Source: Telluribacter roseus (GTDB taxonomy: Bacteria; Bacteroidota; Bacteroidia; Cytophagales; Spirosomataceae). From it: DNA of 64,000 bases. This document shows positions 1-64,000 of this stretch, one piece after another. Position numbers and translations under genes: made by a program. The notes beneath the pieces are model-generated. The model did not search any database, was not told where the DNA came from, and was given only the letters and a program-made list of their open reading frames with translations. The stretch lies in NCBI RefSeq assembly GCF_017355915.2, contig NZ_JAFEUV020000010.1:62001-126000 (forward strand), in the 5' to 3' direction. Positions within the stretch are counted from its first letter, which is position 1, and every line of letters begins with the position of its first letter.

Positions 1-1296
1 GCCTACGATTTCGCGCTTCTTCGGATCGTACACCACCGGGCGTCCCGTCTTCATGGATATATTGGCTAACAAACAACTGGCCGTCGATATGTGGCCTTCC
101 TCAATGTCGGCAATGGGACGACTGCTCTTTTCAATGGCCGAAAGGAAATCCAGCATATGTAGTCGCGTGGCCGGAGCGGCATTCAGCTCAATGCGCTCTT
201 CTTTCAGATCTTCCGGATATTTCTCCCGCTCGTATACCACATCCTTATGTATCTTCTCGGCATTCTTATCTACCGGTATAAAGTCATACTTCATGGTACT
301 ACCCCAGAGGGTACCCTTCTCACCGTAGAGCGTAAATGACCAGGGATAATCCGGATTGTTGGGAGTACCCCATGAACGCTGCTGCCACACGCAGTTAAGT
401 CCGTCGTATTCGAATGTGGCGGTTTGGGTATCAGGTATATTGGACTTCCCTCCGCTCTGTACGTAAATACCTCCGGTGGAATTGATCTTCTTGGGCCAGC
501 CCAGGTCCAGCATCCAGCGAACCGTATCGAACATATGTATACACATATCACCCATGATCCCGTTGCCGTACTCCTCAAAGGTGCGCCACCAACGCAGGTG
601 AGGGAGTCCGTCGTATGGGCGCAGGGGAGCGGGTCCGGTCCACATTTCGTAATCCAGAAAGGCGGGTACTTCCTGCACCGGCGGGTTACCATTGTTGCGC
701 ATGTGGTTATAGCAGCACATCTCTACGTGGGCAATCTTACCCAGTAGTCCGGCATCTACAATATTCTTCTTGGCGTCGATCAGGTGGGGGGTACTCTTAC
801 GCTGGGTACCTACCTGTACTACCTTCTTGTATTTACGGGCTGCCGCCACCATCGCTTCCCCTTCTATCACATCCACACTGATGGGCTTCTGTACATATAC
901 GTTAGCTCCGGCCTTCACGGCGTCGATTGTCTGCAGCGCATGCCAGTGGTCGGGGGTACCTATGAGTACAATATCCATTGGATTCTCGGCGAGCATCTTG
1001 CGGTAGTCACCGTACAGGCGCGGTGTCTTGCCCGACTTCTGTCGTTCACTCACCAGCTTGGCGGCTCCGTTGAGCATATTCTTGTCCACATCACACAGGG
1101 CTACTACCTCGACAGGTGCAACCTGGATGAGGCGGAACAGGTCACTCTTGCCGTACCAGCCCGTGCCGATCAGCCCGACACGATACGGCTGGGCGGGATT
1201 GATCAGATCTAGTCCTCGTTCACCAAAAGAAGTAAGCGCAAGAGAAGCCGTTGCGCTCTGCAGGAACTGGCGCCGGTTAATGTTGAAAGTATGCAT
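1..1296 (-). CDS. Gfo/Idh/MocA family oxidoreductase, C-terminus cut by window edge
   Basis: NAD(P)-dependent dehydrogenase of the glucose-fructose/inositol oxidoreductase family, probably acting on a sugar or sugar derivative. Reading back from the ATG at 1294-1296 the protein starts MHTFNINRRQFLQ, a twin-arginine-like leader, so export is possible. It is followed by the Rossmann motif GLIGTGWYGKSD and the family lysine motif YVQKPISVD. About 431 residues are visible. Its paralog at 9401-10771 has 456, so roughly 24 C-terminal residues lie outside the window. The two are very similar along their whole length, pointing to local duplication. The exact substrate cannot be read from the sequence. 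Confidence 0.93.
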   Translation of the reverse strand, partial: MHTFNINRRQFLQSATASLALTSFGERGLDLINPAQPYRVGLIGTGWYGKSDLFRLIQVAPVEVVALCDVDKNMLNGAAKLVSERQKSGKTPRLYGDYRKMLAENPMDIVLIGTPDHWHALQTIDAVKAGANVYVQKPISVDVIEGEAMVAAARKYKKVVQVGTQRKSTPHLIDAKKNIVDAGLLGKIAHVEMCCYNHMRNNGNPPVQEVPAFLDYEMWTGPAPLRPYDGLPHLRWWRTFEEYGNGIMGDMCIHMFDTVRWMLDLGWPKKINSTGGIYVQSGGKSNIPDTQTATFEYDGLNCVWQQRSWGTPNNPDYPWSFTLYGEKGTLWGSTMKYDFIPVDKNAEKIHKDVVYEREKYPEDLKEERIELNAAPATRLHMLDFLSAIEKSSRPIADIEEGHISTASCLLANISMKTGRPVVYDPKKREIVG

Positions 1297-1485
1297 GAAG
1301 TCAGTGGTTTAAGCGGTTTCTGTCTTTGGTATAAAGCGGAGCCAAGCCTTCAATTACTCCAATATTTTGAGCAGAAATCCATATTTTATGCCAATGATGA
1401 ATATACAGCGCCCTTTTCTGTCTTTATATAACTGTCATCTCATCCGGTTCAACTCTTAACACTCATACCCAAATTCCGACAACTC

Positions 1486-2814
1486 ATGTTGACTCTGCTC
1501 ATTATTCTATTTGCCCTAGCCCTTATTATTACTTCCATTATCAAATTTGACATTCACCCCTTTCTGGCCCTGTTCGTGGGGGCTATAGTATACGGCCTGC
1601 TGGTAGGCATGCCCGCCGACCTGATCATCAAATCCATTACTGAGGGCTTTGGCGGGGTACTTGGTAGTATTGGTTTATTGATCCTGCTGGGGGTGATCAT
1701 TGGTACCTTTCTGGAAAAAACCGGCGGGGCCTTCATTATTGCTCAGAAGATACTCTCGTGGATCGGGGAGAAATCGGTGATGCTGGCCATGATGGTAACG
1801 GGCTACATTCTGTCCATTCCGGTATTCGGAGACAGCGCGTTCATCATGATGAATCCCATTAACAAATCCCTCTCCTACAAAGGAAAGCTACCTTTCGCCG
1901 CCACCACTGTAGCCTTAACTCTGGGTATTTCGGCCAGTCACTCGCTGGTGCCTCCTACACCCGGGCCTATCGCGGCGGCCGGTATTCTGGAGGCGGATCT
2001 GGGGATGATTATCTTCTGGGGTATTATAGTTAGCTCACTGGCGCTGGTACCCTGTTTTTTCTTTGTCAAGTACGCGCTCACACGTATTCACCTCGAGCCA
2101 CAGTTTGCCGAAGTAGAGCAAACAACGGAGGTTAAAAAGTACCCCTCCCTGGGCCGGTCATTTCTGCCCATATTCATACCTCTGCTGCTGATCATTCTGG
2201 CCTCTATCGCCAAGTACCCCACCCAGCCCCTGGGTGATAATACCTTCACCCGGCTGATCCTGTTTCTGGGGACACCGGTGATCGCCCTGCTCCTGGGAGC
2301 ATTTCTCTCCTTTACACTCCCGCCCAAATTCGACATGAAGCTGCTATCCTCCTCCGGCTGGCTGGGAGAAGCGCTACTCATAGCGGCACCGGTTATCCTG
2401 ATTACGGGTGCGGGGGGAGTATTCGGTAAAATGCTGCAGAACTCTGGAATCGCCGACCTGGTAAGTACCAATCTGGACGGTGCTTCGTGGGGCCTGTTCC
2501 TTCCATTTCTAATGGCTCTTTCGCTCAAAACCGCGCAGGGATCGTCCACCGTAGCGCTTATCACTACGGCTTCGATCGTAGCTCCGTTGATGGCTACGCT
2601 GGGGTTAGATTCTGAAATGATGCGGGTGTTCACGGTACTAGCCATCGGAGCCGGTGCCATTGCCATTTCCCACGCCAACGATAGTTTCTTTTGGGCCATG
2701 ACCCAGCTAACCGGCATGAACATCAAGCAGGGCAATCAGTCGCACAGCCTGGGTACCCTGATCATGGCGGTGTCGGCTATCCTTATCATTTACACCCTTA
2801 CACTATTTATCTAA
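1486..2814 (+). CDS. GntP family permease (gluconate/organic acid:H+ symporter)
   Basis: Inner-membrane transporter of 442 residues, a typical length for GntP permeases, with about 12 hydrophobic segments. The family hallmarks are present: an N-terminal FDIHPFLALFVGAI segment, the conserved PVFGDSAF region near residue 110, and SASHSLVPPTPGPIAAA near residue 150. Family members import gluconate or related hydroxy acids with protons. It lies between sugar-oxidising genes, which suggests uptake of an oxidised sugar acid, but that link is inference. It stands alone on the plus strand and converges on mreB across a hairpin at 2870-2916. Confidence 0.93.
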   Translation: MLTLLIILFALALIITSIIKFDIHPFLALFVGAIVYGLLVGMPADLIIKSITEGFGGVLGSIGLLILLGVIIGTFLEKTGGAFIIAQKILSWIGEKSVMLAMMVTGYILSIPVFGDSAFIMMNPINKSLSYKGKLPFAATTVALTLGISASHSLVPPTPGPIAAAGILEADLGMIIFWGIIVSSLALVPCFFFVKYALTRIHLEPQFAEVEQTTEVKKYPSLGRSFLPIFIPLLLIILASIAKYPTQPLGDNTFTRLILFLGTPVIALLLGAFLSFTLPPKFDMKLLSSSGWLGEALLIAAPVILITGAGGVFGKMLQNSGIADLVSTNLDGASWGLFLPFLMALSLKTAQGSSTVALITTASIVAPLMATLGLDSEMMRVFTVLAIGAGAIAISHANDSFFWAMTQLTGMNIKQGNQSHSLGTLIMAVSAILIIYTLTLFI

Positions 2815-2869
2815 CCCACCCCTTGCCAATGCTACTGCGTTAGCGGGATGGACATAGATATAATGTGCG

Positions 2870-2916
2870 TTTACTACCGGAATGGGCTACCCGCTGGCAG
2901 GCATTCCGGTAGTAAA
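2870..2916. terminator. Inverted repeat between convergent gntP-family gene and mreB
   Basis: A perfect 15-base stem (TTTACTACCGGAATG at 2870-2884 pairs with 2902-2916) surrounds a 17-base loop. It lies between the stop of the permease and the stop of mreB, where a bidirectional terminator would be expected. No clean T-run follows on either side, so its terminator role is inferred from position. Confidence 0.55.
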
Positions 2917-2948
2917 CGGCAAATCATATTTCTAGTTATACTGAGTAC

Positions 2949-3974
2949 TTACATTACTAACAGCGGACGGTATAAATCAGGATTTTTGGTTACTTCACCA
3001 ATTCCTCTCACCACCGCTTTCAGCGGATCGTCCGCCACGTGTACCGGCAGTTTGGTTTTGGCCCGAAGGCGCTGATCCAGTCCGCGCAATAGGGCTCCTC
3101 CACCCGTGAGCTGGATACCGTTCGAATAAATATCCGAAGCCAGTTCCGGCGGGGTGTTTTCGAGGGCCTTCATAACCGCCTCTTCGATTTTAGCGATGGA
3201 CTTATCGAGTGTATAGGCAATCTCGCTGTACGAAATCTTGATTTCCTTGGGTATACCGGTCATCAGATCACGCCCTCTGATATCATAATCGGCCGGAGGA
3301 TTGGGTAACTCCGACAGGGCCGAGCCTACCTCGATCTTAATTTGTTCGGCCGAGCGCTCACCAATCAGCAGGTTATGCTCTCTGCGCATGTAGTCAACAA
3401 TATCGCTTGTCAGTACATCGCCCGCCGTACGGATGGATTGCTCACAAACAATACCGGACAGGGCCACCACGGCAATCTCGGTAGTACCTCCTCCAATATC
3501 CACGATCATGGTACCATTGGGCTGGGTAATATCAATTCCTATCCCCAGGGCTGCAGCCAGGGGCTCATATACCATAAAAACTTCTTTTGCCCCGGCATGC
3601 TCACACGAATCCTTAACCGCCCGTTTTTCTACTTCCGTAATTCCGGATGGAATCGAAACGACCATGCGGTGCGACGGCGAGAAAAATCGGCTATTGCCTC
3701 CAACCATTTTGACCAGTCCGCGGATCATCAGTTCAGCCGCCGTAAAATCTGCGATCACTCCATCTTTGAGTGGACGAATGGTTCGGATATTTTCATTGGT
3801 CTTTTCGTGCATTTGCCGGGCCTGCTGTCCGATGGCTAGTACTTTGTTTCCCACTTTATGGATGGCGATAATAGAGGGCTCGTCGACGACTATATCACCA
3901 TCATGATAAATTAACGTATTGGCCGTACCTAAATCAATGGCAATGTCACTGGATAAAAAATTGAAGAGTTTCAT
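2949..3974 (-). CDS. mreB: Rod shape-determining protein MreB (actin homolog)
   Basis: Cytoplasmic actin-like ATPase that forms filaments under the membrane and guides peptidoglycan synthesis. The 341 residues match MreB length. Visible motifs are the phosphate-1 loop IDLGTANTLIY at about residues 13-23, the phosphate-2 region DIGGGTTEIAV near 165, and the adenosine motif LTGGGALLRGLD near 290. No mreC, mreD, pbp2 or rodA gene follows it, so this is a stand-alone copy. It may be a second paralog, or mreCD may be elsewhere. The 250 bp upstream, up to the DinB gene, presumably holds divergent promoters. Confidence 0.93.
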   Translation of the reverse strand: MKLFNFLSSDIAIDLGTANTLIYHDGDIVVDEPSIIAIHKVGNKVLAIGQQARQMHEKTNENIRTIRPLKDGVIADFTAAELMIRGLVKMVGGNSRFFSPSHRMVVSIPSGITEVEKRAVKDSCEHAGAKEVFMVYEPLAAALGIGIDITQPNGTMIVDIGGGTTEIAVVALSGIVCEQSIRTAGDVLTSDIVDYMRREHNLLIGERSAEQIKIEVGSALSELPNPPADYDIRGRDLMTGIPKEIKISYSEIAYTLDKSIAKIEEAVMKALENTPPELASDIYSNGIQLTGGGALLRGLDQRLRAKTKLPVHVADDPLKAVVRGIGEVTKNPDLYRPLLVM

Positions 3975-4224
3975 GAATTGAGTATGTCAATAAGTAAAAA
4001 GTTACTGGACCAACTGCACGAGATATGTCACCTACTGACAATAACGTAGTTTGTACTGAAATAGCCGAATCACTGTTAGGTAGTTTTCAGTAACATGCAA
4101 GTTATTTAGTAACCGGTTATACTCATGCATCTTTGGCTCATTAAATTTTTTTAATGCGTAGTACTACCTACTCACTCACAGGCTGAAAGAGGTCTATATT
4201 GCGGAACAAGCAGAAAATCCAGGT

Positions 4225-4755
4225 ATGATCAAACGAAATTTTCACATCCCCTTCGGTCACACCGCCGATCACTCCCTCGACTACCTGCTGGGGATACTGG
4301 ATGATGTACGGGTTACCACGCTACAGCGGGTAGCTGGTTGTACGACGCAGGAGCTGGACTGGCAGTACCGGGAAGGCTGGAATACCATCGGCGCCCTATT
4401 GTCACACATGACCGCCCTTGACCACTACTTCCGGATTGAGTACTTGGAGAGGCGGAGCCTTACAGAAGAGGAAAACGAAAGGTGGCTGCCGGCTCTGGAT
4501 CTGGGGCCCTATGTACCTCAGCTCATCAGCAATCAGCCTCTCGAAGTATATATCGCTGAAATGGAAGAATCAAGGCACCTGCTGCTGGAGGCATTAAAGA
4601 ACCTAACATTTGAAGATTTTCAGAAGCGGATAGCAGGGTACGATCCGGTAGAGGGCTGTAATCTGGCCTGGGTACTATATCACATGGCCGAAGATGAATT
4701 ACACCACCGGGGACAGATTAGTATTCTGAGAAAGCTTTACAGGGATTCACATTAG
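4225..4755 (+). CDS. DinB family protein
   Basis: A 176-residue four-helix-bundle protein of the DinB/YfiT-like superfamily. These are putative metal-dependent enzymes, many of which use small thiols as substrates. The family histidines are visible: LLSHMTALDHYFR near residue 65 and YHMAEDELHHRGQI near residue 155. Bacillithiol biosynthesis is encoded nearby (BshB1), so a thiol-transfer role in that system is possible but is inference. It is divergent from mreB and converges with the SDR gene over a terminator hairpin at 4777-4813. Confidence 0.85.
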   Translation: MIKRNFHIPFGHTADHSLDYLLGILDDVRVTTLQRVAGCTTQELDWQYREGWNTIGALLSHMTALDHYFRIEYLERRSLTEEENERWLPALDLGPYVPQLISNQPLEVYIAEMEESRHLLLEALKNLTFEDFQKRIAGYDPVEGCNLAWVLYHMAEDELHHRGQISILRKLYRDSH

Positions 4756-4776
4756 AATGTACCATTCAAACAGCAA

Positions 4777-4813
4777 AAGAGGTCAACCCGATTTTACACC
4801 GGGCCGACCTCTT
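4777..4813. terminator. Bidirectional terminator between DinB and SDR genes
   Basis: Interrupted hairpin: AAGAGGTC, then CCCG, pairs with CGGG, then GACCTCTT, around a 9-base AT-rich loop, with two mismatched positions in the stem. It is placed in the 81-bp gap between convergent genes. Confidence 0.65.
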
Positions 4814-4836
4814 CATATCTAAATTAATAAAGTACC

Positions 4837-5622
4837 TTACTTAGCCGTCCAGCCGCCGTCAACGGTGAGCATTGAACCTACCATGTAGTTGGAAGCGTCG
4901 CTTGCCAGTAAGAGAGCCGCTCCCTGGATTTCTTTCAGTTCACCCCAGCGAGCCAACGCAGTAGCTCCTACTATGAATTTATTAGACTCTTCCGTACCGG
5001 CTATGGGGATGTTCATCTCGGTCAGGAAGGGACCGGGACAAATGGCATTGACATTGATATTGAAGGGGGCTAGCTCCAATGCCAGGGCCCGGGTCATCTG
5101 CACCACCGCTCCCTTACTAGCCGTATAGGGTGTGCGGTTGGCAAGGCCCACCAAGCCGAGGGTACTGGCCAGGTTGATGATCTTACCGGAGCCACTCTTC
5201 TTCATAAAGGGTGTTACGGCCCGGCAGCACAGCCAGGTACCATTGACGTTGACATCCATTACCTTCTGGAAATCATCGGGTGTTACCTCATCGATGGCCC
5301 CCCGGATGTTGATACCGGCGCTGTTGATCAGGATGTCGATCCGACCAAACTCCTCCATAGCCTTCTGAGCCATGGCTTCGGTTTGTTCACGATTGCATAT
5401 ATCGGCACTAAACGAAATAGCCCGGATGCCGTAGGTCTGGCTGAGCTCTTCGGCGGCTTTGGTACCATCGGCGGCGGTGCGGTTGACGAGCATGACATTG
5501 GCTCCGGCCGAGGCCAGTCCGGCGGCCATAGCCAGGCCCAATCCCTTGGATCCTCCTGTGATGATTGCTGTTCTTCCTGTTAAGTCAAATAGTTTAATAC
5601 CGGGTAATGCTTCGTTACTCAT
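4837..5622 (-). CDS. SDR family oxidoreductase
   Basis: Short-chain dehydrogenase/reductase of 261 residues. It has the nucleotide-binding motif TGGSKGLGLAMA near residue 18, the NSAG motif (LINSAGINIRG) near 106, and the catalytic Ser-Tyr-Lys set (Ser in NLAS, then YTASKG near 166). Sequence style (GxxLFDLTGR start, MLTVDGGWTAK end) is close to gluconate 5-dehydrogenase/glucose dehydrogenase-like SDRs. It appears to be the last gene of a minus-strand cluster with the TIM-barrel protein, the cytochrome dehydrogenase and the Gfo/Idh/MocA enzyme (gaps of 24-52 bp), suggesting stepwise oxidation of one sugar. Confidence 0.92.
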   Translation of the reverse strand: MSNEALPGIKLFDLTGRTAIITGGSKGLGLAMAAGLASAGANVMLVNRTAADGTKAAEELSQTYGIRAISFSADICNREQTEAMAQKAMEEFGRIDILINSAGINIRGAIDEVTPDDFQKVMDVNVNGTWLCCRAVTPFMKKSGSGKIINLASTLGLVGLANRTPYTASKGAVVQMTRALALELAPFNINVNAICPGPFLTEMNIPIAGTEESNKFIVGATALARWGELKEIQGAALLLASDASNYMVGSMLTVDGGWTAK

Positions 5623-5661
5623 GGTTAGCGGTTTAATGTAGTAAGCTGTTTAGTTATAAGT

Positions 5662-6759
5662 TTATCGTAGCGCTAATTTATCCTTACTATATACCAGACA
5701 CGACAAAATGTTCTGTTCTTCCTTCGCTAGTTTATCTTCCGCCGTTAGCTGCGACACTTTGGGTAGTCCCTGGCTGTACTTTTGCTGCTTTACCATACGT
5801 AGCGTACGGGCCAGCTCAGTAGTGGGAACCCCTTCGAAGGTAGCCCAGTAATCATCTTTCAGACAGGGAATCTCCAGCGGGTCACGCGTAATCATTTCGA
5901 GGTTGAAGGTCACGTTGGGGTTGTGCTTCTTACACAGCTCTACGATCCGGGGCAGGTCCAGAATCCCTTTACCCAGCGGTACCTCCGACAGCAGAAAGCC
6001 ATCCTGGTACTCATCCACGGCCATGTCCTTGACGTGGGTACTTACGATATAGGGTACCAGCGTTTCTACCACTACCATCGGGTCTTCTACCAGGGCTATG
6101 CTATTGCCAAAGTCCAGCGTCACACCGATCCATTCGCTGTTGAGCTGCTTCAGTACTGCCGCCAGTTCATCGGCCCGCCAGTCCTTATGATTTTCGATAC
6201 CTAGCTTCACCTTATGCTTTCGCAGTACCGGCTCTGCCAGCTGCAGCGAAGCAATCGAGTTCTTCCTGAAAGCCTGAAAGTCCGCATTGGTCTTAAAAGT
6301 TTCGTAGCGTCGGCCACCCGAGCATACGGTCCTGAGTACCGTGGCACCAGCTTCCTTAGCGCTCTTTACTTCCTGCTCGAAGGTGGCAACATCGGCGGCC
6401 GTTTTGGGTAATCCAATAGAGCCTTCCAGGTACAGTCCGGCCTTCTCCCGCTTGTCCCTTACCTTTTTGGCAAAGTCCGATGACCAATCCTTAACACCTA
6501 CCTGTACACCTCCCGCTCCGATACGCTGACAATGGTCGATCATATCAATGGCGTTGGTGAAGCCGGGGTAGTTCTGGCTGGGTACCTTGGAGCCCCAGCG
6601 CGCCCAGTACGAATGTACTACCACTCCCATGTTGGTACTCTTGAACAGCTCAGGCATATCAGGCATCGAAAAAGCCATAGCGCTTACGGAAGCTCCGTAT
6701 AAGAAACTCCTCCTGTCCATCTTGATGGGATCAGCCGGAGGATTATTGTTGCCTTTCAT
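5662..6759 (-). CDS. Exported sugar phosphate isomerase/epimerase-like TIM-barrel protein
   Basis: AP-endonuclease-2/xylose-isomerase-like TIM-barrel protein of 365 residues. The N-terminus MDRRSFLYGASVSAMAFS is a twin-arginine-like export signal, so the mature protein is probably periplasmic. Barrel signatures include GIENHKDWRADEL near residue 195, TLDFGNS near 220 and THVKDMAV near 250, which supply the Glu, Asp and His metal ligands of the family. Its place between the cytochrome dehydrogenase and the SDR supports isomerisation or epimerisation of an oxidised sugar intermediate. The substrate is unknown. Confidence 0.88.
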   Translation of the reverse strand: MKGNNNPPADPIKMDRRSFLYGASVSAMAFSMPDMPELFKSTNMGVVVHSYWARWGSKVPSQNYPGFTNAIDMIDHCQRIGAGGVQVGVKDWSSDFAKKVRDKREKAGLYLEGSIGLPKTAADVATFEQEVKSAKEAGATVLRTVCSGGRRYETFKTNADFQAFRKNSIASLQLAEPVLRKHKVKLGIENHKDWRADELAAVLKQLNSEWIGVTLDFGNSIALVEDPMVVVETLVPYIVSTHVKDMAVDEYQDGFLLSEVPLGKGILDLPRIVELCKKHNPNVTFNLEMITRDPLEIPCLKDDYWATFEGVPTTELARTLRMVKQQKYSQGLPKVSQLTAEDKLAKEEQNILSCLVYSKDKLALR

Positions 6760-6783
6760 AGGGTAAGGATTGATTGGGTGAGA

Positions 6784-9348
6784 TTATTTTCCGGTAGAAG
6801 CCTGAAGCTTTAGTACGTATTCGTTGAGCTCGTTGACAGTCCAGGGTACTACGCGCCCCTGGGAGGTATTGCGGGTCATGCCCACAGTGCGGCGGCTTAC
6901 GGCGCCGGCGTTATTGCCCCATTCGTTACGGATGTAGGTTAGGATAGCCGTAATGGTCGCATCATCCATGCTGGAGTGCGCGGGCATGACGGGCAGAATG
7001 TCGGGGGCATCGTATTTTTTACCGGCTACTTCCAGCGGTCCTTCCATACCGTGCAACACGATCAGGGCCAGGCGCTTGTCGTCGCCGGTTACCCACTCGG
7101 AGCCTATCAGCGGCGGAGCGAAGCGGTTAAGACCGGCCCCATCGGTGCCGTGGCAACCGGCGCAGGTAGTGAGGTAGTGCTGACGTCCCAGCGCAAATTG
7201 CTTCTGGTCTTCTTCGCTCAGCGGATTCCTGACTTGTACAGCCGTTGTTCCGGCGCTGTGACCGGGCCACTCAAACATAGCCGTCAGCGTAGTCAGACGC
7301 GCCTGGCCTACCTCAGCCCCCAGTCGTGCAAACAGACCCGGTGCGGCGGCCAGAGCAATGGGTTTTACTTTTCCGTTGCTGCCCTGGATAGCCATACCCG
7401 TCAGCACAGCCTTATCCTGCCAGCGCAGGGTACTTTTATTCTCATCCAGAAGAGCCAGGAGGGCCGTCAGCTCCCGTGGGTCACGCTTCCGAACAATAGA
7501 GGTAGTAAGCATCTCGAGGAATATCTCCTTGGCGGGCTCATGATTCTGCCAGCGCGGCGACTTCCATAGCTGCTGCAGGAAAGTGAATTCCTGATCCTGC
7601 AGACTACTTATGACCGCGTCACGGATCAGGGCAGTTTCACCATAGCGGTCGGCTATACCAGCCAGCAATTGGTGTGATACACTCGGTTCAAGAACATTCG
7701 CCGAAAGCGCCATCTGAAGTACCTGCTCAATGGGGGCTTTTTCCCACTCCTGCAACAGCAACTTTCCCAGCTTTTCACGTACCGCCTTGTCCGATTGAAC
7801 AACTGGCTCTAGTAGACGTAGCGCCGTAGTCCTCACCAGTGGGTTCTGATCGGCAACCAGCTCGAGGAGTAGCTCAGGGCTGCTAAGCTTGAGTCCTTTC
7901 AAAGTCCACAGGGCTTGGAAGCGGCCAAGGGGGTTGTTACCCTTCCGGGCCAGTTCGGTCAAAGATTTTTTAACGCTCTGGTCATTGCGTCCTACGAGTA
8001 ATCGCTGGGCCGCGTCGCGGTACCAGCCGTCGGCGTGCGACAGGTAGCCGACCAGCTCTTCGGAGGTAGCCGCCGAAAGTTTTCTGGGTTTAGAAGGTTT
8101 CCAGCCTTCGGGTACTACCCGCCAGATCCGCCCGCGGTTGACGGGCTGTACCAGTTTTCGGCTGATGGTCTGCTCCCGCAGGTAAGGGGTAATGTATGCT
8201 CCGTGCTGCACCAGTCCCCGGTACATGTCCGCAATGTACAGGGCCCCGTCGGGACCCGTAGCCATGTGTACCGGACGGAAGCGCTCGTCCGTAGAAGCCA
8301 GAAACTCCTTACCGGGATGTGGATCGTAGGCCGTCAGCATGAGACCTTTATCCTCCACCACATTGCGCTTCACCAGGTTGCCCGAGGGTTCGCACACAAA
8401 GGCATTGCCGTAGTACTCGTTGGGGAGAGCTTTGCCCCGGTAGTAGAGGGGCGAACAGGCAGCCGTAAATTCCAGCAGACGCCCCTGCGCATCCAGGGTA
8501 CCGGGTATGTAGCCACGATTCACGGCAGGATTGGGGCGGATGGGATAGATTCTCCTGTCTACGGTTAAGCCGTGGTCAATCCCTGTGGTTGGCGTATGAT
8601 TCTTGTTACGGGATAGGTAGTTGGGCGGGACCAGGTCGGCATGCAGTTGCGACCAGTTGTAGTTATAGTACAGGCGGCCTTCGTCGTCGTGGCTGATGCC
8701 CCACTGTCCCCGGAACTCCGTGCTGTCACGCTCCCACTTGCCGTCGATGAGGCGGTAGCGTAAGCGTGACTTCACGTTGTAGTACCAGTTGTCCATACCC
8801 CGCCAGAGTCCGTTCCCTGAGTGCTCAGGAAGTCCGCCTCCGGCGTAGTCTTTATCGATCAGTACCTTGGAGTCGGCCTTGAGATCGCCGTTCAGGTCCT
8901 GCGTCAGCCAGAGGGCTTCGTTTTCACACACCAGCGCACCACCGGGTATCAGGGCCAGCGCCCGGGGCAGTACCAGGCTGTCCAGATAAATGGTACTCTT
9001 GTCCATCTTGCCGTCGCCGTTGGTATCTTCCAGCACCGACACCCGACCCACTGGCTCTTTCTCTCCTTTCCCGTCAATGTCCGGCATAAAGCCGCGCATC
9101 TCCACTACCCAAAGGCGCCCATCCTCATCGAACGTAAGTACCACCGGGTCCTGCACCATCGGCTCCGAGGCTACGAGTTGTACCTTCAGCCCCTTTTCGA
9201 TCTGAAAGGTAGCTAACTCCTGGACTGGTGTCAGGGCAGGCGATGGTCCCTCGTCGGCTCTGTGCCGGTTTCCGTAGTTGACGACACAACCAATCAGGCC
9301 CACCAGACCCGATCCAAACAAAACGATTCGATATATACGCTTGAGCAT
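6784..9348 (-). CDS. PVC-type lipoprotein dehydrogenase with C-terminal cytochrome c domain
   Basis: Large 854-residue protein with a lipoprotein-type signal (LVGLIGC near residue 17), so it is probably anchored in a membrane facing the periplasm. The N-terminal half is a beta-propeller of the PVC membrane-bound dehydrogenase type, with LTFDEDGRLWVVEMRG and a calcium-loop-like DTNGDGKMD. The middle is HEAT-like helical repeats. The C-terminus has a haem-c site CAGCH at residue 729 and a likely Met ligand in PVMPAHSS. Homologs oxidise sugars or alcohols and pass electrons to cytochromes; the substrate here is not known. It is probably co-transcribed with both neighbours. Confidence 0.9.
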   Translation of the reverse strand: MLKRIYRIVLFGSGLVGLIGCVVNYGNRHRADEGPSPALTPVQELATFQIEKGLKVQLVASEPMVQDPVVLTFDEDGRLWVVEMRGFMPDIDGKGEKEPVGRVSVLEDTNGDGKMDKSTIYLDSLVLPRALALIPGGALVCENEALWLTQDLNGDLKADSKVLIDKDYAGGGLPEHSGNGLWRGMDNWYYNVKSRLRYRLIDGKWERDSTEFRGQWGISHDDEGRLYYNYNWSQLHADLVPPNYLSRNKNHTPTTGIDHGLTVDRRIYPIRPNPAVNRGYIPGTLDAQGRLLEFTAACSPLYYRGKALPNEYYGNAFVCEPSGNLVKRNVVEDKGLMLTAYDPHPGKEFLASTDERFRPVHMATGPDGALYIADMYRGLVQHGAYITPYLREQTISRKLVQPVNRGRIWRVVPEGWKPSKPRKLSAATSEELVGYLSHADGWYRDAAQRLLVGRNDQSVKKSLTELARKGNNPLGRFQALWTLKGLKLSSPELLLELVADQNPLVRTTALRLLEPVVQSDKAVREKLGKLLLQEWEKAPIEQVLQMALSANVLEPSVSHQLLAGIADRYGETALIRDAVISSLQDQEFTFLQQLWKSPRWQNHEPAKEIFLEMLTTSIVRKRDPRELTALLALLDENKSTLRWQDKAVLTGMAIQGSNGKVKPIALAAAPGLFARLGAEVGQARLTTLTAMFEWPGHSAGTTAVQVRNPLSEEDQKQFALGRQHYLTTCAGCHGTDGAGLNRFAPPLIGSEWVTGDDKRLALIVLHGMEGPLEVAGKKYDAPDILPVMPAHSSMDDATITAILTYIRNEWGNNAGAVSRRTVGMTRNTSQGRVVPWTVNELNEYVLKLQASTGK

Positions 9349-9400
9349 GGAGACTACATTGACTTATGGAACCAGGACTACTGCATCCGTTAGATGGTGA

Positions 9401-10771
9401 CTATACCAACTTGGGATCGGGACGTTTCCAGGGTTGACGGTACGGACGCGCCAGCAACTTGGTAGCCTCCGGATCACCCACCACAATGCGTTTCTGCTGA
9501 TCGTATACCATTGGACGTCCCGTCTGCATGGACATGTTTGCCAGGATACAGCTGGCCGTAGAAATATGCCCCTCCTGGATATCCGCGATGGGACGTTTGC
9601 TATTTTCAATGGCCGAAAGGAAATCCAGCATGTGCAGACGTGTAGCCGGAGCGGCGTTCAGTTCGATTCGCTCCTCGGTCAAATCCTCAGGGTACTTCTC
9701 TTTTTCGTACACCACATCCTTATGGATGCGCTTAGCGTCTTTATCTAAAGGAATGAAGTCATACTGCATGGTACTGCCCCAGAGGGTACCTTTTTCGCCG
9801 TAGAGGGTGAATGACCACGGGTACTCCGGATTGTTAGGTCCTCCCCAGGAGCGGTGCTGCCAAACGGCGTTGAGGCCGTCAAACTCAAATACAGCGGACT
9901 GGGTATCGGCGATGTTGGACTTGCCTTCTTTCTGTACGTAGATACCACCGGTAGAGCTGATCTTCTTGGGCCAGCCCAGTCCCAGCATCCAGCGCACGGT
10001 ATCCAGCATGTGTACACACATATCTCCCATGATGCCGTTGCCGTATTCATTGAAGGTACGCCACCAGCGAATGTGCGGCGATCCATCGTACGGGCGCATC
10101 GGCGCTGGGCCGGTCCACATTTCGTAGTCGAGGTGGGCGGGTACGGCCTCCACAGGAGGATTACCATTGGCCCGCATATGGAAGTAGCAGCACATCTCCA
10201 CGTGCGATACTTTCCCCAGTAGTCCGGCGTCTACGATATTCTTCTTGGCGTCAATCAGGTGAGGGGTACTCTTACGCTGGGTACCTACCTGTACTACTTT
10301 ATTGTACTTACGGGCGGCGGCTACCATGGCCTCGCCTTCCAGTACATCCACGCTGATGGGTTTCTGTACGTACACGTGGGATCCGGCCTTCACGGCATCG
10401 ATCATCTGCAGAGCGTGCCAGTGGTCGGGGGTACCTATAAGTACGATATCCATCTGGTTGTCGGCGAGCATCTTGCGGTAGTCGCCGTAGAGACGTGGTA
10501 CTTTACCTGATTTCTGCCGCTGACTTACCAGCTTGCCGGCCTCATTGAGCATATTTTTGTCTACGTCACACAGAGCTACTACCTCTACGGGTGCTACCTG
10601 GATGAGGCGAAACAGGTCACTCTTGCCGTACCAGCCCGTACCAATCAGTCCGACACGATACGGCTTAGGTGGGTTGATAAGGTCCATGCCCTGGGCCCCG
10701 AAGGCGGTAAGAGCTAGCGTAGCCGTGGCTCCCTGAAGAAACTGCCGACGGTTGATATTGAAGATATGCAT
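9401..10771 (-). CDS. Gfo/Idh/MocA family oxidoreductase (full-length)
   Basis: NAD(P)-dependent sugar oxidoreductase of 456 residues. It starts MHIFNINRRQFLQGATAT, a twin-arginine-like leader, followed by the Rossmann motif GLIGTGWYGKSD near residue 40 and the catalytic-lysine region YVQKPISVD near 133. The C-terminal substrate domain has TGPAPMRPYDGSPH and GNGIMGDMCVHMLD. It is the first gene of the minus-strand cluster that continues with the cytochrome dehydrogenase 52 bp downstream. It is a close paralog of the truncated gene at 1-1296. Confidence 0.93.
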   Translation of the reverse strand: MHIFNINRRQFLQGATATLALTAFGAQGMDLINPPKPYRVGLIGTGWYGKSDLFRLIQVAPVEVVALCDVDKNMLNEAGKLVSQRQKSGKVPRLYGDYRKMLADNQMDIVLIGTPDHWHALQMIDAVKAGSHVYVQKPISVDVLEGEAMVAAARKYNKVVQVGTQRKSTPHLIDAKKNIVDAGLLGKVSHVEMCCYFHMRANGNPPVEAVPAHLDYEMWTGPAPMRPYDGSPHIRWWRTFNEYGNGIMGDMCVHMLDTVRWMLGLGWPKKISSTGGIYVQKEGKSNIADTQSAVFEFDGLNAVWQHRSWGGPNNPEYPWSFTLYGEKGTLWGSTMQYDFIPLDKDAKRIHKDVVYEKEKYPEDLTEERIELNAAPATRLHMLDFLSAIENSKRPIADIQEGHISTASCILANMSMQTGRPMVYDQQKRIVVGDPEATKLLARPYRQPWKRPDPKLV

Positions 10772-10977
10772 GCGTATTGTACGATTAGGAAGTAGTTGAA
10801 CAGTTTTGTATTGCTATGTTAGGTTTTAACACAGAATAAAGCCTGGGCTGCCCCGTAAATACTCCTAAACGTTCAATTAATATTACAATACCTTATTCTT
10901 AAGGGTACGTAAACGATCCCTAATTAACCACTGGCTGGCATAGCCCCATCGGTAGTAATCCATCTGCCTGCACCGGG

Positions 10978-12516
10978 TTACTTTTGCTCCCTACGTATAG
11001 CCAGAGCTATATCAGTACGTACAGCAGGCAGCTCAATAATCAGACTCGCCCCTTTTGATTCAACTTTCCACTCCATCTGCAAACGTGCCTCACGGGTATC
11101 CCAGGCTGCTACGGTGTAGGTACCTGCTTCCATAGCCGGTATCTCGATGGTAGCCGGTACCGGTGGGGCCTGCGGATTGAGCGTCCCGTCTTTTCTCAGG
11201 GTATCGGTACGGAGGAGCCACACCACCGCCTGCGCGCCATCGGCACTGGCAAACACCGCCATGCCGGAGGTACTTACATGTACCTGGTCACTGATATTCC
11301 TGCGGTTGAATCGACTCCACCTGACCAACTGGCTGAACCGGGCCAGACTATGCTGTGCCCGGCGCATACCGTGCGTCAGCGTGTGCGGGTGGCGGTTGGG
11401 CCAGCGCATACCTCCGCCGGCCGCTCCGGATGCCAGGTGCGCCCATTGGATGTGCGAGAAGTACTCATCATCAAAAGACTCGGGCAAGGTCACGTGCTTG
11501 TCCTTGAAGAGGTGGATAGGCCCGTGCTCACTATCAAAGAAGGGGCGGTTGTCAGGTAGGTGTTCCAGCGCCTCTTTGACCAGCCGACCAGCGACGATGG
11601 CCGAGTCTACCGTATTTTTGGGGTAGTTGATGGTAGTATTATCGTAAAAATGGGTACTGGCAAAGTCCAGATCGGGATGGCGGAATATCACATCGGCCAC
11701 CTGCGGGTGGTCGTCCAGTACGGGACCGTACAGCGATACCGTCTGCAGGTGCGAACGGCCGTACAGCCGCTGTTCAGTACTACGCAGATGGTGGCTTAGC
11801 TCTCTGACAAAGTCATGGAAAACCTCTGTGCTGTTGTTGGCGTGGGCGGGATGTATTTCGTTCCAGAGGTCCCAGGCAAATATCACGCCGCTCCCCCCCC
11901 AGCGCTCCGTCACGTAGGTGAGCCGGCCCTTGATGAAGTTCAGCGTACTGGGACACAGCAGCCAGCGTGACCTCCGGCTGCAGGGGCCGCCGTTCTTGCG
12001 GTTGTAAGGATGGTGCTTCCAGCGAATCCACATCCAGAAAGTATCGAAGGGAGTCAGCAGGACCCGAATGCCATATTTAGCACATAACGCAAACAGATCG
12101 TCCCACAGCCTGATCATATTGGGAGCAAAAGTACCGGCCGGCCGCTCAAAGTACCGGTGCTCGGTCTGGGCGTACTCCAGCATGAAGCGCAGGCAGGTCA
12201 CCTGGTGCTCGGCAAGCCAGGCTAGGTGACCTTCTACCTGCTTCAGGTCCTTCCGGCGAAACAGATTCGCAAAATCCGGCCAGGTAATGGCGTCGTTCTG
12301 TCCGATGGGAGTCCAGTCTTCTCCCTGCTCCGTCTCAAAGTAGGGAGCCTGCGGAGCCCGTTGTATCCACGGCAGATCATAGCCTCCAGACCACTGGCTA
12401 TTGCTACGCTTTACCTCCGGCACAGTAGCCGGCGTCGTATGAGACTTGTTATGGCGACTTTCGGTTGTATCAATTTGTCTAGGGTACTGCTGGGCGCTTT
12501 CCTCTCGTAATTCCAT
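10978..12516 (-). CDS. Glycoside hydrolase family 5-like (cellulase/mannanase fold)
   Basis: A 512-residue TIM-barrel hydrolase. The acid/base Asn-Glu pair is seen in FAWDLWNEIHPAH near residue 222 and the nucleophile Glu in FFDSEHGPIH near residue 335, the usual clan GH-A arrangement. A C-terminal beta domain (roughly 400-512) follows the barrel. No signal peptide is evident at the ATG at 12514-12516 and the first 40 residues are low in hydrophobicity, so the protein may be cytoplasmic or the start may be misplaced. It lies upstream of the sugar oxidation cluster with a 206-bp gap, so it may feed it with monosaccharide. Substrate is inference only. Confidence 0.82.
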   Translation of the reverse strand: MELREESAQQYPRQIDTTESRHNKSHTTPATVPEVKRSNSQWSGGYDLPWIQRAPQAPYFETEQGEDWTPIGQNDAITWPDFANLFRRKDLKQVEGHLAWLAEHQVTCLRFMLEYAQTEHRYFERPAGTFAPNMIRLWDDLFALCAKYGIRVLLTPFDTFWMWIRWKHHPYNRKNGGPCSRRSRWLLCPSTLNFIKGRLTYVTERWGGSGVIFAWDLWNEIHPAHANNSTEVFHDFVRELSHHLRSTEQRLYGRSHLQTVSLYGPVLDDHPQVADVIFRHPDLDFASTHFYDNTTINYPKNTVDSAIVAGRLVKEALEHLPDNRPFFDSEHGPIHLFKDKHVTLPESFDDEYFSHIQWAHLASGAAGGGMRWPNRHPHTLTHGMRRAQHSLARFSQLVRWSRFNRRNISDQVHVSTSGMAVFASADGAQAVVWLLRTDTLRKDGTLNPQAPPVPATIEIPAMEAGTYTVAAWDTREARLQMEWKVESKGASLIIELPAVRTDIALAIRREQK

Positions 12517-12700
12517 TCTATGCTCGATCCCAATGTGGCCGTACGGCCTTTTACTTTAATTCCTGGCTCACAGGCTGCTGCTGCTGCTCCTATTGAACCT
12601 CGAAAATAAAAGATGGTTTAGTATCCCAACAAATATAATTTTTCACGCCATTACTCGGCACATAACAGCCTATCTTGCCTACTTCCCCCGAGTTAGCTCC

Positions 12701-13114
12701 TCATGATTTCTGAACCTTGAGCCGTATCTCGTTGAGCAATGGCACGGTCGCTGGCTTGGAGATGAAATCTAGCACGCAGGGGTAGTGAGCTACTTTAGCT
12801 CTGTCGGCCGGATTGATGGATGAAGAAATAATAATGACCTGGGTAGCCGGAAAAGCCGGAAGGTACTTGCTGACCCAGGTATCGAGTAGTTCCCAACCAT
12901 CCATGATAGGCATCACCAGGTCGATGAACAAAAGTTCGGGATATAAGGGAGATATGGCTGGTAGCTTGAGCAGTAGTTGCTCATAAAAATCCAGTACCTG
13001 TTGCCCGCTGGTGGCAAAGAGCACTTCCTTCGCAAAAGCGGCTTTCTTGTTTACGAGGTTGAATAGCGACTGGGCAGTGCTGTCATCATCCACGTAAAGT
13101 ATCTGATTGATCAT
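12701..13114 (-). CDS. Single-domain response regulator
   Basis: A 137-residue CheY-like receiver with no output domain. It shows the acidic pocket YVDDDS at residues 7-12, the phosphoacceptor Asp in LLFIDLVMPIMDGWE near residue 67, the Ser/Thr switch in IIISSS near 96 and the Lys in FISKPA near 120. No histidine kinase is adjacent. Family members of this size often act as phosphorelay intermediates or bind hybrid kinases. Confidence 0.9.
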   Translation of the reverse strand: MINQILYVDDDSTAQSLFNLVNKKAAFAKEVLFATSGQQVLDFYEQLLLKLPAISPLYPELLFIDLVMPIMDGWELLDTWVSKYLPAFPATQVIIISSSINPADRAKVAHYPCVLDFISKPATVPLLNEIRLKVQKS

Positions 13115-13502
13115 TGGGTTTACGTACTTTTCTGTAAGGGTTTATGTGTATTTACTGCCTCTCTACCCTTCAACGAAACAAAGCCGGATTTCGTAAATTG
13201 TAAAAATGTCACTTCGTAAATGGTCAAACAATGCGTCCCAGCCCCCTTTCGATCAATGATACATTACAGTGCAACTTCCTGAAGTAGTTGTAGATAAATA
13301 TTAGGGGAAAGTCGATTCTGTCCAAAAAATTTTATTTAACGGTACGCGCACCCATTACTGCTATGCTTATACGACAGCCCGTACGTACTGGTACTATAGA
13401 GATAAGAGATTCAGCAACAGCAGAAATTTCTACCGACAAGTATTCCAAGTTACCTTTGGTTTCAGTATTTTTGGTGTTCGTAACGTACACCTAGTAAACC
13501 CC
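13115..13502. other. Intergenic region, no gene recognised
   Basis: This 388-bp gap separates the divergent response-regulator gene and a small membrane protein gene and presumably holds their promoters. It contains the 20-base string AAAAAATTTTATTTAACGGT at 13324-13343, which occurs again at 60622-60641 in another intergenic region. Confidence 0.5.
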
Positions 13503-13721
13503 ATGAACGAGTACCACTCCTCTTTGCATTTACCTATTAAGTTTATTTTGTCTCTGGCAGCTGTGTTTCTGATTATCCGCGTGGTCTGCTGGTTCCAGAA
13601 TATTCACCTGCACGCATTAGCTCCCATCGTGGATGGCTATGTACTGTTTGTGGCGGGTCTGCTTTTAGCGCACTACGTCGACGACTACTTCGGCTTTATT
13701 CCCAGAGTTAGTAAGAAGTAG
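13503..13721 (+). CDS. Small two-span membrane protein, hypothetical
   Basis: A 72-residue protein with two clear hydrophobic segments (about residues 13-30 and 44-60) and a short basic tail. I do not recognise a family. Its ATG follows a long intergenic stretch, and its 3' end overlaps the convergent kptA by 14 bp. The strong membrane-protein pattern and lack of an alternative gene on this stretch support it as real. Confidence 0.6.
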   Translation: MNEYHSSLHLPIKFILSLAAVFLIIRVVCWFQNIHLHALAPIVDGYVLFVAGLLLAHYVDDYFGFIPRVSKK

Positions 13722-14262
13722 GCTGGAGGTACCTGGGTGGTACCTCTTCGGTCAGCCACACACCGTTGGCTGACTGGTAGAACGTGTACCCATCCCGGTA
13801 CATCTGTCCGGCCTGTACCGTATAGACAAAGGGTTTTCCATGGCGCCTCCCTACGCTGACGGCCGTATCTACATCCGGACTCAGGTGTACGTGGTGGCGC
13901 TTCTGCTTTATTAGCCCCTGTACTTTGATGGAGTCCACCACCCGCAGGGCAGTACCGTGGTACAGTATCTCCGGTGGCTGCTTGGCCTGGTACCCCAGCT
14001 CTACCGACACAGAATGCCCCTGATTAGCCCGGATCATATCCCCTCTCTCGTTAAAGGCAAACCGCTTTTTATTATTGGTTTCCACCACCTCTTGCAGCAC
14101 ATCAGGGCTTAGCTGTACTCCGGCCGCCCCGGCCTTACGGATCAATTCCTGAACGTCCGTCCAGCCGTTCTCATCCAGGCTTATACCGATCTTGTCGGGC
14201 CGGTGCCTGAGTACCAGGCTCAGGAACTTACTGATTCGTACGGTTTCTTCGTTGCTGAGCAT
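13708..14262 (-). CDS. kptA: RNA 2'-phosphotransferase KptA/Tpt1
   Basis: A 184-residue Tpt1/KptA enzyme, the usual length. Family members transfer a 2'-phosphate from RNA to NAD+, giving ADP-ribose 1''-2'' cyclic phosphate. Motifs are SKFLSLVLRHRPDKIG at residues 11-26, the winged-helix region GWTDVQELI, YHGTALRVVDSI near 100, and KRHHVHLSPD near 121, carrying the Arg-His-Arg-type active-site residues. Bacterial KptA rarely has a known RNA substrate. It is monocistronic here. Confidence 0.94.
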   Translation of the reverse strand: MLSNEETVRISKFLSLVLRHRPDKIGISLDENGWTDVQELIRKAGAAGVQLSPDVLQEVVETNNKKRFAFNERGDMIRANQGHSVSVELGYQAKQPPEILYHGTALRVVDSIKVQGLIKQKRHHVHLSPDVDTAVSVGRRHGKPFVYTVQAGQMYRDGYTFYQSANGVWLTEEVPPRYLQPTSY

Positions 14263-14505
14263 TTGTTCACCTGGTTATTTTTCTGTCACACATTATTCTT
14301 TCTGCCGTAAATAATCCGTACCAACAGCATAACGCCTTACCTCAAAAACTCATTAAGGATATAAGTTTGAAATATCAGTTACATTGTGTAACTTTCTCCT
14401 ACTTAGGCAATTCTTCACTTCATCTTCAAGGTAAGGACCTCCTTTTAGAACTGGCACAGCAGTTCCTCCTCATCCAGCGATCCACCACCCCTTAACCATA
14501 CACCT

Positions 14506-15393
14506 ATGAAAAAATGTATACTGCTGCTCTACCTCTACTCACTGTCCGCGCTCTCGTACGCCCAGGACAAAGAGGCTCAATTTTATAAGGATCAACTGGC
14601 CGAATACAACCACTGGCTCTCAGACACCCAACTTTCGGCCTATTTGAAAATTGATAGTCTATCCCACCAGCAAAAAGGCGACACCCTGGTGCTAACGCTG
14701 GTCTCAAACTACCTTACATTGGATTCCCTTTCTACTGCCTGGAATGCCACTAACAATTTTTTGCTTAGTGACAGGCGGATTTCTCTGGCGGAAGTGCTTC
14801 ACCAGCAGGGGGCTTTTCTTTTTGACCTATCACCTCAGCACCTGCGGTTTGAAATTTTAGGAGCATACCAGGTACCATTGGGCCAGATAGTCTACACGGA
14901 GCGGGCCAGAATGCTTAAAAATGTTACCATGAGCGGCAAACCTATTGTGATTGCCGTACAGGAGCTTCGGCTACCTTCAGCCTACAAGCGGATCACCCTC
15001 AGTGGCAAGCAGCTGGTCAAAGCCGTGACTCAGACGCTGGCTCAGGAGCTGAAGCAATACTACAGCAGCAAGCCTTCCTCCTGGTTTTATAGTGTCAAGG
15101 TAGATACCACACGTACCTTTTATAACTCGCTCATCTACCGGGTTACCTGCCTCAAAAATGAAATCATCAACGAAGACTACTTCGAAGCCATCGAATTAGC
15201 TGTGGATGTGGCCCAGCAGGCCAACAACTCGGTGGAGGTAAGGCTGGCTGTACGCGGCAAGTACTGCGGGGGGCTCCTCTGCCCCGAACAGCGGGACAAG
15301 TTCTACTACAGCATGGACGGCAAGTACGACGGGCACGTGAATGCCTACGCCGGACTGATGGAAAAACGAATCGAACAATGGCTTTCTCAATAA
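14506..15393 (+). CDS. Secreted hypothetical protein
   Basis: A 295-residue protein with a clear signal peptide (MKKCILLLYLYSLSALSYAQ), so it is periplasmic or outer-membrane facing. I recognise no conserved domain. The central part is mixed alpha/beta and there is a CGGLLCPEQ segment with two cysteines near residue 250. It is followed after 10 bp by a membrane protein and then by a secreted TPR-caspase protein, so the three are probably one operon. Confidence 0.75.
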   Translation: MKKCILLLYLYSLSALSYAQDKEAQFYKDQLAEYNHWLSDTQLSAYLKIDSLSHQQKGDTLVLTLVSNYLTLDSLSTAWNATNNFLLSDRRISLAEVLHQQGAFLFDLSPQHLRFEILGAYQVPLGQIVYTERARMLKNVTMSGKPIVIAVQELRLPSAYKRITLSGKQLVKAVTQTLAQELKQYYSSKPSSWFYSVKVDTTRTFYNSLIYRVTCLKNEIINEDYFEAIELAVDVAQQANNSVEVRLAVRGKYCGGLLCPEQRDKFYYSMDGKYDGHVNAYAGLMEKRIEQWLSQ

Positions 15394-15403
15394 CACATAG
15401 CCC

Positions 15404-15847
15404 ATGCTGATCAGTCAACTCCAACAGCGCATTGCTAAGCAGATCGTCCTGGGATACCTGTCCCTGATCGTTCTGACCATCGTCCTGTACACGTTTGCCG
15501 GCATCATTGACGACGAGCTTACCTCGCTGCTCACTACGCTTTCTGCCATTTCTGCCTTGTACATTGCGCCTCTGTTTCAGTTTTTTAGTCAGAGCCTGCG
15601 CAGTGTCGACGTACCGGCACCCGCCCCCCCGCCCCTGCCCGACACCGACAACCTGGCGGTAAGGCTGGTGAAACTGGTCATTCCTGCCCACTTCATTCTG
15701 GTCGGGACACTCATTTTCATCAAGGCTCTGAATCTGATAAGCTTTAAAGAAATGAACATCTTCCTGGGATTCATCGAAACCACATTCGGGACCTACATGA
15801 GCTTTGTAGTAGTTGCCTTATTCAAACTGGAAAAACATGAAACGTAA
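15404..15847 (+). CDS. Multi-span membrane protein, hypothetical
   Basis: A 147-residue protein with about four hydrophobic segments and a proline-rich linker (APAPPPLP) near residue 70. No family is recognised. It begins 10 bp after the secreted protein and its last 11 bp overlap the start of the caspase-family gene, which implies translational coupling. Confidence 0.75.
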   Translation: MLISQLQQRIAKQIVLGYLSLIVLTIVLYTFAGIIDDELTSLLTTLSAISALYIAPLFQFFSQSLRSVDVPAPAPPPLPDTDNLAVRLVKLVIPAHFILVGTLIFIKALNLISFKEMNIFLGFIETTFGTYMSFVVVALFKLEKHET

Positions 15848-17219
15848 CCTTTACTTCACCACCATTCTGGTAGCCGCCTGGACAGCCACCTCCTGGGCCC
15901 AGACTGCCGACGAGTACTACGCCGCAGGCTACGACAAAATGAACACCAAAGACTACGCCGATGCCACCATGGCCTTTACGCAGGCCATTTCGCTTACTCC
16001 GTATGACGCGCTGGCCTATATGAACCGGGGCAACTGCCTCTACAATCTTGAAAAGTACGAAGAGGCCCTGCTGGATCAGAACAAAGCCCTGGCGCTGGAT
16101 GCTGAACTGACCGAAGCTTATAATTACCGGGGGCTTTGCTACCACCGGATGGATAAGTTTGAGGAGGCTGTTCAGGACTTCTCAAAGGCAATCGAACTGG
16201 AACCAGACCAGGCTGATGTGGTAAATAACCTCGGCCTGAGTCTGCACAGTCTGGGCAGATACAAGGAAGCCATCGAGAAGTTTAGCCAGGCGGTGGTACT
16301 AATGCCTGACCTGGCCGAGGCCTACCAGAACCGAGGCCTGAGCCATGAGAAATTAGCCAATTATGAAAGCGCTACCCAAGATTATACAACCGCTTTGTCT
16401 TACAACCTAAATCTTACCTTAGCCCGCAACCGACTGGACCAGCTTGTCACTGTCCGGAGACCCAAGATCTGGATTATGGCCGTGGGAATAGATAACTATG
16501 AATCTGACCATCTGCTATCTCCCCTGCGTTTTTCAGCTTCGAATGCATTCCGGTTTAAGGATATATTCCTGTCCTCAGCATTAACCAAACCAGAAACAGT
16601 GCAGGTCCTAGTTAATAGCAAAGCTACTAAGGAAAATATACTTGAATCAATCAAAACCCACCTTTGCGATTCACTACAGGTTTACCCTGAAGATATGGTC
16701 ATCTTTTATTTCGTGGGTCACGGTACCGCCCTGGACACCACTAGCTTTGGCCTGTGTCCCTACGAATATCTAGACCCAAGTGATCTGATTAGTGAGGAGG
16801 AACTGGTAAATCAAATCAGGACCAGTCCGGCCAAAGTAAAGTTGTGTGTGATTGAAGCCTGCAAATCCAAAAACATATCTATGAGTACGCCAATACCGCC
16901 TGATCGCCTTGAGGAATACAACTCCCGACGTCAGAAGTATGATCCAAGTACTATTGTTCTTACCTCTACCAGAGTAGGCGACGTCTCCATCGAGAATCAT
17001 GATCTCGGCGGTGTCTTTTCGTACTATCTGCAGCAGGGAATGAGAGGCAAAGCCAATGGCTACGGTACAGACCTGAAAGACAACATCGTTTCTACCCGGG
17101 AGCTGTACCAGTATGTAAGAGATAATGTTAAAAAATTCTCCCGAGGCAAACAGATTCCTCAGATCAATGAGCTTGCTCTGGAAGCCGATATTCCTATCAT
17201 CCCTGTTATAGAGGAATAA
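15837..17219 (+). CDS. Secreted TPR and caspase-family (peptidase C14) protein
   Basis: About 460 residues from ATG 15837, which gives a good signal peptide (MKRNLYFTTILVAAWTATSWA); the upstream in-frame ATG at 15813 would spoil it. Residues about 22-205 are five tetratricopeptide repeats, for example YMNRGNCLYNLEKYEEAL. Residues about 215-430 form a caspase-like cysteine peptidase domain with the catalytic His in YFVGHG and Cys in VIEACKS. This implies a metacaspase-like protease working outside the cytoplasm, with TPRs for partner binding. It is the third gene of a likely operon and ends before a strong terminator. Confidence 0.88.
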   Translation: MKRNLYFTTILVAAWTATSWAQTADEYYAAGYDKMNTKDYADATMAFTQAISLTPYDALAYMNRGNCLYNLEKYEEALLDQNKALALDAELTEAYNYRGLCYHRMDKFEEAVQDFSKAIELEPDQADVVNNLGLSLHSLGRYKEAIEKFSQAVVLMPDLAEAYQNRGLSHEKLANYESATQDYTTALSYNLNLTLARNRLDQLVTVRRPKIWIMAVGIDNYESDHLLSPLRFSASNAFRFKDIFLSSALTKPETVQVLVNSKATKENILESIKTHLCDSLQVYPEDMVIFYFVGHGTALDTTSFGLCPYEYLDPSDLISEEELVNQIRTSPAKVKLCVIEACKSKNISMSTPIPPDRLEEYNSRRQKYDPSTIVLTSTRVGDVSIENHDLGGVFSYYLQQGMRGKANGYGTDLKDNIVSTRELYQYVRDNVKKFSRGKQIPQINELALEADIPIIPVIEE

Positions 17220-17262
17220 GAAATGTACCGACTTAGCTACAAACACGCTGAATAAAAACCAG

Positions 17263-17313
17263 AGATAAAAGAGAAAGCTTTTTTGCCACGGGTGCTTTCT
17301 CTTTTATCTTTTT
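17263..17313 (+). terminator. Rho-independent terminator after the TPR-caspase operon
   Basis: A perfect 16-base stem (AGATAAAAGAGAAAGC at 17263-17278 with its complement at 17294-17309) is followed by a run of five T, 44 bp after the caspase-gene stop. Confidence 0.88.
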
Positions 17314-17347
17314 GGCGATATTTACGTACACTTCATGCTCATCCTAC

Positions 17348-17965
17348 ATGGCCAAATCGTTAAAGGTACTTTTCTACGACCTCGAGACTACCGGCTTGCA
17401 CCCGGGCAAGCACGGCATTCACCAGCTTTCGGGCCGCTTGTACATCAACTGGAAACTCGTCAAGGAATTTAATTGCCACGTCAGGCCTTTTGAAGGAGAT
17501 GAGATAGACGACTACTCGCTGAAGATAGCCGGCAAAACGCGCGCCGACCTCACCAACGAGCACCACGTGCACCCGCACCTGGTGTACCGCGCCCTGATCA
17601 AGACCCTCAATATGTACTGCGACCGCTTCGACAAGCAGGACAAGTACTTCCTTGCTGGCTACAACAACGCGAGCTTCGACAACCCTTTCCTCCGTAATTT
17701 CTTCGAGAAAAACGGCGACAAGTACTTTGGTTCCTACTTCTGGTCCAGTCCCATCGACTGCTTCATCCTGGCCTCCCAGGCCCTGATGGCCCGCCGCCAC
17801 CTCATGCCCGACTTCAAGCTCAGTACCGTAGCTCAGGAGATGGGTATTCCCGTAGATGAATCCAAACTACACGATGCCCTTTACGACCTGGACTTGACTA
17901 TTTCGCTCTATAGCCAGATCACCGGTGTAAAACTCGTGAATGAGCTGGTTGGGCAGGGAAATTAA
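17348..17965 (+). CDS. 3'-5' exonuclease (DEDDh, DnaQ-like)
   Basis: A 205-residue exonuclease-fold protein. I chose ATG 17348 because the protein then opens MAKSLKVLFYDLETTGLHPG, placing the Exo I motif (Asp, Glu) at residues 11-13. Exo II is AGYNNASFDNPFL near 106 and Exo III is HDALYDLDLT near 178, giving the full DEDDh set. Such stand-alone domains trim DNA or RNA or act as proofreading subunits; the specific role is unknown. It follows a terminator and so has its own promoter. Confidence 0.88.
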   Translation: MAKSLKVLFYDLETTGLHPGKHGIHQLSGRLYINWKLVKEFNCHVRPFEGDEIDDYSLKIAGKTRADLTNEHHVHPHLVYRALIKTLNMYCDRFDKQDKYFLAGYNNASFDNPFLRNFFEKNGDKYFGSYFWSSPIDCFILASQALMARRHLMPDFKLSTVAQEMGIPVDESKLHDALYDLDLTISLYSQITGVKLVNELVGQGN

Positions 17966-18372
17966 ATATCTCACCTCTGTAGCACCTGTGTAAAATTTAT
18001 AGACAAAACAATAACCTACCCCCTAAATTGTCTACTGTATGTACACAGAAACTACTTCTGTTGATCAAGTAGCTAAATAAAGGTGTCTTTCGCCCCACGT
18101 ACAGATAACTCCTCTCTGAAATTTCAATATATACCGTCCAGGTGATTGGGTAGTATCTATTGCCAGACTGCCTCCCTCTTCTTCCGCCTCAACCACTTAA
18201 TAAAATCATTGCCACAAATCGGTTATATAACTTTGTTAAGTATAAGATATTGAGTAACTTATATGTACTTTGGCAAGCTCACCCTCCTCATCAGCTCCAG
18301 CGCCTTTCCAGACTTCGGAAGCAGCCGGGCTGCCATACTTTCTCCTGTCAGTTTTACTCAACTCTTTGCTGT
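17966..18372. other. Intergenic region, no gene recognised
   Basis: This 407-bp AT-rich gap lies between the exonuclease gene and the DUF2235 gene. An open frame extends upstream of the DUF2235 start from 18160, but the 71 extra residues look like translated non-coding sequence. No repeat or RNA gene was recognised. Confidence 0.4.
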
Positions 18373-19428
18373 ATGAAAAGGATCATTACCTGCAGTGACG
18401 GTACCTGGAACATGCCCGGCGACACCTATAGGGGCCATGTCGTACGTACCAATGTCCAGAAGATCTTCGAAGCCATCTGCAACAAAGCCCATGATGGTAC
18501 GCACCAGCTCAAGTACTACGACGAGGGCATCGGTGTGTTTGGCAACAGGTTCAGGAAGCTATTCGACGGAGCTACCGGCGGTGGCCTGGACCGGAATATA
18601 CTGGATGCCTATAAGTTTATCTGCTGGAACTATGCCCAGGGTGACGAGATCTACCTCTTTGGGTTTAGCCGCGGGGCCTACACCGCCCGGAGCCTGGCCG
18701 GCCTTATCCGCACCTCCGGACTGGTCAGAAACAACGACCTGCTGCTCATCAAAAGAGCCTACGAGATCTACCGCGACCGCACTAACCCAGGTATGCACCC
18801 CGAAGGCGACATAGCCACCGAGTTTCGGCAGAGGCACTGCCAGCCGGATGTACGAATTAAATTTATAGGGGTATGGGATACGGTCGGCTCCCTGGGAATA
18901 CCTGTTAAGTTTCTGGGTAATAAGAAAAAGTACGAGTTTCATGACACCACGCTCAGCAGCACCATCGACTATGCCTACCAGGCCCTGGCGGTGGACGAAA
19001 AGCGGAAAAGCTTTCAGCCCGCTATATGGCAGCAGAGCAATAGTGTAAAACAGCATAAGGTCGCCCAGGTACTGGAACAGGTGTGGTTTCCGGGCGTACA
19101 CTCCAACATCGGGGGCGGGTACCCCGACGAGGGACTGAGTGACATAGCCCTGCAATGGCTGGTAGATAAAGCCAAAGCAACGGGACTGGACTTCGAGGCA
19201 GAGTACCTCCGGAAAAATGTGAACCCTGCTTCCAATAAAGAACTCTATAATTCCTTTGTGGCCCCCTTCTCTTGGCTGGGCGCGTACAACCGGCCCGTGA
19301 TGCAGGACCCTTACACCAACGAATCGGTACATGAGTCGGTCTACGAACGGATGGAACGAGTGGATGATTACCGGCCGGTGAATATTAAAAAGAAGGAACC
19401 CAAACAGCCCGAAGAAAAGACACCTTAG
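18373..19428 (+). CDS. DUF2235 alpha/beta-hydrolase (Tle1-like phospholipase)
   Basis: About 351 residues from ATG 18373, where the family N-terminus (RIITCSDGTWNMPGD) begins. It has the serine-hydrolase elbow LFGFSRGAYTARSLAG near residue 104 and the family signature HSNIGGGYPDEGLSDIALQWL region near 240 that supplies later active-site residues. DUF2235 proteins include the type VI secretion phospholipase effectors Tle1, but no secretion or immunity genes are adjacent here. It is therefore better read as an orphan lipase-like hydrolase. The polar Lys/Glu-rich tail is unusual for the catalytic fold and may be disordered. Confidence 0.88.
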   Translation: MKRIITCSDGTWNMPGDTYRGHVVRTNVQKIFEAICNKAHDGTHQLKYYDEGIGVFGNRFRKLFDGATGGGLDRNILDAYKFICWNYAQGDEIYLFGFSRGAYTARSLAGLIRTSGLVRNNDLLLIKRAYEIYRDRTNPGMHPEGDIATEFRQRHCQPDVRIKFIGVWDTVGSLGIPVKFLGNKKKYEFHDTTLSSTIDYAYQALAVDEKRKSFQPAIWQQSNSVKQHKVAQVLEQVWFPGVHSNIGGGYPDEGLSDIALQWLVDKAKATGLDFEAEYLRKNVNPASNKELYNSFVAPFSWLGAYNRPVMQDPYTNESVHESVYERMERVDDYRPVNIKKKEPKQPEEKTP

Positions 19429-19451
19429 ATTCTATGCGGTAAGCGGTTTTA

Positions 19452-19562
19452 TCAGTAGTAGGTAGTATACACATAATAAAACTTATGCGGCCCTGAAGCA
19501 TAAAGCAACGGCACCACTGCCTTAACATCCCCAGGCTGGGCGGGACGAAAGGTGATATTCAT
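19452..19562 (-). pseudogene. Truncated GNAT acetyltransferase N-terminus
   Basis: A 36-codon frame from ATG 19560-19562 reads MNITFRPAQPGDVKAVVPLL, then LYASGPHKFYYVYTTY and stop. The RPA..GD..AVVPLLYASGP pattern is the opening of a Gcn5-related acetyltransferase of the group with an xPLIYSSGP motif. Everything after about residue 36 of an expected 180 or more is missing, so this is a decayed remnant in a gene-poor stretch. Confidence 0.5.
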
Positions 19563-19676
19563 GGTGTGGAGGTTGGGGTAGTTAGTGAGTAAGTGGAGAA
19601 GATATTGGAGGCATACATTTACTCATATATCGAAGCGCACGATCTACAACGGCTTATAAAAGTTGTAACAATAAAG

Positions 19677-19710
19677 AAAGACGCTTTACAGCCTGTAAAG
19701 CGTCTTTTTC
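19677..19710. terminator. Strong bidirectional hairpin
   Basis: A perfect 15-base stem (AAAGACGCTTTACAG with CTGTAAAGCGTCTTT) closes a single-base loop and continues into T-rich DNA. It lies between the DUF2235 gene and the tRNA-Thr region, so it could end transcription from either side. Confidence 0.75.
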
Positions 19711-19900
19711 AAGGAAGAAGTGGTCCGTAGGGATTTGAACACCAAACCTTCCAATCCATAGTATTTGTTATTAAATATGCTCTTTTTTGAATATATTAAT
19801 TCAATTGGTATAATTCTACCCAAAACTTAAACTAGTAAAGAAAACCTATTGCCCTATGCTCAGAAATAAGAGTTAAAATTATATTGTGGGCGAGCCAAAC

Positions 19901-19933
19901 AAAAAAGCCACTTAACATTTCTGTTAAGTGGCT
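19901..19933 (-). terminator. Terminator downstream of tRNA-Thr
   Basis: A 12-base perfect stem (AGCCACTTAACA, loop of four, TGTTAAGTGGCT) has an A-run on the plus strand at 19901-19905, that is, a T-run on the minus strand. It starts 10 bp past the tRNA 3' end. Confidence 0.85.
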
Positions 19934-19943
19934 GATTTTCAAG

Positions 19944-20016
<73 letters not shown>

Positions 20017-20026
20017 TTATTTTGGA

Positions 20027-20076
<50 letters not shown>

Positions 20077-20227
20077 CTGATCTATGTAGTTTTTTCGGAC
20101 TTCTCCTTCCAAGTCTTCGAAGAGTCGTTTCCGTGTCCCTTTCTCTGATTTGGTGATGCAAAAATAGTGGGCTGGAATATACTACGCAAGCGTTTTCGCA
20201 CTATTTTTTTCAACTTTTTTTCAGGTT

Positions 20228-22129
20228 TTAGATAGCTTCCTGAATTATAGAGAGTTGGTGCTTGAGATCCTGCAGCTGCTCTTCGGCGGTTTTAATTCTG
20301 CGCTCAAAATCGGCCTTCAGTTTGTCAGATGCCTTCGACTTGGCAAAGAACTCAATGTTGTTTTGCCAGAGGGCAATGTCGTTTTCCAGCTGAGTAATCT
20401 TCCGGCGGATGTCGTTTTCCTTGCGGTACAGACCACGGCTTGATTCCCCTTCGCGTACCATCTCTACTTCGCTTTCCAGTACCATCTGCTCCTTCTCCTT
20501 GGAAGAAAGCTTACCAATGGCGCTGACGTACGAGTTGATGGCATTGATGTAGCGCTTCTGGATTGTCTGCATGTCCTTCTTCGGCACGAAGCCAATGGTA
20601 GCCCACTCCTCCTTGAAGGCGTTCAGCTGATCCAGAGTGGCGTCACCCGCGTTGCTAGCCGCTTTCTCGATCCGCTCGCAGAGCTCCTTCTTCTTAGCCA
20701 GATTATCTTCGAACTCCTTCTCTACCTCCTGGTTTTTGTTGCGCTTCTTATTGAAGTAGGCATCACAGGCTTCCTTGAAGCGTACGTAGATCGAGTCTTT
20801 GTACTTTTCGGACACCTGACCGATGGTCTTCCATTTTTTCTGAAGCTCGATTACGCGCTGGGTATTCTGAGGGGTATCCTCACCCGTTGCCAGGATCTGT
20901 TCTACTTCTTCGCACAGTTCGGTCTTAGCTTTCAGGTTTTGCTCCCGCTTGGACTCAAGCTGCTTGAAGAACTCACCCTTATTATGGAAGAAGGTCTTAA
21001 GTGCTCCCCAGAACTTCTTGCTCAATTCCTTGCCTTCCTCACGGGGCATGGGGCCTTTGGTAGCTACCCACTGATCCTGGTAGGCCAGGATCTCCTTGGT
21101 CTTGGCGTTCCAGTCGTTGATACTGCCCGATGAGAACGAGGTAAAGGGAACAATGGCTTCGTAGATCTTTGACTTTTCCTCGTAAGTAGCAGCCATGTTT
21201 TTCTTCTGGTCGCTGTACTGCGCCCTACGTGCATCGTACAGGGCATCCAGCGACTTCTTGAAGCGCTGCCAGAGCTCTTCCTGCTCTTCGCGGGGGGCCG
21301 GACCGATGTGCTTATATTCTTCAAAAAGCTGATTGGCTTCGTCCAGAATCTCGCGCGTCATCGGACGATTTTCGAGTGAGGCCACCAGGGCTTCTACCTT
21401 CTCGCACAGCTCGGTTTTCAGATCAGCGTTACGCTTACGATCCAATTCCTTCAGCTCAAAGTAGATGTTACGGATACTGAAGTAACGGTCAACCAGGGCA
21501 TTGTAGGTAGCCCACAGGGTACCATTATGTGGAGAGGCAATATTACCCGCCGTTTTCCACTCTTCCTGTATCTTCTTGAACTCCTCCCAGCTGGCTTTCA
21601 TATCCGAAGCGTCGGTCTCTTTGGACTCTTCGGCTTCTACCAGTTCGCGCAGGCGCTGGAGCAGGGCCGTTTTGGTGGCGAAGTTCTTTTCTTTACTCTT
21701 CTCTATATTCTGGTAGTAGGCATTCTTCTGACTCCGGATCTGGCGGCCCAGCTCCTCGATACGCTGGGTATCTTCATCATGCTTATACTCAAATCCCTCT
21801 TCATTGCCATTATCGGCTATATATTTTCCACGGGCCTCCTCCAGTTCAGTACGCTTTATCTGGTCAGCAACAGGACGGATCTCGCGCACTACCTCATCAG
21901 CCCTTTTCAGCTGGGCAGGGGTAGCCCCTTCAGCCTTGATAGTGGCCAATTCTCTTTCAAGGATCTCAGCTAGTTCTTTCTTGCTAAGCTGGCTGTAATC
22001 TACAGCTTCTCCGCCTTCTACTACCTCCAGATCCTCGTGCAGTTCCATGTCAAGATCGTCCGCCGGCTTGTTAACCAGCTGGTCGTCCTGCTCCGTGTTT
22101 CCGATTGCGTCGCGTTCTTCTTGTGCCAT
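20228..22129 (-). CDS. DUF349 domain-containing protein
   Basis: A 633-residue, highly charged, mostly helical cytoplasmic protein. It contains several DUF349 repeats of about 70 residues recognisable by W..FK...... patterns, such as SWEEFKKIQEEWKTAGNI, ELWQRFKKSLDALYDARR and RVIELQKKWKTIGQVSEKY. The N-terminus is acidic (DLDMELHEDLEVVEGG) and the last 90 residues look coiled-coil. DUF349 proteins are common and well conserved in Bacteroidota, but their function is not established. It is divergent from pdxH, 100 bp away. Confidence 0.92.
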   Translation of the reverse strand: MAQEERDAIGNTEQDDQLVNKPADDLDMELHEDLEVVEGGEAVDYSQLSKKELAEILERELATIKAEGATPAQLKRADEVVREIRPVADQIKRTELEEARGKYIADNGNEEGFEYKHDEDTQRIEELGRQIRSQKNAYYQNIEKSKEKNFATKTALLQRLRELVEAEESKETDASDMKASWEEFKKIQEEWKTAGNIASPHNGTLWATYNALVDRYFSIRNIYFELKELDRKRNADLKTELCEKVEALVASLENRPMTREILDEANQLFEEYKHIGPAPREEQEELWQRFKKSLDALYDARRAQYSDQKKNMAATYEEKSKIYEAIVPFTSFSSGSINDWNAKTKEILAYQDQWVATKGPMPREEGKELSKKFWGALKTFFHNKGEFFKQLESKREQNLKAKTELCEEVEQILATGEDTPQNTQRVIELQKKWKTIGQVSEKYKDSIYVRFKEACDAYFNKKRNKNQEVEKEFEDNLAKKKELCERIEKAASNAGDATLDQLNAFKEEWATIGFVPKKDMQTIQKRYINAINSYVSAIGKLSSKEKEQMVLESEVEMVREGESSRGLYRKENDIRRKITQLENDIALWQNNIEFFAKSKASDKLKADFERRIKTAEEQLQDLKHQLSIIQEAI

Positions 22130-22229
22130 CGTGCTAAGTGTTTCGTAAGTGCCTATATCCGCAAAAATAACAATCTTTACTGTGAAATGACTAATTTTGT
22201 TGAAGTAACATTGTACCCCAACGTGCCAA

Positions 22230-22874
22230 ATGACTCAAAATATTGCTGATTTACGGAAAGAGTATACCCTTAACGGTTTATCGGAGACTGATGTTTCCGA
22301 AAATCCTTTCCTTCAGTTTAAAAAGTGGTTTGATGAAGCTTTACTCGCCCAAGTACCCGAGACCAACGCCATGCACCTGAGTACCGTAGGGCACGACAAC
22401 CGCCCCAACGGACGCATTGTACTGCTGAAAGGACTTGACAATACGGGCTTTGTGTTTTACACCAACTACCAGAGTCAGAAGGGACAGGACCTGCTGGTGA
22501 ATCCCTATGCCTCTATTACGTTTTTCTGGAAAGAACTGGAAAGGCAGGTCAGGGTGGAAGGCGTGGTAGAGAAGGTCAGTGACCAGGAGTCGGATGAATA
22601 CTTTGCCATCCGGCCCCGGGGCAGTCAGATTGGCGCGTGGGTATCCAACCAGAGCGTCGTGATCAGAGATCGGCAGGAGCTAGCTGACAAGCAGGCCTTT
22701 TACGAGAAGCAGTTTGAAGGCAAACAGGTACCGCGTCCGCCCCACTGGGGAGGCTACCGGCTAATCCCCCACCAGATCGAGTTCTGGCAGGGACGCCCCA
22801 GCCGCCTGCACGACCGGATCAGGTACCGGTCCGTTGAAAATGGCTCCTGGATAATTGAGAGGCTATCCCCCTAA
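22230..22874 (+). CDS. pdxH: Pyridoxamine 5'-phosphate oxidase PdxH
   Basis: A 214-residue FMN enzyme that oxidises pyridoxamine- or pyridoxine-5'-phosphate to pyridoxal 5'-phosphate, the last step of vitamin B6 synthesis and salvage. Signatures include DNRPNGRIVLLKGLD at about residue 53, FYTNYQSQKGQDL near 72, FFWKELERQVRVEG near 92, and the C-terminal PxxWGGYRLIP...FWQGRPSRLHDR block near 170-200. Length matches the family. Confidence 0.97.
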   Translation: MTQNIADLRKEYTLNGLSETDVSENPFLQFKKWFDEALLAQVPETNAMHLSTVGHDNRPNGRIVLLKGLDNTGFVFYTNYQSQKGQDLLVNPYASITFFWKELERQVRVEGVVEKVSDQESDEYFAIRPRGSQIGAWVSNQSVVIRDRQELADKQAFYEKQFEGKQVPRPPHWGGYRLIPHQIEFWQGRPSRLHDRIRYRSVENGSWIIERLSP

Positions 22875-22892
22875 GGGTGTTAGATAAGCTAC

Positions 22893-23624
22893 CTATATAA
22901 ATACGGATATATCCTGCACTCCCAGCATACGGCGGGTGGTAAAGCCTTCGCCGTACTGTACCCCGATGGAGTGTCCAAACTCCTGGGCGCGCGCCCTGAT
23001 AAAATCAAAGAACTCGGGCGTGGAGATATAGCTCTGCGGCTCGTCTACTTTCTCCTTGTATTCGGGTACGTGAAACTGACTCCGGAAAGCCAGCATGGCC
23101 TTTATCTTGATATCCATGTACGGCGTAATATCTACGACAAAGTCAGGCTTGATGAAACGATCCTGAATCACATGGAATACCTGACGGGGCCGCCAGGCCG
23201 CCTGCGGGTTGCCCTGCTCGTCGGTGGTCTCGATCATGCGCAGACCGGAGTAGAAGCAGCTATCGGCTACTAGCTGGGCCGCCCGCCCGTGATCGGGGTG
23301 GCGGTCCTCAATGGCATTGGTAATGACGATATCCGGCTGGTACTTACGGATGAAGGGAATAATAGCGCGCTGGTGCTTTTCGTCGTTACTAAAAAATCCA
23401 TCGGCCAGACCTACGTTGTCCCTTACGGTCACTCCCATGATTTCAGCCGCATCGAGTGCTTCCTGAATACGTCCCTCGGGGGTACCTCGGGTACCTAGCT
23501 CTCCCCGGGTCAGATCCAAGATGCCTACTTTCTTTCCCTGCTGAACTTGTGAAAGCAGGGTGCCGGCGCAGCTGAGTTCAACATCGTCGGGGTGAGCCGT
23601 AATGGCCAGAATATCTAATTTCAT
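22893..23624 (-). CDS. bshB1: Bacillithiol biosynthesis deacetylase BshB1
   Basis: A 243-residue zinc-dependent LmbE-like deacetylase. The metal site is visible in ITAHPDDVELSCAGTL at residues 8-23 and in the later EDRHPDHGRAA near 107. BshB1 removes the acetyl group from GlcNAc-malate to give GlcN-malate on the way to bacillithiol. It is probably in the same transcript as the M23 peptidase just upstream (22-bp gap), although the two functions are unrelated. Confidence 0.94.
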   Translation of the reverse strand: MKLDILAITAHPDDVELSCAGTLLSQVQQGKKVGILDLTRGELGTRGTPEGRIQEALDAAEIMGVTVRDNVGLADGFFSNDEKHQRAIIPFIRKYQPDIVITNAIEDRHPDHGRAAQLVADSCFYSGLRMIETTDEQGNPQAAWRPRQVFHVIQDRFIKPDFVVDITPYMDIKIKAMLAFRSQFHVPEYKEKVDEPQSYISTPEFFDFIRARAQEFGHSIGVQYGEGFTTRRMLGVQDISVFI

Positions 23625-23646
23625 TCGTATGGATGAGTGTGAACAA

Positions 23647-24738
23647 CTATTTAACGCGTAGCTTCTGACCTACTCGCAGCGTTGAGCGTACCGATATATG
23701 GTTTTTCTGAGCCAGAGCTCTTACCGACAAGCCGTAGCGGCTGGCAATGGAGGTCAGGGTTTCGCCGGAGCGTACCTTGTGCAGCAGCGTCCGGCTAAAA
23801 GCGGGCTTCTCGCCACTCTCGTACTCGCTCTTGTGGTTGCGGCCTGCCCGCAGGTGATCCCATACACTACTGGTCAGGATAAAGTGGTCGGAACGAATTT
23901 GCTTATTGTCCCAGTCAAATATATTACGGGGATCAAAGGGATTACCTTCGTAGCGGTTTTCGTAGTGCAGGTGCGGCCCCGAGCTACGACCCGTACTACC
24001 ACCCAGTCCGAGCAGATCACCGGCCTTTACCAGCTGGCCTGACTCTACCAGCGGCTTGGAGAGGTGACCGTACAGCGTCTCGAGTCCGTTGTAGTGACGA
24101 ACCAGTACAAAGCGACCGTAGCCACTACCATCTACCGCCACGATCCGCACCATACCGTCGTAAGTAGCGTACACCGGATCGCCGGTATTCAGGTCCAGGT
24201 CGGTACCGTTGTGCCAGCGCCCCCAGCGAAAGCCGAAGTTGGAGGTTACACGGATGTTGTCCAGGGGACTATTCCAGAAGCGGTTTTCGGCCGGGTCGTA
24301 GAGCTTGAGGTCTATGGTTTCGTCGAACTCTACCGGATTTACGTTGTAGGGGTCGATGGTGCGTGAGTCCCAGATCACATAATAATCAGCAATCTTTACC
24401 CACTCATTACCCACCATCATGGAGTCTACTACCTCCAGTACGTTGGTTTCGCCCTCGTCAATACTGCTGGTATCTTCACTAACGACCGGGTTGAGCGGCT
24501 TGGCCGGCTCAAACTGGCTCTGGAAGTTGATATTGGACGTTTCTACTTTGAAGTCGGCCTCCGGCTCGCGCTGGGGCTCTACGGCCGGGAAATTGGGATT
24601 AGTGGGATTGGGAGTAGTGGTTGTCCCGCTCTGTTTGATTTTAGGATTCTTTTTGAATTTGCCACGCTCCTGAGCTTCTGCATCTAAACCCACCAAACAC
24701 ATCATCATCAGCAGGCAACCAATGAGTTTTCCTTTCAT
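23647..24738 (-). CDS. M23 family metallopeptidase with LysM domain
   Basis: A 363-residue secreted cell-wall protein with a signal peptide (MKGKLIGCLLMMMCLVGLDA). A low-complexity Pro/Thr-rich linker follows. The LytM/M23 domain spans about residues 155-270, with the zinc ligands in GRWHNGTDLD and HLHYE. A C-terminal LysM repeat (HKVRSGETLTSIASRYGLS, residues about 318-362) binds peptidoglycan. Likely role: a peptidoglycan endopeptidase, or an EnvC-like activator if the catalytic set were incomplete, but both motifs look intact. Confidence 0.93.
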   Translation of the reverse strand: MKGKLIGCLLMMMCLVGLDAEAQERGKFKKNPKIKQSGTTTTPNPTNPNFPAVEPQREPEADFKVETSNINFQSQFEPAKPLNPVVSEDTSSIDEGETNVLEVVDSMMVGNEWVKIADYYVIWDSRTIDPYNVNPVEFDETIDLKLYDPAENRFWNSPLDNIRVTSNFGFRWGRWHNGTDLDLNTGDPVYATYDGMVRIVAVDGSGYGRFVLVRHYNGLETLYGHLSKPLVESGQLVKAGDLLGLGGSTGRSSGPHLHYENRYEGNPFDPRNIFDWDNKQIRSDHFILTSSVWDHLRAGRNHKSEYESGEKPAFSRTLLHKVRSGETLTSIASRYGLSVRALAQKNHISVRSTLRVGQKLRVK

Positions 24739-24802
24739 GTTATTGTCACTAATTCAGTAGAAGAGTTCTCTAAATACGAAATAGAGGTGCACTAATTATA
24801 CC

Positions 24803-24830
24803 AGAAAATGTGCATTGCTGCACATTTTCT
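24803..24830 (-). terminator. Hairpin downstream of trxB
   Basis: A perfect 12-base stem (AGAAAATGTGCA with TGCACATTTTCT) around a four-base loop, 36 bp past the trxB stop on the minus strand. The T-run is weak. Confidence 0.6.
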
Positions 24831-24865
24831 ATTCTGGCTCCCGGACCGTACTATCCGCTCTATTT

Positions 24866-25822
24866 TTAAAATTCCTGTTCTTCTTCGTAAACAGCCTTCT
24901 CGGCCAGAAAACGCTCCGCATCCAGGGCGGCCATACAGCCTGTGCCGGCGGCCGTGATAGCCTGACGGTATACATTATCCTGGGCATCACCACAGGCAAA
25001 TACCCCTTCAATGTTAGTACGAGTACTTCCTTTAATGGTATTGATATAGCCAGCTTCGTCCATATCCAGATACTCTTTAAATATTTCGGTGTTGGGCTTA
25101 TGACCAATCGCTACGAAGAATCCGGTAACATTCAATACGGTTTCCTGACCCGTTTTATTGTTGATTACCCTAACGCCTTCCAGTTCCTCTTCACCAAGCA
25201 GGTCTACCGTTTCGGTGTTCCAGAGTACTTCAATGTTATGAGCTGACAGTACCCGCTTCTGCATGATTTTGGAAGCACGCATTTCGTCACGACGTACCAG
25301 CAGATATACCTTGCGGCATAGCTTGGATAGGTAGCTGGCTTCCTCGGCGGCAGTATCACCGGCACCCACTACGACTACATCCTGACCACGGAAGAAGAAA
25401 CCGTCACATACGGCACAGGCCGATACGCCCTTACCATTGAGGCGCTGCTCCGCCTTAAGTCCCAGCCACTTGGCCGAAGCTCCGGTAGAGATAATGACCG
25501 CACTGGCTTCAATGCCCTTCTGGTCGTCAATGGTCACTTTATGGGGATACGAAGAGAAATCAACAGAGGTAGCCAGACCATAACGGATGTCTGCTCCAAA
25601 ACGACGGGCCTGCTTTTCGAAGTCCATCATCATTTCGGGACCGCCCACTCCGTCGGGGTAGCCTGGATAATTTTCTACATCAGTCGTGATGGTGAGCTGT
25701 CCACCTGGCTGGGGTCCCTGATAGAGAACGGGTTTTAAACCAGCACGGGAAGCATATATGGCGGCGGTATATCCGGCGGGACCTGATCCGATGATCAGGC
25801 AATCAACTTTTTCGAATAACAT
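24866..25822 (-). CDS. trxB: Thioredoxin-disulfide reductase
   Basis: A 318-residue FAD/NADPH enzyme that reduces oxidised thioredoxin. The FAD motif is IIGSGPAGYTAAIYASRAG at residues 11-29. The redox disulfide is SACAVCDGFF near 138, the NADPH motif is GAGDTAAEEASYL near 158, and the C-terminal FAD motif is GVFACGDAQD near 277. Length and motif order are those of low-molecular-weight TrxB. Confidence 0.97.
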   Translation of the reverse strand: MLFEKVDCLIIGSGPAGYTAAIYASRAGLKPVLYQGPQPGGQLTITTDVENYPGYPDGVGGPEMMMDFEKQARRFGADIRYGLATSVDFSSYPHKVTIDDQKGIEASAVIISTGASAKWLGLKAEQRLNGKGVSACAVCDGFFFRGQDVVVVGAGDTAAEEASYLSKLCRKVYLLVRRDEMRASKIMQKRVLSAHNIEVLWNTETVDLLGEEELEGVRVINNKTGQETVLNVTGFFVAIGHKPNTEIFKEYLDMDEAGYINTIKGSTRTNIEGVFACGDAQDNVYRQAITAAGTGCMAALDAERFLAEKAVYEEEQEF

Positions 25823-25921
25823 GGTAGACGACTATAAATATTCTTTGCAATAAATGTTTCTGACAGAGGAACACGAAGTCATCTACAAAAGTGCAACTTT
25901 TCGCCCAAAAACACAAAGCGA

Positions 25922-27823
25922 TTACAGGACGCGCCACTCGATTCGGCGGTTTTGCTGGCGGTTTTCTTCACTGGTATTAGATAATTTGGGGCGGCTTTCG
26001 CCGTACCCAATAGCCATGAGGCGATCAGATTTAATACCGGCGGAAGTCAGGACAGTTACCACCGACTGGGCCCTCAGGCGCGAAAGCTCGAGGTTGTCCT
26101 TATCACTACCTACGTCGTCGGTATGGCCAGCTATTTCAATGCGCAGCTTCGGGTTCTTTCTCAAAAACTCCGCCAGCTTTTCCAGCTCAACCTTTGACTT
26201 GTCATCCAGCGTGTGGGAGCCCGTGGCAAAGAAGATATTGCTCAGTACCTCTACCCTATCCTTTAGTATAGGCTCGAGGGGAATATCCAGCTGTATAGCC
26301 GTAAGAGAATCTGTCAGTGTAAAAGAGAGGCTCTTGAACAGGTACCCGTCCTTCTCTACGTAAAAAGCATAGTCGCTGTCCTGGTTCAGGACGGCCAGGT
26401 ACTCACCCGTAGCGGTCTGGGATGAAAACTCTGAGATCTGTTGCTGGGTACGGAGGTCGTACAGCCGGATAGTGGCCGCCAGGGGCTTCTGGGTCTGTTT
26501 GTCGAGTACTTTTCCTTTGGCATAGCGGGTAGGCTTGAACATCGTGAGGAGAGTGTCAGGTACCCGGAAGGTATACAGGTGCGAGCGGCGCCTGCCGTTT
26601 TCTGTACGGTCGTCGGTATAGTAGGCTTCTTTACCGTCAGAGGTAATGTATAGCCCTACCTGATCGGCTACGGTATTGATGGGGTACCCGATATTGACCG
26701 GCTCAGTCCAGAGGGTATCAGTACGTTGCGACAGATATATATCCAGTCCACCCATCCCTATTCGCCCGCTGGATGCGTAGAATAGGGTGCGACCATTGGC
26801 ATGGATAAAAGGTGCGTTATCGTCTTCTGAGGTGTTGATGGATGAGCCCAGATTCTGGGGCTTCGTCCATTCGCCTTCGGCATCACGTTCGGTTTTCCAG
26901 ATATCTGATTTGCCTACACCATCCGGGCGGTCCGACGCGAAGTACAGAGTACGTCCATCGGCCGAGAGCGAAGGCTGCGACTCCCAGTGGCGGCTGTTGA
27001 CGGTAGCGCCCAGGTTCTGGGGAGTGCGCCATTCATTGCCCTCCTTTACGGATATATACAGGTCGCACCCACCGTAGCCATCGGTACGGTTACAGGCAGT
27101 AAAGACGAGCGTACGCCCATCGGCTGAAATGGAACAGGTACCTTCGTTGTTACGGGAGTTGATATTGCGCGAAAGCTCCTGCGGCTCGCTCCAGCTGCCT
27201 CCCTGGCGCTTGCTGATGTACATATTCTCATCGCGCTCGGGAGTAAGCCCGGTAAAGATCAGAGTTTCTTTGTCGGCCGTCAGGACCGGAAAAAACTGCA
27301 GCCCCAGGAAGTTGACGGTATCGCCCAACGAGCGCTTCTGGATCGGAAGGGGCTTTTTCAGGGCCTCCTGCGCAAATTGGGCAGAGGCAATCAGTCTCCG
27401 GGTCACCTGGGCCGGGTTGGACTTCTCCGGATAAAGCGGCAGCAGCTTTTCGTAGTACAGGAGCGACGAGTCGTAGCGGGCCCGCTGGAAAGCATCTCTG
27501 CCCAGCCACTGGTAAGCCGGCACCGACTCAGCAGCCCCCGGCAGCAACGCTACTACCCGCTGGTAGTGGTAGCGGGTAGGGTTGGGCTGGCGCTGCCAGT
27601 CGTAAAGCTGGCCCAGCCGAATGTGTGCCTCCGGGATGGAAGGCTCCAGCTCGACCAGCTTTTGGTAAAGTACTAGTGCCTGATCGAGTTTACGTTCCTG
27701 CCATGCCTTTTTGGCATTATCAAAGACATCACGGGCGCGCCTGGATAGCACGACATCCTGCGCCTGCAGGGGTACGGCTCCCAGCAGGCACCACAGAAAG
27801 GTAAATCGAATAAGAGATCGCAT
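25922..27823 (-). CDS. OmpA family protein with TPR and PD40 repeats
   Basis: About 633 residues from the ATG at 27821-27823, which gives the signal peptide MRSLIRFTFLWCLLGAVPLQA; this ATG shares one base with the queE stop. After the signal come TPR-like repeats (to about 180). WD40-like PD40 blades follow, with repeated SADGRTLVFT- and SADGRTLYFASDR-type motifs (about 195-420), then a carboxypeptidase-regulatory-like beta domain. The C-terminus is an OmpA peptidoglycan-binding domain (GHTDDVGSDKDNLELSRLRA). The architecture is common in Bacteroidota envelopes, where such proteins tether the outer membrane to the wall. Confidence 0.9.
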   Translation of the reverse strand: MRSLIRFTFLWCLLGAVPLQAQDVVLSRRARDVFDNAKKAWQERKLDQALVLYQKLVELEPSIPEAHIRLGQLYDWQRQPNPTRYHYQRVVALLPGAAESVPAYQWLGRDAFQRARYDSSLLYYEKLLPLYPEKSNPAQVTRRLIASAQFAQEALKKPLPIQKRSLGDTVNFLGLQFFPVLTADKETLIFTGLTPERDENMYISKRQGGSWSEPQELSRNINSRNNEGTCSISADGRTLVFTACNRTDGYGGCDLYISVKEGNEWRTPQNLGATVNSRHWESQPSLSADGRTLYFASDRPDGVGKSDIWKTERDAEGEWTKPQNLGSSINTSEDDNAPFIHANGRTLFYASSGRIGMGGLDIYLSQRTDTLWTEPVNIGYPINTVADQVGLYITSDGKEAYYTDDRTENGRRRSHLYTFRVPDTLLTMFKPTRYAKGKVLDKQTQKPLAATIRLYDLRTQQQISEFSSQTATGEYLAVLNQDSDYAFYVEKDGYLFKSLSFTLTDSLTAIQLDIPLEPILKDRVEVLSNIFFATGSHTLDDKSKVELEKLAEFLRKNPKLRIEIAGHTDDVGSDKDNLELSRLRAQSVVTVLTSAGIKSDRLMAIGYGESRPKLSNTSEENRQQNRRIEWRVL

Positions 27824-28467
27824 CAGGGAATATTCATGTACTTGTGGGTCTGTAACGACATTTGCCACTTCGGATTGCATTTGATGTACTCAATTATATG
27901 CGGAAGCACGCGCTCCGACCGGCTCCATTCCGGCTGCAGCAACAGCACACAGTCATCAGATACCCGGGAGGCATGCTCTTCTGCAAACGCAAAATCACTG
28001 GAATTATAGATGATTACTTTCAGCTCGTTGGCTGCCGCATAAATACTTTCGTGCGGCGCTTTGAATTTCTTGGGAGAAAAACACACCCAGTCCCAGAGCC
28101 CGCTCACCGGATGGGCACCAGAAGTTTCGATGTTGGTTTTGAAACCGGCCTGCTTCAACTGGCTCGTTAACTCGTCGAGGTTGTACATCAGGGGCTCTCC
28201 CCCCGTTATGACCGCCAGCCGACCGGGGTAGCGCAGTGCTCCTTCTACGATACTTTCTATGGAATACTTAGGATGAACATCCGCATCCCACGACTCCTTC
28301 ACATCGCACCAGTGACAGCCCACGTCACATCCGCCCAGACGAATGAAGTAGGCAGCCTTGCCACTGTGGGAACCCTCCCCCTGTAAGGTATAAAAAGCCT
28401 CCATGACGGGAAGCTGAGCTGATTGCTTATCTATGATCAATGATTCGAAATTCTCTACGGTATTCAT
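27823..28467 (-). CDS. queE: 7-carboxy-7-deazaguanine synthase QueE
   Basis: A radical-SAM enzyme converting 6-carboxytetrahydropterin to 7-carboxy-7-deazaguanine in queuosine precursor synthesis. About 214 residues from ATG 28467; an in-frame ATG at 28500 is also possible. The cluster motif is GGCDVGCHWCDVKESW near residue 45 (Cys-x3-Cys-x2-Cys), followed by VITGGEPLMYNL near 85. No other queuosine gene is in the window. It overlaps the OmpA-family gene by one base. Confidence 0.94.
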   Translation of the reverse strand: MNTVENFESLIIDKQSAQLPVMEAFYTLQGEGSHSGKAAYFIRLGGCDVGCHWCDVKESWDADVHPKYSIESIVEGALRYPGRLAVITGGEPLMYNLDELTSQLKQAGFKTNIETSGAHPVSGLWDWVCFSPKKFKAPHESIYAAANELKVIIYNSSDFAFAEEHASRVSDDCVLLLQPEWSRSERVLPHIIEYIKCNPKWQMSLQTHKYMNIP

Positions 28468-28569
28468 GGTAGTCTGGCTCACTGAGGAGAGTATTTGCAA
28501 TGGTTACTAACTGAGTAAAACTAAATTTTTCAACGGCGGGTTTCATAGGTATATAACCTTGCCATTAGA

Positions 28570-29607
28570 ATGCCCAAAGTTATCAAATCCAGCCGATCTT
28601 TCCCGGACTCCCTGCTCAACCCGCTCCGCCAGACTGGTGATGTGGAGGCGGATGCAGTAATTAGTCAAGTCGCAGAACAGGGAGGCCACCCGGTGGTAGG
28701 CAGCCTCATGAAGTACCTGACCGACTACGAAAATCTGAGTCTGGAAGGACAACCTATCGCTGTTAGGGAATTTATCACGCAGCAAAGTACCCTATCTAAC
28801 GGTACTGATTTGCAAACCTTTAACAAAGGTATCCATTTTTTCTGGCAACACTATCGCCTGATCTCCCTCCTGCTGGGCACCTACTCGCTGCCCTACTGCT
28901 ACGCCGGAGCCAACGGAGCCCAGGTACTCTGGATTTCGGAGCGGATCAAGTCCATGACCTACCAGCGTCTGGAGGAGACGGGCGCTTTTGTGTTTGGCAT
29001 TATGCAGGAGAAAGACTGGACCAACGGCCGTAATTTTATCCGCATCGCCAAGGTCCGGCTACTGCACGCGGCCGTGAGATGGTATACTCTAAGGAGTGAA
29101 CGCTGGAATCTGGACTGGGGGTATCCCATCTGTCAGGAGGATATGGCAGGTACCAACCTAGCCTTTTCGTACATCATCATCCGGGGGTTGCGCCAGCTCA
29201 ACCAATCCACCACGGATGCCGGAGAGGAAGCCTACCTGTACTTCTGGAATGTAGTGGGTCAGTTGCTGGGGGTAAAAGAAGAGATCCTGCCCCACAATCT
29301 GCGCGAGGCTTACCATCTAGGCCAGGCTATTGCACGCAGGCAGTTCCGCCCCTCCGAAGCAGGCAAGGGACTTACCCGGGCGCTCCTGCAGGTCATGGAG
29401 CAGCAAACGCCCCAGCCCTCGCTGCGCAACTTGCCGGCGGCTCAGATGCGGTACTTTCTGGGGGATGAACTGGCCAACCTGCTGGACGTACCTCAGGTGG
29501 AGTGGGAAGACCGTTTCCTGCGGCTTTTCTATCAGGTCCCCTTATTTCCCCAGCTGCTTACGCTGCAACAGCCCGACTCTCCCGTCATGGAAAAGTACTG
29601 GCGCTAA
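28570..29607 (+). CDS. Oxygenase MpaB family protein (DUF2236)
   Basis: A 345-residue helical protein of the MpaB/DUF2236 superfamily, which includes the haem-binding rubber oxygenase Lcp and fungal MpaB. Supporting segments are GNGRNFIR-like TNGRNFIRIAKVRLLHAAVRW near residue 155, with the family histidine, and GYPICQEDMAGTNLAFSYIIIRGL near 180. Its substrate is unknown. It is divergent from queE and ends 1 bp before the convergent phosphatase stop. Confidence 0.82.
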   Translation: MPKVIKSSRSFPDSLLNPLRQTGDVEADAVISQVAEQGGHPVVGSLMKYLTDYENLSLEGQPIAVREFITQQSTLSNGTDLQTFNKGIHFFWQHYRLISLLLGTYSLPYCYAGANGAQVLWISERIKSMTYQRLEETGAFVFGIMQEKDWTNGRNFIRIAKVRLLHAAVRWYTLRSERWNLDWGYPICQEDMAGTNLAFSYIIIRGLRQLNQSTTDAGEEAYLYFWNVVGQLLGVKEEILPHNLREAYHLGQAIARRQFRPSEAGKGLTRALLQVMEQQTPQPSLRNLPAAQMRYFLGDELANLLDVPQVEWEDRFLRLFYQVPLFPQLLTLQQPDSPVMEKYWR

Positions 29608-29608
29608 T

Positions 29609-30130
29609 CTACTCTGTCATAGCACCGTACGTACCCTCTGTTATAGTAATCTTAGCGGGTAGAAGAAGTCTCTTCTGTACCCTAACCCGGTACAGGTTGT
29701 CGTAGTCGCTTTCAGGTATGGCAGTCTGGCGGTGCGCTACCGGGAACTGGTCCAGCAGTGGCAACAGCGTGTTACTATGGCCGATAATCAGGGCGTTGCC
29801 TCTTTTGGTCTTCATCAGGTGACGAGCCGTTTCCCAGAGGGTATCGGTACTATAGGCACGGATAGGCAGGTTCAGCTCTTTAGCCAGGGGCTCGCCCGTA
29901 GAGCGAGTACGCAGGGTATTGGTAGAATAGATCGCCACGATATTTTTGGTACGAAGAGTATCCGCCAGCGCCTGGGCCCGCTGCTGACCCGCTGCCGTCA
30001 GAGGCGGATCGCCAGGAGGCGTTTGCGCTTTCTCGGCGTGTCGTACCAGGTAGATATGGGTAGTCGAACAACTCGCCATCAATACCATAGCAGCTACGCA
30101 TAAGGTGTTGCGAAACGGAATGAATTTCAT
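29609..30130 (-). CDS. Histidine phosphatase family lipoprotein
   Basis: About 173 residues from ATG 30130, which gives a lipoprotein signal (MKFIPFRNTLCVAAMVLMASC); a longer open frame upstream has no supporting features. It belongs to the phosphoglycerate-mutase-like superfamily, with the catalytic RHG-type motif as YLVRHAEKAQ near residue 30, STNTLRTRSTGEPLA near 85 and the second His in ALIIGHSNTLLPL near 130. The outer location suggests a periplasmic or surface phosphatase. Substrate unknown. Confidence 0.85.
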   Translation of the reverse strand: MKFIPFRNTLCVAAMVLMASCSTTHIYLVRHAEKAQTPPGDPPLTAAGQQRAQALADTLRTKNIVAIYSTNTLRTRSTGEPLAKELNLPIRAYSTDTLWETARHLMKTKRGNALIIGHSNTLLPLLDQFPVAHRQTAIPESDYDNLYRVRVQKRLLLPAKITITEGTYGAMTE

Positions 30131-30202
30131 AAAAACTGGATTTGTATAGTAGATAGATACAATAGTAATAACAAAAACCTGGCAGAGTAGCATCTTTGCA
30201 CC

Positions 30203-31552
30203 ATGAATCAACCAACCGTATTCCAACAGGAAGCCATCTGTGCCCTGGCTACCCCTTCCGGAGTGGGAGCCATCGCTGTGATCCGGGTATCCGGACAGGG
30301 CGCTATCGATATTGTTAATAGTATATTTAAAGGCAAAGATCTCAGCCAGGCCGAGAGCCATACGGTACACTTCGGTACTATCCGCGACGGTGCCACACTA
30401 GTGGATGAAGTACTGGTGACGGTATTCCGAACGCCCCGCTCCTTTACCCGGGAAGACGCCATTGAAATCTCCTGCCACGGATCTGACTACATCATCCGGC
30501 AAATCATCAAGCTCCTCGTCAAACAGGGCGCCCGCATAGCCCGTCCGGGCGAGTTTACGCAGCGGGCCTTCCTCAATGGTCAGTTTGATCTGGTACAGGC
30601 CGAAGCCGTTGCCGACCTCATCGCCGCTGATTCCGAAACCAGCCACCGCACGGCACTCAACCAGCTGCGCGGGGGATTCTCGAAAAAGCTGGCGTCGCTG
30701 CGCGAAGAGTTGATCCACTTCGCTTCCCTGGTCGAACTGGAACTTGACTTCGGGGAAGAGGACGTAGAGTTTGCCCAGCGCGACGACCTGCGCAATCTGA
30801 TCCACTCCCTGCAGCGCACCATAGCTCCGCTCATTGAATCCTTTGACTACGGTAATGCCATCAAGGATGGCGTACCGGTGGCGATCATTGGTTCACCCAA
30901 TGTAGGTAAGTCTACCCTGCTCAACGCCCTGCTCAACGAAGAGAAGGCCATCGTGACCAGCATAGCCGGTACTACCCGCGACGTCATCGAAGATACCATG
31001 GTACTGAACGGCCTCAAATTCCGCTTCATCGACACCGCCGGTATCCGCGAAACGCAGGACCTGGTAGAGTCGATGGGGATCGAGCGCTCGCGTAAGGCCA
31101 TGGAGAAGGCGGACATCGTACTGCTCTTATTCGACAGCCCCGAAACCTTTGCTGATATACAGGTGCTGGCGGAGAGCTTACCTGCTGACAAAAGGGTACT
31201 GTGGGTGCAGAATAAGGTAGATGTGTCTGAGCTCCGACTCATGGATGATGCACTCCCCATCTCGGCCCAGACCCAGCAAGGACTCGAGGTACTTAAAGAA
31301 ACCATCGTGGCTCAGGTACAAAAGCAGGCGGCCTCAGATACAGTAGTAACGAACCTACGGCACTACGAGCACCTACTTAAGACGCAGGCTGCCCTCGATG
31401 ATGTACTGAATGGATTGGATATGGGTATCACTGGAGACTTCCTGGCGCAGGACATCCGCCTGGCCCTGCACCACCTCGGAGAGATCACAGGCACCATCGT
31501 GAATGACGACCTGTTAGCGAATATATTCTCGAAGTTTTGTATTGGAAAGTAA
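30203..31552 (+). CDS. mnmE: tRNA uridine-5-carboxymethylaminomethyl(34) synthesis GTPase MnmE
   Basis: A 449-residue GTPase that with MnmG modifies the wobble uridine of certain tRNAs. The N-terminal formyl-THF-binding domain starts EAICALATPSGVGAIAVIRVSG. The G domain sits at about 215-380, with G1 GSPNVGKSTLLN, G2/G3 GTTRDVIED...DTAGIRET and G4 QNKVD. The C-terminus is the universally conserved FCIGK, with the catalytic Cys. The last six codons (TTT TGT ATT GGA AAG TAA) double as the attachment site of the genomic island that begins here; the gene itself is intact. Confidence 0.97.
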   Translation: MNQPTVFQQEAICALATPSGVGAIAVIRVSGQGAIDIVNSIFKGKDLSQAESHTVHFGTIRDGATLVDEVLVTVFRTPRSFTREDAIEISCHGSDYIIRQIIKLLVKQGARIARPGEFTQRAFLNGQFDLVQAEAVADLIAADSETSHRTALNQLRGGFSKKLASLREELIHFASLVELELDFGEEDVEFAQRDDLRNLIHSLQRTIAPLIESFDYGNAIKDGVPVAIIGSPNVGKSTLLNALLNEEKAIVTSIAGTTRDVIEDTMVLNGLKFRFIDTAGIRETQDLVESMGIERSRKAMEKADIVLLLFDSPETFADIQVLAESLPADKRVLWVQNKVDVSELRLMDDALPISAQTQQGLEVLKETIVAQVQKQAASDTVVTNLRHYEHLLKTQAALDDVLNGLDMGITGDFLAQDIRLALHHLGEITGTIVNDDLLANIFSKFCIGK

Positions 31553-31553
31553 C
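31535..31553 (+). repeat. attL: mnmE 3' end direct repeat
   Basis: TTTTGTATTGGAAAGTAAC, the final codons of mnmE plus one base. The 16 bases from 31538 are repeated exactly at 60060-60075; counting the preceding bases, 18 of 19 match. The same gene end is used by SGI1-type islands in other bacteria, which supports site-specific integration. Confidence 0.9.
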
Positions 31554-31597
31554 AGAACAAAATATACAAGTACCAAATCATACTAAATTGCACTTAT

Positions 31598-31621
31598 AAG
31601 CCTCTCTATGAGGCTTTTTTT
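31598..31621 (+). terminator. Terminator at island left end, now serving mnmE
   Basis: Seven-base stem AAGCCTC/GAGGCTT around five bases, followed by a T-run. It is element DNA but lies 46 bp after the mnmE stop, replacing the original terminator now at 60103-60139. Confidence 0.85.
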
Positions 31622-31676
31622 ATTGTCTTTACCTATATTTAGTTAATATCTAGTATGTGTTTATTTTGTTCTTTTT

Positions 31677-31714
31677 TGTACCTTAGCTGTACCTAACAGA
31701 GCTATTTTGTACCT
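31677..31714. repeat. Three TGTACCT repeats near attL
   Basis: TGTACCT occurs at 31677, 31688 and 31708 (spacings 11 and 20 bp). TGTACCC occurs at 59991, near attR. The spacing near helical multiples and the position between att site and integrase fit arm-type integrase or excisionase sites. That role is inference. Confidence 0.45.
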
Positions 31715-31739
31715 CATACCCCTGAATGGGCGAGATTAT

Positions 31740-31789
31740 GTCACATGATGACACACTATGGCACAATTAGACACATCATGACACATATT
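31740..31789. repeat. Five tandem 10-bp repeats upstream of the HTH gene
   Basis: Five consecutive 10-mers of the form G-N-CACA-NN-A/T-T (GTCACATGAT, GACACACTAT, GGCACAATTA, GACACATCAT, GACACATATT) end 16 bp before the start codon at 31806. One repeat per helical turn would place a bound protein on one DNA face, as for an autoregulatory operator or integrase arm sites. Confidence 0.7.
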
Positions 31790-31805
31790 AAAAGCAGGCA
31801 CAGTT

Positions 31806-32366
31806 ATGTCTTCAACCATTAGGATAAACCGGATTTGTGAGTTCTGCGGAGCAGAGTTTACAGCCCGCACTACCGTTACAGGCTACTGCTCTGATCCTTG
31901 TAGAAAGAGGGCTTATAAGGCCCGTAAAAGAGGCGAAAAGGTGGAGACCAGTCACCAGCAGACAAAGGCAGTGAAAGACCGGCCTATGGAAGCAATCAAA
32001 GCCCGGGAATTCCTAAGTATAGCAGACACCGCTGCACTGGTGGGAATAAGCAGACGGACCCTCTACCGGGTCATTGAGCGGAAGGGTATACAAGTTGGCA
32101 AAGTAGGTAGCCGGACCATCATCCGGCGTTCAGATATCGACCGGCTCTTCGAGCAGCCCGAGCCAATAGTTTTCAAAGTGGAGTCACCATCTATAAAGAA
32201 GGAGTTCCAGGAGTCTGACTTCTATTCCCTAACTGAGATCAAATCAAAGTTTAACCTCACAGAATCAACGCTGTACAACCTCATCCGACGTAATGGGGTA
32301 GAAAGGGTGCAGCGGGGTAAGTTTATATACGTAGATCGGGCAACCATAGACAAACTATTACAGTAA
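31806..32366 (+). CDS. Helix-turn-helix DNA-binding protein with zinc-finger start
   Basis: A 186-residue protein with three parts. The N-terminus is a zinc-ribbon-like segment CEFCGAEFTAR...YCSDPCRKRAYKAR. Two excisionase/MerR-type helix-turn-helix domains follow: LSIADTAALVGISRRTLYRVIERKG (about 60-110) and YSLTEIKSKFNLTESTLYNLIRRNG (about 138-185). It is 18 bp upstream of the integrase and 16 bp downstream of five tandem repeats. It is probably the regulator or recombination-directionality factor of the island. Confidence 0.85.
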   Translation: MSSTIRINRICEFCGAEFTARTTVTGYCSDPCRKRAYKARKRGEKVETSHQQTKAVKDRPMEAIKAREFLSIADTAALVGISRRTLYRVIERKGIQVGKVGSRTIIRRSDIDRLFEQPEPIVFKVESPSIKKEFQESDFYSLTEIKSKFNLTESTLYNLIRRNGVERVQRGKFIYVDRATIDKLLQ

Positions 32367-32384
32367 TCAAAACCATTCACCTGT

Positions 32385-33509
32385 ATGACAAAGGTTAAGC
32401 TAAGGAAGAAGTCAATGACAGACAACAGGCATAGTCTGTACCTGGACTACTATCCGCCAATTCCTAATGAAGAAACAGGAAAACCTACCCGGCGGGAGTT
32501 CTTAAAGCTCTTTATATACGACAAGCCAAAGAATCCATTTGAGAAGGAGCATAACAAAAATACAATGGCACTGGCTGAGGCCATTAAGGGGCAAAGGCAG
32601 TCTTCAATCCAGAACCAGAATTATGGATTTATCAGCAATCCTTCAGAAAAGGGAGACTTTGTAGAATATTTCAGACAGTTAGCCGCAAAGCGCAAAGGAC
32701 CTAACTCTGACAACTGGCAGTCTTCGCTCAAATACCTGGTAGCTTTTACGGGTGGAAAATTACCGTTCAAGGATTTAACATTAAAAATGTGTGATGACTT
32801 TCGGGAGTACCTGCAATCATCACCAACCAACCGTAGCAGCAAGAAAACGCTGGCCCAAAACTCCGCCCACTCCTATTTCAATAAGTTCAAAGCTGCCCTG
32901 AAACAAGCCTATAAAGAAGGGCATCTAAAAACAGATTTGAATGGTAGGGTGGACGGGATCAAGCAGGCCGAAACCAACCGGCAGTTCCTGACGCTCGAAG
33001 AACTGAACAAGTTGGCAAATACAGATTGTGAATTACCTCAACTAAAACAGGCAGCTCTTTTTTCAGCTCTAACAGGACTCAGGTATTCAGATATTGAAAA
33101 GCTGTTATGGAGTGAGATCCAGTACAGCCAGGAGAGCGGGTTTTCAATCCGCTTCAGGCAAAAGAAAACAAAAGGAATGGAGGTTTTACCCATTTCAGAG
33201 CAGGCAGTTTCGCTATTGGGAGAACGAGGTGAGCCTGAGAAAAGGATCTTCAGTGGATTGGTATATTCAGCTTGGACAAATCTAAAACTCAGAGAGTGGA
33301 TTCTGGATTCCGGAATAAAAAAGAAGGGAATCACCTTTCACTCGTTCCGCCATACCTATGCTACCTTACAACTTGAACTGGGTACCGACATTTACACGCT
33401 TTCAAAGATGCTAGGACATCGGGACTTGAAGACGACCCAGATTTACGCAAAGATTGTAGATAAAACCAAACAGCAGGCAGCAAACCGTATAAAGATTGAT
33501 TTTATATAA
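32385..33509 (+). CDS. Tyrosine site-specific integrase
   Basis: A 374-residue phage-type integrase with a SAM-like core-binding domain at about 95-200 and a catalytic domain after it. The catalytic set is visible: Arg233 in TGLRYSDIEKL, a likely Lys near 260, His319 and Arg322 in HSFRHTYATL, His345 in LGHRDL, and the nucleophile Tyr354 in TTQIYAKI. All are present, so it should be active. It sits 0.8 kb from attL and presumably recombines the mnmE-end site. Confidence 0.95.
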   Translation: MTKVKLRKKSMTDNRHSLYLDYYPPIPNEETGKPTRREFLKLFIYDKPKNPFEKEHNKNTMALAEAIKGQRQSSIQNQNYGFISNPSEKGDFVEYFRQLAAKRKGPNSDNWQSSLKYLVAFTGGKLPFKDLTLKMCDDFREYLQSSPTNRSSKKTLAQNSAHSYFNKFKAALKQAYKEGHLKTDLNGRVDGIKQAETNRQFLTLEELNKLANTDCELPQLKQAALFSALTGLRYSDIEKLLWSEIQYSQESGFSIRFRQKKTKGMEVLPISEQAVSLLGERGEPEKRIFSGLVYSAWTNLKLREWILDSGIKKKGITFHSFRHTYATLQLELGTDIYTLSKMLGHRDLKTTQIYAKIVDKTKQQAANRIKIDFI

Positions 33510-33526
33510 AATTCATTAATGAGCTG

Positions 33527-34660
33527 ATGGAAGCTAAAAGAGACATATTCGGCTACCTATACTATGAGGCAGACCTCGACCACTGGCTGACTTATACTAA
33601 TTTCGACAACCCTTATGAGCGTATTCTTAGGACCTATGACGGGAACGGAATTGAGTGGGTCAATATTGACTTCCGATCTTTTGACGCTGACAAAATTAAA
33701 AACTTACATTTTAGTGGATACCGAGGTGGAATACAAATATTTTCCCCAGAACGTGAAGAAAAAATAATCACAAAAGAGGAACCATACTACATCCTTTATC
33801 AAAAAGAAAAGTACGGGGATGCCATTTATGAATGGATGAAGAACCGATATAAAAGGTATGTTGAACTAGCCTTTCGATGGTGTAAGGCGAAGTTCGCTAT
33901 ACATTACGCTGCTAGCCCTATATTTTTGAATAGCCAGAGTAAAATAGCAGAATCCCTAATAGACAAGATAGTATCATCCATAAAACCACATGTCTTTGGT
34001 TGGTACGTAGTTAGGCTCCCTATACTTATCCCAGATAACAATCCTAACCAATATGATGCAATAATTGAGGGTGCTTATCGCTACTATGATTGGTTACTTC
34101 AACTCCCCAAAGAGTATGAATTGCTTATAGAACTTCTACCAACAAGAGATGAGGTGAACGAAATCATCGACTTGTTTGACAATGAATTCTGGGGCTTTCG
34201 AGACCAAATATTGCCACTAATTACTTCTCCTAATAGACATCCTGAACATCATATACTTAAATGGCTGTATGAAAGCTTCCAAGGGATGGAAAGAGACTAC
34301 AACATAAACATGGCTTCCAGATTAAGTCCAAATCTTAACGGATTGGATAGTGGTAAAAAAGTATCAACAATCACCGTAGCAGAATTGGCTTTATATTATT
34401 GGTATGCAATTGAGGGTGGTGAGATTGACATCCTCAAAGAGGGACAAATTAAATTTTATAAAAAAGCTATTGAGCCCTACCCTGAGATGACAAGTTGGAG
34501 GAACTTCAGGAATCATTATACAAGGTTCTTTTATAGACAGAATAGGCTACAACGTCCTGAACTCATAGAAATGGCTATAAAAATGCTAAAAAATGCGAGG
34601 TACCTAAAAGCTTTAATAATGGCAGAAGATGAATACAAAATCTCGGTCCTTAAATCCTAG
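33527..34660 (+). CDS. Hypothetical island protein
   Basis: A 377-residue protein starting 17 bp after the integrase stop. I do not recognise a domain. It is rich in Tyr, Trp and charged residues, has no signal peptide or membrane span, and appears largely alpha-helical in its second half. Base composition is more AT-rich than the integrase, suggesting a separate origin. It may be a cargo gene using the integrase promoter. Confidence 0.65.
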   Translation: MEAKRDIFGYLYYEADLDHWLTYTNFDNPYERILRTYDGNGIEWVNIDFRSFDADKIKNLHFSGYRGGIQIFSPEREEKIITKEEPYYILYQKEKYGDAIYEWMKNRYKRYVELAFRWCKAKFAIHYAASPIFLNSQSKIAESLIDKIVSSIKPHVFGWYVVRLPILIPDNNPNQYDAIIEGAYRYYDWLLQLPKEYELLIELLPTRDEVNEIIDLFDNEFWGFRDQILPLITSPNRHPEHHILKWLYESFQGMERDYNINMASRLSPNLNGLDSGKKVSTITVAELALYYWYAIEGGEIDILKEGQIKFYKKAIEPYPEMTSWRNFRNHYTRFFYRQNRLQRPELIEMAIKMLKNARYLKALIMAEDEYKISVLKS

Positions 34661-34744
34661 CCAAAAAGTCAAACAATCACAAACAAGATTTAGCAATCAA
34701 ACATTATAAACGTAAATTATTGAATACCAGCTATTTACAAATAT

Positions 34745-34769
34745 ATCAGGCCCTGACGTCAGGCCTGAT
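34745..34769. repeat. 25-bp near-perfect palindrome
   Basis: ATCAGGCC, nine central bases containing TGACGTCA, then GGCCTGAT. It sits in the gap between the hypothetical gene and an excisionase-like HTH gene, 57 bp before the latter's start. It may be an operator, a terminator without T-run, or an origin element. Confidence 0.7.
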
Positions 34770-34825
34770 GCCCCCTGATAGCCTTAACTCTTCTTGACAT
34801 TTGCAGAAAATAATTATTTAAGCAT

Positions 34826-35167
34826 ATGTCAAATCCTTTTGAAATTATTGACCGACGATTATCAAATATCGAGGAACTTCTCCTTGATATTAAGCACACA
34901 TCTTTTGCATCCCTGACTCATCCTAAGGAGGAGGATGAGATGCTAACCGTCCAGCAGGCTGCCAAGCTGCTGGATCTAACGGTACCAACCGTATATGGCC
35001 ATGTACACAAGGCTAATATTCCCGTTTGCAAGCGCGGAAACAGATTGTACTTCTCCAAACATGAACTCACAGAATGGCTCAAAGCTGGACGTAGGAAAAC
35101 AGTAGACGAAATCCGGGACGAGGCAAGTCACTACAAAAAAGGAAAGGGGGTGAAAAATGGCCGCTAA
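34826..35167 (+). CDS. Excisionase-family helix-turn-helix protein
   Basis: A 113-residue DNA-binding protein. Residues about 38-90 are an HTH_17/excisionase domain (LTVQQAAKLLDLTVPTVYGHVHKANIPVCKRGNRLYFSKHELTEWL region). Its last 11 bp overlap the start of the RepA-like ATPase, implying co-translation. In Bacteroidota islands this gene type often precedes RepA-like and primase-like genes and controls excision or replication. Confidence 0.87.
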   Translation: MSNPFEIIDRRLSNIEELLLDIKHTSFASLTHPKEEDEMLTVQQAAKLLDLTVPTVYGHVHKANIPVCKRGNRLYFSKHELTEWLKAGRRKTVDEIRDEASHYKKGKGVKNGR

Positions 35168-36338
35168 CCAAGATCACCCCCAACCAGAAGAACAAGGTAA
35201 AGATAACAATTCTTCGACAAAAGCAGCCTTAAAACCTGATCTTTCAGGATTGCAATCACTACAAGATCACATGGAAGAGATTGCAAATTTCAAAGATACA
35301 CAAATCAGTGACACTAATATTGCTCCTACTTTGGAAGCATTCGCCCGCTTTCGAATTACTGATACTTCATCTATACCCCCTCCGATACCCGTTATCACCA
35401 TTAATGGTGAGATAATAAGTACAGAGGGCAACCTTACTACCATATCAGGAGCCGCTAAAAGCGGAAAAAGTGCCTTAACCTCCTTCATTATTGCCGGGGC
35501 AATTGTTAAATCCTCGTCTGAAATAACGGATGGTCTTCATGGTTTGACAGTTGAACCGAATACTGAGGATAAAGCCATCATACATATCGATACCGAACAG
35601 GCACTGCACAAGCACCAACACAATTTAAGAACAATATTAAGAAGGGCGGCACAAAGTACATGTCCTGACTACCTCCTATCCTATAATATTAGGGAATTGG
35701 ATATTAACCAATATCAATCCTGTACAGAGGGCATTTGTCAAGCGGCCAGCGAAAAGTTTGAAGGGATACATCTGATAATTATAGATGGGATAGCTGATTT
35801 TATTCGGGATGTAAATGACCCGGATGCAAGTAATGCTATTGTTAAATTCTTTGAAGGACTGGCTGTTCGTTATGCATGTCCAATCATAGTAATAGTACAT
35901 ACTAATCCTGGTAGCGATAAAGAGCGAGGTCACCTAGGGAGCCAATGCCAACGAAAGAGTGAAAGCGTAATTCAGGTAAAATCAGAGGGTGATGTCTCAT
36001 ACATCGAACCAAAGTTTTTAAGAATGGCCGGAAAAGGAGATATCCCTCAGCTTCAATTCACATACAGTAAGGAAAAAGGCTACCACGTTGATGCAGGTGT
36101 AAAACAGACCCAGCAGACTAACAAAGATAGTGAGCGTGTAGAGGATATTCTGAACATTTGTAAACAAATATTCAGTGGGCAAAAATCATATACCTATGGT
36201 GATGCTATTGAGAAGATAATGGCAGCTACCAAGAAAAAGAATCGTACGGCCAAAGATATTTTCAAGGAGGCAAGAGCACATGGATTTATTGAAGAAGGAG
36301 GAGATAGTAACTGGCGGCTAAGCACCGGTGCAAATTAA
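35157..36338 (+). CDS. RepA-like AAA ATPase (hexameric helicase family)
   Basis: A 393-residue RecA-fold ATPase. Walker A is SGAAKSGKSALTSF near residue 100. Walker B is IHLIIIDGIADFI near 205, followed by a sensor-like IVIVHTNPG and a GHLGSQCQRKSESV segment typical of RepA-like proteins of Bacteroidota mobile elements. The C-terminal 80 residues resemble a winged helix. Together with the DUF6371 protein downstream it forms a likely replication-initiation module for the excised element. The gene overlaps the HTH gene by 11 bp. Confidence 0.82.
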   Translation: MAANQDHPQPEEQGKDNNSSTKAALKPDLSGLQSLQDHMEEIANFKDTQISDTNIAPTLEAFARFRITDTSSIPPPIPVITINGEIISTEGNLTTISGAAKSGKSALTSFIIAGAIVKSSSEITDGLHGLTVEPNTEDKAIIHIDTEQALHKHQHNLRTILRRAAQSTCPDYLLSYNIRELDINQYQSCTEGICQAASEKFEGIHLIIIDGIADFIRDVNDPDASNAIVKFFEGLAVRYACPIIVIVHTNPGSDKERGHLGSQCQRKSESVIQVKSEGDVSYIEPKFLRMAGKGDIPQLQFTYSKEKGYHVDAGVKQTQQTNKDSERVEDILNICKQIFSGQKSYTYGDAIEKIMAATKKKNRTAKDIFKEARAHGFIEEGGDSNWRLSTGAN

Positions 36339-36416
36339 TCTGCACCGGTGCAAATGCACTAAACTACACTGGTGCATTTGTGCAACCAGGTATAGGCTCC
36401 TGCACCAGTTGCACCG
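36322..36416. repeat. Iteron-like TGCACC/GGTGCA cluster, candidate origin
   Basis: GCACCGGTGCAAAT occurs at 36322 and 36342, exactly 20 bp apart, and both carry the palindrome GCACCGGTGC. GGTGCA or TGCACC recur in either orientation at about 36371, 36401 and 36410. The cluster overlaps the ATPase stop and fills the gap before the DUF6371 gene. That is the usual place for an iteron origin or an autoregulatory site. Confidence 0.6.
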
Positions 36417-36449
36417 CGTTTTACTACTTCTATATAAAAGTTCCAAACC

Positions 36450-37919
36450 ATGTCAAACAATCACTACCGCTATACCCTCAAACCCTACCAGACATCCAAG
36501 GACAAAGAACGGTGTCCTGACTGTGGCAGGAAGACCTTTACCCGATACATCGATACCCATACCGGAGAGTTACTGTCAGAGCTATACGGGCGCTGCGATC
36601 GTGAAGATCGATGCAGTTATCATATAAGCCCATACAGCGATGGGTACAGTAAGATGATCTATGATAAGGAACGCGGCAACAAAAGCGATTGGCTACCCAG
36701 GCCCCCTGCCCTGGTCAAACCTCAGCCTAAGCAAGTTTCTTTCATTCCACTCTCTATCCTAAAAAAGACACTCTGCCACTATGAGAGCAATAACTTTATT
36801 GAGTTCTTACGAGCAGTATTTGATGATGAGGTAGTTCAGATGGTAAACAACATGTACTACATAGGCACTTCAAAGAAATGGTTGGGAGCTTGCATCTTTT
36901 GGCAAATAGATCGCAAAGGAAATATACGGACAGGCAAGATTATGCTTTACAACTCTTCCACCGGCAAGCGTGTTAAACAACCCTACAGCCACATTCACTG
37001 GGCACACAAAGAAGTTAACGCTCAGGAATACAACCTTGGACAGTGCCTGTTTGGAGAACACTTGCTTAGCCTTGAACCAGACAAAATAGTTGCACTTGTA
37101 GAGAGTGAAAAGTCCGCTATAATCGGAAGCATTTACTTTCCGCAGTACGTGTGGCTTGCTACTGGCGGAAAAGGTAACTTCAACAGCAGCATGTTACAGG
37201 CGTTCATAGGTCGGAAAATCATGTTATTCCCTGACTTATCCAAAGACGGAAAAGCATTCGCTGAATGGGCAGAAAAAGGCCGCAGTAACAGTTCCCTTGC
37301 CCACTTTGTAGTTTCAGACTTTCTGGAAACTATCGCTACCTCAGAGCAAAAGGAACAGGGGCTTGACTTAGCCGATTATTTGTTAGAGATCGATTATAAG
37401 GAGTGGAAACAGCAGCAGGCAGAAGTCCCAAAATTATTTCAGTCTGAGAATAATAAGGAAAAGCAGGAGCATCAACCCAACCCACTAAAAGCAGGCGTTC
37501 ACAACGTTACCAACCAGAAAGGAATTACTTTTGCTCTCGAAATTAACCAAGAGGGCTACCCTATACTTTTTGATACGCTACAACAGGAGCTAGCCTTACT
37601 GGATGTATTGATCGAAGACTTGGACGCTGGAAAGCCTTGGCAACTCATTTACCACCACAACATAAAGCAACTTCCCTTCCCTATTACAGCCGACACCCTT
37701 CCGGATTATTTTTATACATTGGGCCAAAGGCACCTGACTCAACTGCTGGCGGAGGAAAGAAAAGCTTTCATACGACAACGATTCAGCAGGGGCAATTACA
37801 CTAATTTTGGAATATTAGAACATTACCCCTGCTTTGGCTTCAAGTCAGAATATGAATTAGAGAAATATTTAATAAAAAATAATTCTTCCACTAATACTTC
37901 AATGTATTCATCGCCTTAA
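36450..37919 (+). CDS. DUF6371 primase-like protein
   Basis: A 489-residue protein with an N-terminal zinc-finger segment (CPDCGRKTFTRYID...GRCDREDRCSYH, about 17-55) and a Toprim-like central region. The latter has VALVESEKSAIIGSIYFPQYVWLATGGKG near residue 215 and MLFPDLSKDGKAFAEW near 255. This composition is that of DUF6371 proteins, primase-like factors found with RepA-like ATPases on Bacteroidota mobile elements. It probably primes replication of the excised island. It ends convergently with the lipoprotein gene, overlapping by 12 bp. Confidence 0.8.
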   Translation: MSNNHYRYTLKPYQTSKDKERCPDCGRKTFTRYIDTHTGELLSELYGRCDREDRCSYHISPYSDGYSKMIYDKERGNKSDWLPRPPALVKPQPKQVSFIPLSILKKTLCHYESNNFIEFLRAVFDDEVVQMVNNMYYIGTSKKWLGACIFWQIDRKGNIRTGKIMLYNSSTGKRVKQPYSHIHWAHKEVNAQEYNLGQCLFGEHLLSLEPDKIVALVESEKSAIIGSIYFPQYVWLATGGKGNFNSSMLQAFIGRKIMLFPDLSKDGKAFAEWAEKGRSNSSLAHFVVSDFLETIATSEQKEQGLDLADYLLEIDYKEWKQQQAEVPKLFQSENNKEKQEHQPNPLKAGVHNVTNQKGITFALEINQEGYPILFDTLQQELALLDVLIEDLDAGKPWQLIYHHNIKQLPFPITADTLPDYFYTLGQRHLTQLLAEERKAFIRQRFSRGNYTNFGILEHYPCFGFKSEYELEKYLIKNNSSTNTSMYSSP

Positions 37920-39545
37920 ATGGTAATCAGGAGTAGATCTCCTTTTCCCATCTACTATTTTGTAAAGCTTTATCTCACTTTCGGATATGATTTCGACATG
38001 GTACTTCTTCCAAGATGGATCAAAGGAACTATTCCACCTCCGGTAATTAAATACCCCGCTCTCATCCACTTTATATTCCATCTTATCAATGGTCTTTGCT
38101 CCTTGGAACTCATAGCCGTACTGGTAGTAGTTCTTTCCTGAAGAAAAGTCAAATGTTATATTATCATAAATAGAATACTTGTCCTGCTTCCAAACTCCTT
38201 TAAGCACATTAAGTAGCTGATTATCCTTTATTACATCTGACGCAGCTTTCTCAACATTACTGGTCTTTGTTAATACGCCTATATAAATTTCTCTATAAGA
38301 ATTCTCCGTTTCCCATATCCAGAAAAGTTTCATCTCATCATTTGAGACCTTTTCAATTCTAGCGTATTTTTCATAGGTACCATTAAGAAGTGCTGTTCTA
38401 AAAATAATGTTATTTTCAATCTTTATGGTGTAATCAATACTTGATCTTTCTGGATAAGAACTATAATAAAAGTCATTGTAGTAGTTCTCATAACGCATTA
38501 CTTTACTAGATCTATCAAACTTGTACGAATAGTTGTCAAACTTTTGTTCTTCCCCATCTACATATATACCCCATGTACCATGTAAGTATTCCACTAAAGC
38601 CGGATCATCCACTACATCTGCCAATGTCACAGCAGGCGCCCTCGATACCTTTACTTCATAAACCTGCGTACTACCGTCTTCGGCTGTTACAGTATAGTTT
38701 ACAGTATTCAAAAAGTTCTGAGCTACACCGGAAGCAGGTGAGACAGTAGCTTTAGCTGATACCTCAATGGTAGGCACTAGTGCTGTTAGATTTGCATAAG
38801 CTGGTAAAGTAGCCGCAATCAACCTGTTTGACTGATTGATACTCGCCTTAACCTCTGGAGTAAGACCTTTGAAAGAGAAGGCCAGAATCTGCTTGTCTTT
38901 TGACTTTGGAGCCTTTTCTATCTTTATCTCATAAACCTGTGTACTCCCATCTTCTGCTGTAACAGTGTACTTTACCGGATTTGTATAATCCTGAGCTACA
39001 CCTGAAGCAGGTGATACAACTGCCTTGGGTGATACTAATATAGTAGGTATGATAGCAGTAAGACTAGCATCAGATGGAACAATAGCTGTTATTGTCCTCT
39101 TAGACTGATCAATACTTCCTTTGATTATAGGGTTAAAACCTTCTAAGGCAAAAGACGTAATCTGCTTCTCCGAAGACTTGGGAGCATCCTGCAGCACCAC
39201 CTTTACCGTGAAAGTCTTTGTACTCCTATCCTCAGCGGTAACTGTATAGGTCACTGGATTAGTAAAGTCATGCACCGCACCTGATAGGGGTTTGGAAGTA
39301 GCCCCCTGAGGTAGTGTAAATTTAAGTTGAAGCGCTTTGACATCAGTTCCGGCTGGTACCGTGATGATGTAGGTATTTGACGCAACATCAAATAGTACAG
39401 TCACCGCAGTGACGCCATCAAGACTCAGACTGGATATTTCTTTTTGGCTGCTTTTAACAGGCTCTGGCTCACTTGACTTACAGGAGGCAACAACTAATAG
39501 AACGAATAGTAGAAATGAAATAGAGGGGAAAAATGGTTTGAGCAT
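37908..39545 (-). CDS. DUF5018-type repeat lipoprotein
   Basis: A 545-residue surface protein with a lipoprotein signal (LLFVLLVVASCKSS). Three beta-rich repeats of about 85 residues follow (about 30-115, 120-210, 215-305), each ending in a TYTVTAEDGST-like motif, as in DUF5018 proteins. The second half (about 320-545) has two similar stretches of a lipocalin-like pattern (LHGTWGIYVDGEE, LKGVWKQDKYS). The repeats are also similar at DNA level, so copy-number change by recombination is possible. It faces opposite to the defence genes. Confidence 0.8.
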   Translation of the reverse strand: MLKPFFPSISFLLFVLLVVASCKSSEPEPVKSSQKEISSLSLDGVTAVTVLFDVASNTYIITVPAGTDVKALQLKFTLPQGATSKPLSGAVHDFTNPVTYTVTAEDRSTKTFTVKVVLQDAPKSSEKQITSFALEGFNPIIKGSIDQSKRTITAIVPSDASLTAIIPTILVSPKAVVSPASGVAQDYTNPVKYTVTAEDGSTQVYEIKIEKAPKSKDKQILAFSFKGLTPEVKASINQSNRLIAATLPAYANLTALVPTIEVSAKATVSPASGVAQNFLNTVNYTVTAEDGSTQVYEVKVSRAPAVTLADVVDDPALVEYLHGTWGIYVDGEEQKFDNYSYKFDRSSKVMRYENYYNDFYYSSYPERSSIDYTIKIENNIIFRTALLNGTYEKYARIEKVSNDEMKLFWIWETENSYREIYIGVLTKTSNVEKAASDVIKDNQLLNVLKGVWKQDKYSIYDNITFDFSSGKNYYQYGYEFQGAKTIDKMEYKVDESGVFNYRRWNSSFDPSWKKYHVEIISESEIKLYKIVDGKRRSTPDYHLRR

Positions 39546-39570
39546 AATAAAAGTATAGTGGGTAAATAGT

Positions 39571-39924
39571 TTAATGAGCTAGTTCAGCCATCATACTTTC
39601 ATCCATCACCATTCCATCATCATCAATATAATGTACTGTAATATCCTGATTTGTATCAATGTATTGCGTGGGCTTGCCATAGGCCGAATCCATCAAAGCC
39701 TTGTAGGCATTTACATCCCCTAATAAAGCTTTTTTTACCATAGAAAGTGTTATCTGCTCCTCAACCGTTAGCCTTTGCATCTCGCCTGTCACAGGGTTCT
39801 CAGTGACTTGTTCCACATCCAGCCATTCCCTGATTATTGTCGAGCGGTTCTTACTTCCTGGTTTCCTACCCCTGTTCTTTGGCTGGTTCTCCGAAGAGAA
39901 TGGTTTTAAGTTCTGTTCGTTCAT
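39571..39924 (-). CDS. DUF5681-like protein
   Basis: About 117 residues from ATG 39924 (nine more with the in-frame ATG at 39951). The N-terminus is basic (ENQPKNRGRKPGSKNRS) and resembles the DUF5681 family, many of which are phage-associated small DNA-binding proteins. The rest (LTVEEQITLSMVKKALLGDVNAYKALMDSAYG region) fits the pattern. Upstream on the minus strand is a 103-bp gap to the next gene. Confidence 0.7.
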   Translation of the reverse strand: MNEQNLKPFSSENQPKNRGRKPGSKNRSTIIREWLDVEQVTENPVTGEMQRLTVEEQITLSMVKKALLGDVNAYKALMDSAYGKPTQYIDTNQDITVHYIDDDGMVMDESMMAELAH

Positions 39925-40054
39925 CTCACGTTTTTTTCTCGTTTTTTCCAAAAATAATAGCTACCCTACCCAACAACCATTCACAAATCAATGATAAAAT
40001 TAAGCTATTTCTTAAGCGTTAAGTTAACACAAACTTACTGCTTTTGTACTCTGA

Positions 40055-41623
40055 TTAGCTATTTTTCTTCAACGACGACAGGTTATACGTTAATGATAAA
40101 AACCAGCCTCCTCTCGGAAATACCTTAATGGTTGGTACCTCCTTGGGCAGTTCTTTTGTACTGTATGGTGTATCTACTTCATAACGCTTGTCAAGAATGG
40201 TACTCTCTTTTAGTGTAGTCCCAAGCGTTATTACAAAACGATCTTTTCTTCCAAATATAGCTGATAGCCCCAAGTGAAACATAAAGCTATCAAAAGCGGT
40301 CGTTGTACTTACTCCTGGGCTAATAACCAACTTTGTATTATTGATGCTGCGCTTATATATATGGGCGAGTGCACCAAGAGACATAAGCAAACGTCCACCT
40401 GCATCTTTTTCACGTATTATTGTTTTAGTAGAATCATCAGATGAAGCTAGATAGTATACTTCTTGCCCGAAAAATCCTTTCCCCCCCAGTCCACCACTAA
40501 AAAAGACACCTGTACTAAAATCCACTTTCCATCCACCTACCGTAGGTATGTCTTCCTGCATTGTAAGCTTATTTGGATAATTACACGTAAGGAGAGTATC
40601 AGCCTTGAAAACAAACTTTAGCTCAGTCTCATCCTTTGAAATCTTGATTGGATCTGAGACATAAGTAAAATTGGAAGGATTTATTCGCTTATAGCTATCT
40701 ACCAGCAGTTGTATCTTATTATCAGCTTCTATCTTTTCTAATTCTTCAACCATTTTGAGCGCTCTTTGTATAGTTGAGTTTACATCTGCTATTCGCCGCT
40801 CCCCTTCCTTTTTATCAAGCTGAGCTTGAATATACTTTTCACTTTCATTTTTAAAATTATTACTCTGAGGTTTTAATGGGCTCAAGACCCATCTTTGAAT
40901 TATCTTATCATTTGTATCAATCTTCGCCTGAATTTTCATTAGTAACTCTTCCTGTAGCCCCTCCAACATTTGTCCGGCTTTTCGTGCTTTCTCAATTCTT
41001 GCCAAAGAATTATTCCCCAGCACTTCAATTTGCTCAGACCTTGAAGTTCCATCTTTTAAACTTAAGGCCTTATTCGTTGAGTCCCTCAACATTCTCTCAA
41101 TGGCTGCATAACCATGGCCACAGTCCATTTGCAAAGCTTTTATTGTGTTACTAAGTCTCGCTACCTTTTGTAGATATAGATAATTTTCTTCAATAATAGA
41201 CAAAGGACTCTTAATCTCTGCAAATTTTATAACTACTGAGTCGCTAGCCATTTTTTCTGTACCTCTAATTGTAGAGAAATGTGAAGCTGGACTTATAGAA
41301 GGCAACTCAAAGGTCATGAATCCAGGCAATTTAATTGTACCAAATATAGATGGGAGATCAACATTAAAGTCCTTTTGCCCTACTGTGCCATCAACTTTGA
41401 ATAAATGCCGGTTAATGTTATCAATTTTGATAATATATTTTCCTCCATAAGCCAATGTATCAGGCAGGGCATTCTTCCAGCTACCATCTTTTAACTTACT
41501 AAAATCAATTTGTATTGAATCTATTTTTTGGCCCGAATTTGAAGGTGCTTTTATCTTCTGTGCATATGCTTTCTCAGAAGCCAATAGAACCAGAAGAATT
41601 AGTGGAGTCAGAAAATTTTTCAT
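40055..41623 (-). CDS. Secreted protein with coiled-coil and beta-rich C-terminus, hypothetical
   Basis: About 522 residues from ATG 41623, with a signal peptide (MKNFLTPLILLVLLASEKAYA). The middle (about 160-310) is helical and coiled-coil-like. The last 160 residues alternate as in an outer-membrane or beta-sandwich domain (STGVFFSGGLGGKGFF..., WFLSLTYNLSSL end). I recognise no family. It is divergent from the mod gene and could be island cargo affecting the envelope. There is no evidence that it belongs to the restriction cluster. Confidence 0.7.
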   Translation of the reverse strand: MKNFLTPLILLVLLASEKAYAQKIKAPSNSGQKIDSIQIDFSKLKDGSWKNALPDTLAYGGKYIIKIDNINRHLFKVDGTVGQKDFNVDLPSIFGTIKLPGFMTFELPSISPASHFSTIRGTEKMASDSVVIKFAEIKSPLSIIEENYLYLQKVARLSNTIKALQMDCGHGYAAIERMLRDSTNKALSLKDGTSRSEQIEVLGNNSLARIEKARKAGQMLEGLQEELLMKIQAKIDTNDKIIQRWVLSPLKPQSNNFKNESEKYIQAQLDKKEGERRIADVNSTIQRALKMVEELEKIEADNKIQLLVDSYKRINPSNFTYVSDPIKISKDETELKFVFKADTLLTCNYPNKLTMQEDIPTVGGWKVDFSTGVFFSGGLGGKGFFGQEVYYLASSDDSTKTIIREKDAGGRLLMSLGALAHIYKRSINNTKLVISPGVSTTTAFDSFMFHLGLSAIFGRKDRFVITLGTTLKESTILDKRYEVDTPYSTKELPKEVPTIKVFPRGGWFLSLTYNLSSLKKNS

Positions 41624-41711
41624 AAACATGATAGGTGGGATCGTAGACGAATGGATATTGAAGCAGCCATATTACTTATACACATCCATTTCTACCCCTT
41701 CCCTCTCCCAA

Positions 41712-41747
41712 CTTTTTATCCTACGGTCCATCTTTTTATCCAACGGT
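41712..41747. repeat. Two 16-bp direct repeats before the mod gene
   Basis: CTTTTTATCCTACGGT at 41712-41727 and CTTTTTATCCAACGGT at 41732-41747 differ by one base and are exactly 20 bp (two helical turns) apart. They lie in the divergent promoter region of the secreted-protein gene and the restriction cluster, so an operator is likely. Confidence 0.55.
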
Positions 41748-41882
41748 ACTACTTCCCCGTACCATCACAAAAAAACCTCAAATTATCCCTCCTGACCCGC
41801 TATTTTTAGTATTTTGGCCTTCCGGCTCAGCCAAATGTGTACCATACCCACGACTGTGGGTTACTTATCCCTCATCCACTTT

Positions 41883-43784
41883 ATGAACAAACAGGAACTA
41901 ATAGAAGCCCTCAAACAACAGGAGGGACTTACTCAGGACCAGAAAGCATACCTCATCAACCTGGTCAATACCAAGAAAAAATATGGCCTCATGTGGGAAG
42001 ACAAGCCCGAAGACGTCGAAGAATTCCTCCGCCAGCACCTGCCCGTGCTGAGCGAAGTAGTAGAGCGGCGTATATTGGCATCACCCCAATCAAACCCACT
42101 CCCCACACCTCGGCCACTCTTTACTTCCATAACAGCCAAACAAGGAACCATTAGCTTTACCGACGCTACGGAGGAAGAAGCAGAAGAACCTGGCAATCCG
42201 AGCGAAGGAGAAGCCCCCGGTACAGGCGAAGCCAAACCCGCCCCCGACCATATCCTCATCGAAGGTGACAACCTCCACGCCCTCACAGCCCTGACGTTTA
42301 CGCACGAAGGCCTCGTAGACGTGATTTACATAGACCCTCCCTACAATACCGGCAACAAGGATTTTAAATACAATGACCGCTTCATAGATCACGAAGACAC
42401 CTATCGCCATTCCAAGTGGCTGAGCTTTATGCAAAAGAGGCTGCTAATCGCCAAACGGCTGCTGTCCAGTATGGGCGTAATCTTCATCTCCATTGACGAT
42501 AATGAACAGGCGCAGTTGAAGCTCCTATGTGATGAGGTGTTTGGGGAGGAGAATTTTATAGATTGTATAATTTGGCAGAAGAATTTTGCACCTAGGAGTT
42601 CTGCCAAATTCTTCTCTTCAAATCATGAATTTATACTTTGTTATACCAAGAATAAAAACTCCTTAAAATTAAATCTACTTCCACGGACTAGCACACAAAA
42701 TGATAGATATAAAAACCCGGATAATGATCCAAGAGGGATTTGGACTTCAGGTGATTTATCTGCAAGGAACTATTATAGTTTAGGGACTTATAAGATTGTT
42801 ACTCCAGGTGGAAGAGTGATTGATGGACCTCCAAAAGGAATGTATTGGCGAGTATCAGAAGAAAATTTTAAAAAATTAGTCGAAGAAAATAAAATCTGGT
42901 TTGGAAGTGATGGGAAGGGAGTTCCAAGACTAAAGAGATTTTTGTCCGATGTACAGGATGGAGTTCTACCCCAAACAATTTGGCTACATACGGAAGCAGG
43001 TAATACACAGGAAGCAAAGAAAGAAGTCTTAGAAGTCTTCGGGAATGATGAAGGTTTTTTTACAACACCTAAGCCATTAAAATTGCTAAACAGAATATTA
43101 AATATAGCTTCCAATAAAAATTCTATCATTTTAGACTTCTTCGCCGGCAGCGGTACCACCCTCCACGCCACCATGCAGCTAAACGCCGAGGATGGCGGTA
43201 TTAGACAGTGCATCCTGGTCACTAATAATGAAAATGGAATTGCCGAGGAAGTCTGCTACGAGCGCAACAAGCGCGTAATACAAGGCTACACCAATGCCAA
43301 AGGGCAGCAGGTACCGGGGCTTACCAACAACAGCCTGCGGTATTACCGCAGCGACATGGTACCCCGCCAAACTTCCCTGCCCGCCAAGCGCCTGCTAATG
43401 CAACGTGCCACCGAGCTGCTCTGCATTAAAGAGGGGCTGTACGAGGAGGTACCCTCCCTGAGCCTGGACGAGCAGATCCGTGGCTATGGCCGTATCGGCC
43501 GGTACCTGATCATCATCTACGACGACCTCTGCATAGACGAAGCCGTTCTACTAATCCGCCAGGCCGTGGAGGCAGAGCCCCAGGCACGGTTTAAGGTCTA
43601 CGTGTTCAGCAACGGGCAGTACCCCTACACCGAGGAATTTGAGGAGGTACTTCCGTACGTCACGCTCTGCGCCCTGCCCGACGCTATCTATAAAGCCTAC
43701 CGGCAGGTACTGCCCGACGAGCAAGCCCCGGCCCAAATTGTAGAAGAAGAAGCCGCCGAAACTACCCCCCTCACTTTGTTCTGA
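41883..43784 (+). CDS. Type III-like DNA methyltransferase (Mod), beta class
   Basis: About 633 residues from ATG 41883, which opens MNKQELIEALKQQEGLTQDQ; earlier in-frame sequence looks untranslated. Amino-methyltransferase motif IV is VIYIDPPYNTGN at about 148-158, preceding the SAM motif I DFFAGSGTT at 418-426, the order seen in Type III Mod proteins that make N6-methyladenine. The region between (about 220-417, the target-recognition domain) is strikingly AT-rich compared with both ends. A res gene follows after 9 bp. It probably protects the host site recognised by the cluster. Confidence 0.92.
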   Translation: MNKQELIEALKQQEGLTQDQKAYLINLVNTKKKYGLMWEDKPEDVEEFLRQHLPVLSEVVERRILASPQSNPLPTPRPLFTSITAKQGTISFTDATEEEAEEPGNPSEGEAPGTGEAKPAPDHILIEGDNLHALTALTFTHEGLVDVIYIDPPYNTGNKDFKYNDRFIDHEDTYRHSKWLSFMQKRLLIAKRLLSSMGVIFISIDDNEQAQLKLLCDEVFGEENFIDCIIWQKNFAPRSSAKFFSSNHEFILCYTKNKNSLKLNLLPRTSTQNDRYKNPDNDPRGIWTSGDLSARNYYSLGTYKIVTPGGRVIDGPPKGMYWRVSEENFKKLVEENKIWFGSDGKGVPRLKRFLSDVQDGVLPQTIWLHTEAGNTQEAKKEVLEVFGNDEGFFTTPKPLKLLNRILNIASNKNSIILDFFAGSGTTLHATMQLNAEDGGIRQCILVTNNENGIAEEVCYERNKRVIQGYTNAKGQQVPGLTNNSLRYYRSDMVPRQTSLPAKRLLMQRATELLCIKEGLYEEVPSLSLDEQIRGYGRIGRYLIIIYDDLCIDEAVLLIRQAVEAEPQARFKVYVFSNGQYPYTEEFEEVLPYVTLCALPDAIYKAYRQVLPDEQAPAQIVEEEAAETTPLTLF

Positions 43785-43793
43785 TTTACTGCC

Positions 43794-46094
43794 ATGATCC
43801 ATCTTAAACCCTACCAGGAAGAAGCTGTCAATACTCTCACCTTTAATACCTTCAAGCTACTCAAACGCCCCGGTGCGCGGCAACCTCTGGTGTTCAAGGC
43901 TCCCACCGGCGCGGGCAAGACCATCATGATTGCGGCCTTCCTGAACAAATTCTGCGAAGAACTCCCCGACCACCTCGACCTTGAAAAACGACAGGCGGCC
44001 TTTATCTGGATAGCCCCCAATAAGCTGTATATTCAAAGCTACCGCGCCCTAAAAAGCTACTTCGCCGAACTGCGCTCGTTGCGGCCCGTTTTCTTCGACG
44101 ACATCAGCGGCGACGCCCTCCAGCCCAACGACGTCCTGTTTGTAAACTGGGAGAGCATCAATAAGGAAAAAAACCTGATGGTAAAGGACAACGAGCATGG
44201 CCGTACCCTCTACAACTACGTCAATCAGGCCCGCCTCCACGAAACCGAGATCATCGTCATCATTGACGAAGAGCACATGTTTGCCAACACGCTCACGGCC
44301 AAACGCGCCACTGAGGTTCTTCAGGGGATTTACCCCAAACTCGAAATCCGGGTATCGGCCACGCCCACCACGCCCAGTGACTACAAGGTAATCGTAGAGC
44401 GCCACGACGTTATCCAGGACGAGATGATCAAAGAGGGCATTATCCTAAATCCCGCCCTGGATCAGTACCTGCAAACGGGCGGCAAATCACTGGAACAAAT
44501 ACTGATGGACATCGCCCTTGAAAAACGGGAAGAAATCAGGCAGGCCTACCAGAAACTCGGCCTAAGTATTAACCCTCTGCTGCTCATTCAGCTCCCTAAC
44601 GACACCAGTGAATCCGAAACTGTCGAGGACAAAAAGTACATCGACACAGTGATTCACTATCTCGAGAGCAAAGACATCTCCACCAGCAACCACAAACTAG
44701 CCGTGTGGCTGTCAGGGAAGAAAGACAATCTCGACGGCATCGAAGCCCCTGACAACATGGTGGAGGTACTGCTATTCAAGCAGGCCATTGCCCTGGGCTG
44801 GGACTGCCCCCGGGCCGCCGTGCTGGTGATCTTCCGTGAGTTGCACAGTACTACTTTCACCATTCAAACAGTAGGCCGAATTTTGCGAATGCCCGAGCAA
44901 AAGCACTACCCCGATGCCCTGCTCAATCAGGGATACGTGTTCACCAACCTCAGCAAAGACCGCATTGTGATTGTACAGGACGACATGAGTTACATCAGCA
45001 TGGACCGGGCCGTACGCAAGCCCGACTACCGGCCCGTCCTGCTCGAATCGAGCTTCATCAACACCCGCATTGACCGTAATCGTCTGGGCTCCAAGTTTCG
45101 ACTGGCCTTGTATCAGACTGCCGAAGCTCTCTGGGGTGTTCACCGAGACCTGAGTAGAAGCGACTATACCGACGAAAGCCGTCAAAAGCTGACTGAAAAG
45201 CTCATCGAACTGGACGTGAGCCGCATTGACATCGTTATACCTGAGAACGTGCATCTGAGTGGAGGTGTCGAAGTGATTCGAGTGGACGAAACAGTACGTT
45301 TTGCCAAAACAGAAGGAGAACTGATGATCCTTTTCCGGCAGTTTTGCCGCGACAATGTGGGAGGTTACGCGCCCGTAGACTCTACACCCGTGCTGGAAAT
45401 GGCCCTCAAACTTTTTTTTGAGGAGTACCTGGCCATGAGTGAATTTGAAGCCGTGAAGGTGGTGCTGTATGAACAAAATAAACCTTCCTTCATCGAGCTG
45501 ATTGCGCGGGCTCTCGAAGCCTACGAGCAATTGCTGCAACAACAGGCCAACAAAGCTAAGAAAGATGTTGCCCACTACGCCTGGGAGGTACCCTCCGAGC
45601 GTATTTATAACGATACCTACGAAGCCAATCCCAAGGAATGCCACGTATTGGAACCCTACTTTCAGTTAAAGAGAGCCTCCAAACCAGAAGTACTTTTCTC
45701 TGATTTTCTGGTACAGCACAAAGCACACATAGCCTGGTGGTACAAAAACGGTGACAATGGCAAGGAACATTTCGCTGTACCCTATACGGATGCCCGCGGA
45801 ACCCTGAGGCTTTTTTACGTGGATTTTGTGATCCTGACCAAATCAGGCATTACCTGCCTGTTTGATACCAAAACGGCGGGCAGCGACCCAGCAGCGGCCC
45901 ACCTCAAACACAATGCCTTGGTAGACTACATCGCCCAGCGCAACCAGCAAGGCAAGCCTACCATCGGTGGAGTATTGATTGGCAACGAGACGGGAGGCAC
46001 CACGACTTGGCGGTATTGTACCAACAAAATTGAAAATACCCACGACCTCACCGGCTGGGACTATTTTAATCCAGCCCTCGTGCAGGCTTACTGA
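43794..46094 (+). CDS. Type III-like restriction helicase-nuclease (Res)
   Basis: A 766-residue superfamily 2 helicase. Walker A is FKAPTGAGKTIMI at 35-47, the DEAD-box-like motif is IIDEEHMF near 158, motif III is RVSATPTTPSD near 190, and motif VI is QTVGRILRMPEQ near 365. The C-terminus has a PD-(D/E)xK-type nuclease with Asp677 and the Asp691-Thr-Lys693 pair. It is shorter than classical Res proteins of 900-1000 residues. It starts 9 bp after mod and translocates or cleaves unmodified DNA, by family analogy. Confidence 0.9.
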   Translation: MIHLKPYQEEAVNTLTFNTFKLLKRPGARQPLVFKAPTGAGKTIMIAAFLNKFCEELPDHLDLEKRQAAFIWIAPNKLYIQSYRALKSYFAELRSLRPVFFDDISGDALQPNDVLFVNWESINKEKNLMVKDNEHGRTLYNYVNQARLHETEIIVIIDEEHMFANTLTAKRATEVLQGIYPKLEIRVSATPTTPSDYKVIVERHDVIQDEMIKEGIILNPALDQYLQTGGKSLEQILMDIALEKREEIRQAYQKLGLSINPLLLIQLPNDTSESETVEDKKYIDTVIHYLESKDISTSNHKLAVWLSGKKDNLDGIEAPDNMVEVLLFKQAIALGWDCPRAAVLVIFRELHSTTFTIQTVGRILRMPEQKHYPDALLNQGYVFTNLSKDRIVIVQDDMSYISMDRAVRKPDYRPVLLESSFINTRIDRNRLGSKFRLALYQTAEALWGVHRDLSRSDYTDESRQKLTEKLIELDVSRIDIVIPENVHLSGGVEVIRVDETVRFAKTEGELMILFRQFCRDNVGGYAPVDSTPVLEMALKLFFEEYLAMSEFEAVKVVLYEQNKPSFIELIARALEAYEQLLQQQANKAKKDVAHYAWEVPSERIYNDTYEANPKECHVLEPYFQLKRASKPEVLFSDFLVQHKAHIAWWYKNGDNGKEHFAVPYTDARGTLRLFYVDFVILTKSGITCLFDTKTAGSDPAAAHLKHNALVDYIAQRNQQGKPTIGGVLIGNETGGTTTWRYCTNKIENTHDLTGWDYFNPALVQAY

Positions 46095-46129
46095 TTTTCA
46101 CATACTATATCCTAAACACTCCCTCACCA

Positions 46130-46348
46130 ATGGCCAAGAAAGGACTAGATACAACTTTCATCCACTACGGCATCCGAAAGGGCGACATGAGCCTGATCGA
46201 GACCCTATCCACCCAGCACCAGTTGGAATACGATTGGGTCCGGGAAGATTTATTGAAAGAATTCCATGAAAAGAGGATCAGCAACCAGGATCTGAACGAG
46301 AAAGCTATTGAACGGCTCATCGAAAAAGCTCTCCTCAAAATCAAGTAG
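46130..46348 (+). CDS. Small conserved-looking protein of the restriction cluster
   Basis: A 72-residue, highly charged, helical protein (MAKKGLDTTFIHYGIRKGDM start), 36 bp after res and 3 bp before the DndD-like gene. I recognise no family. Its tight position in the operon suggests a subunit or adaptor of the ATPase that follows. No membrane span or signal is present. Confidence 0.7.
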   Translation: MAKKGLDTTFIHYGIRKGDMSLIETLSTQHQLEYDWVREDLLKEFHEKRISNQDLNEKAIERLIEKALLKIK

Positions 46349-46351
46349 CCC

Positions 46352-48349
46352 ATGCTCATCAAAAGAATCAAAGCCCGAAACTTCAAGACCTATCTTGAAC
46401 TGGACCTGGACCTGTCCGTAGAGCCTGATAAGCCTATTATATTGATAGGTGGAAAAAATGGTGGTGGTAAAACTACCCTCTTTGAAGCCATTTATGGCGC
46501 CTTGTACGGCCTTAAAATCAACAGCCCAAGACAGTTTCATGAATTATTAAATGCAGGTGCTCTTGGCCGGGAGGAAGCGAAGATTGTACTTGAACTTCAT
46601 TTTACAGGTAAGGTACTCAACCAGGACCAGCAGTACGTCCTGACCCGCACCTATGCACTCAATGCATCTCAGCATCCGGTAGAAAGTGTCCGGCTCAATA
46701 TGAACGGTACCATCTTCCTTTATGGCTCTGCTACTCCATCCGCCCAGCGTGCCGAACAGGAAGCCCAGGTTAACAAGATCATCAAAGCCAACCTCCCACA
46801 AGAACTGAGCCGTTACTTCCTCTTTGACGCCATGGAGGCAGGTAACCTGCTCAAAGAAGATCATCTCAACCGGGTCATTAAAGAGAACATCGAAAATGTG
46901 ATGGGCTTTAACAAGTACCTTCAGTTAGCCAGGGGAGCTGAAAGCCTGCATCAGGTATATACTGCGCAACGACTGCAGGTCGAAAATGAAAAACAGGAGT
47001 ACCTGCAGCTCTTGGAACAGAAAAAGAAATTTGAATCGACCCTTAGTACTTTACAGCAACAGTTACAGGATGCACTTCAATATTCAGTAGCTAACAAAGA
47101 ACTCTATGATGGCCTAAAAAATGGACTCAGCCAGGAAACTACCATCAAAAATAAGATGGAGCAAACCAAAGTGCAGATAGAGAATATCTTAAAAAAGGAG
47201 TCCCAATATAGAAGTGACCTAGACAGCTTCGTAAAAGATATCGAGTTGGATGTTTGTCTTCCTAAGCTGCGTGAGGCAGTAAAGTCCGAAGTACAGCTAG
47301 TTCTAAAAGCCCGGCAGGAACAACAGCAGAATAGTTTTATTACTATGCAACCCGAGCAGGTAGAAGCTATCAGTTACACCATCCTCGAATACCTCCGGCA
47401 GCGCAAGTTGGTCTTACAGGATATAAAGCTTGATGAGGTAATAGATCACGTATTAGCCTCGACTCATACTCCCCCTCAGTCCGACCCCTATGATTTTCTG
47501 GAATTCTCAGAAGTGAAAGCGCTAGAGAACTTAGTGAATACCAAAAACAATAACCCCTTCCCTATTCTCAATCAGCAACAAGTTGAGCTGACTCTGGCAT
47601 TGAGCCAAAATCAGATGCTAGAAGTTCAGTTGGAACAGATGAAAGAACAGATAGCTGGTCGGGACTATACCTTACTGAAATCGTATGAGGAAAATGAAGC
47701 CAGCCTCAGGAAATTGGAAGGGCAGATACTCGAAGTGAAGAGTGAAATTACTAAAATTGATAAAAGGCTACACCAATTTGATATCCAAACTACTCAGGAG
47801 CCTGACCCCAAGTATGAAGCATTAGGCAGATTGAAAGGCTTTTTTGAAGATGTAGCTGATAAACTGCTTAGGTCTAAAAAGCAAGAGATTGAGGTGCGTA
47901 TGAAGCAGGACCTCAACATCAACCTGGCTGCGTATAAAGATGTAATAGACAGGGTAGAATTATCTGAAAACTTAGCCAACTTAACCTTTAAAATATTCCA
48001 TAAAGCTGGTAACGAAATTTACCTCAATCAGCTTAATACAGCCTCCAAGCAGGTGGTGGTCCAAGTACTTCTGAAAGCCCTTCATGAGTTTGGTGACTAT
48101 GATCCTCCTGTGATGATTGATACTGTCATGGGAGTTCTGGATGAAACCAGTCGCTCCACAGTTTTAGAAAATTATTTTCCAGAGTTATCTGATCAGACCA
48201 TCCTGTTCAGTTCTGACAGTGAAATAAGACCTGGCTCCGATTTAACTAAGATAGAATCCTTCGTATCAAAAGCCTATACTCTGGAACGTGACAGGGAGCA
48301 GCAGCTTACACGGGTAGTTGATGGCTATTTCGGAAACTCAGTTAATTAA
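46352..48349 (+). CDS. DndD-like SMC/Rad50-type ATPase
   Basis: A 665-residue ABC/SMC ATPase. Walker A is IGGKNGGGKTTLFEAI at 32-47, followed by long coiled-coil arms (about 190-500). The C-terminal Walker B/D-loop is VMIDTVMGVLDETSR near 587-601, followed by NYFPELSDQTILFSSDSEI. That last block closely follows the DndD pattern (DTPLGRLD then YFP..S.Q...LS.D.E). The ABC signature is degenerate (NTASKQ in place of LSAGEKQ). DndD family members support phosphorothioate DNA modification or act in SMC-type defence, but no dndA, dndB or dndC is nearby. Confidence 0.86.
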   Translation: MLIKRIKARNFKTYLELDLDLSVEPDKPIILIGGKNGGGKTTLFEAIYGALYGLKINSPRQFHELLNAGALGREEAKIVLELHFTGKVLNQDQQYVLTRTYALNASQHPVESVRLNMNGTIFLYGSATPSAQRAEQEAQVNKIIKANLPQELSRYFLFDAMEAGNLLKEDHLNRVIKENIENVMGFNKYLQLARGAESLHQVYTAQRLQVENEKQEYLQLLEQKKKFESTLSTLQQQLQDALQYSVANKELYDGLKNGLSQETTIKNKMEQTKVQIENILKKESQYRSDLDSFVKDIELDVCLPKLREAVKSEVQLVLKARQEQQQNSFITMQPEQVEAISYTILEYLRQRKLVLQDIKLDEVIDHVLASTHTPPQSDPYDFLEFSEVKALENLVNTKNNNPFPILNQQQVELTLALSQNQMLEVQLEQMKEQIAGRDYTLLKSYEENEASLRKLEGQILEVKSEITKIDKRLHQFDIQTTQEPDPKYEALGRLKGFFEDVADKLLRSKKQEIEVRMKQDLNINLAAYKDVIDRVELSENLANLTFKIFHKAGNEIYLNQLNTASKQVVVQVLLKALHEFGDYDPPVMIDTVMGVLDETSRSTVLENYFPELSDQTILFSSDSEIRPGSDLTKIESFVSKAYTLERDREQQLTRVVDGYFGNSVN

Positions 48350-48356
48350 TAAAACA

Positions 48357-49949
48357 ATGAGCGTTATAAACCTGCAAAATATCCGTCAATCTGAGGGCTT
48401 GCTGGACCACCTACACACTTGTAAGGTAAAGATAGAACAACGTGTCAATCTGGACAGGTACAGTCAAGGACAAAAGTCAGTTTCAATCAGTGGAAACAAA
48501 ATCATGCGTATCTGTTTATTGGCAGGTCTTTCCAGTAAAGAAACACGGGAGCTGGAAAGTATAGAACAGATTCCGCTTTCCAAAAACAGTCAGCGCATCT
48601 TTGAAACCCTATTCACCTTGCACAACCTGAGCACTATGTACTCCGCCCTGCTCAAACTTCGGTACCACGGACTGCAGGTAGACTGGGAAAACGCAGTACT
48701 TAAAAGCAAGATTATTAACGCTGAAATTCTACGTGGCAGTAAACTACTTCAGCAAGACAGCATACTTGATGACTGGCTGCTCAATACCAATAGCCAAACA
48801 GGAGGCAGGGCGGGCGCCATTCCTATACTTGACTTGAACATAGGAACCTATGAAGACGAAATACCGGCAACTTTAAATCTGAATGGTAAAGAAATTTCTA
48901 ATACACAGATACTAATTGCTGGTACCACCGGCTCAGGTAAGTCCAATTTATTGGCAGTATTGATTAACGAGATTCGTAGCCTCTCTATTGATAGTCCCTA
49001 CCCAGTCAACTTTCTGTTGTTTGATTATAAAGGTGAGTTTTCCGATCCCGCTAACAACAGTTGGTTACAGCTCTTTGAAACTGACAAAAGTGCCATCCTA
49101 GACCCAATTGTTGCTCCGCTCCCATTCTCACCCTTCAAAGACTTCACTGGACGTACACAGAATGAAATTAACCTATACTCTACTGAGCTAGCAAATGCAT
49201 TATGCGCCATTGATAATGCTCGTATCAGCGCTAATATGAGCAACCGCTTATCTGAGGCTATTATCAATGCTTACAAGCAAACCAATAATAGCCCCGTCAA
49301 CTTTTCTGGTATTTTAAAGGAATATACTGCATTACAGCCAGACAAAGAAAAAGACCGTGACGACAGTGTAAAGTCAGTACTGAAACAACTTATACGCAAC
49401 AACCTCTTCACCGACGATGACAGGATAGATCTGATTAAGGATAGCTACATCATAAAGATGGACTCATTCCCCAAAGATGGTCCAGTAGCCAAAGCCATTG
49501 TATATTTCATCGTATCAAAGCTAACACTTATTTACGAGCGGCTCCCCAAACAGGCAGTAGACGATACCAGCGTAGAACTCCGACACTTCACCATCATTGA
49601 TGAGGCACACTACATGCTAGGGTTTGACAACAAACCCCTCCGCGACCTCATCGCTGTTGGCCGTAACAAAGGCTTGTCTATCATCCTGGCAACCCAGAAC
49701 ATGGATAGCTACAAAAGCGAATACTTTGACTTCTACGCCAACGCCCAGTACCCCCTCATCATGAAGCAACAGTCTATCAATGACGGAGTCATAAAGGATC
49801 TCTTTGGTGTATCTGGCAAGGAATTCCAGGAAATCAAAGAAGCCATAGCAGGTTTACAAAAAGGTGAGCTTATACTGAAAAACTCTACGGCGATTGTCCT
49901 AGGCATGGGTAAGAAGTATAAGAAGATAAAGGTTAGACACTTAATCTGA
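48357..49949 (+). CDS. DndE-like domain fused to HerA/FtsK-type ATPase
   Basis: About 530 residues from ATG 48357; an upstream ATG at 48318 overlaps the previous gene. The first 130 residues resemble DndE: SISGNKIMRICLLAGLS, then a helix ending AEILRGSKLL. Residues about 180-530 are a HerA/DUF87 translocase with Walker A LIAGTTGSGKSNLL (187-200), Walker B FTIIDEAHYML and an arginine-finger region near IILATQNMDS. Separate DndE and HerA-like proteins occur in phosphorothioation systems; their fusion here beside a Type III-like pair is unusual. It is the last gene of the block, 60 bp before the Septu-like pair. Confidence 0.8.
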   Translation: MSVINLQNIRQSEGLLDHLHTCKVKIEQRVNLDRYSQGQKSVSISGNKIMRICLLAGLSSKETRELESIEQIPLSKNSQRIFETLFTLHNLSTMYSALLKLRYHGLQVDWENAVLKSKIINAEILRGSKLLQQDSILDDWLLNTNSQTGGRAGAIPILDLNIGTYEDEIPATLNLNGKEISNTQILIAGTTGSGKSNLLAVLINEIRSLSIDSPYPVNFLLFDYKGEFSDPANNSWLQLFETDKSAILDPIVAPLPFSPFKDFTGRTQNEINLYSTELANALCAIDNARISANMSNRLSEAIINAYKQTNNSPVNFSGILKEYTALQPDKEKDRDDSVKSVLKQLIRNNLFTDDDRIDLIKDSYIIKMDSFPKDGPVAKAIVYFIVSKLTLIYERLPKQAVDDTSVELRHFTIIDEAHYMLGFDNKPLRDLIAVGRNKGLSIILATQNMDSYKSEYFDFYANAQYPLIMKQQSINDGVIKDLFGVSGKEFQEIKEAIAGLQKGELILKNSTAIVLGMGKKYKKIKVRHLI

Positions 49950-50009
49950 TAGAAGTTATACAGATGCAAACTTCCGAATAAAGAAGAGAATAAGTAACAA
50001 ATTCTGCCT

Positions 50010-51857
50010 ATGGAAATTCATTATATCTGGATAAAAGACTTTGGCTACCTACAAAAAGCTGAAATAAATTTATCTGCTAGGTTTATCTTCAAACTTACTC
50101 CAACCTCAGAAAGCGAGGAAATGTACAACCTTCAAATCACAAGAAATGAGGATTTTACAGAAAATTTTTTTGAAGAAGATAATATTCAAAATGTAACTGC
50201 AATAATTGGAAAAAATGGATCAGGCAAAAGCAGTATACTGAATTATTTAAAAACCTATTTACCAGACGGGTCTTATGATGAAATAAAAAACGACATAATA
50301 GTTTTTTCAACGATAATCTCTGATCAAGAATACTATATTGTCGCATATCCTATGCATATGAAATTAACGTTAGATAGCAATATAAGCCATTTTGAAGCTA
50401 GACCTTATGAATCTTTCAAAGAAATCAATAATAATTATTTAGACAAGAATCCACAAGAGGACATTTCATATATATACTACTCTTACTTCTTGGAAAAGAA
50501 TCCCATTTTAAAGTACAACTCAGAAGGTTTAGTAGATTTATCAACAAGCAGGCTGTTAATTGAAAAAAGCGAAAATCAATTAATTTCACCAAATGAAGAA
50601 ACTACTAAAGAAAACTTACATGTAACAGCCTCTGACTTAGATTATTATGTAACATCTGAAACTGCAAGAGCCGTTCAACTATTAGCCTCAAAAAACAAAA
50701 TTCACATTCCTTTTAAAAGCCCAGAGAAACTTTTTATAAAAATTGACCTAACTGATTACTTTTTTTTATTCAATAAAAATAAAGACGAGGATGTTACAGA
50801 ATTTATAGAAAATATTAGAAAACTGAACACAACATCAGAACCCAAAGAAAGACTAATAAACAATTTACTCCTATCACTAGTCTGTAATTTTTTTGTAACT
50901 GATCTAAATTTTAACATAAATATTAAATTTAAATATAACTTATCTATAGGAAAGATAAAATTGGTAAAATCAATAACAGAGCATTTCTTTAAAAACTTGC
51001 CAACAGAATACAACTTCAATGGAACACCAGTTAGCTATACTAGAAATGCGACACTATCAAAGCTTATACCAAAATTTATTGAACATATTGAAGAACTGAT
51101 AAAAAAAGGAACAATAACTGTACATACTGAAGAGTATTTTTCTTTTAATATAGAAGAAGAAATAAATAATGACTTTGAAATATTCATAAACTTATACTTA
51201 CAAATAATGGGTATAACATCCTTTTTAGAATTTAACTGGCGGACACTTAGTACTGGAGAACAATCTTTTTTATCCTTTATAGCAAGGTTTCATAACCTAT
51301 TACATCATTCAAATAAAAAACTAAAAGATAATGTTATGATATTGATTGACGAAGGAGATGCTGGCTTTCACCCTGAATGGCAAAGATCTTTTTTTCAAAA
51401 CACAATTACTTTTCTATCAAAGCTATTCCAGGACCGTAAGATTCAATTAATTTTTACAGCGAATACACCGTTTTTAACATCAGATCTACCTAAACACCAT
51501 CTAATTTTTATCGAAAAAAAAGGCAAAGGAAAATCAATAATACATAGCAAAGAAAACAACAGAAAGAAAACATTCGGTGCCAACATACATTCGCTCCTAT
51601 CAGACAGCTTCTATATGGATGGAGCTTTAATTGGAGAGTTTGCAAAGCGCAAAATTGATAAAATAATACTTTTTTTAAAGAACCCTGGTAATCGAGAACC
51701 TGATAGCAAATACAAGAAGGTTATAGAGCAGATAGGAGAACCTATTATACGAAATAAGTTACTAGATATGTGGAATATAAAATTTGGTGTGGACGAAGAA
51801 ATAGAACAACTAGAGAGAAGAATAAACGAACTAAGGTTAAAAAAGAAATCAAAATGA
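50010..51857 (+). CDS. Septu-like PtuA ATPase (RecF/OLD-type)
   Basis: A 615-residue ABC-type ATPase. Walker A is AIIGKNGSGKSSIL at 64-77. The ABC signature region is RTLSTGEQSFLSF near 412 and Walker B is VMILIDEGDAGFHPEWQ near 447, followed by LIFTANTPFLTSDL. A C-terminal FGANIHSLLSDSFYM stretch follows. The gene overlaps the HNH gene by four bases (ATGA), the arrangement of the two-gene Septu defence system. It is very AT-rich, unlike mod/res. Alternatively it could be another AAA/HNH pair not assigned to Septu. Confidence 0.82.
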   Translation: MEIHYIWIKDFGYLQKAEINLSARFIFKLTPTSESEEMYNLQITRNEDFTENFFEEDNIQNVTAIIGKNGSGKSSILNYLKTYLPDGSYDEIKNDIIVFSTIISDQEYYIVAYPMHMKLTLDSNISHFEARPYESFKEINNNYLDKNPQEDISYIYYSYFLEKNPILKYNSEGLVDLSTSRLLIEKSENQLISPNEETTKENLHVTASDLDYYVTSETARAVQLLASKNKIHIPFKSPEKLFIKIDLTDYFFLFNKNKDEDVTEFIENIRKLNTTSEPKERLINNLLLSLVCNFFVTDLNFNINIKFKYNLSIGKIKLVKSITEHFFKNLPTEYNFNGTPVSYTRNATLSKLIPKFIEHIEELIKKGTITVHTEEYFSFNIEEEINNDFEIFINLYLQIMGITSFLEFNWRTLSTGEQSFLSFIARFHNLLHHSNKKLKDNVMILIDEGDAGFHPEWQRSFFQNTITFLSKLFQDRKIQLIFTANTPFLTSDLPKHHLIFIEKKGKGKSIIHSKENNRKKTFGANIHSLLSDSFYMDGALIGEFAKRKIDKIILFLKNPGNREPDSKYKKVIEQIGEPIIRNKLLDMWNIKFGVDEEIEQLERRINELRLKKKSK

Positions 51858-52849
51858 TTAGAGCTCCCTTTTCTCTAACAGAGCTTGATAACCTAGCTCA
51901 AAGCTTCTATGATGACCTCATTACCGAATTAGACACAAAAAACAGAATCACCAATAGGCAAGAGGACATTCTAAGTCCCCTCTTTGACTACCTTCTGATT
52001 AATTTTGAGGAAATAATTAAAGGTCGTCCCTCAACATTAGAGGGACATATTCCGAATATCAATACTCTATCACGCACAGCAAAATACCTTTACAGCAATA
52101 GTATTACTCCACCTTATCCTCCAAAGGAAGTAAAAAAATGGTTTAACAAGAATATACTAGAAATATTTGATTACGACAGGAGTAGTCGTTCATTTACAAA
52201 GTTGAGAAGGGGTGAACTTGCATATAAACATGCATCAAGGCTTGGCTTAACTACATGCTTATATTGTAATGCGCAGTTTACTTTTACTATAAATAAGAAT
52301 ATTAAAACTCGCCCTCACTTTGATCATTTCCTTAATAAGTCGTCTCATCCATATTTTGCCTTATCCTTCTACAACTTAATACCTGCCTGTTATGTTTGTA
52401 ACTCTAACATCAAAGGAAGCAACACATATTCTATTGCAACCCATCTGCATCCATTCATTGATTGTCTTGAAGGTTTATATAATTTCAAAACTCATATCAA
52501 TTCAGTAGACTTTTTAGTTAATAATACAGAATTCAATATAATACTAGAACCTTGTAAAAACGCAAGTGTCCATGATTTGACTAGAGCCAATAATAGTATT
52601 AGAGATTTTGGCATCAAAGAACGATACTTCTTTCATAAAGATTATGTAGAAGATATTATTCGCAAATCACATGTATATTCAGAAAGTAAGGTAGAAGAGC
52701 TATACACTAACTATAATTCTATATTTAATTCAAAAGAAGAAGTTATTGAATTCGTCCTCGGAAATTATATTCATGCTGACATGTTACATAAACGAATCCT
52801 ATCAAAGCTCACAAAGGACATTGCTGATGAATTAAGAATAATTTATTAA
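51854..52849 (+). CDS. Septu-like PtuB HNH endonuclease
   Basis: About 331 residues from the ATG at 51854, which shares ATGA with the ATPase stop; the longer in-frame start at 51770 lies inside the ATPase gene. The HNH site is visible: zinc pair Cys135/Cys138 (CLYC), the catalytic HFDH at 155-158, Asn174, and Cys179/Cys182 with ACYVCNSN. N-terminal residues 1-110 have no known domain. By family analogy the ATPase senses infection and the nuclease cuts DNA or RNA. The pair is AT-rich and was probably acquired as a unit. Confidence 0.82.
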   Translation: MIRAPFSLTELDNLAQSFYDDLITELDTKNRITNRQEDILSPLFDYLLINFEEIIKGRPSTLEGHIPNINTLSRTAKYLYSNSITPPYPPKEVKKWFNKNILEIFDYDRSSRSFTKLRRGELAYKHASRLGLTTCLYCNAQFTFTINKNIKTRPHFDHFLNKSSHPYFALSFYNLIPACYVCNSNIKGSNTYSIATHLHPFIDCLEGLYNFKTHINSVDFLVNNTEFNIILEPCKNASVHDLTRANNSIRDFGIKERYFFHKDYVEDIIRKSHVYSESKVEELYTNYNSIFNSKEEVIEFVLGNYIHADMLHKRILSKLTKDIADELRIIY

Positions 52850-53521
52850 TTTTTTTACAAATACACACAATTGACTACTTTTCAGCGCTCAATAGATTTG
52901 TGCATGTTAGGGAATAGATAAGACAAACAACCGGCCGCAGAGCTCTCGGAACTACGCTTAGAACAATACTACCCTCATGTCCTTCCCCCTTTCTACGGAA
53001 AGCTTAGTCATAGCCTGCTCCAGATGGATTTAAAGTTCAAGTACGAATACAACTAAAGTTCTTTGTTTGTGTCCTGACCGATCACAAATAAATACCAGAT
53101 ATGCCCAGCGAAGAGGCTGAAAAAGATCAACGTTCTGGGTATTAGGTTTCAGTCTGTATTAGCCGGGCAGCGTTCCGGCTAGTATACGCTTATTAGGTTG
53201 TAAAAACGGATCAAATTCATTTTCTTTAATAAAGTACAATCGCAATCTCTTCCTTACGCTATGAGTGTTCACCTGCAACGTGCTCTTGACTTTGCCCTAA
53301 CCGGCTATTTCGCTCCCGATAGTATGATACAAACGCTGAGCCTGTCGAGCTGGTTCTTAGTCATACAAGAGATGAAAGTAGATATCACTAACAGTAGTAT
53401 TGGTCCAACTTTGGCTGAGCCGTACTAGATCAAAGGGCAGTCAAGCTACTTTTGCCGATTTGCCGCAGAAACCTTCATGGCCAAGAGGAGAGTTACCTTA
53501 TTTTAAATATAAAAAACAATA
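52850..53521. other. Gap with gene remnants between defence cassettes
   Basis: This 672-bp stretch has no complete gene. At 52922-53056 a 44-codon frame without a start ends PPFYGKLSHSLLQMDLKFKYEYN-like and looks like a gene tail. At 53261-53428 a 55-codon frame with ATG (MSVHLQRALDFALTGYF) is open. A hairpin TAGCCGG/CCGGCTA sits at 53160-53181. The GC content is higher than the AT-rich genes before it, so these are probably leftovers of an earlier cargo gene. Confidence 0.4.
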
Positions 53522-55816
53522 ATGGCTGAAGAATCCTTCTACTCCTGGCTCCCAACCTACCGAGAGATAAATAAGAAACTTCATACTTATCCACTCGCGG
53601 AGCTGGTTCCTATTGTAAGGCAACTGGAAATAGAGAATGGGCTAACCGATCGTGATGCGGAGAAAGATTTTAATTCTTTTGAAGTGGCTGAGATAGATCC
53701 CTTTACTTTTTTATCCTTAGTCAACAAGTATGGTGATAGAAAACGTGTGGAGCTTTTGCAGAAGCTCCACAACCTCTGGAATCTGCAGGTATCTATCCCT
53801 ACTGATGTCCATGGCCTACCAACGGCCAATGCTCAAAATGCGTGGTGGTTTGGCTACCAGTACCGTAGAAAGCCAAATGATATAAAGGATCTGCGGACTC
53901 TATTTATCCAGACTCTGAATGGGAAAATAACAGAAGAGGCCTTTCAGAAGGTACTTAACATCCGCGGCGTTGGTTATGCTAAACTCACTGAAGGGTTGTT
54001 TTATGTTGATCCAGAAAAGTATTTACCAATAAATGGACAGACAGAACCTTACCTTAAAAAAAGGGGCATTCGTAATAGCTTTAAAACGCTTGAGGACTAC
54101 CGTCTAATACTTCAACAGGTACGTGACAAGATCCAGAAACCCTTCTACGAGATTTCTCACGAGGCCTACAAGGAAAATAAAAAAATAGCCTACTGGATCT
54201 TTCAAGGGAATCCTGACATTTACAATATAAAGGACGCACTGAGAGATGAACATCTGAAAACTTGGCGGATTACAGCATACGCACATAAGATAAAGCTTAA
54301 TGATAAAGTAATTCTGTGGGTCACGGGTAATCAAGGAGGGTGCTATGCTTTGGCTGAGGTAGCGTCAGATGTTTATGAGGGAGCGGAAGAAGAAATAGAA
54401 AAGTCTTATTACTCAGACATAAATAGTAGTGTGTTTGGCAAAAGAGTAGCTATAACAGTTACAAAAAACCTTATAGAAAGCCCAATTGTAAGAGATCAAG
54501 TCAAAAACAATCCAGCGTTTGATAAATTCATGGGTGGTAAACAGGGGACAAACTTCAAAGCTACTCAGGAGCAATATGAACTATTTGAGCAATTAATTGC
54601 TGAGAAAGAAAGTTCTTCCGCACTAATGAAGCAGACAGTAAAATACTCTAAAAATATCATATTATACGGCCCTCCGGGTACCGGTAAAACCTATGCGACC
54701 ATTGACCTGGCCGTTGAAATAGTGGATGGTGTAAGCAACTCTAATCACCGGCAGAATAAACAGCGATTCGACGAGCTTCTGGATGATCAGATAGAATTCA
54801 TCACCTTCCATCAGAACTACACCTACGAGGATTTCGTCATAGGTATAAAGCCTGATTTGGACGATGAAGGTACAGGTTTGCAATTCCGTAGGCACGAAGG
54901 CATCTTTTATAAAATAGCTAAACGAGCTCAGCAGAACTATGAGGTTAGTAAGGTAAGTGGTGCCACAACAGGTCTTCGTCCTTTTGATGAGGTTTTAAAT
55001 GAGCTAATTCAACCCTTGGTCGAGAAGGGGAAAGCAGTAGCGATACCTATGCCGTCTGGCATAGAATTCAAGTTGGATCGTTTTTCGGCAGCCAGAGTAC
55101 ATATTGCTAAAGCGAGGGGTAGCACGGATCACTGGCTCAGTTTTGAAACTATGAAGCTTCTATACGAAGAGATAATTCCAATGCCAACTGGGGGCATGAA
55201 GACTTACTATAAACCTATTATCGAACTGTTACAGCAAAACGGAAAAATTAAGGTAAGCGCAACCCCTAAAAAAAATTATGTACTTATCATAGACGAGATC
55301 AACCGGGCCAACATGTCACGCGTGTTCGGAGAGCTAATTACGCTATTGGAAGAAGACAAGCGCATGGGCGGTGAGAACGAGATCCGGTTGCTCCTTCCTT
55401 CGGGTGAGCGTTTTGCGCTTCCCCCTAACCTGTACATATTAGGTACTATGAATACCGCCGATAAATCTCTTGCTCTGCTGGATGTCGCTCTTCGTCGCCG
55501 CTTCGAATTCATAGGTAAATACCCACAGTATGAGGTAGCGGGGCTTGACCAGGATGTAGCTTCTATACTTATTAAGCTGAACGAAGCCATCCACAAACAG
55601 AAACAGTCCGCTGATTTTCTTATTGGGCATGCTTACTTTATTGGCAAAAGAAATGGGCAGCTGAAAGAGGTTTTTCAAAACCGAGTCATTCCATTACTGA
55701 TGGAATACTTTAATGGTCGCACCGACCTGGTAGCTAATCTGTTAGAACAGGCTAATATCAGGACCAAACGAAATAATGCAACCTACCAGTTGGAAATTGA
55801 AGATGACGAGTTATAG
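53522..55816 (+). CDS. mcrB: McrB-type GTPase with EVE-like N-terminal domain
   Basis: A 764-residue GTP-dependent restriction motor. The N-terminal part (about 1-230) has an unrecognised helical domain. About 240-330 is an EVE/YTH-like modified-base reader (HLKTWRITAYAHKIKLNDKVI, then WVTGNQGGCYALAEVAS). The AAA+ motor has Walker A LYGPPGTGKTYATI near 381, Walker B VLIIDEINRANMSRV near 588 and the McrB-specific MNTADKSLALLDVALRRRF near 643. It would detect modified cytosine or other modified bases and drive McrC cleavage. It overlaps mcrC by 14 bp. Confidence 0.93.
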   Translation: MAEESFYSWLPTYREINKKLHTYPLAELVPIVRQLEIENGLTDRDAEKDFNSFEVAEIDPFTFLSLVNKYGDRKRVELLQKLHNLWNLQVSIPTDVHGLPTANAQNAWWFGYQYRRKPNDIKDLRTLFIQTLNGKITEEAFQKVLNIRGVGYAKLTEGLFYVDPEKYLPINGQTEPYLKKRGIRNSFKTLEDYRLILQQVRDKIQKPFYEISHEAYKENKKIAYWIFQGNPDIYNIKDALRDEHLKTWRITAYAHKIKLNDKVILWVTGNQGGCYALAEVASDVYEGAEEEIEKSYYSDINSSVFGKRVAITVTKNLIESPIVRDQVKNNPAFDKFMGGKQGTNFKATQEQYELFEQLIAEKESSSALMKQTVKYSKNIILYGPPGTGKTYATIDLAVEIVDGVSNSNHRQNKQRFDELLDDQIEFITFHQNYTYEDFVIGIKPDLDDEGTGLQFRRHEGIFYKIAKRAQQNYEVSKVSGATTGLRPFDEVLNELIQPLVEKGKAVAIPMPSGIEFKLDRFSAARVHIAKARGSTDHWLSFETMKLLYEEIIPMPTGGMKTYYKPIIELLQQNGKIKVSATPKKNYVLIIDEINRANMSRVFGELITLLEEDKRMGGENEIRLLLPSGERFALPPNLYILGTMNTADKSLALLDVALRRRFEFIGKYPQYEVAGLDQDVASILIKLNEAIHKQKQSADFLIGHAYFIGKRNGQLKEVFQNRVIPLLMEYFNGRTDLVANLLEQANIRTKRNNATYQLEIEDDEL

Positions 55817-57140
55817 GTTGATTGAACACAAGTCGGCCCAGCAGACTTTGCCCCACGATTTTGATGTAGATGGGCTTAAAAGGTACCTGGATGAGGTGTG
55901 GCAAAGTAGGTTGATATTTGACGAAGAGCCAGAAGAAGGCCGCTCTCAGCGCCAACCCTTCCTAAGCTTTGAGTACGCAGGCAAAGGACAGGGACCTCGC
56001 CTAAGAGCGGGTAAGTACATTGGCTTTATCCAATATGAGGGTGTTACCATTGAAATCCTCCCAAAACTGTTCACGGAGCACCAGGGTGAGGTGGCTTTTC
56101 GTCACCTGCTTTGGTGGCTATCTTACTGTAAGAGTATCCGCTTCCCCTTTTCCAGTCTTATCAGCGATTCTGAACGTATTGATGACTTTCCAGAGGCACT
56201 TATCGGATATTTCGCCCGATATACCTTTGCCTTAGTAAACAGTCAACCTTACCAGCACTACACGGAAACGACAGAGACACATTATTACCTGCGCGGACGA
56301 TTAAATACACAGCAATACATTAACAAGAGCCTGAGTAGAGGGAATTGGCACGAACTGGTATGCGATCATGAGCCTTTTATGTACAACAACCGGCTCAACC
56401 AGATCATCAAGTACGTAACCCAAAAACTGACTCACCTTTGCCGTTTGCCCGAAACCTACAAATGGCTGGAAAAGGTACTGTTTACGCTGGATGAGGTAAG
56501 CGATGTTCCAGTTACCGTACGGGACTGCGATAGTATTCAGTTGAACCGCTTCTACCACGAATACGAAGTGTGCCTGGACCTGTGTCGCTTTTTTCTGTCA
56601 GACCACTACCTCAACCGGCAGCAGGCCAACCAGCGGCACTTCTGCTTCCTTTTGCCGATGGATTATGTATTTGAGGATTTCGTAACAGGGGTAACACAGC
56701 AGTTTTTTAGTAGGGACTTTAAGGTTCAGTCACAGGCTAAAGGGTGGCTGACTGATCAGAGAGTATTTCAGATCCGTAATGATCTTCTGCTGACCCACAA
56801 AGAGACGAAAAAAAAGCTAATAGTGGATACAAAGTACAAGATTCGGACAGAGGGTAGTATAGACGCGAAACATGGGGTAAGCCAGACAGACCTCTACCAG
56901 ATGGTTAGCTATGCTTTGCGCAGGGAAACGGACCAGGTACTACTGCTATATCCCTGTCGATACGGCGAAGCCCCTGTCGTCCCAGCTAACTTCACTGTAA
57001 GTTCTGGTCTACTCAACACACTACCCCTATATTTCGATGCGGTAAACATAGAAGTTACGGGGCCTAGTCGTGAAGAGATGGTCCAGCAAGTGGTTAAGCA
57101 GCTTAGAGAATGGCTAATATCTATGGGTCTAGCTATATAG
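55803..57140 (+). CDS. mcrC: McrC-type nuclease subunit
   Basis: About 445 residues from ATG 55803; an alternative start at 55776 lies deeper in mcrB. The N-terminal half has the McrC/DUF2357 scaffold that contacts McrB (YIGFIQYEGVTIEILPKLF). The C-terminal PD-(D/E)xK nuclease is visible as VFQIRNDLLLTH...LIVDTKYKI near residue 330-350 with the Asp and Asp-Thr-Lys pair. It cuts modified DNA when McrB translocates. The overlap with mcrB supports stoichiometric co-expression. Confidence 0.93.
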   Translation: MTSYRLIEHKSAQQTLPHDFDVDGLKRYLDEVWQSRLIFDEEPEEGRSQRQPFLSFEYAGKGQGPRLRAGKYIGFIQYEGVTIEILPKLFTEHQGEVAFRHLLWWLSYCKSIRFPFSSLISDSERIDDFPEALIGYFARYTFALVNSQPYQHYTETTETHYYLRGRLNTQQYINKSLSRGNWHELVCDHEPFMYNNRLNQIIKYVTQKLTHLCRLPETYKWLEKVLFTLDEVSDVPVTVRDCDSIQLNRFYHEYEVCLDLCRFFLSDHYLNRQQANQRHFCFLLPMDYVFEDFVTGVTQQFFSRDFKVQSQAKGWLTDQRVFQIRNDLLLTHKETKKKLIVDTKYKIRTEGSIDAKHGVSQTDLYQMVSYALRRETDQVLLLYPCRYGEAPVVPANFTVSSGLLNTLPLYFDAVNIEVTGPSREEMVQQVVKQLREWLISMGLAI

Positions 57141-57212
57141 AGCAATAAAATGATAAGAGGTTGCTAGAGCCCCTCAATGTGATTAATGAATACTTTAATT
57201 TTACATTAACCT

Positions 57213-58493
57213 ATGGCACTAAAATACCTGTATCTAAATTTAGGGAAACTATATTTGGAGGAGAGTAATTATTACAATTCAATTATAGCTAGTCAGTATT
57301 CTTTCACAAGGGAAACTAAAGGAGCTCCATCTTTAAATAATATTGGTCTTGCACTTTTTGAACTAGGTCTTCATCGCGAAGCTTTGTTTAAATTCAATGA
57401 AAGTGTAAAGTATCTTGAAGGCTTGGGCCATACTAGTGTAGAAAAGAAGCATTATATTTATCTTAATAGAGCAAAAGTAATGCGTTTGTTAGGTGATGAA
57501 GAGAATATGCAAGAGAATATAAAAAAGGCTTTGCATTATGGTAATAACTATTCTAATACATGGATTGAGCTTTCAAAATGGCATATTAGTAAGTGTGAGT
57601 TTGATTCCGGATTAGAGGCTATGGATAAAGCGATAAAAGGTGGATCTAGGAAACCATATGTATGGACAGAGAGAGGTTCGCTGTTTCAATTGTTGAATTT
57701 TCCAGATAAAGCCATTAAAGATTTTGAGATGGCTAATAAAGTTTCTGGACGAAAACATCAAACATTATACAATTTAGGAAGGCTTTATTTCTTATACGGG
57801 CTTGTTGAGAAATCTCAGCAGATGCTTATTAGTCACAAAGAAAGAAACGGATGGGAAGAGCCATATATAGAGTCTATATATACAATTGCAATTGTACAGT
57901 TTGTCGATAGAGAGAAGGGGTTTGGCTTCTTATTTGGCAAGACTTGGTTTTGCGATCATGACAACATCTATTTTAGGGTGTCAGATTGTAAGACTCTTCC
58001 GAACAAGGGAGACCGAGTAAAATGTTTGATAAAATACAAGCCATTTAAGGGAAAGTTAACTGCTAGTGCCTATGAAATAGAGCCACATAATGTACTTCAT
58101 AACTCTAGATTTAAGAGTCAAAAGATATATCATGCAATTGTACACAGTAGAGGAAATGCTATAAATACAGTCAAAGATCACAAATTTGTAGAAGTATTTT
58201 TTCCTTTTTCTGCTATACTCCCATACAATTCAATTAGTGGCCAGTTAGATGAGCGTCTGAATCTATCCTTTGACAAAGGTTATGCTTTTGTAGAAATAAC
58301 TATGGAAATAAATGAATACGGAGCACCTATTATTTCCTATATAAAAGAAGCTTCCTATCCTAATTCGTTTTCTAAAAAACTTATAAAGTCTAGACATGGT
58401 GACTATTTATCAACATTTCCGACAAGAAGATGTTATATATGTGGAGGGTCAGAATGGTGTGGCACCGATGGATGCCCATGGGATCCATCTTAA
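57213..58493 (+). CDS. TPR protein with cold-shock-like domain and C-terminal zinc knuckle
   Basis: A 426-residue protein with an uncommon layout. Residues 1-220 are TPR-like helices (SLNNIGLALFELGLHREALFKFNESVKYL). About 228-295 resembles a cold-shock nucleic-acid-binding domain (VQFVDREKGFGFLFGKTWFCDHDNIYFR region). About 300-400 is a second beta-rich region. The C-terminus CYICGGSEWCGTDGCPWD could bind zinc. It is AT-rich and follows mcrC by 72 bp. A role in RNA sensing or binding is inference. It could be defence-related or simple cargo. Confidence 0.75.
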   Translation: MALKYLYLNLGKLYLEESNYYNSIIASQYSFTRETKGAPSLNNIGLALFELGLHREALFKFNESVKYLEGLGHTSVEKKHYIYLNRAKVMRLLGDEENMQENIKKALHYGNNYSNTWIELSKWHISKCEFDSGLEAMDKAIKGGSRKPYVWTERGSLFQLLNFPDKAIKDFEMANKVSGRKHQTLYNLGRLYFLYGLVEKSQQMLISHKERNGWEEPYIESIYTIAIVQFVDREKGFGFLFGKTWFCDHDNIYFRVSDCKTLPNKGDRVKCLIKYKPFKGKLTASAYEIEPHNVLHNSRFKSQKIYHAIVHSRGNAINTVKDHKFVEVFFPFSAILPYNSISGQLDERLNLSFDKGYAFVEITMEINEYGAPIISYIKEASYPNSFSKKLIKSRHGDYLSTFPTRRCYICGGSEWCGTDGCPWDPS

Positions 58494-58591
58494 TAAAACA
58501 ACCTTATCACCTTATATCATACGCTTAAAAAGTTCTCTTTCACATTTTAATAATAAATTAAATATACTTACTATGTTATTTGCTCCTAACG

Positions 58592-58792
58592 TTATAGGAT
58601 GTTCAAATTCAACAAATCATAAAGAACTTGATCAGTTGCTCCTGCATCATTAGCGTTTAATGTTGATTTTATGGCGATAATTCGTATAAGCTCTTGCTTA
58701 TGAAGCGTAAAGAATCCATCATTGGACGCCCCATCTATTAATACCTTGATCTCTATTTCCAAATTACGTTTTTGTTCGGCATTTAGCATCAT
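58592..58792 (-). CDS. Small hypothetical protein
   Basis: A 66-residue frame from ATG 58792 (MMLNAEQKRNLEIEIKVLI start) with a polar helical composition and no recognised family. It lies opposite to the TPR/cold-shock gene in an otherwise empty stretch. The amphipathic pattern is protein-like, but its short length keeps confidence low. A longer in-frame start at 58849 adds 19 residues of hydrophobic, less convincing sequence. Confidence 0.4.
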   Translation of the reverse strand: MMLNAEQKRNLEIEIKVLIDGASNDGFFTLHKQELIRIIAIKSTLNANDAGATDQVLYDLLNLNIL

Positions 58793-58959
58793 TGTAACAT
58801 TTAAGGTTATGGCGGCAATAAAACTATATTCTCTTGCTAAGCAAAACATCCTTAAATATTATTTTAAATCCTGTATAGCCTGCAAGGGCTTTGTTTGAGG
58901 TCCTCCCGCTGTCTCGTTTGCCGGGGAGGTCAGTTGAAGTCTTAGGAAGTTAATCTCAT

Positions 58960-58986
58960 AGCCCTACAGTATTGTAGGGCTTTTTC
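58960..58986 (+). terminator. Intrinsic terminator, plus orientation
   Basis: Stem AGCCCTACA/TGTAGGGCT with a four-base loop, followed by TTTTC. It points to plus-strand transcription, but the nearest plus-strand gene ended 467 bp earlier. It may end a long 3' UTR or a short RNA from about 58870. Confidence 0.75.
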
Positions 58987-58989
58987 TTT

Positions 58990-59879
58990 TCAAAGGTATA
59001 GGTCTACCTCTGCTTCATTTAGACTCCTTCGAAGAGGTGAAGAGGCAGGATTAAACTTAACCGTCCTTAGACTTAACCTTACCGGTTCAGGTAGATTAGT
59101 AAAGAATGTGGCTCCTGTCACTTTCTCAATATCGGCTGGCGTGGTGATAAATTCAGTCCACTTTTTATTATTCAATAAGCTTTGTCGATTAGGCATGTCT
59201 ACAGCGATTACAGGCGTATTGGCGTCTACCTGCTCTATGCTTCCACCATTAGGTATAGCCACCACTATTACTTTGTAGTTATGAATGGGTACGTTGACGC
59301 CGTTGCGGATCGTAGTTGCTACTCCGGCGCTCCCCTCGCCTGTGGTCCGTAGGTCCCAGCAATGATGAATAACCTAAACCCCTTTTGTGCCAGGTTACGA
59401 GAGAATTCTTCCAGCTGCGCCCATGATTCCCGGTTGAGCTGGGGAGCCTGTTGGATAATATTTGTCATCAGGAAGGTAGCTGCGTATGCCTCATCCGTTT
59501 TAGTGCGGTCTGCCGAGGGGCATAAGTGGCCCCTATCAAATCCGCTGTTGGTGTAGTCGCTTGTGACAACTCGGTACCAGCCCGTAGAAAGCGCCGGGTC
59601 CGGCCGGAAGTTGTCCTGCCTATCGCTGCCTCCAATCCATTCTTTCGACAGCTCCCAGGCCACACAATTTGTATGCCGCTTGTTACGGTTGTAAGAAAGG
59701 GCATATTCGTCTTTTAGCATCAAGTAGTTATCAGCTGAGGTAGAGTCAGCTTTAGCGTTGGTTGGATTCCCCAGACTTAGGTGAACACTTTCAATGTCAG
59801 GGGTATGTATAACATCTACTTCGTTCTTACAGCCAACTGTTATCCAAAGCAGTAGTATAATGCTTAAGTGCCTTCTCAT
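58990..59879 (-). pseudogene. Frameshifted DNA/RNA non-specific endonuclease (lipoprotein)
   Basis: Two minus-strand frames make one gene. The first half (59319-59879) has a lipoprotein signal (LLLWITVGC), then the NUC catalytic motif SGFDRGHLCPSADR and TNIIQQAPQLNRESWAQLE; it stops after GTYGPQ. The second half continues in another frame as GEGSAGVATTIRNGVNVP and ends at 58990. A one-base net change near 59330-59335 breaks the frame at the active-site fold. Function would be a secreted nuclease. It is either a real pseudogene or a sequencing error. Confidence 0.85.
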
Positions 59880-60056
59880 AATCTAAGTACTTTCATTGCC
59901 TATTGTCTTTGAACATAACTTTAAACCGCTTAGTTAAAGCTCAAGTCCACTATAAAAAATTCGCGACGAAAGGCATCTTTGCTCCCTATTTGTACCCATT
60001 GATGCACATTTGTTCATAATCATTTGTCTTTTAGTAAATTATATCACAGACTTACT

Positions 60057-60075
60057 TTCTGTATTGGAAAGTAAC
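60057..60075 (+). repeat. attR: second copy of mnmE 3' end
   Basis: TTCTGTATTGGAAAGTAAC would encode Phe-Cys-Ile-Gly-Lys-stop, the exact end of MnmE, but no mnmE reading frame precedes it. Its TTC Phe codon is synonymous with the TTT in attL. That is expected if this side came from an element picked up from another host allele. Confidence 0.9.
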
Positions 60076-60102
60076 CCAACAACGGCAAAGTAGCCATAAA
60101 AG

Positions 60103-60139
60103 AACAACGCCCTTACATTGGTAGTAAGGGCGTTGTTTT
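60103..60139 (+). terminator. Original mnmE terminator, displaced by the island
   Basis: A 14-base perfect stem (AACAACGCCCTTAC with GTAAGGGCGTTGTT), seven-base loop and a following T-run, 28 bp past attR. Before integration it would have been about 50 bp past the mnmE stop. Confidence 0.85.
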
Positions 60140-60184
60140 ATTCAAGGCTAACAAATTATGTAATTCTATATACTCCGATCATTC

Positions 60185-60433
60185 CTACGCAGGCATATTC
60201 AGCAGTAGCTCGTTATACTTTTGGATTCCTGCATCAGTCAGGATAGCCAGGGAGATGAGGCCGTTCTTAGCCCGGTGTACTTTCACGTAACCAAAATTAA
60301 CCAGTAGCTCCATCGCTTTTTGAAAGACGGGCATCTCGTAAAGCGGCACTTCGTTGTAATTGATCGAGTACCTGCCCTTAAAGTAAGCCAGGCACTCCAT
60401 TATTTCGTTTTTCATAGCTACCGGTTTATTCAT
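60185..60433 (-). CDS. Small hypothetical protein, winged-helix-like
   Basis: An 82-residue protein with a helix pattern ending VNFGYVKVHRAKNGLISLAILTDAGIQKY, reminiscent of a winged-helix wing followed by a helix. No family name can be given. It has no membrane span. A shorter start at the Met at residue 7 is possible. The gene lies just outside the island and looks similar in style to the small protein at 60907-61287. Confidence 0.6.
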   Translation of the reverse strand: MNKPVAMKNEIMECLAYFKGRYSINYNEVPLYEMPVFQKAMELLVNFGYVKVHRAKNGLISLAILTDAGIQKYNELLLNMPA

Positions 60434-60906
60434 GAGGCTACGTTCTCCTGATCATGTTGCTGGTACAGCTCCTGTATTTCAGCAAGTAGTCACTTATCAG
60501 ATTGGGTTCGTTAGCAGATCAATGCTAACGAACAATATGAAATCTGTAACCAAAGCGGCCTCATACAGTAATCAAAATTGATTTATAAGCTCCGAATGTA
60601 CACCATGACCTACTACTCTGAAAAAAATTTTATTTAACGGTCTGTGTACGCATATTAAGCATCCTTATATGGAATGTCGGTCACTGAAAGTGGAAGTCCA
60701 TGAGTATTTTTACCGTATTGCAGCAGTGAAAAGGCGGGCTGTAGTTGCACCTGCTGTATGTTTTTTCTGTATGTACCTAATCAGAGTATACATGTTAACC
60801 CTGTGTGGTAGTAGCAATATCCACTATACGCAAAGCCGGAAAGCCTACATAGGAGACTTTCCGGCTTTGCTATAAAGTATTAGAAGATTATTCAGGAGCA
60901 AAGTAC
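60434..60906. other. Intergenic region, no gene supported
   Basis: This 473-bp gap holds the 20-base string AAAAAATTTTATTTAACGGT at 60622-60641 (also at 13324-13343) and a 13-base-stem hairpin at 60831-60869. A 68-codon plus-strand frame across the hairpin is unlikely to be a gene. Confidence 0.5.
60831..60869 (-). terminator. Hairpin downstream of the 126-residue gene
   Basis: Perfect 13-base stem CAAAGCCGGAAAG/CTTTCCGGCTTTG around a 13-base loop, starting 37 bp after the minus-strand stop at 60907. Confidence 0.65.
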
Positions 60907-61287
60907 TTAGCCAAGCATAGCCAATACTCCAGCTACAAAGGCCCCCATGCTTACCCTTTCGGATGGAGTCGCCTCCTGATACATAGGTAGGCTTTCACTG
61001 GTAGCCGGGGTAGCAAATCCTCCTTCCCTCATAAACCGCCAGGCCTTGGCACTGAGGGTAAAGCTGATGGGAGAGGTTCTGGCACTAAGCCCCCTGATCT
61101 GGATCTTACCGTCAATCAGGCCCAGGGCACTGAACTCGTCCAGGGCTCTGAACAAATAGTACTCATCCACCGGAACCAGATCCTGTAGGTCATCCAGGAA
61201 AAGCTTAACCTGACGATTTTCGTCAGCAATGTCCATACAAAAGTCAAGTACCTGATCTTTCTGATCGTTGGTTAAGCTTATAGTCAT
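60907..61287 (-). CDS. Hypothetical protein
   Basis: A 126-residue protein with a winged-helix-like middle (YYLFRALDEFSALGLIDGKIQIRGLSARTSPISFTLSAKAWRFMREG region) and a hydrophobic C-terminal segment (VSMGAFVAGVLAMLG) that may anchor in the membrane. No family is recognised. A hairpin follows its stop. Its general pattern (helix pair, short strand, T.SA or LTDAG motif) resembles the 82-residue protein nearby, so the two may be distantly related. Confidence 0.6.
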   Translation of the reverse strand: MTISLTNDQKDQVLDFCMDIADENRQVKLFLDDLQDLVPVDEYYLFRALDEFSALGLIDGKIQIRGLSARTSPISFTLSAKAWRFMREGGFATPATSESLPMYQEATPSERVSMGAFVAGVLAMLG

Positions 61288-61560
61288 GGTAGAATAGAGG
61301 GGTTTATTTACACATTACCTGAGCATCTATAACTAATGGAGGATCAACATGATATTCATTACCTCCACCAAGGGCACTACCGAGCCAATCCAGCAAAAGT
61401 GGGCTCTGGTGTATGCCTTCACCACAAACCTATCACGAATCGTGCCAAAAATTCAATTATTAGAATCCCTAGCAGAATAATTAATCCACTCTTAATACAC
61501 ACTCTACGATTTACCCTCTGGAAGTTGTTTCTGATGGCATAGCAGCTCCTACGCCATTGG

Positions 61561-62583
61561 TCAGACCCGTACTACTACCTTGCCTACCGTTTTGCCCTGC
61601 TGAAAGAGGTGAATGGCTTCGTGCATCTGGTCAAAGCTGAATACATGCCCGACATGCTGGGGCTTGAGCTGCAAGGCCTGCAGGCCATGGAGTAACTGGT
61701 GCATCAGGTCGGTCTGCTCGTAGAGGTAGATGAGGTTGAAGCCCATGAGGGATTTGTTCTGGGTGGGCAGGCGCAGGGGATCTATCTGGGGGCGTCGGAG
61801 ATACCTCCAGTAGAGTTTAGGGTAATTGGGCTTTGAACCATGCGTGGTAAAACTGGCATTGCCATATACAACCATTCGGCCCATGGGTGCCATGGCTTTC
61901 CAACCCTGCATAAGTACTTTGCCACCTATGCACTCCATGATCAGGTGCAACGGGCGCCCCGCCAGCGCGCCGGTCAGTTTGGTATAAAAATCACCATCCC
62001 TGAGAATGACATCGTCATAGGCCTCTTCCCGCCGCAGAAAATCGACCTTACCGGCCTGACCTACCGTACCGATGGTGTAAGCACCATATTTTTTACAGAT
62101 GCGGTTGGCGAGTATGCCTACTCCACCGGCGGCACTATGGATTAGCACCGTCATCCCACTTTTCAAGTTTCCCAATTCGGTAAGGGCATAGTAGGCTGTA
62201 AGGCCCTGCACCAGAAACCCGGCTCCTTCCTCGAAGCTCCACTCCTGCGGGAGTGCTATGACGTAGCGGTGATGGCTATTGATGTGTGACACGTACCCCC
62301 CAAATTTGGTAGCGCCCATGACTCTATCACCTACCTTCCACTCCTGTACATCAGCCCCTACGGCTATGACCACTCCGGCATACTCCAGACCCGGTATAAA
62401 CGATCCCTGGGGAGTGGCGCTGTACAGCCCCTGCATGGCGAATATATCAGCAAAGTTGAGCCCGATAGCCTCTACCTTCACACATACTTCATCGGCACCG
62501 GGTGGTCCCAGCTCTTCGCTGACCCGCTTCAGATCCCGGATCGATCCGGCCTTAGGCATTCTGTAAACCTGTCGTTCTAACAT
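61561..62583 (-). CDS. MDR superfamily quinone oxidoreductase-like protein
   Basis: A 340-residue medium-chain dehydrogenase without the structural zinc cysteines. It has GLNFADIFAMQGLY near residue 50, PGLEYAGVV near 70, and the NADPH motif VLIHSAAGGVGILANRIC near 145. It resembles the VAT-1/quinone oxidoreductase group that reduces quinones or enones with NADPH. It is upstream of no clear partner and is followed by a 270-bp gap. Confidence 0.9.
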   Translation of the reverse strand: MLERQVYRMPKAGSIRDLKRVSEELGPPGADEVCVKVEAIGLNFADIFAMQGLYSATPQGSFIPGLEYAGVVIAVGADVQEWKVGDRVMGATKFGGYVSHINSHHRYVIALPQEWSFEEGAGFLVQGLTAYYALTELGNLKSGMTVLIHSAAGGVGILANRICKKYGAYTIGTVGQAGKVDFLRREEAYDDVILRDGDFYTKLTGALAGRPLHLIMECIGGKVLMQGWKAMAPMGRMVVYGNASFTTHGSKPNYPKLYWRYLRRPQIDPLRLPTQNKSLMGFNLIYLYEQTDLMHQLLHGLQALQLKPQHVGHVFSFDQMHEAIHLFQQGKTVGKVVVRV

Positions 62584-62679
62584 TGCTTTACTTGATTACC
62601 TTTTACCATACCTAACCATGACAAAATATCTTAGGCTGGATGGCTTCCCAGCCGGTGAAGGGGTTGTTCAGGGAGATAA

Positions 62680-63639
62680 TTAAAATACTATACCATTCGG
62701 AGCGTTTATTTTCTTTGGGAAATTAATATCCCCCCACTGCTCTTTTAAGTTGGTCTCGATGGTAAGACTAAGGGCTGTCAATGGTACATCTTCAATACGG
62801 TTTTCGAAGGGGTCTTCGGAGCGCTCTCCGATCAGGTCCAGGCACAGAAAGACGAATGAGATCAGAACCGACAGGGGTATACTCGCCCAGCGAAGCTCCT
62901 CAACAAACACAAAGGGTAAGAGTGAGGCATGAATAAATACAAAGACCCGGGAGAAAAAGCTATACTGACGAAGAAACGGAGTGTTTTTGATCCGTTCGCA
63001 GCGCCCCTGTATGTTGTTGAATTCAATGAGCGTCTGCTCTAACCTCATGAACCTAAAGTCTGACAACCAGCCCTGTTCGAAAGCTATTTTCATGTCTTTT
63101 CCTTGCTGTTCGAGCAGGTAGTTAGGGGGGTTATTCATATGCGTGAATACTTCATATTCTTCGGGTGTAAGAAAAGCCTTAGTATCCGAATACTCATTGG
63201 GCTCCTCGTATATCTCTTCCTGCCACTGTTTGTTATAAACGTGTTTTTTGCGGAGGAACACCCGCAGAGCGTGTACAAAGGCTATATGACGATACACCAT
63301 GCGGTACTGTAGCTCTTTGACTTCGCTAGCCTGCTGAAGATTCTCCGGAATGATCATAATGATCACTTCACGTGCCCAGGCCCGGCTGTAGTTTACCAGC
63401 AGTCCCCATATTTGCCGCGCTTCCCACCACCTGTCGTAGGCATTGCTGGTCTTAAAGCCAAGGAAGATGGCCAGTGCTGTACTTAACGCAGTGATGGCTG
63501 TAAATGAAAGATGTAATCGCCATACTTCGAAATAATCGTGCAGTAAATAAACCAGAACAGCCAGGGTAATATAATAGGTCAGGCTTTTCCAGGTATAATG
63601 GAGAATCACGCCCCATTTCAGATTTCTACTTACAATCAT
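62680..63639 (-). CDS. Bestrophin family ion channel
   Basis: A 319-residue inner-membrane protein of the bestrophin/UPF0187 family, pentameric anion or cation channels. Features are the transmembrane start (LAVLVYLLHDYFEVWRLHL), the conserved GFKTSNAYDRWWEARQIWG block near residue 60, and the C-terminal GERSEDPFENRIEDVPL motif near 275 that ends family members. Ion choice cannot be told. It is divergent from the partial lipoprotein gene. Confidence 0.93.
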   Translation of the reverse strand: MIVSRNLKWGVILHYTWKSLTYYITLAVLVYLLHDYFEVWRLHLSFTAITALSTALAIFLGFKTSNAYDRWWEARQIWGLLVNYSRAWAREVIIMIIPENLQQASEVKELQYRMVYRHIAFVHALRVFLRKKHVYNKQWQEEIYEEPNEYSDTKAFLTPEEYEVFTHMNNPPNYLLEQQGKDMKIAFEQGWLSDFRFMRLEQTLIEFNNIQGRCERIKNTPFLRQYSFFSRVFVFIHASLLPFVFVEELRWASIPLSVLISFVFLCLDLIGERSEDPFENRIEDVPLTALSLTIETNLKEQWGDINFPKKINAPNGIVF

Positions 63640-63813
63640 ACTTACTTATAGAACAATACAGCCTTTTTAACCAACTCCCCTTTGTATTGTTCATGGCGGC
63701 TTCAACACCAGCAGCAGATTCCTGAATTAATCTAGGCTTTTCATCCGTCCATACCAGATAACTATCCTTTTGCCATTATTCTTAACTCTTTTTGAAGGGC
63801 GAAAGCTAATTTT

Positions 63814-63851
63814 GGCTACAACTTTGCAAAGACAGAGTTGAAGTTGTAGCC
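63814..63851. promoter_or_regulatory. Inverted repeat upstream of a lipoprotein gene
   Basis: An 11-base perfect inverted repeat (GGCTACAACTT/AAGTTGTAGCC) with a 16-base loop ends 18 bp before the ATG at 63870. TAATTTTG, which fits a Bacteroidota -7 box, ends on the first base of the repeat. An operator or 5'-UTR stem is likely. Confidence 0.5.
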
Positions 63852-63869
63852 AATCCTCGTTAAAGTAAA

Positions 63870-64000
63870 ATGAACATTCGGAGTTTGCACTTGCCCGTTA
63901 TTCTATTGTTCCTCATGTTGTGCTTTTCGTCCTGTACCTGCGAAGATGTGTACTTGGGGGAAATCAAGCTCAATGGTCAGCTTGATCAATTTGTGCCTGC
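63870..64000 (+). CDS. Lipoprotein, N-terminal fragment at window end
   Basis: 43 codons are visible: MNIRSLHLPVILLFLMLCFSSC, a lipoprotein signal with lipobox, then TCEDVYLGEIKLNGQLDQFVP. The gene runs off the window, so its function cannot be judged. The frame is open and preceded by an inverted repeat and possible promoter box. Confidence 0.75.
   Translation, partial: MNIRSLHLPVILLFLMLCFSSCTCEDVYLGEIKLNGQLDQFVP

Follow-up and report, generated by a model that had tools for sequence, protein, structure and literature searches.

The genome of Telluribacter roseus contains a locus in which the genes of a type III restriction-modification (R-M) pair, Mod and Res, are followed by genes for a 72-residue protein (SP) and two Dnd-like ATPases. 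This arrangement raises the question of whether the five products act as one machine, and whether the ATPases would then serve the modification or the restriction side of it. The locus was analyzed within a window of 64,000 nucleotides (the whole stretch of DNA examined), in which the five genes are located as follows:

41883..43784, + strand: Mod, 633 aa from ATG; the ORF runs on upstream to TTG 41814
43794..46094, + strand: Res, 766 aa; ResIII match
46130..46348, + strand: SP, 72 aa; Pfam Sp-DndD match
46352..48349, + strand: DndD-like ATPase, 665 aa; AAA_23 and PADLOC DndD matches
48357..49949, + strand: HerA with a DndE-like N-terminus; DUF87 and PADLOC DndH matches

Composition of the operon

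The initial annotation had described five same-strand genes separated by 3-36 bp and encoding Mod, Res, a 72-residue protein, a DndD-like protein and HerA. Both statements hold: the gaps from mod to herA are 9, 35, 3 and 7 bp, and the Pfam and PADLOC matches agree with this domain content. The reading frames of all five genes are uninterrupted, and nucleotide-binding or catalytic motifs are present in Mod, Res, DndD and HerA. An alternative in-frame start of herA (ATG 48321) would overlap dndD. Scanning of the operon for promoters and terminators found sites no more often than in shuffled sequences.

Mod is a type III methylase of the beta-class amino-methyltransferase type (PF01555, N6_N4_Mtase, 160.7 bits; PADLOC MTase_III, 4.7e-114, among the best 25 of 43 PADLOC matches). 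Among solved structures, EcoP15I Mod (4zcf_A) is matched at E 2e-43 and the type III Mod 6k0w at E 9.7e-70. The DPPY motif starts at residue 151 and is followed by FFAGSGT from residue 419; both are invariant in 53/53 Mods of five-gene loci, the window included. The hypervariable target-recognition region (TRD) occupies residues ~231-395, conservation being ~0.31-0.37 over positions 241-400.

Res is a short type III subunit with an SF2 motor (~1-400) and a C-terminal PD-(D/E)XK nuclease (~615-745; D677, D691-x-K693). It matches ResIII (PF04851) with 56.5 bits, and its AF2 model (pLDDT 83.4) gave EcoP15I Res (4zcf_C, E 1.7e-12) as the best Foldseek match. Those residues of the motor and the nuclease that were checked do not vary in any of the 58 five-gene Res sequences, including that of the window, or in the four stand-alone ones.

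SP belongs to the Sp-DndD family (PF20306, 32.8 bits at a cut-off of 27.2), and an alignment of 28 members shows the conserved motif KGxDxxFxHYGhR. Comparison of SP with solved structures gave no convincing match (best E 0.092). The DndD-like protein is an ABC/SMC-type ATPase with a coiled-coil insert. It scores 177 bits against TIGR03185, which is under the cut-off of 245.85; the PADLOC DndD model matches all 17 of its relatives scanned.

The HerA protein combines an N-terminal part (~1-140) with a HerA/FtsK translocase of the DndH type (~156-530), and the nearest counterpart of this ATPase domain is the DndH C-terminal domain (7es4). The N-terminal part had been proposed to be DndE-like. This is probable, as the predicted order of helices and strands fits DndE, a double ribbon-helix-helix protein, and a weak profile match was obtained (P 0.034 local, 0.0037 global; one of 200 shuffles scored as high). 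The host genome contains no match to the DndE Pfam family PF08870, and DndE is not among the matches listed in the Pfam and PADLOC scans of the window HerA N-terminus. The match lists of Foldseek and VIA for the HerA model were filled by the ATPase domain. The window copy is the only full-length HerA/DndE protein in the host genome, two weak partial matches overlapping on another contig (C3). A viral origin was rejected, as HerA relatives were absent from viral contigs; on plasmids, six records were found, all partial (none covering 80%) with 22-24% identity.

Recurrence of the gene order and covariation of its parts

The occurrence of the same gene order was analyzed in the best 80 of 190 HerA relatives. 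According to the automated count, 59/80 loci contain the five genes in order; L035 and L075 also carry SP, which brings the number to 61/80. In 57 of the relatives the contig extends 7 kb or more upstream of HerA; the order is present in 55 of these, and in six of the other 23; most loci short of five genes are broken off by contig ends. The search for this order in other genomes, advised in the initial annotation, was thus strongly positive. The loci belong mostly to Bacteroidota, and 12 named families are represented among the 59 counted automatically. Median intergenic gaps across five-gene loci are 5, 10, 5 and 3 bp; all four gaps are at most 100 bp in 31/59 loci, and the remainder mostly have an inserted gene. 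No title or abstract opening among the papers listed by the literature searches describes the five-gene set, which Krishnan et al. 2020 may mention.

The absence of DndB and DndC, noted earlier for the locus, extends further. The PP-loop sulfurtransferase DndC (TIGR03183) and DndB (TIGR03233) have no match at E 0.01 in the whole host genome, and phosphorothioation through a DndC encoded elsewhere in it was rejected on the same TIGR03183 result. A tblastn search with five DndCs, in which the positive control was detected, found none in the DNA available for 59/59 five-gene loci.

In phylogenetic trees, all 58 five-gene Res sequences fall in a single clade (support 0.977), separate from four stand-alone Mod-Res relatives. 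Seven residues that all four stand-alone Res lack are kept in 95% or more of the five-gene sequences, and six of the seven are located in the nuclease half. The five-gene Mods form no clean clade, the stand-alone L125 falling inside them with a support of 0.288.

The most telling evidence came from covariation. Mirror-tree correlations were calculated for 48 loci with 500 permutations, shared descent within one operon being left in. Under these conditions the uncorrected value for HerA-DndD was 0.91 (permutation maximum 0.15) and that for HerA-Res 0.60 (permutation maximum 0.14). The correlation of HerA with the C-terminal part of Mod falls to 0.02 when Res is controlled for, that of HerA with Res stays at 0.51 when Mod is controlled for, and HerA-Res remained above HerA-Mod after mutual control in 500/500 subsamples. 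The TRD correlates with every other part at -0.01 to 0.11 only, although TRD distances may be saturated. Since DndD and HerA covary with Res and the Mod link is gone under Res control, the two ATPases probably serve Res, that is, the restriction side.

Comparison of individual loci indicates that the Mod TRD is swapped freely among five-gene loci. Ten non-identical pairs of loci have HerA proteins that agree in 90% or more of their residues, and in all ten TRD identity was 7-37% (two of these pairs share one partner and have near-identical second rows). The reverse case is represented by L016/L042, with the TRD 94% identical, yet HerA 66%, DndD 50% and Res 44%. Res was exchanged along with Mod in two of the ten close-HerA pairs (Res identity 51% in L070/L077 and 43% in L088/L092), so the tie between Res and HerA is a loose one. 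SP-DndD-HerA is also found without adjacent Mod-Res in L087 and L011, and L063 has other genes in the 2 kb of upstream sequence available; the module therefore need not depend on Res.

Relation to known systems

The closest relatives of the operon are the PbeABCD/CxC systems and the DndE-HerA fusions of Dnd loci. PbeABCD consists, in this order, of an SF2 enzyme, a small protein, an ABC ATPase and DndE (PMC10853773), and some loci of the PbeABCD/CxC type carry DNA methylases (PMC10853773; PMC6459918). The operon has the same part order, an SF2 enzyme with a nuclease and a coiled-coil ABC ATPase; its DndE part corresponds by a weak match. PbeA is an HKD protein according to PMC10853773 and lacks PD-X-D/EXK according to PMC6459918, whereas the operon has a type III Res carrying PD-(D/E)XK as its SF2 enzyme; the Pfam matches of this Res include no HKD (PLD-type) family. 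PADLOC PbeA models match Res weakly (5 and 6 of 40), and PbeB matches one of 28 SPs (E 0.012). Unlike CxC-type proteins, the window ATPase lacks the CxC motif, and its best PADLOC score is with DndD (8.3e-56; PbeC, 5.4e-48; among the best 25 of 50 matches). The CxC zinc-hook motif occurs in 2/58 DndD sequences and CxxC in none, the set comprising 55 five-gene loci, the window, L011 and L087. Further differences from PbeABCD are the fusion of the DndE-like part with HerA and the methylase, here an amino-methyltransferase of type III.

Dnd loci with DndC, DndD and a DndE/HerA fusion carry clade-3 HerA (PMC10853773). In L138, L139, L142 and L013, a related DndD-DndE/HerA pair follows DndC, identified by PADLOC models with E 6e-117 or better; the same is seen in L140, with a broken frame. 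These loci share with the operon a DndD-related ATPase beside DndE-HerA and the same PADLOC DndH matches, and L013 also has the SP family; the PADLOC DndE model matches the L138 fusion (2.3e-7). Their HerA proteins are ~20-25% identical to that of the window, and they contain DndC (phosphorothioation), whereas Mod-Res stands here in place of DndC/DndB.

Mod and Res resemble those of type III R-M systems (EcoP15I) in motifs and folds, but Res, with 766 aa, is short as well as divergent, and three extra conserved genes are present. Cleavage by type III systems is ATP-dependent and takes place between two unmethylated sites that are inversely repeated. In the case of DndFGH, the similarity is between the HerA ATPase domain and the DndH C-terminal domain; the operon has neither DndF nor DndG, nor the large N-terminal parts of DndH. 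The DndH profiles, 1389-1715 positions long, were matched over just 190-345 positions at their C-terminal end, and DndF and DndG are not among the matches listed for the 10 proteins scanned.

The suggested likeness to the Hma class was rejected. According to PMC8565338, Hma comprises three genes, for a helicase, an m5C methyltransferase and an ATPase; the operon shares these functions in a broad sense, but has five genes and an N6/N4 amino-methyltransferase, and no Hma model is among the PADLOC matches of Res, SP or HerA.

Proposed mechanism and alternative explanations

We consider it somewhat probable (about 0.57) that the type III R-M pair and the SP/DndD-like/DndE-like-HerA module form a single machine against invaders: Mod would mark self, and unmarked DNA would be captured and cut by the remaining four proteins. 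This reading is based on the gene order, catalytic motifs, fold predictions for Res and HerA, TRD exchange and covariation of DndD/HerA with Res, all of them sequence-based. The recurrence of the five-gene order, the separate Res clade with its distinctive nuclease-half residues, the PbeABCD-like order of parts and the position on an integrase-bearing island beside other defence genes also speak for it. Mod would read the target site and methylate adenine (or N4-cytosine), and this methylation would be the self mark on the cell's own DNA. DndD and the DndE-like domain may clamp or scan DNA independently of the Mod site, and the HerA ring would pump it. Res may dock on the C-terminal part of Mod and, once delivered or licensed to translocate, cleave unmethylated DNA through PD-(D/E)XK. 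SP could be an adaptor or brake between Res and DndD.

The idea that Dnd parts are re-used here with methylation as the mark is retained in one respect, methylation being the likely self mark. The ATPases covary with Res and not with the Mod TRD, which indicates a restriction-side role for them. In an alternative explanation, SP-DndD-DndE/HerA would scan the host genome and help Mod to methylate, as DndD/DndE do with DndC in phosphorothioation; the DndC-linked pairs described above speak for it. Such a modification-side role appears rather improbable: HerA-Mod covariation disappears under Res control, and TRD swaps leave the module unchanged. Moreover, type III Mods of the EcoP15I type are not known to need helper proteins of this kind for methylation.

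Another explanation is that an ordinary type III Mod-Res is combined with a non-cutting SP-DndD-DndE/HerA layer, which would block replication of unmarked DNA when restriction fails. According to PMC6459918, PbeABCD blocks viral replication and no cleavage of viral DNA is seen. The Pfam matches of SP, DndD and HerA likewise include no nuclease family, both stand-alone Mod-Res and SP-DndD-HerA without Mod-Res occur, and HerA is kept in the two close pairs with exchanged Res. The position of Res next to SP, the dedicated Res clade and the Res-HerA covariation nevertheless suggest a single complex, and two separate layers are unlikely, if worth keeping in view. Finally, a Dnd-like remnant might have come together with an R-M system by chance in one defence island. 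The operon does sit on an integrase-bearing island beside other defence genes, including PDC-M62 and McrBC-like genes in the window, and the GC content of mod/res (0.48-0.52) is unlike that of dndD/herA (0.43). As a general account this is refuted by the recurrence of the five-gene order in 12 named families, and for the locus itself it is hardly credible.

The observations counted against the single machine were the DndC-linked DndD-DndE/HerA pairs, the PbeABCD result on viral DNA, the weak DndE match, the Res exchanges, the SP-DndD-HerA modules without adjacent Mod-Res, the uncorrected mirror-tree values, the possible saturation of TRD distances and the Mod tree.

On the single-machine reading, the operon is proposed to represent a new variant of type III restriction into which a module for DNA capture is built. 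A wider and more tentative suggestion, to which we give a little less than even odds, is that such ATP-dependent restriction machines form a class of their own, in which the address is plugged in. The Mod TRD would be the swappable reader, and an engine of DndD clamp, DndE-like grip, HerA pump and short Res would capture DNA blind to sequence and pass it to Res for cleavage, the same clamp, grip and pump serving phosphorothioation elsewhere. Type III restriction is usually seen as a two-subunit process; if the proposal is true, DNA capture can drive restriction, and the DndD-DndE core would be a general engine accepting different self marks. The exchange data make the claim a sharp one, namely, that the ATPases would serve Res and be blind to the Mod target site. 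PADLOC protein models label the parts of the operon separately (type III MTase, type III REase, DndD/PbeC and DndH, with SP unlabelled), so that current reports may well list loci of this kind as ordinary type III R-M with added "DndD" pieces.

Recurrence of the five-gene order

Screening genome contigs with an alignment of HerA gave 190 relatives of this DndH-type translocase, and the counts here refer to the best 80 of the 190 (at least 57% identity). The order Mod-Res-SP-DndD-HerA, where SP is the 72-aa small protein, was found in 59 of the 80 loci by automated count; L035 and L075 also contain SP, bringing the five-gene total to 61 of 80. The initial annotation had named recurrence of this order in other genomes as support for its reading, and such recurrence was found: where the contig reaches 7 kb or more upstream of HerA, 55 of 57 loci have the complete set, as do 6 of the 23 with a shorter upstream. 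As for the remaining 19 loci, 17 have less than 7 kb upstream, and the other two are L066, with a DndD fragment only, and L087, with SP-DndD-HerA without Mod-Res. In L063, which has a short upstream, the 2 kb before SP contain other genes and no Res.

All four gaps are at most 100 bp in 31 of the 59 loci. Longer gaps, mostly occupied by genes of other kinds, separate Mod from Res in 17 loci and Res from SP in 14. Res or DndD is split or shortened in five loci (L027, L028, L047, L076, L093), and Mod is shorter than 500 aa in six, mostly at contig ends. Extra genes at the Mod-Res or Res-SP junction were seen in L014, L016, L020, L022, L027, L028, L044–L047, L050, L061, L070, L076, L077 and L091, among others; one inserted family of ~297–302 aa, judged by eye, occurs in seven loci and at both positions.

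According to the record taxonomy, the 59 loci belong to Bacteroidota (54), Ignavibacteriota (2), Pseudomonadota (1) and Verrucomicrobiota (1), with one unlabelled, and cover 12 named families and 18 named genera. The Pseudomonadota and Verrucomicrobiota records are single MAG contigs and may be mis-binned. In a protein search, 7994 candidates were scored and 1390 reached E 0.001 or better; names among the 120 of these matches listed are few (DUF87, hypothetical protein, general ATPase names). No HerA relatives were found in viral contigs.

Covariation of the parts and their occurrence apart

Covariation was analyzed in 48 of 60 loci, the window included, in which all four long proteins were long enough. 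Distance correlations, which ignore shared descent, were 0.91 for HerA-DndD, 0.60 for HerA-Res and 0.23 for HerA-Mod (permutation maxima 0.14–0.15). The target-recognition domain (TRD) of Mod, whose distances may be saturated, correlates with no other part (-0.01 to 0.11). HerA is at least 90% identical in 12 of 1128 pairs, two of which are identical or nearly identical operons. In all the other 10 pairs (L072/L079 and L072/L081 not being independent) TRD identity is 7–37%; Res is 87–99% identical in eight of them and was exchanged too in L070/L077 (51%) and L088/L092 (43%). In the reverse case, L016/L042, the TRD is 94% identical, yet HerA is 66%, DndD 50% and Res 44% identical. Together, the identities and correlations suggest that the address is swapped while the engine stays mostly unchanged.

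The C-terminal part of Mod correlates with the Res motor (0.75), and HerA with the C-terminal half of Res (0.64). The partial correlation is 0.51 for HerA-Res given Mod and 0.02 for HerA-Mod given Res, the former being higher in 500 of 500 subsamples. Thus both the ATPase module and the C-terminal part of Mod appear to track Res. In addition, a DndE-like domain that reads the site of Mod should track the TRD, which it does not (correlation 0.06).

Of 395 genomes from the class, 7 (the host among them) carry Sp-DndD, and Res lies directly upstream of it in four (host, G222, G226, G389). SP-DndD-HerA stands without Mod-Res in G260, and is preceded by a 734-aa gene in G247 and by DndC in G087. 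Of 395 genomes from the phylum, 58 contain Res relatives; these are full-length in only five, namely the host and four genomes with Mod-Res alone in the surrounding DNA examined. Neither half is therefore confined to the other. In the tree, the 58 five-gene Res rows group as a separate clade (support 0.977), next to four stand-alone Res; the five-gene Mods form no clade, with the stand-alone L125 nested within (support 0.288). Seven residues that at least 95% of the five-gene Res share are missing from all four stand-alone Res, and six of them lie at 617–746, in the nuclease half.

Other arrangements were also seen. In L012 (4750–10798) and L141 (3984–10086), a gene of 734–738 aa precedes DndD and DndE-HerA in place of DndC or Mod-Res; no PADLOC model matches it, and it adds a third kind of partner to this core. 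In L087 (3–11560), a close SP-DndD-HerA relative, genes of 1100, 729, 212 and 536 aa replace Mod-Res. The window Mod (41883–43784) has an acidic stretch at residues ~81–120 that is mostly missing in relatives (conservation 0.07).

HerA N-terminus, known systems and proposed mechanism

According to the structure model, the HerA N-terminus consists of a short strand, helices 15–30 and 46–59, a short strand, and helices 84–90, 92–102, 113–131 (long) and 134–142. This order matches that given for the two ribbon-helix-helix units of DndE (PMC10853773). The family profile of HerA residues 1–150 matches the DndE profile weakly (P 0.034 local, 0.0037 global; equal or higher score in 1 of 200 column shuffles), aligning 'LLAGLS...LF...MYSALLKLRY...GSKLL' of the window with 'YTYSLS...LF...MYLGLLCVHY...GLKLL' of DndE. 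Pfam DndE has no match anywhere in the host genome. The DndE-like N-terminus of the initial annotation is probable.

PbeABCD consists, in order, of an SF2 enzyme, a small protein, an ABC ATPase and DndE, a layout that the window operon matches with its probable DndE-like part; cytosine methylases are reported alongside CxC systems, and some Dnd loci carry a DndE-HerA fusion adjoining a DndD-related ATPase (PMC10853773). Such fusions adjoin DndC in L013, L138, L139 and L142 (DndC by PADLOC models), and in L140, where the frame is broken. In contrast to all these, the window set has a PD-(D/E)XK Res and a type III Mod, and lacks the CxC motif, DndC and DndB. The Hma definition (PMC8565338) does not fit the operon. 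The earlier observation of the gene set is confirmed and its interpretation holds in part, the Hma likeness being dropped. No description of the set was found among the titles and abstract openings searched; Krishnan et al. 2020, outside that search, may contain one.

Anatomy, conservation and covariation are what the sequences show. The five proteins most likely form one restriction machine, for which we infer the following mechanism. Mod would mark self DNA at the site that its TRD selects. DNA would be gripped sequence-blind by DndD together with the DndE-like domain, and pumped by HerA. Res, docked on the C-terminal part of Mod, would translocate and cut DNA without the mark, with SP as a putative adaptor or brake. 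One of the two main rivals is a two-layer arrangement that includes a PbeABCD-like replication block; PbeABCD, which uses phosphorothioation as its self mark, halts viral replication with no cleavage seen (PMC6459918). In the other, the ATPases would act on the modification side. The operon would be a variant of ATP-dependent restriction, for which the comparison of sequences makes a strong case.

Genomic island and neighbours of the operon

The operon sits on a 28.5-kb island with 41.5% GC, against 51.8% on the left side. The island is limited by the 3' end of mnmE and, at the far end, by a copy of the last 18 bases of mnmE with one difference; 0 such repeats are expected in shuffles.

31535–31552 and 60057–60074, repeat formed by the last 18 bp of mnmE, TTYTGTATTGGAAAGTAA, bounding the island (31535–60074)
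32385–33509, tyrosine integrase, inside the island
50010–52849, same strand as herA, PDC-M62A/M62B candidate defence pair (PtuA-like ATPase and HNH-like protein)
53522–57140, McrBC-like pair: EVE-domain McrB-like AAA protein and overlapping McrC-family gene

Excisionase-like genes lie with the integrase just inside the boundary. The PDC-M62 pair (GC 0.29–0.32) begins 60 bp past herA, and the McrBC-like pair is likely a modification-dependent restriction pair. GC is 0.43 in dndD/herA (46352–49949) and 0.48–0.52 in mod/res (41883–46094), as if the halves had different recent histories. In L126 (2453–6862, read reversed), a stand-alone Mod-Res follows an MnmE-like gene, judged by eye, with one reverse gene between; the mnmE 3' end may thus be where systems of this kind repeatedly insert.
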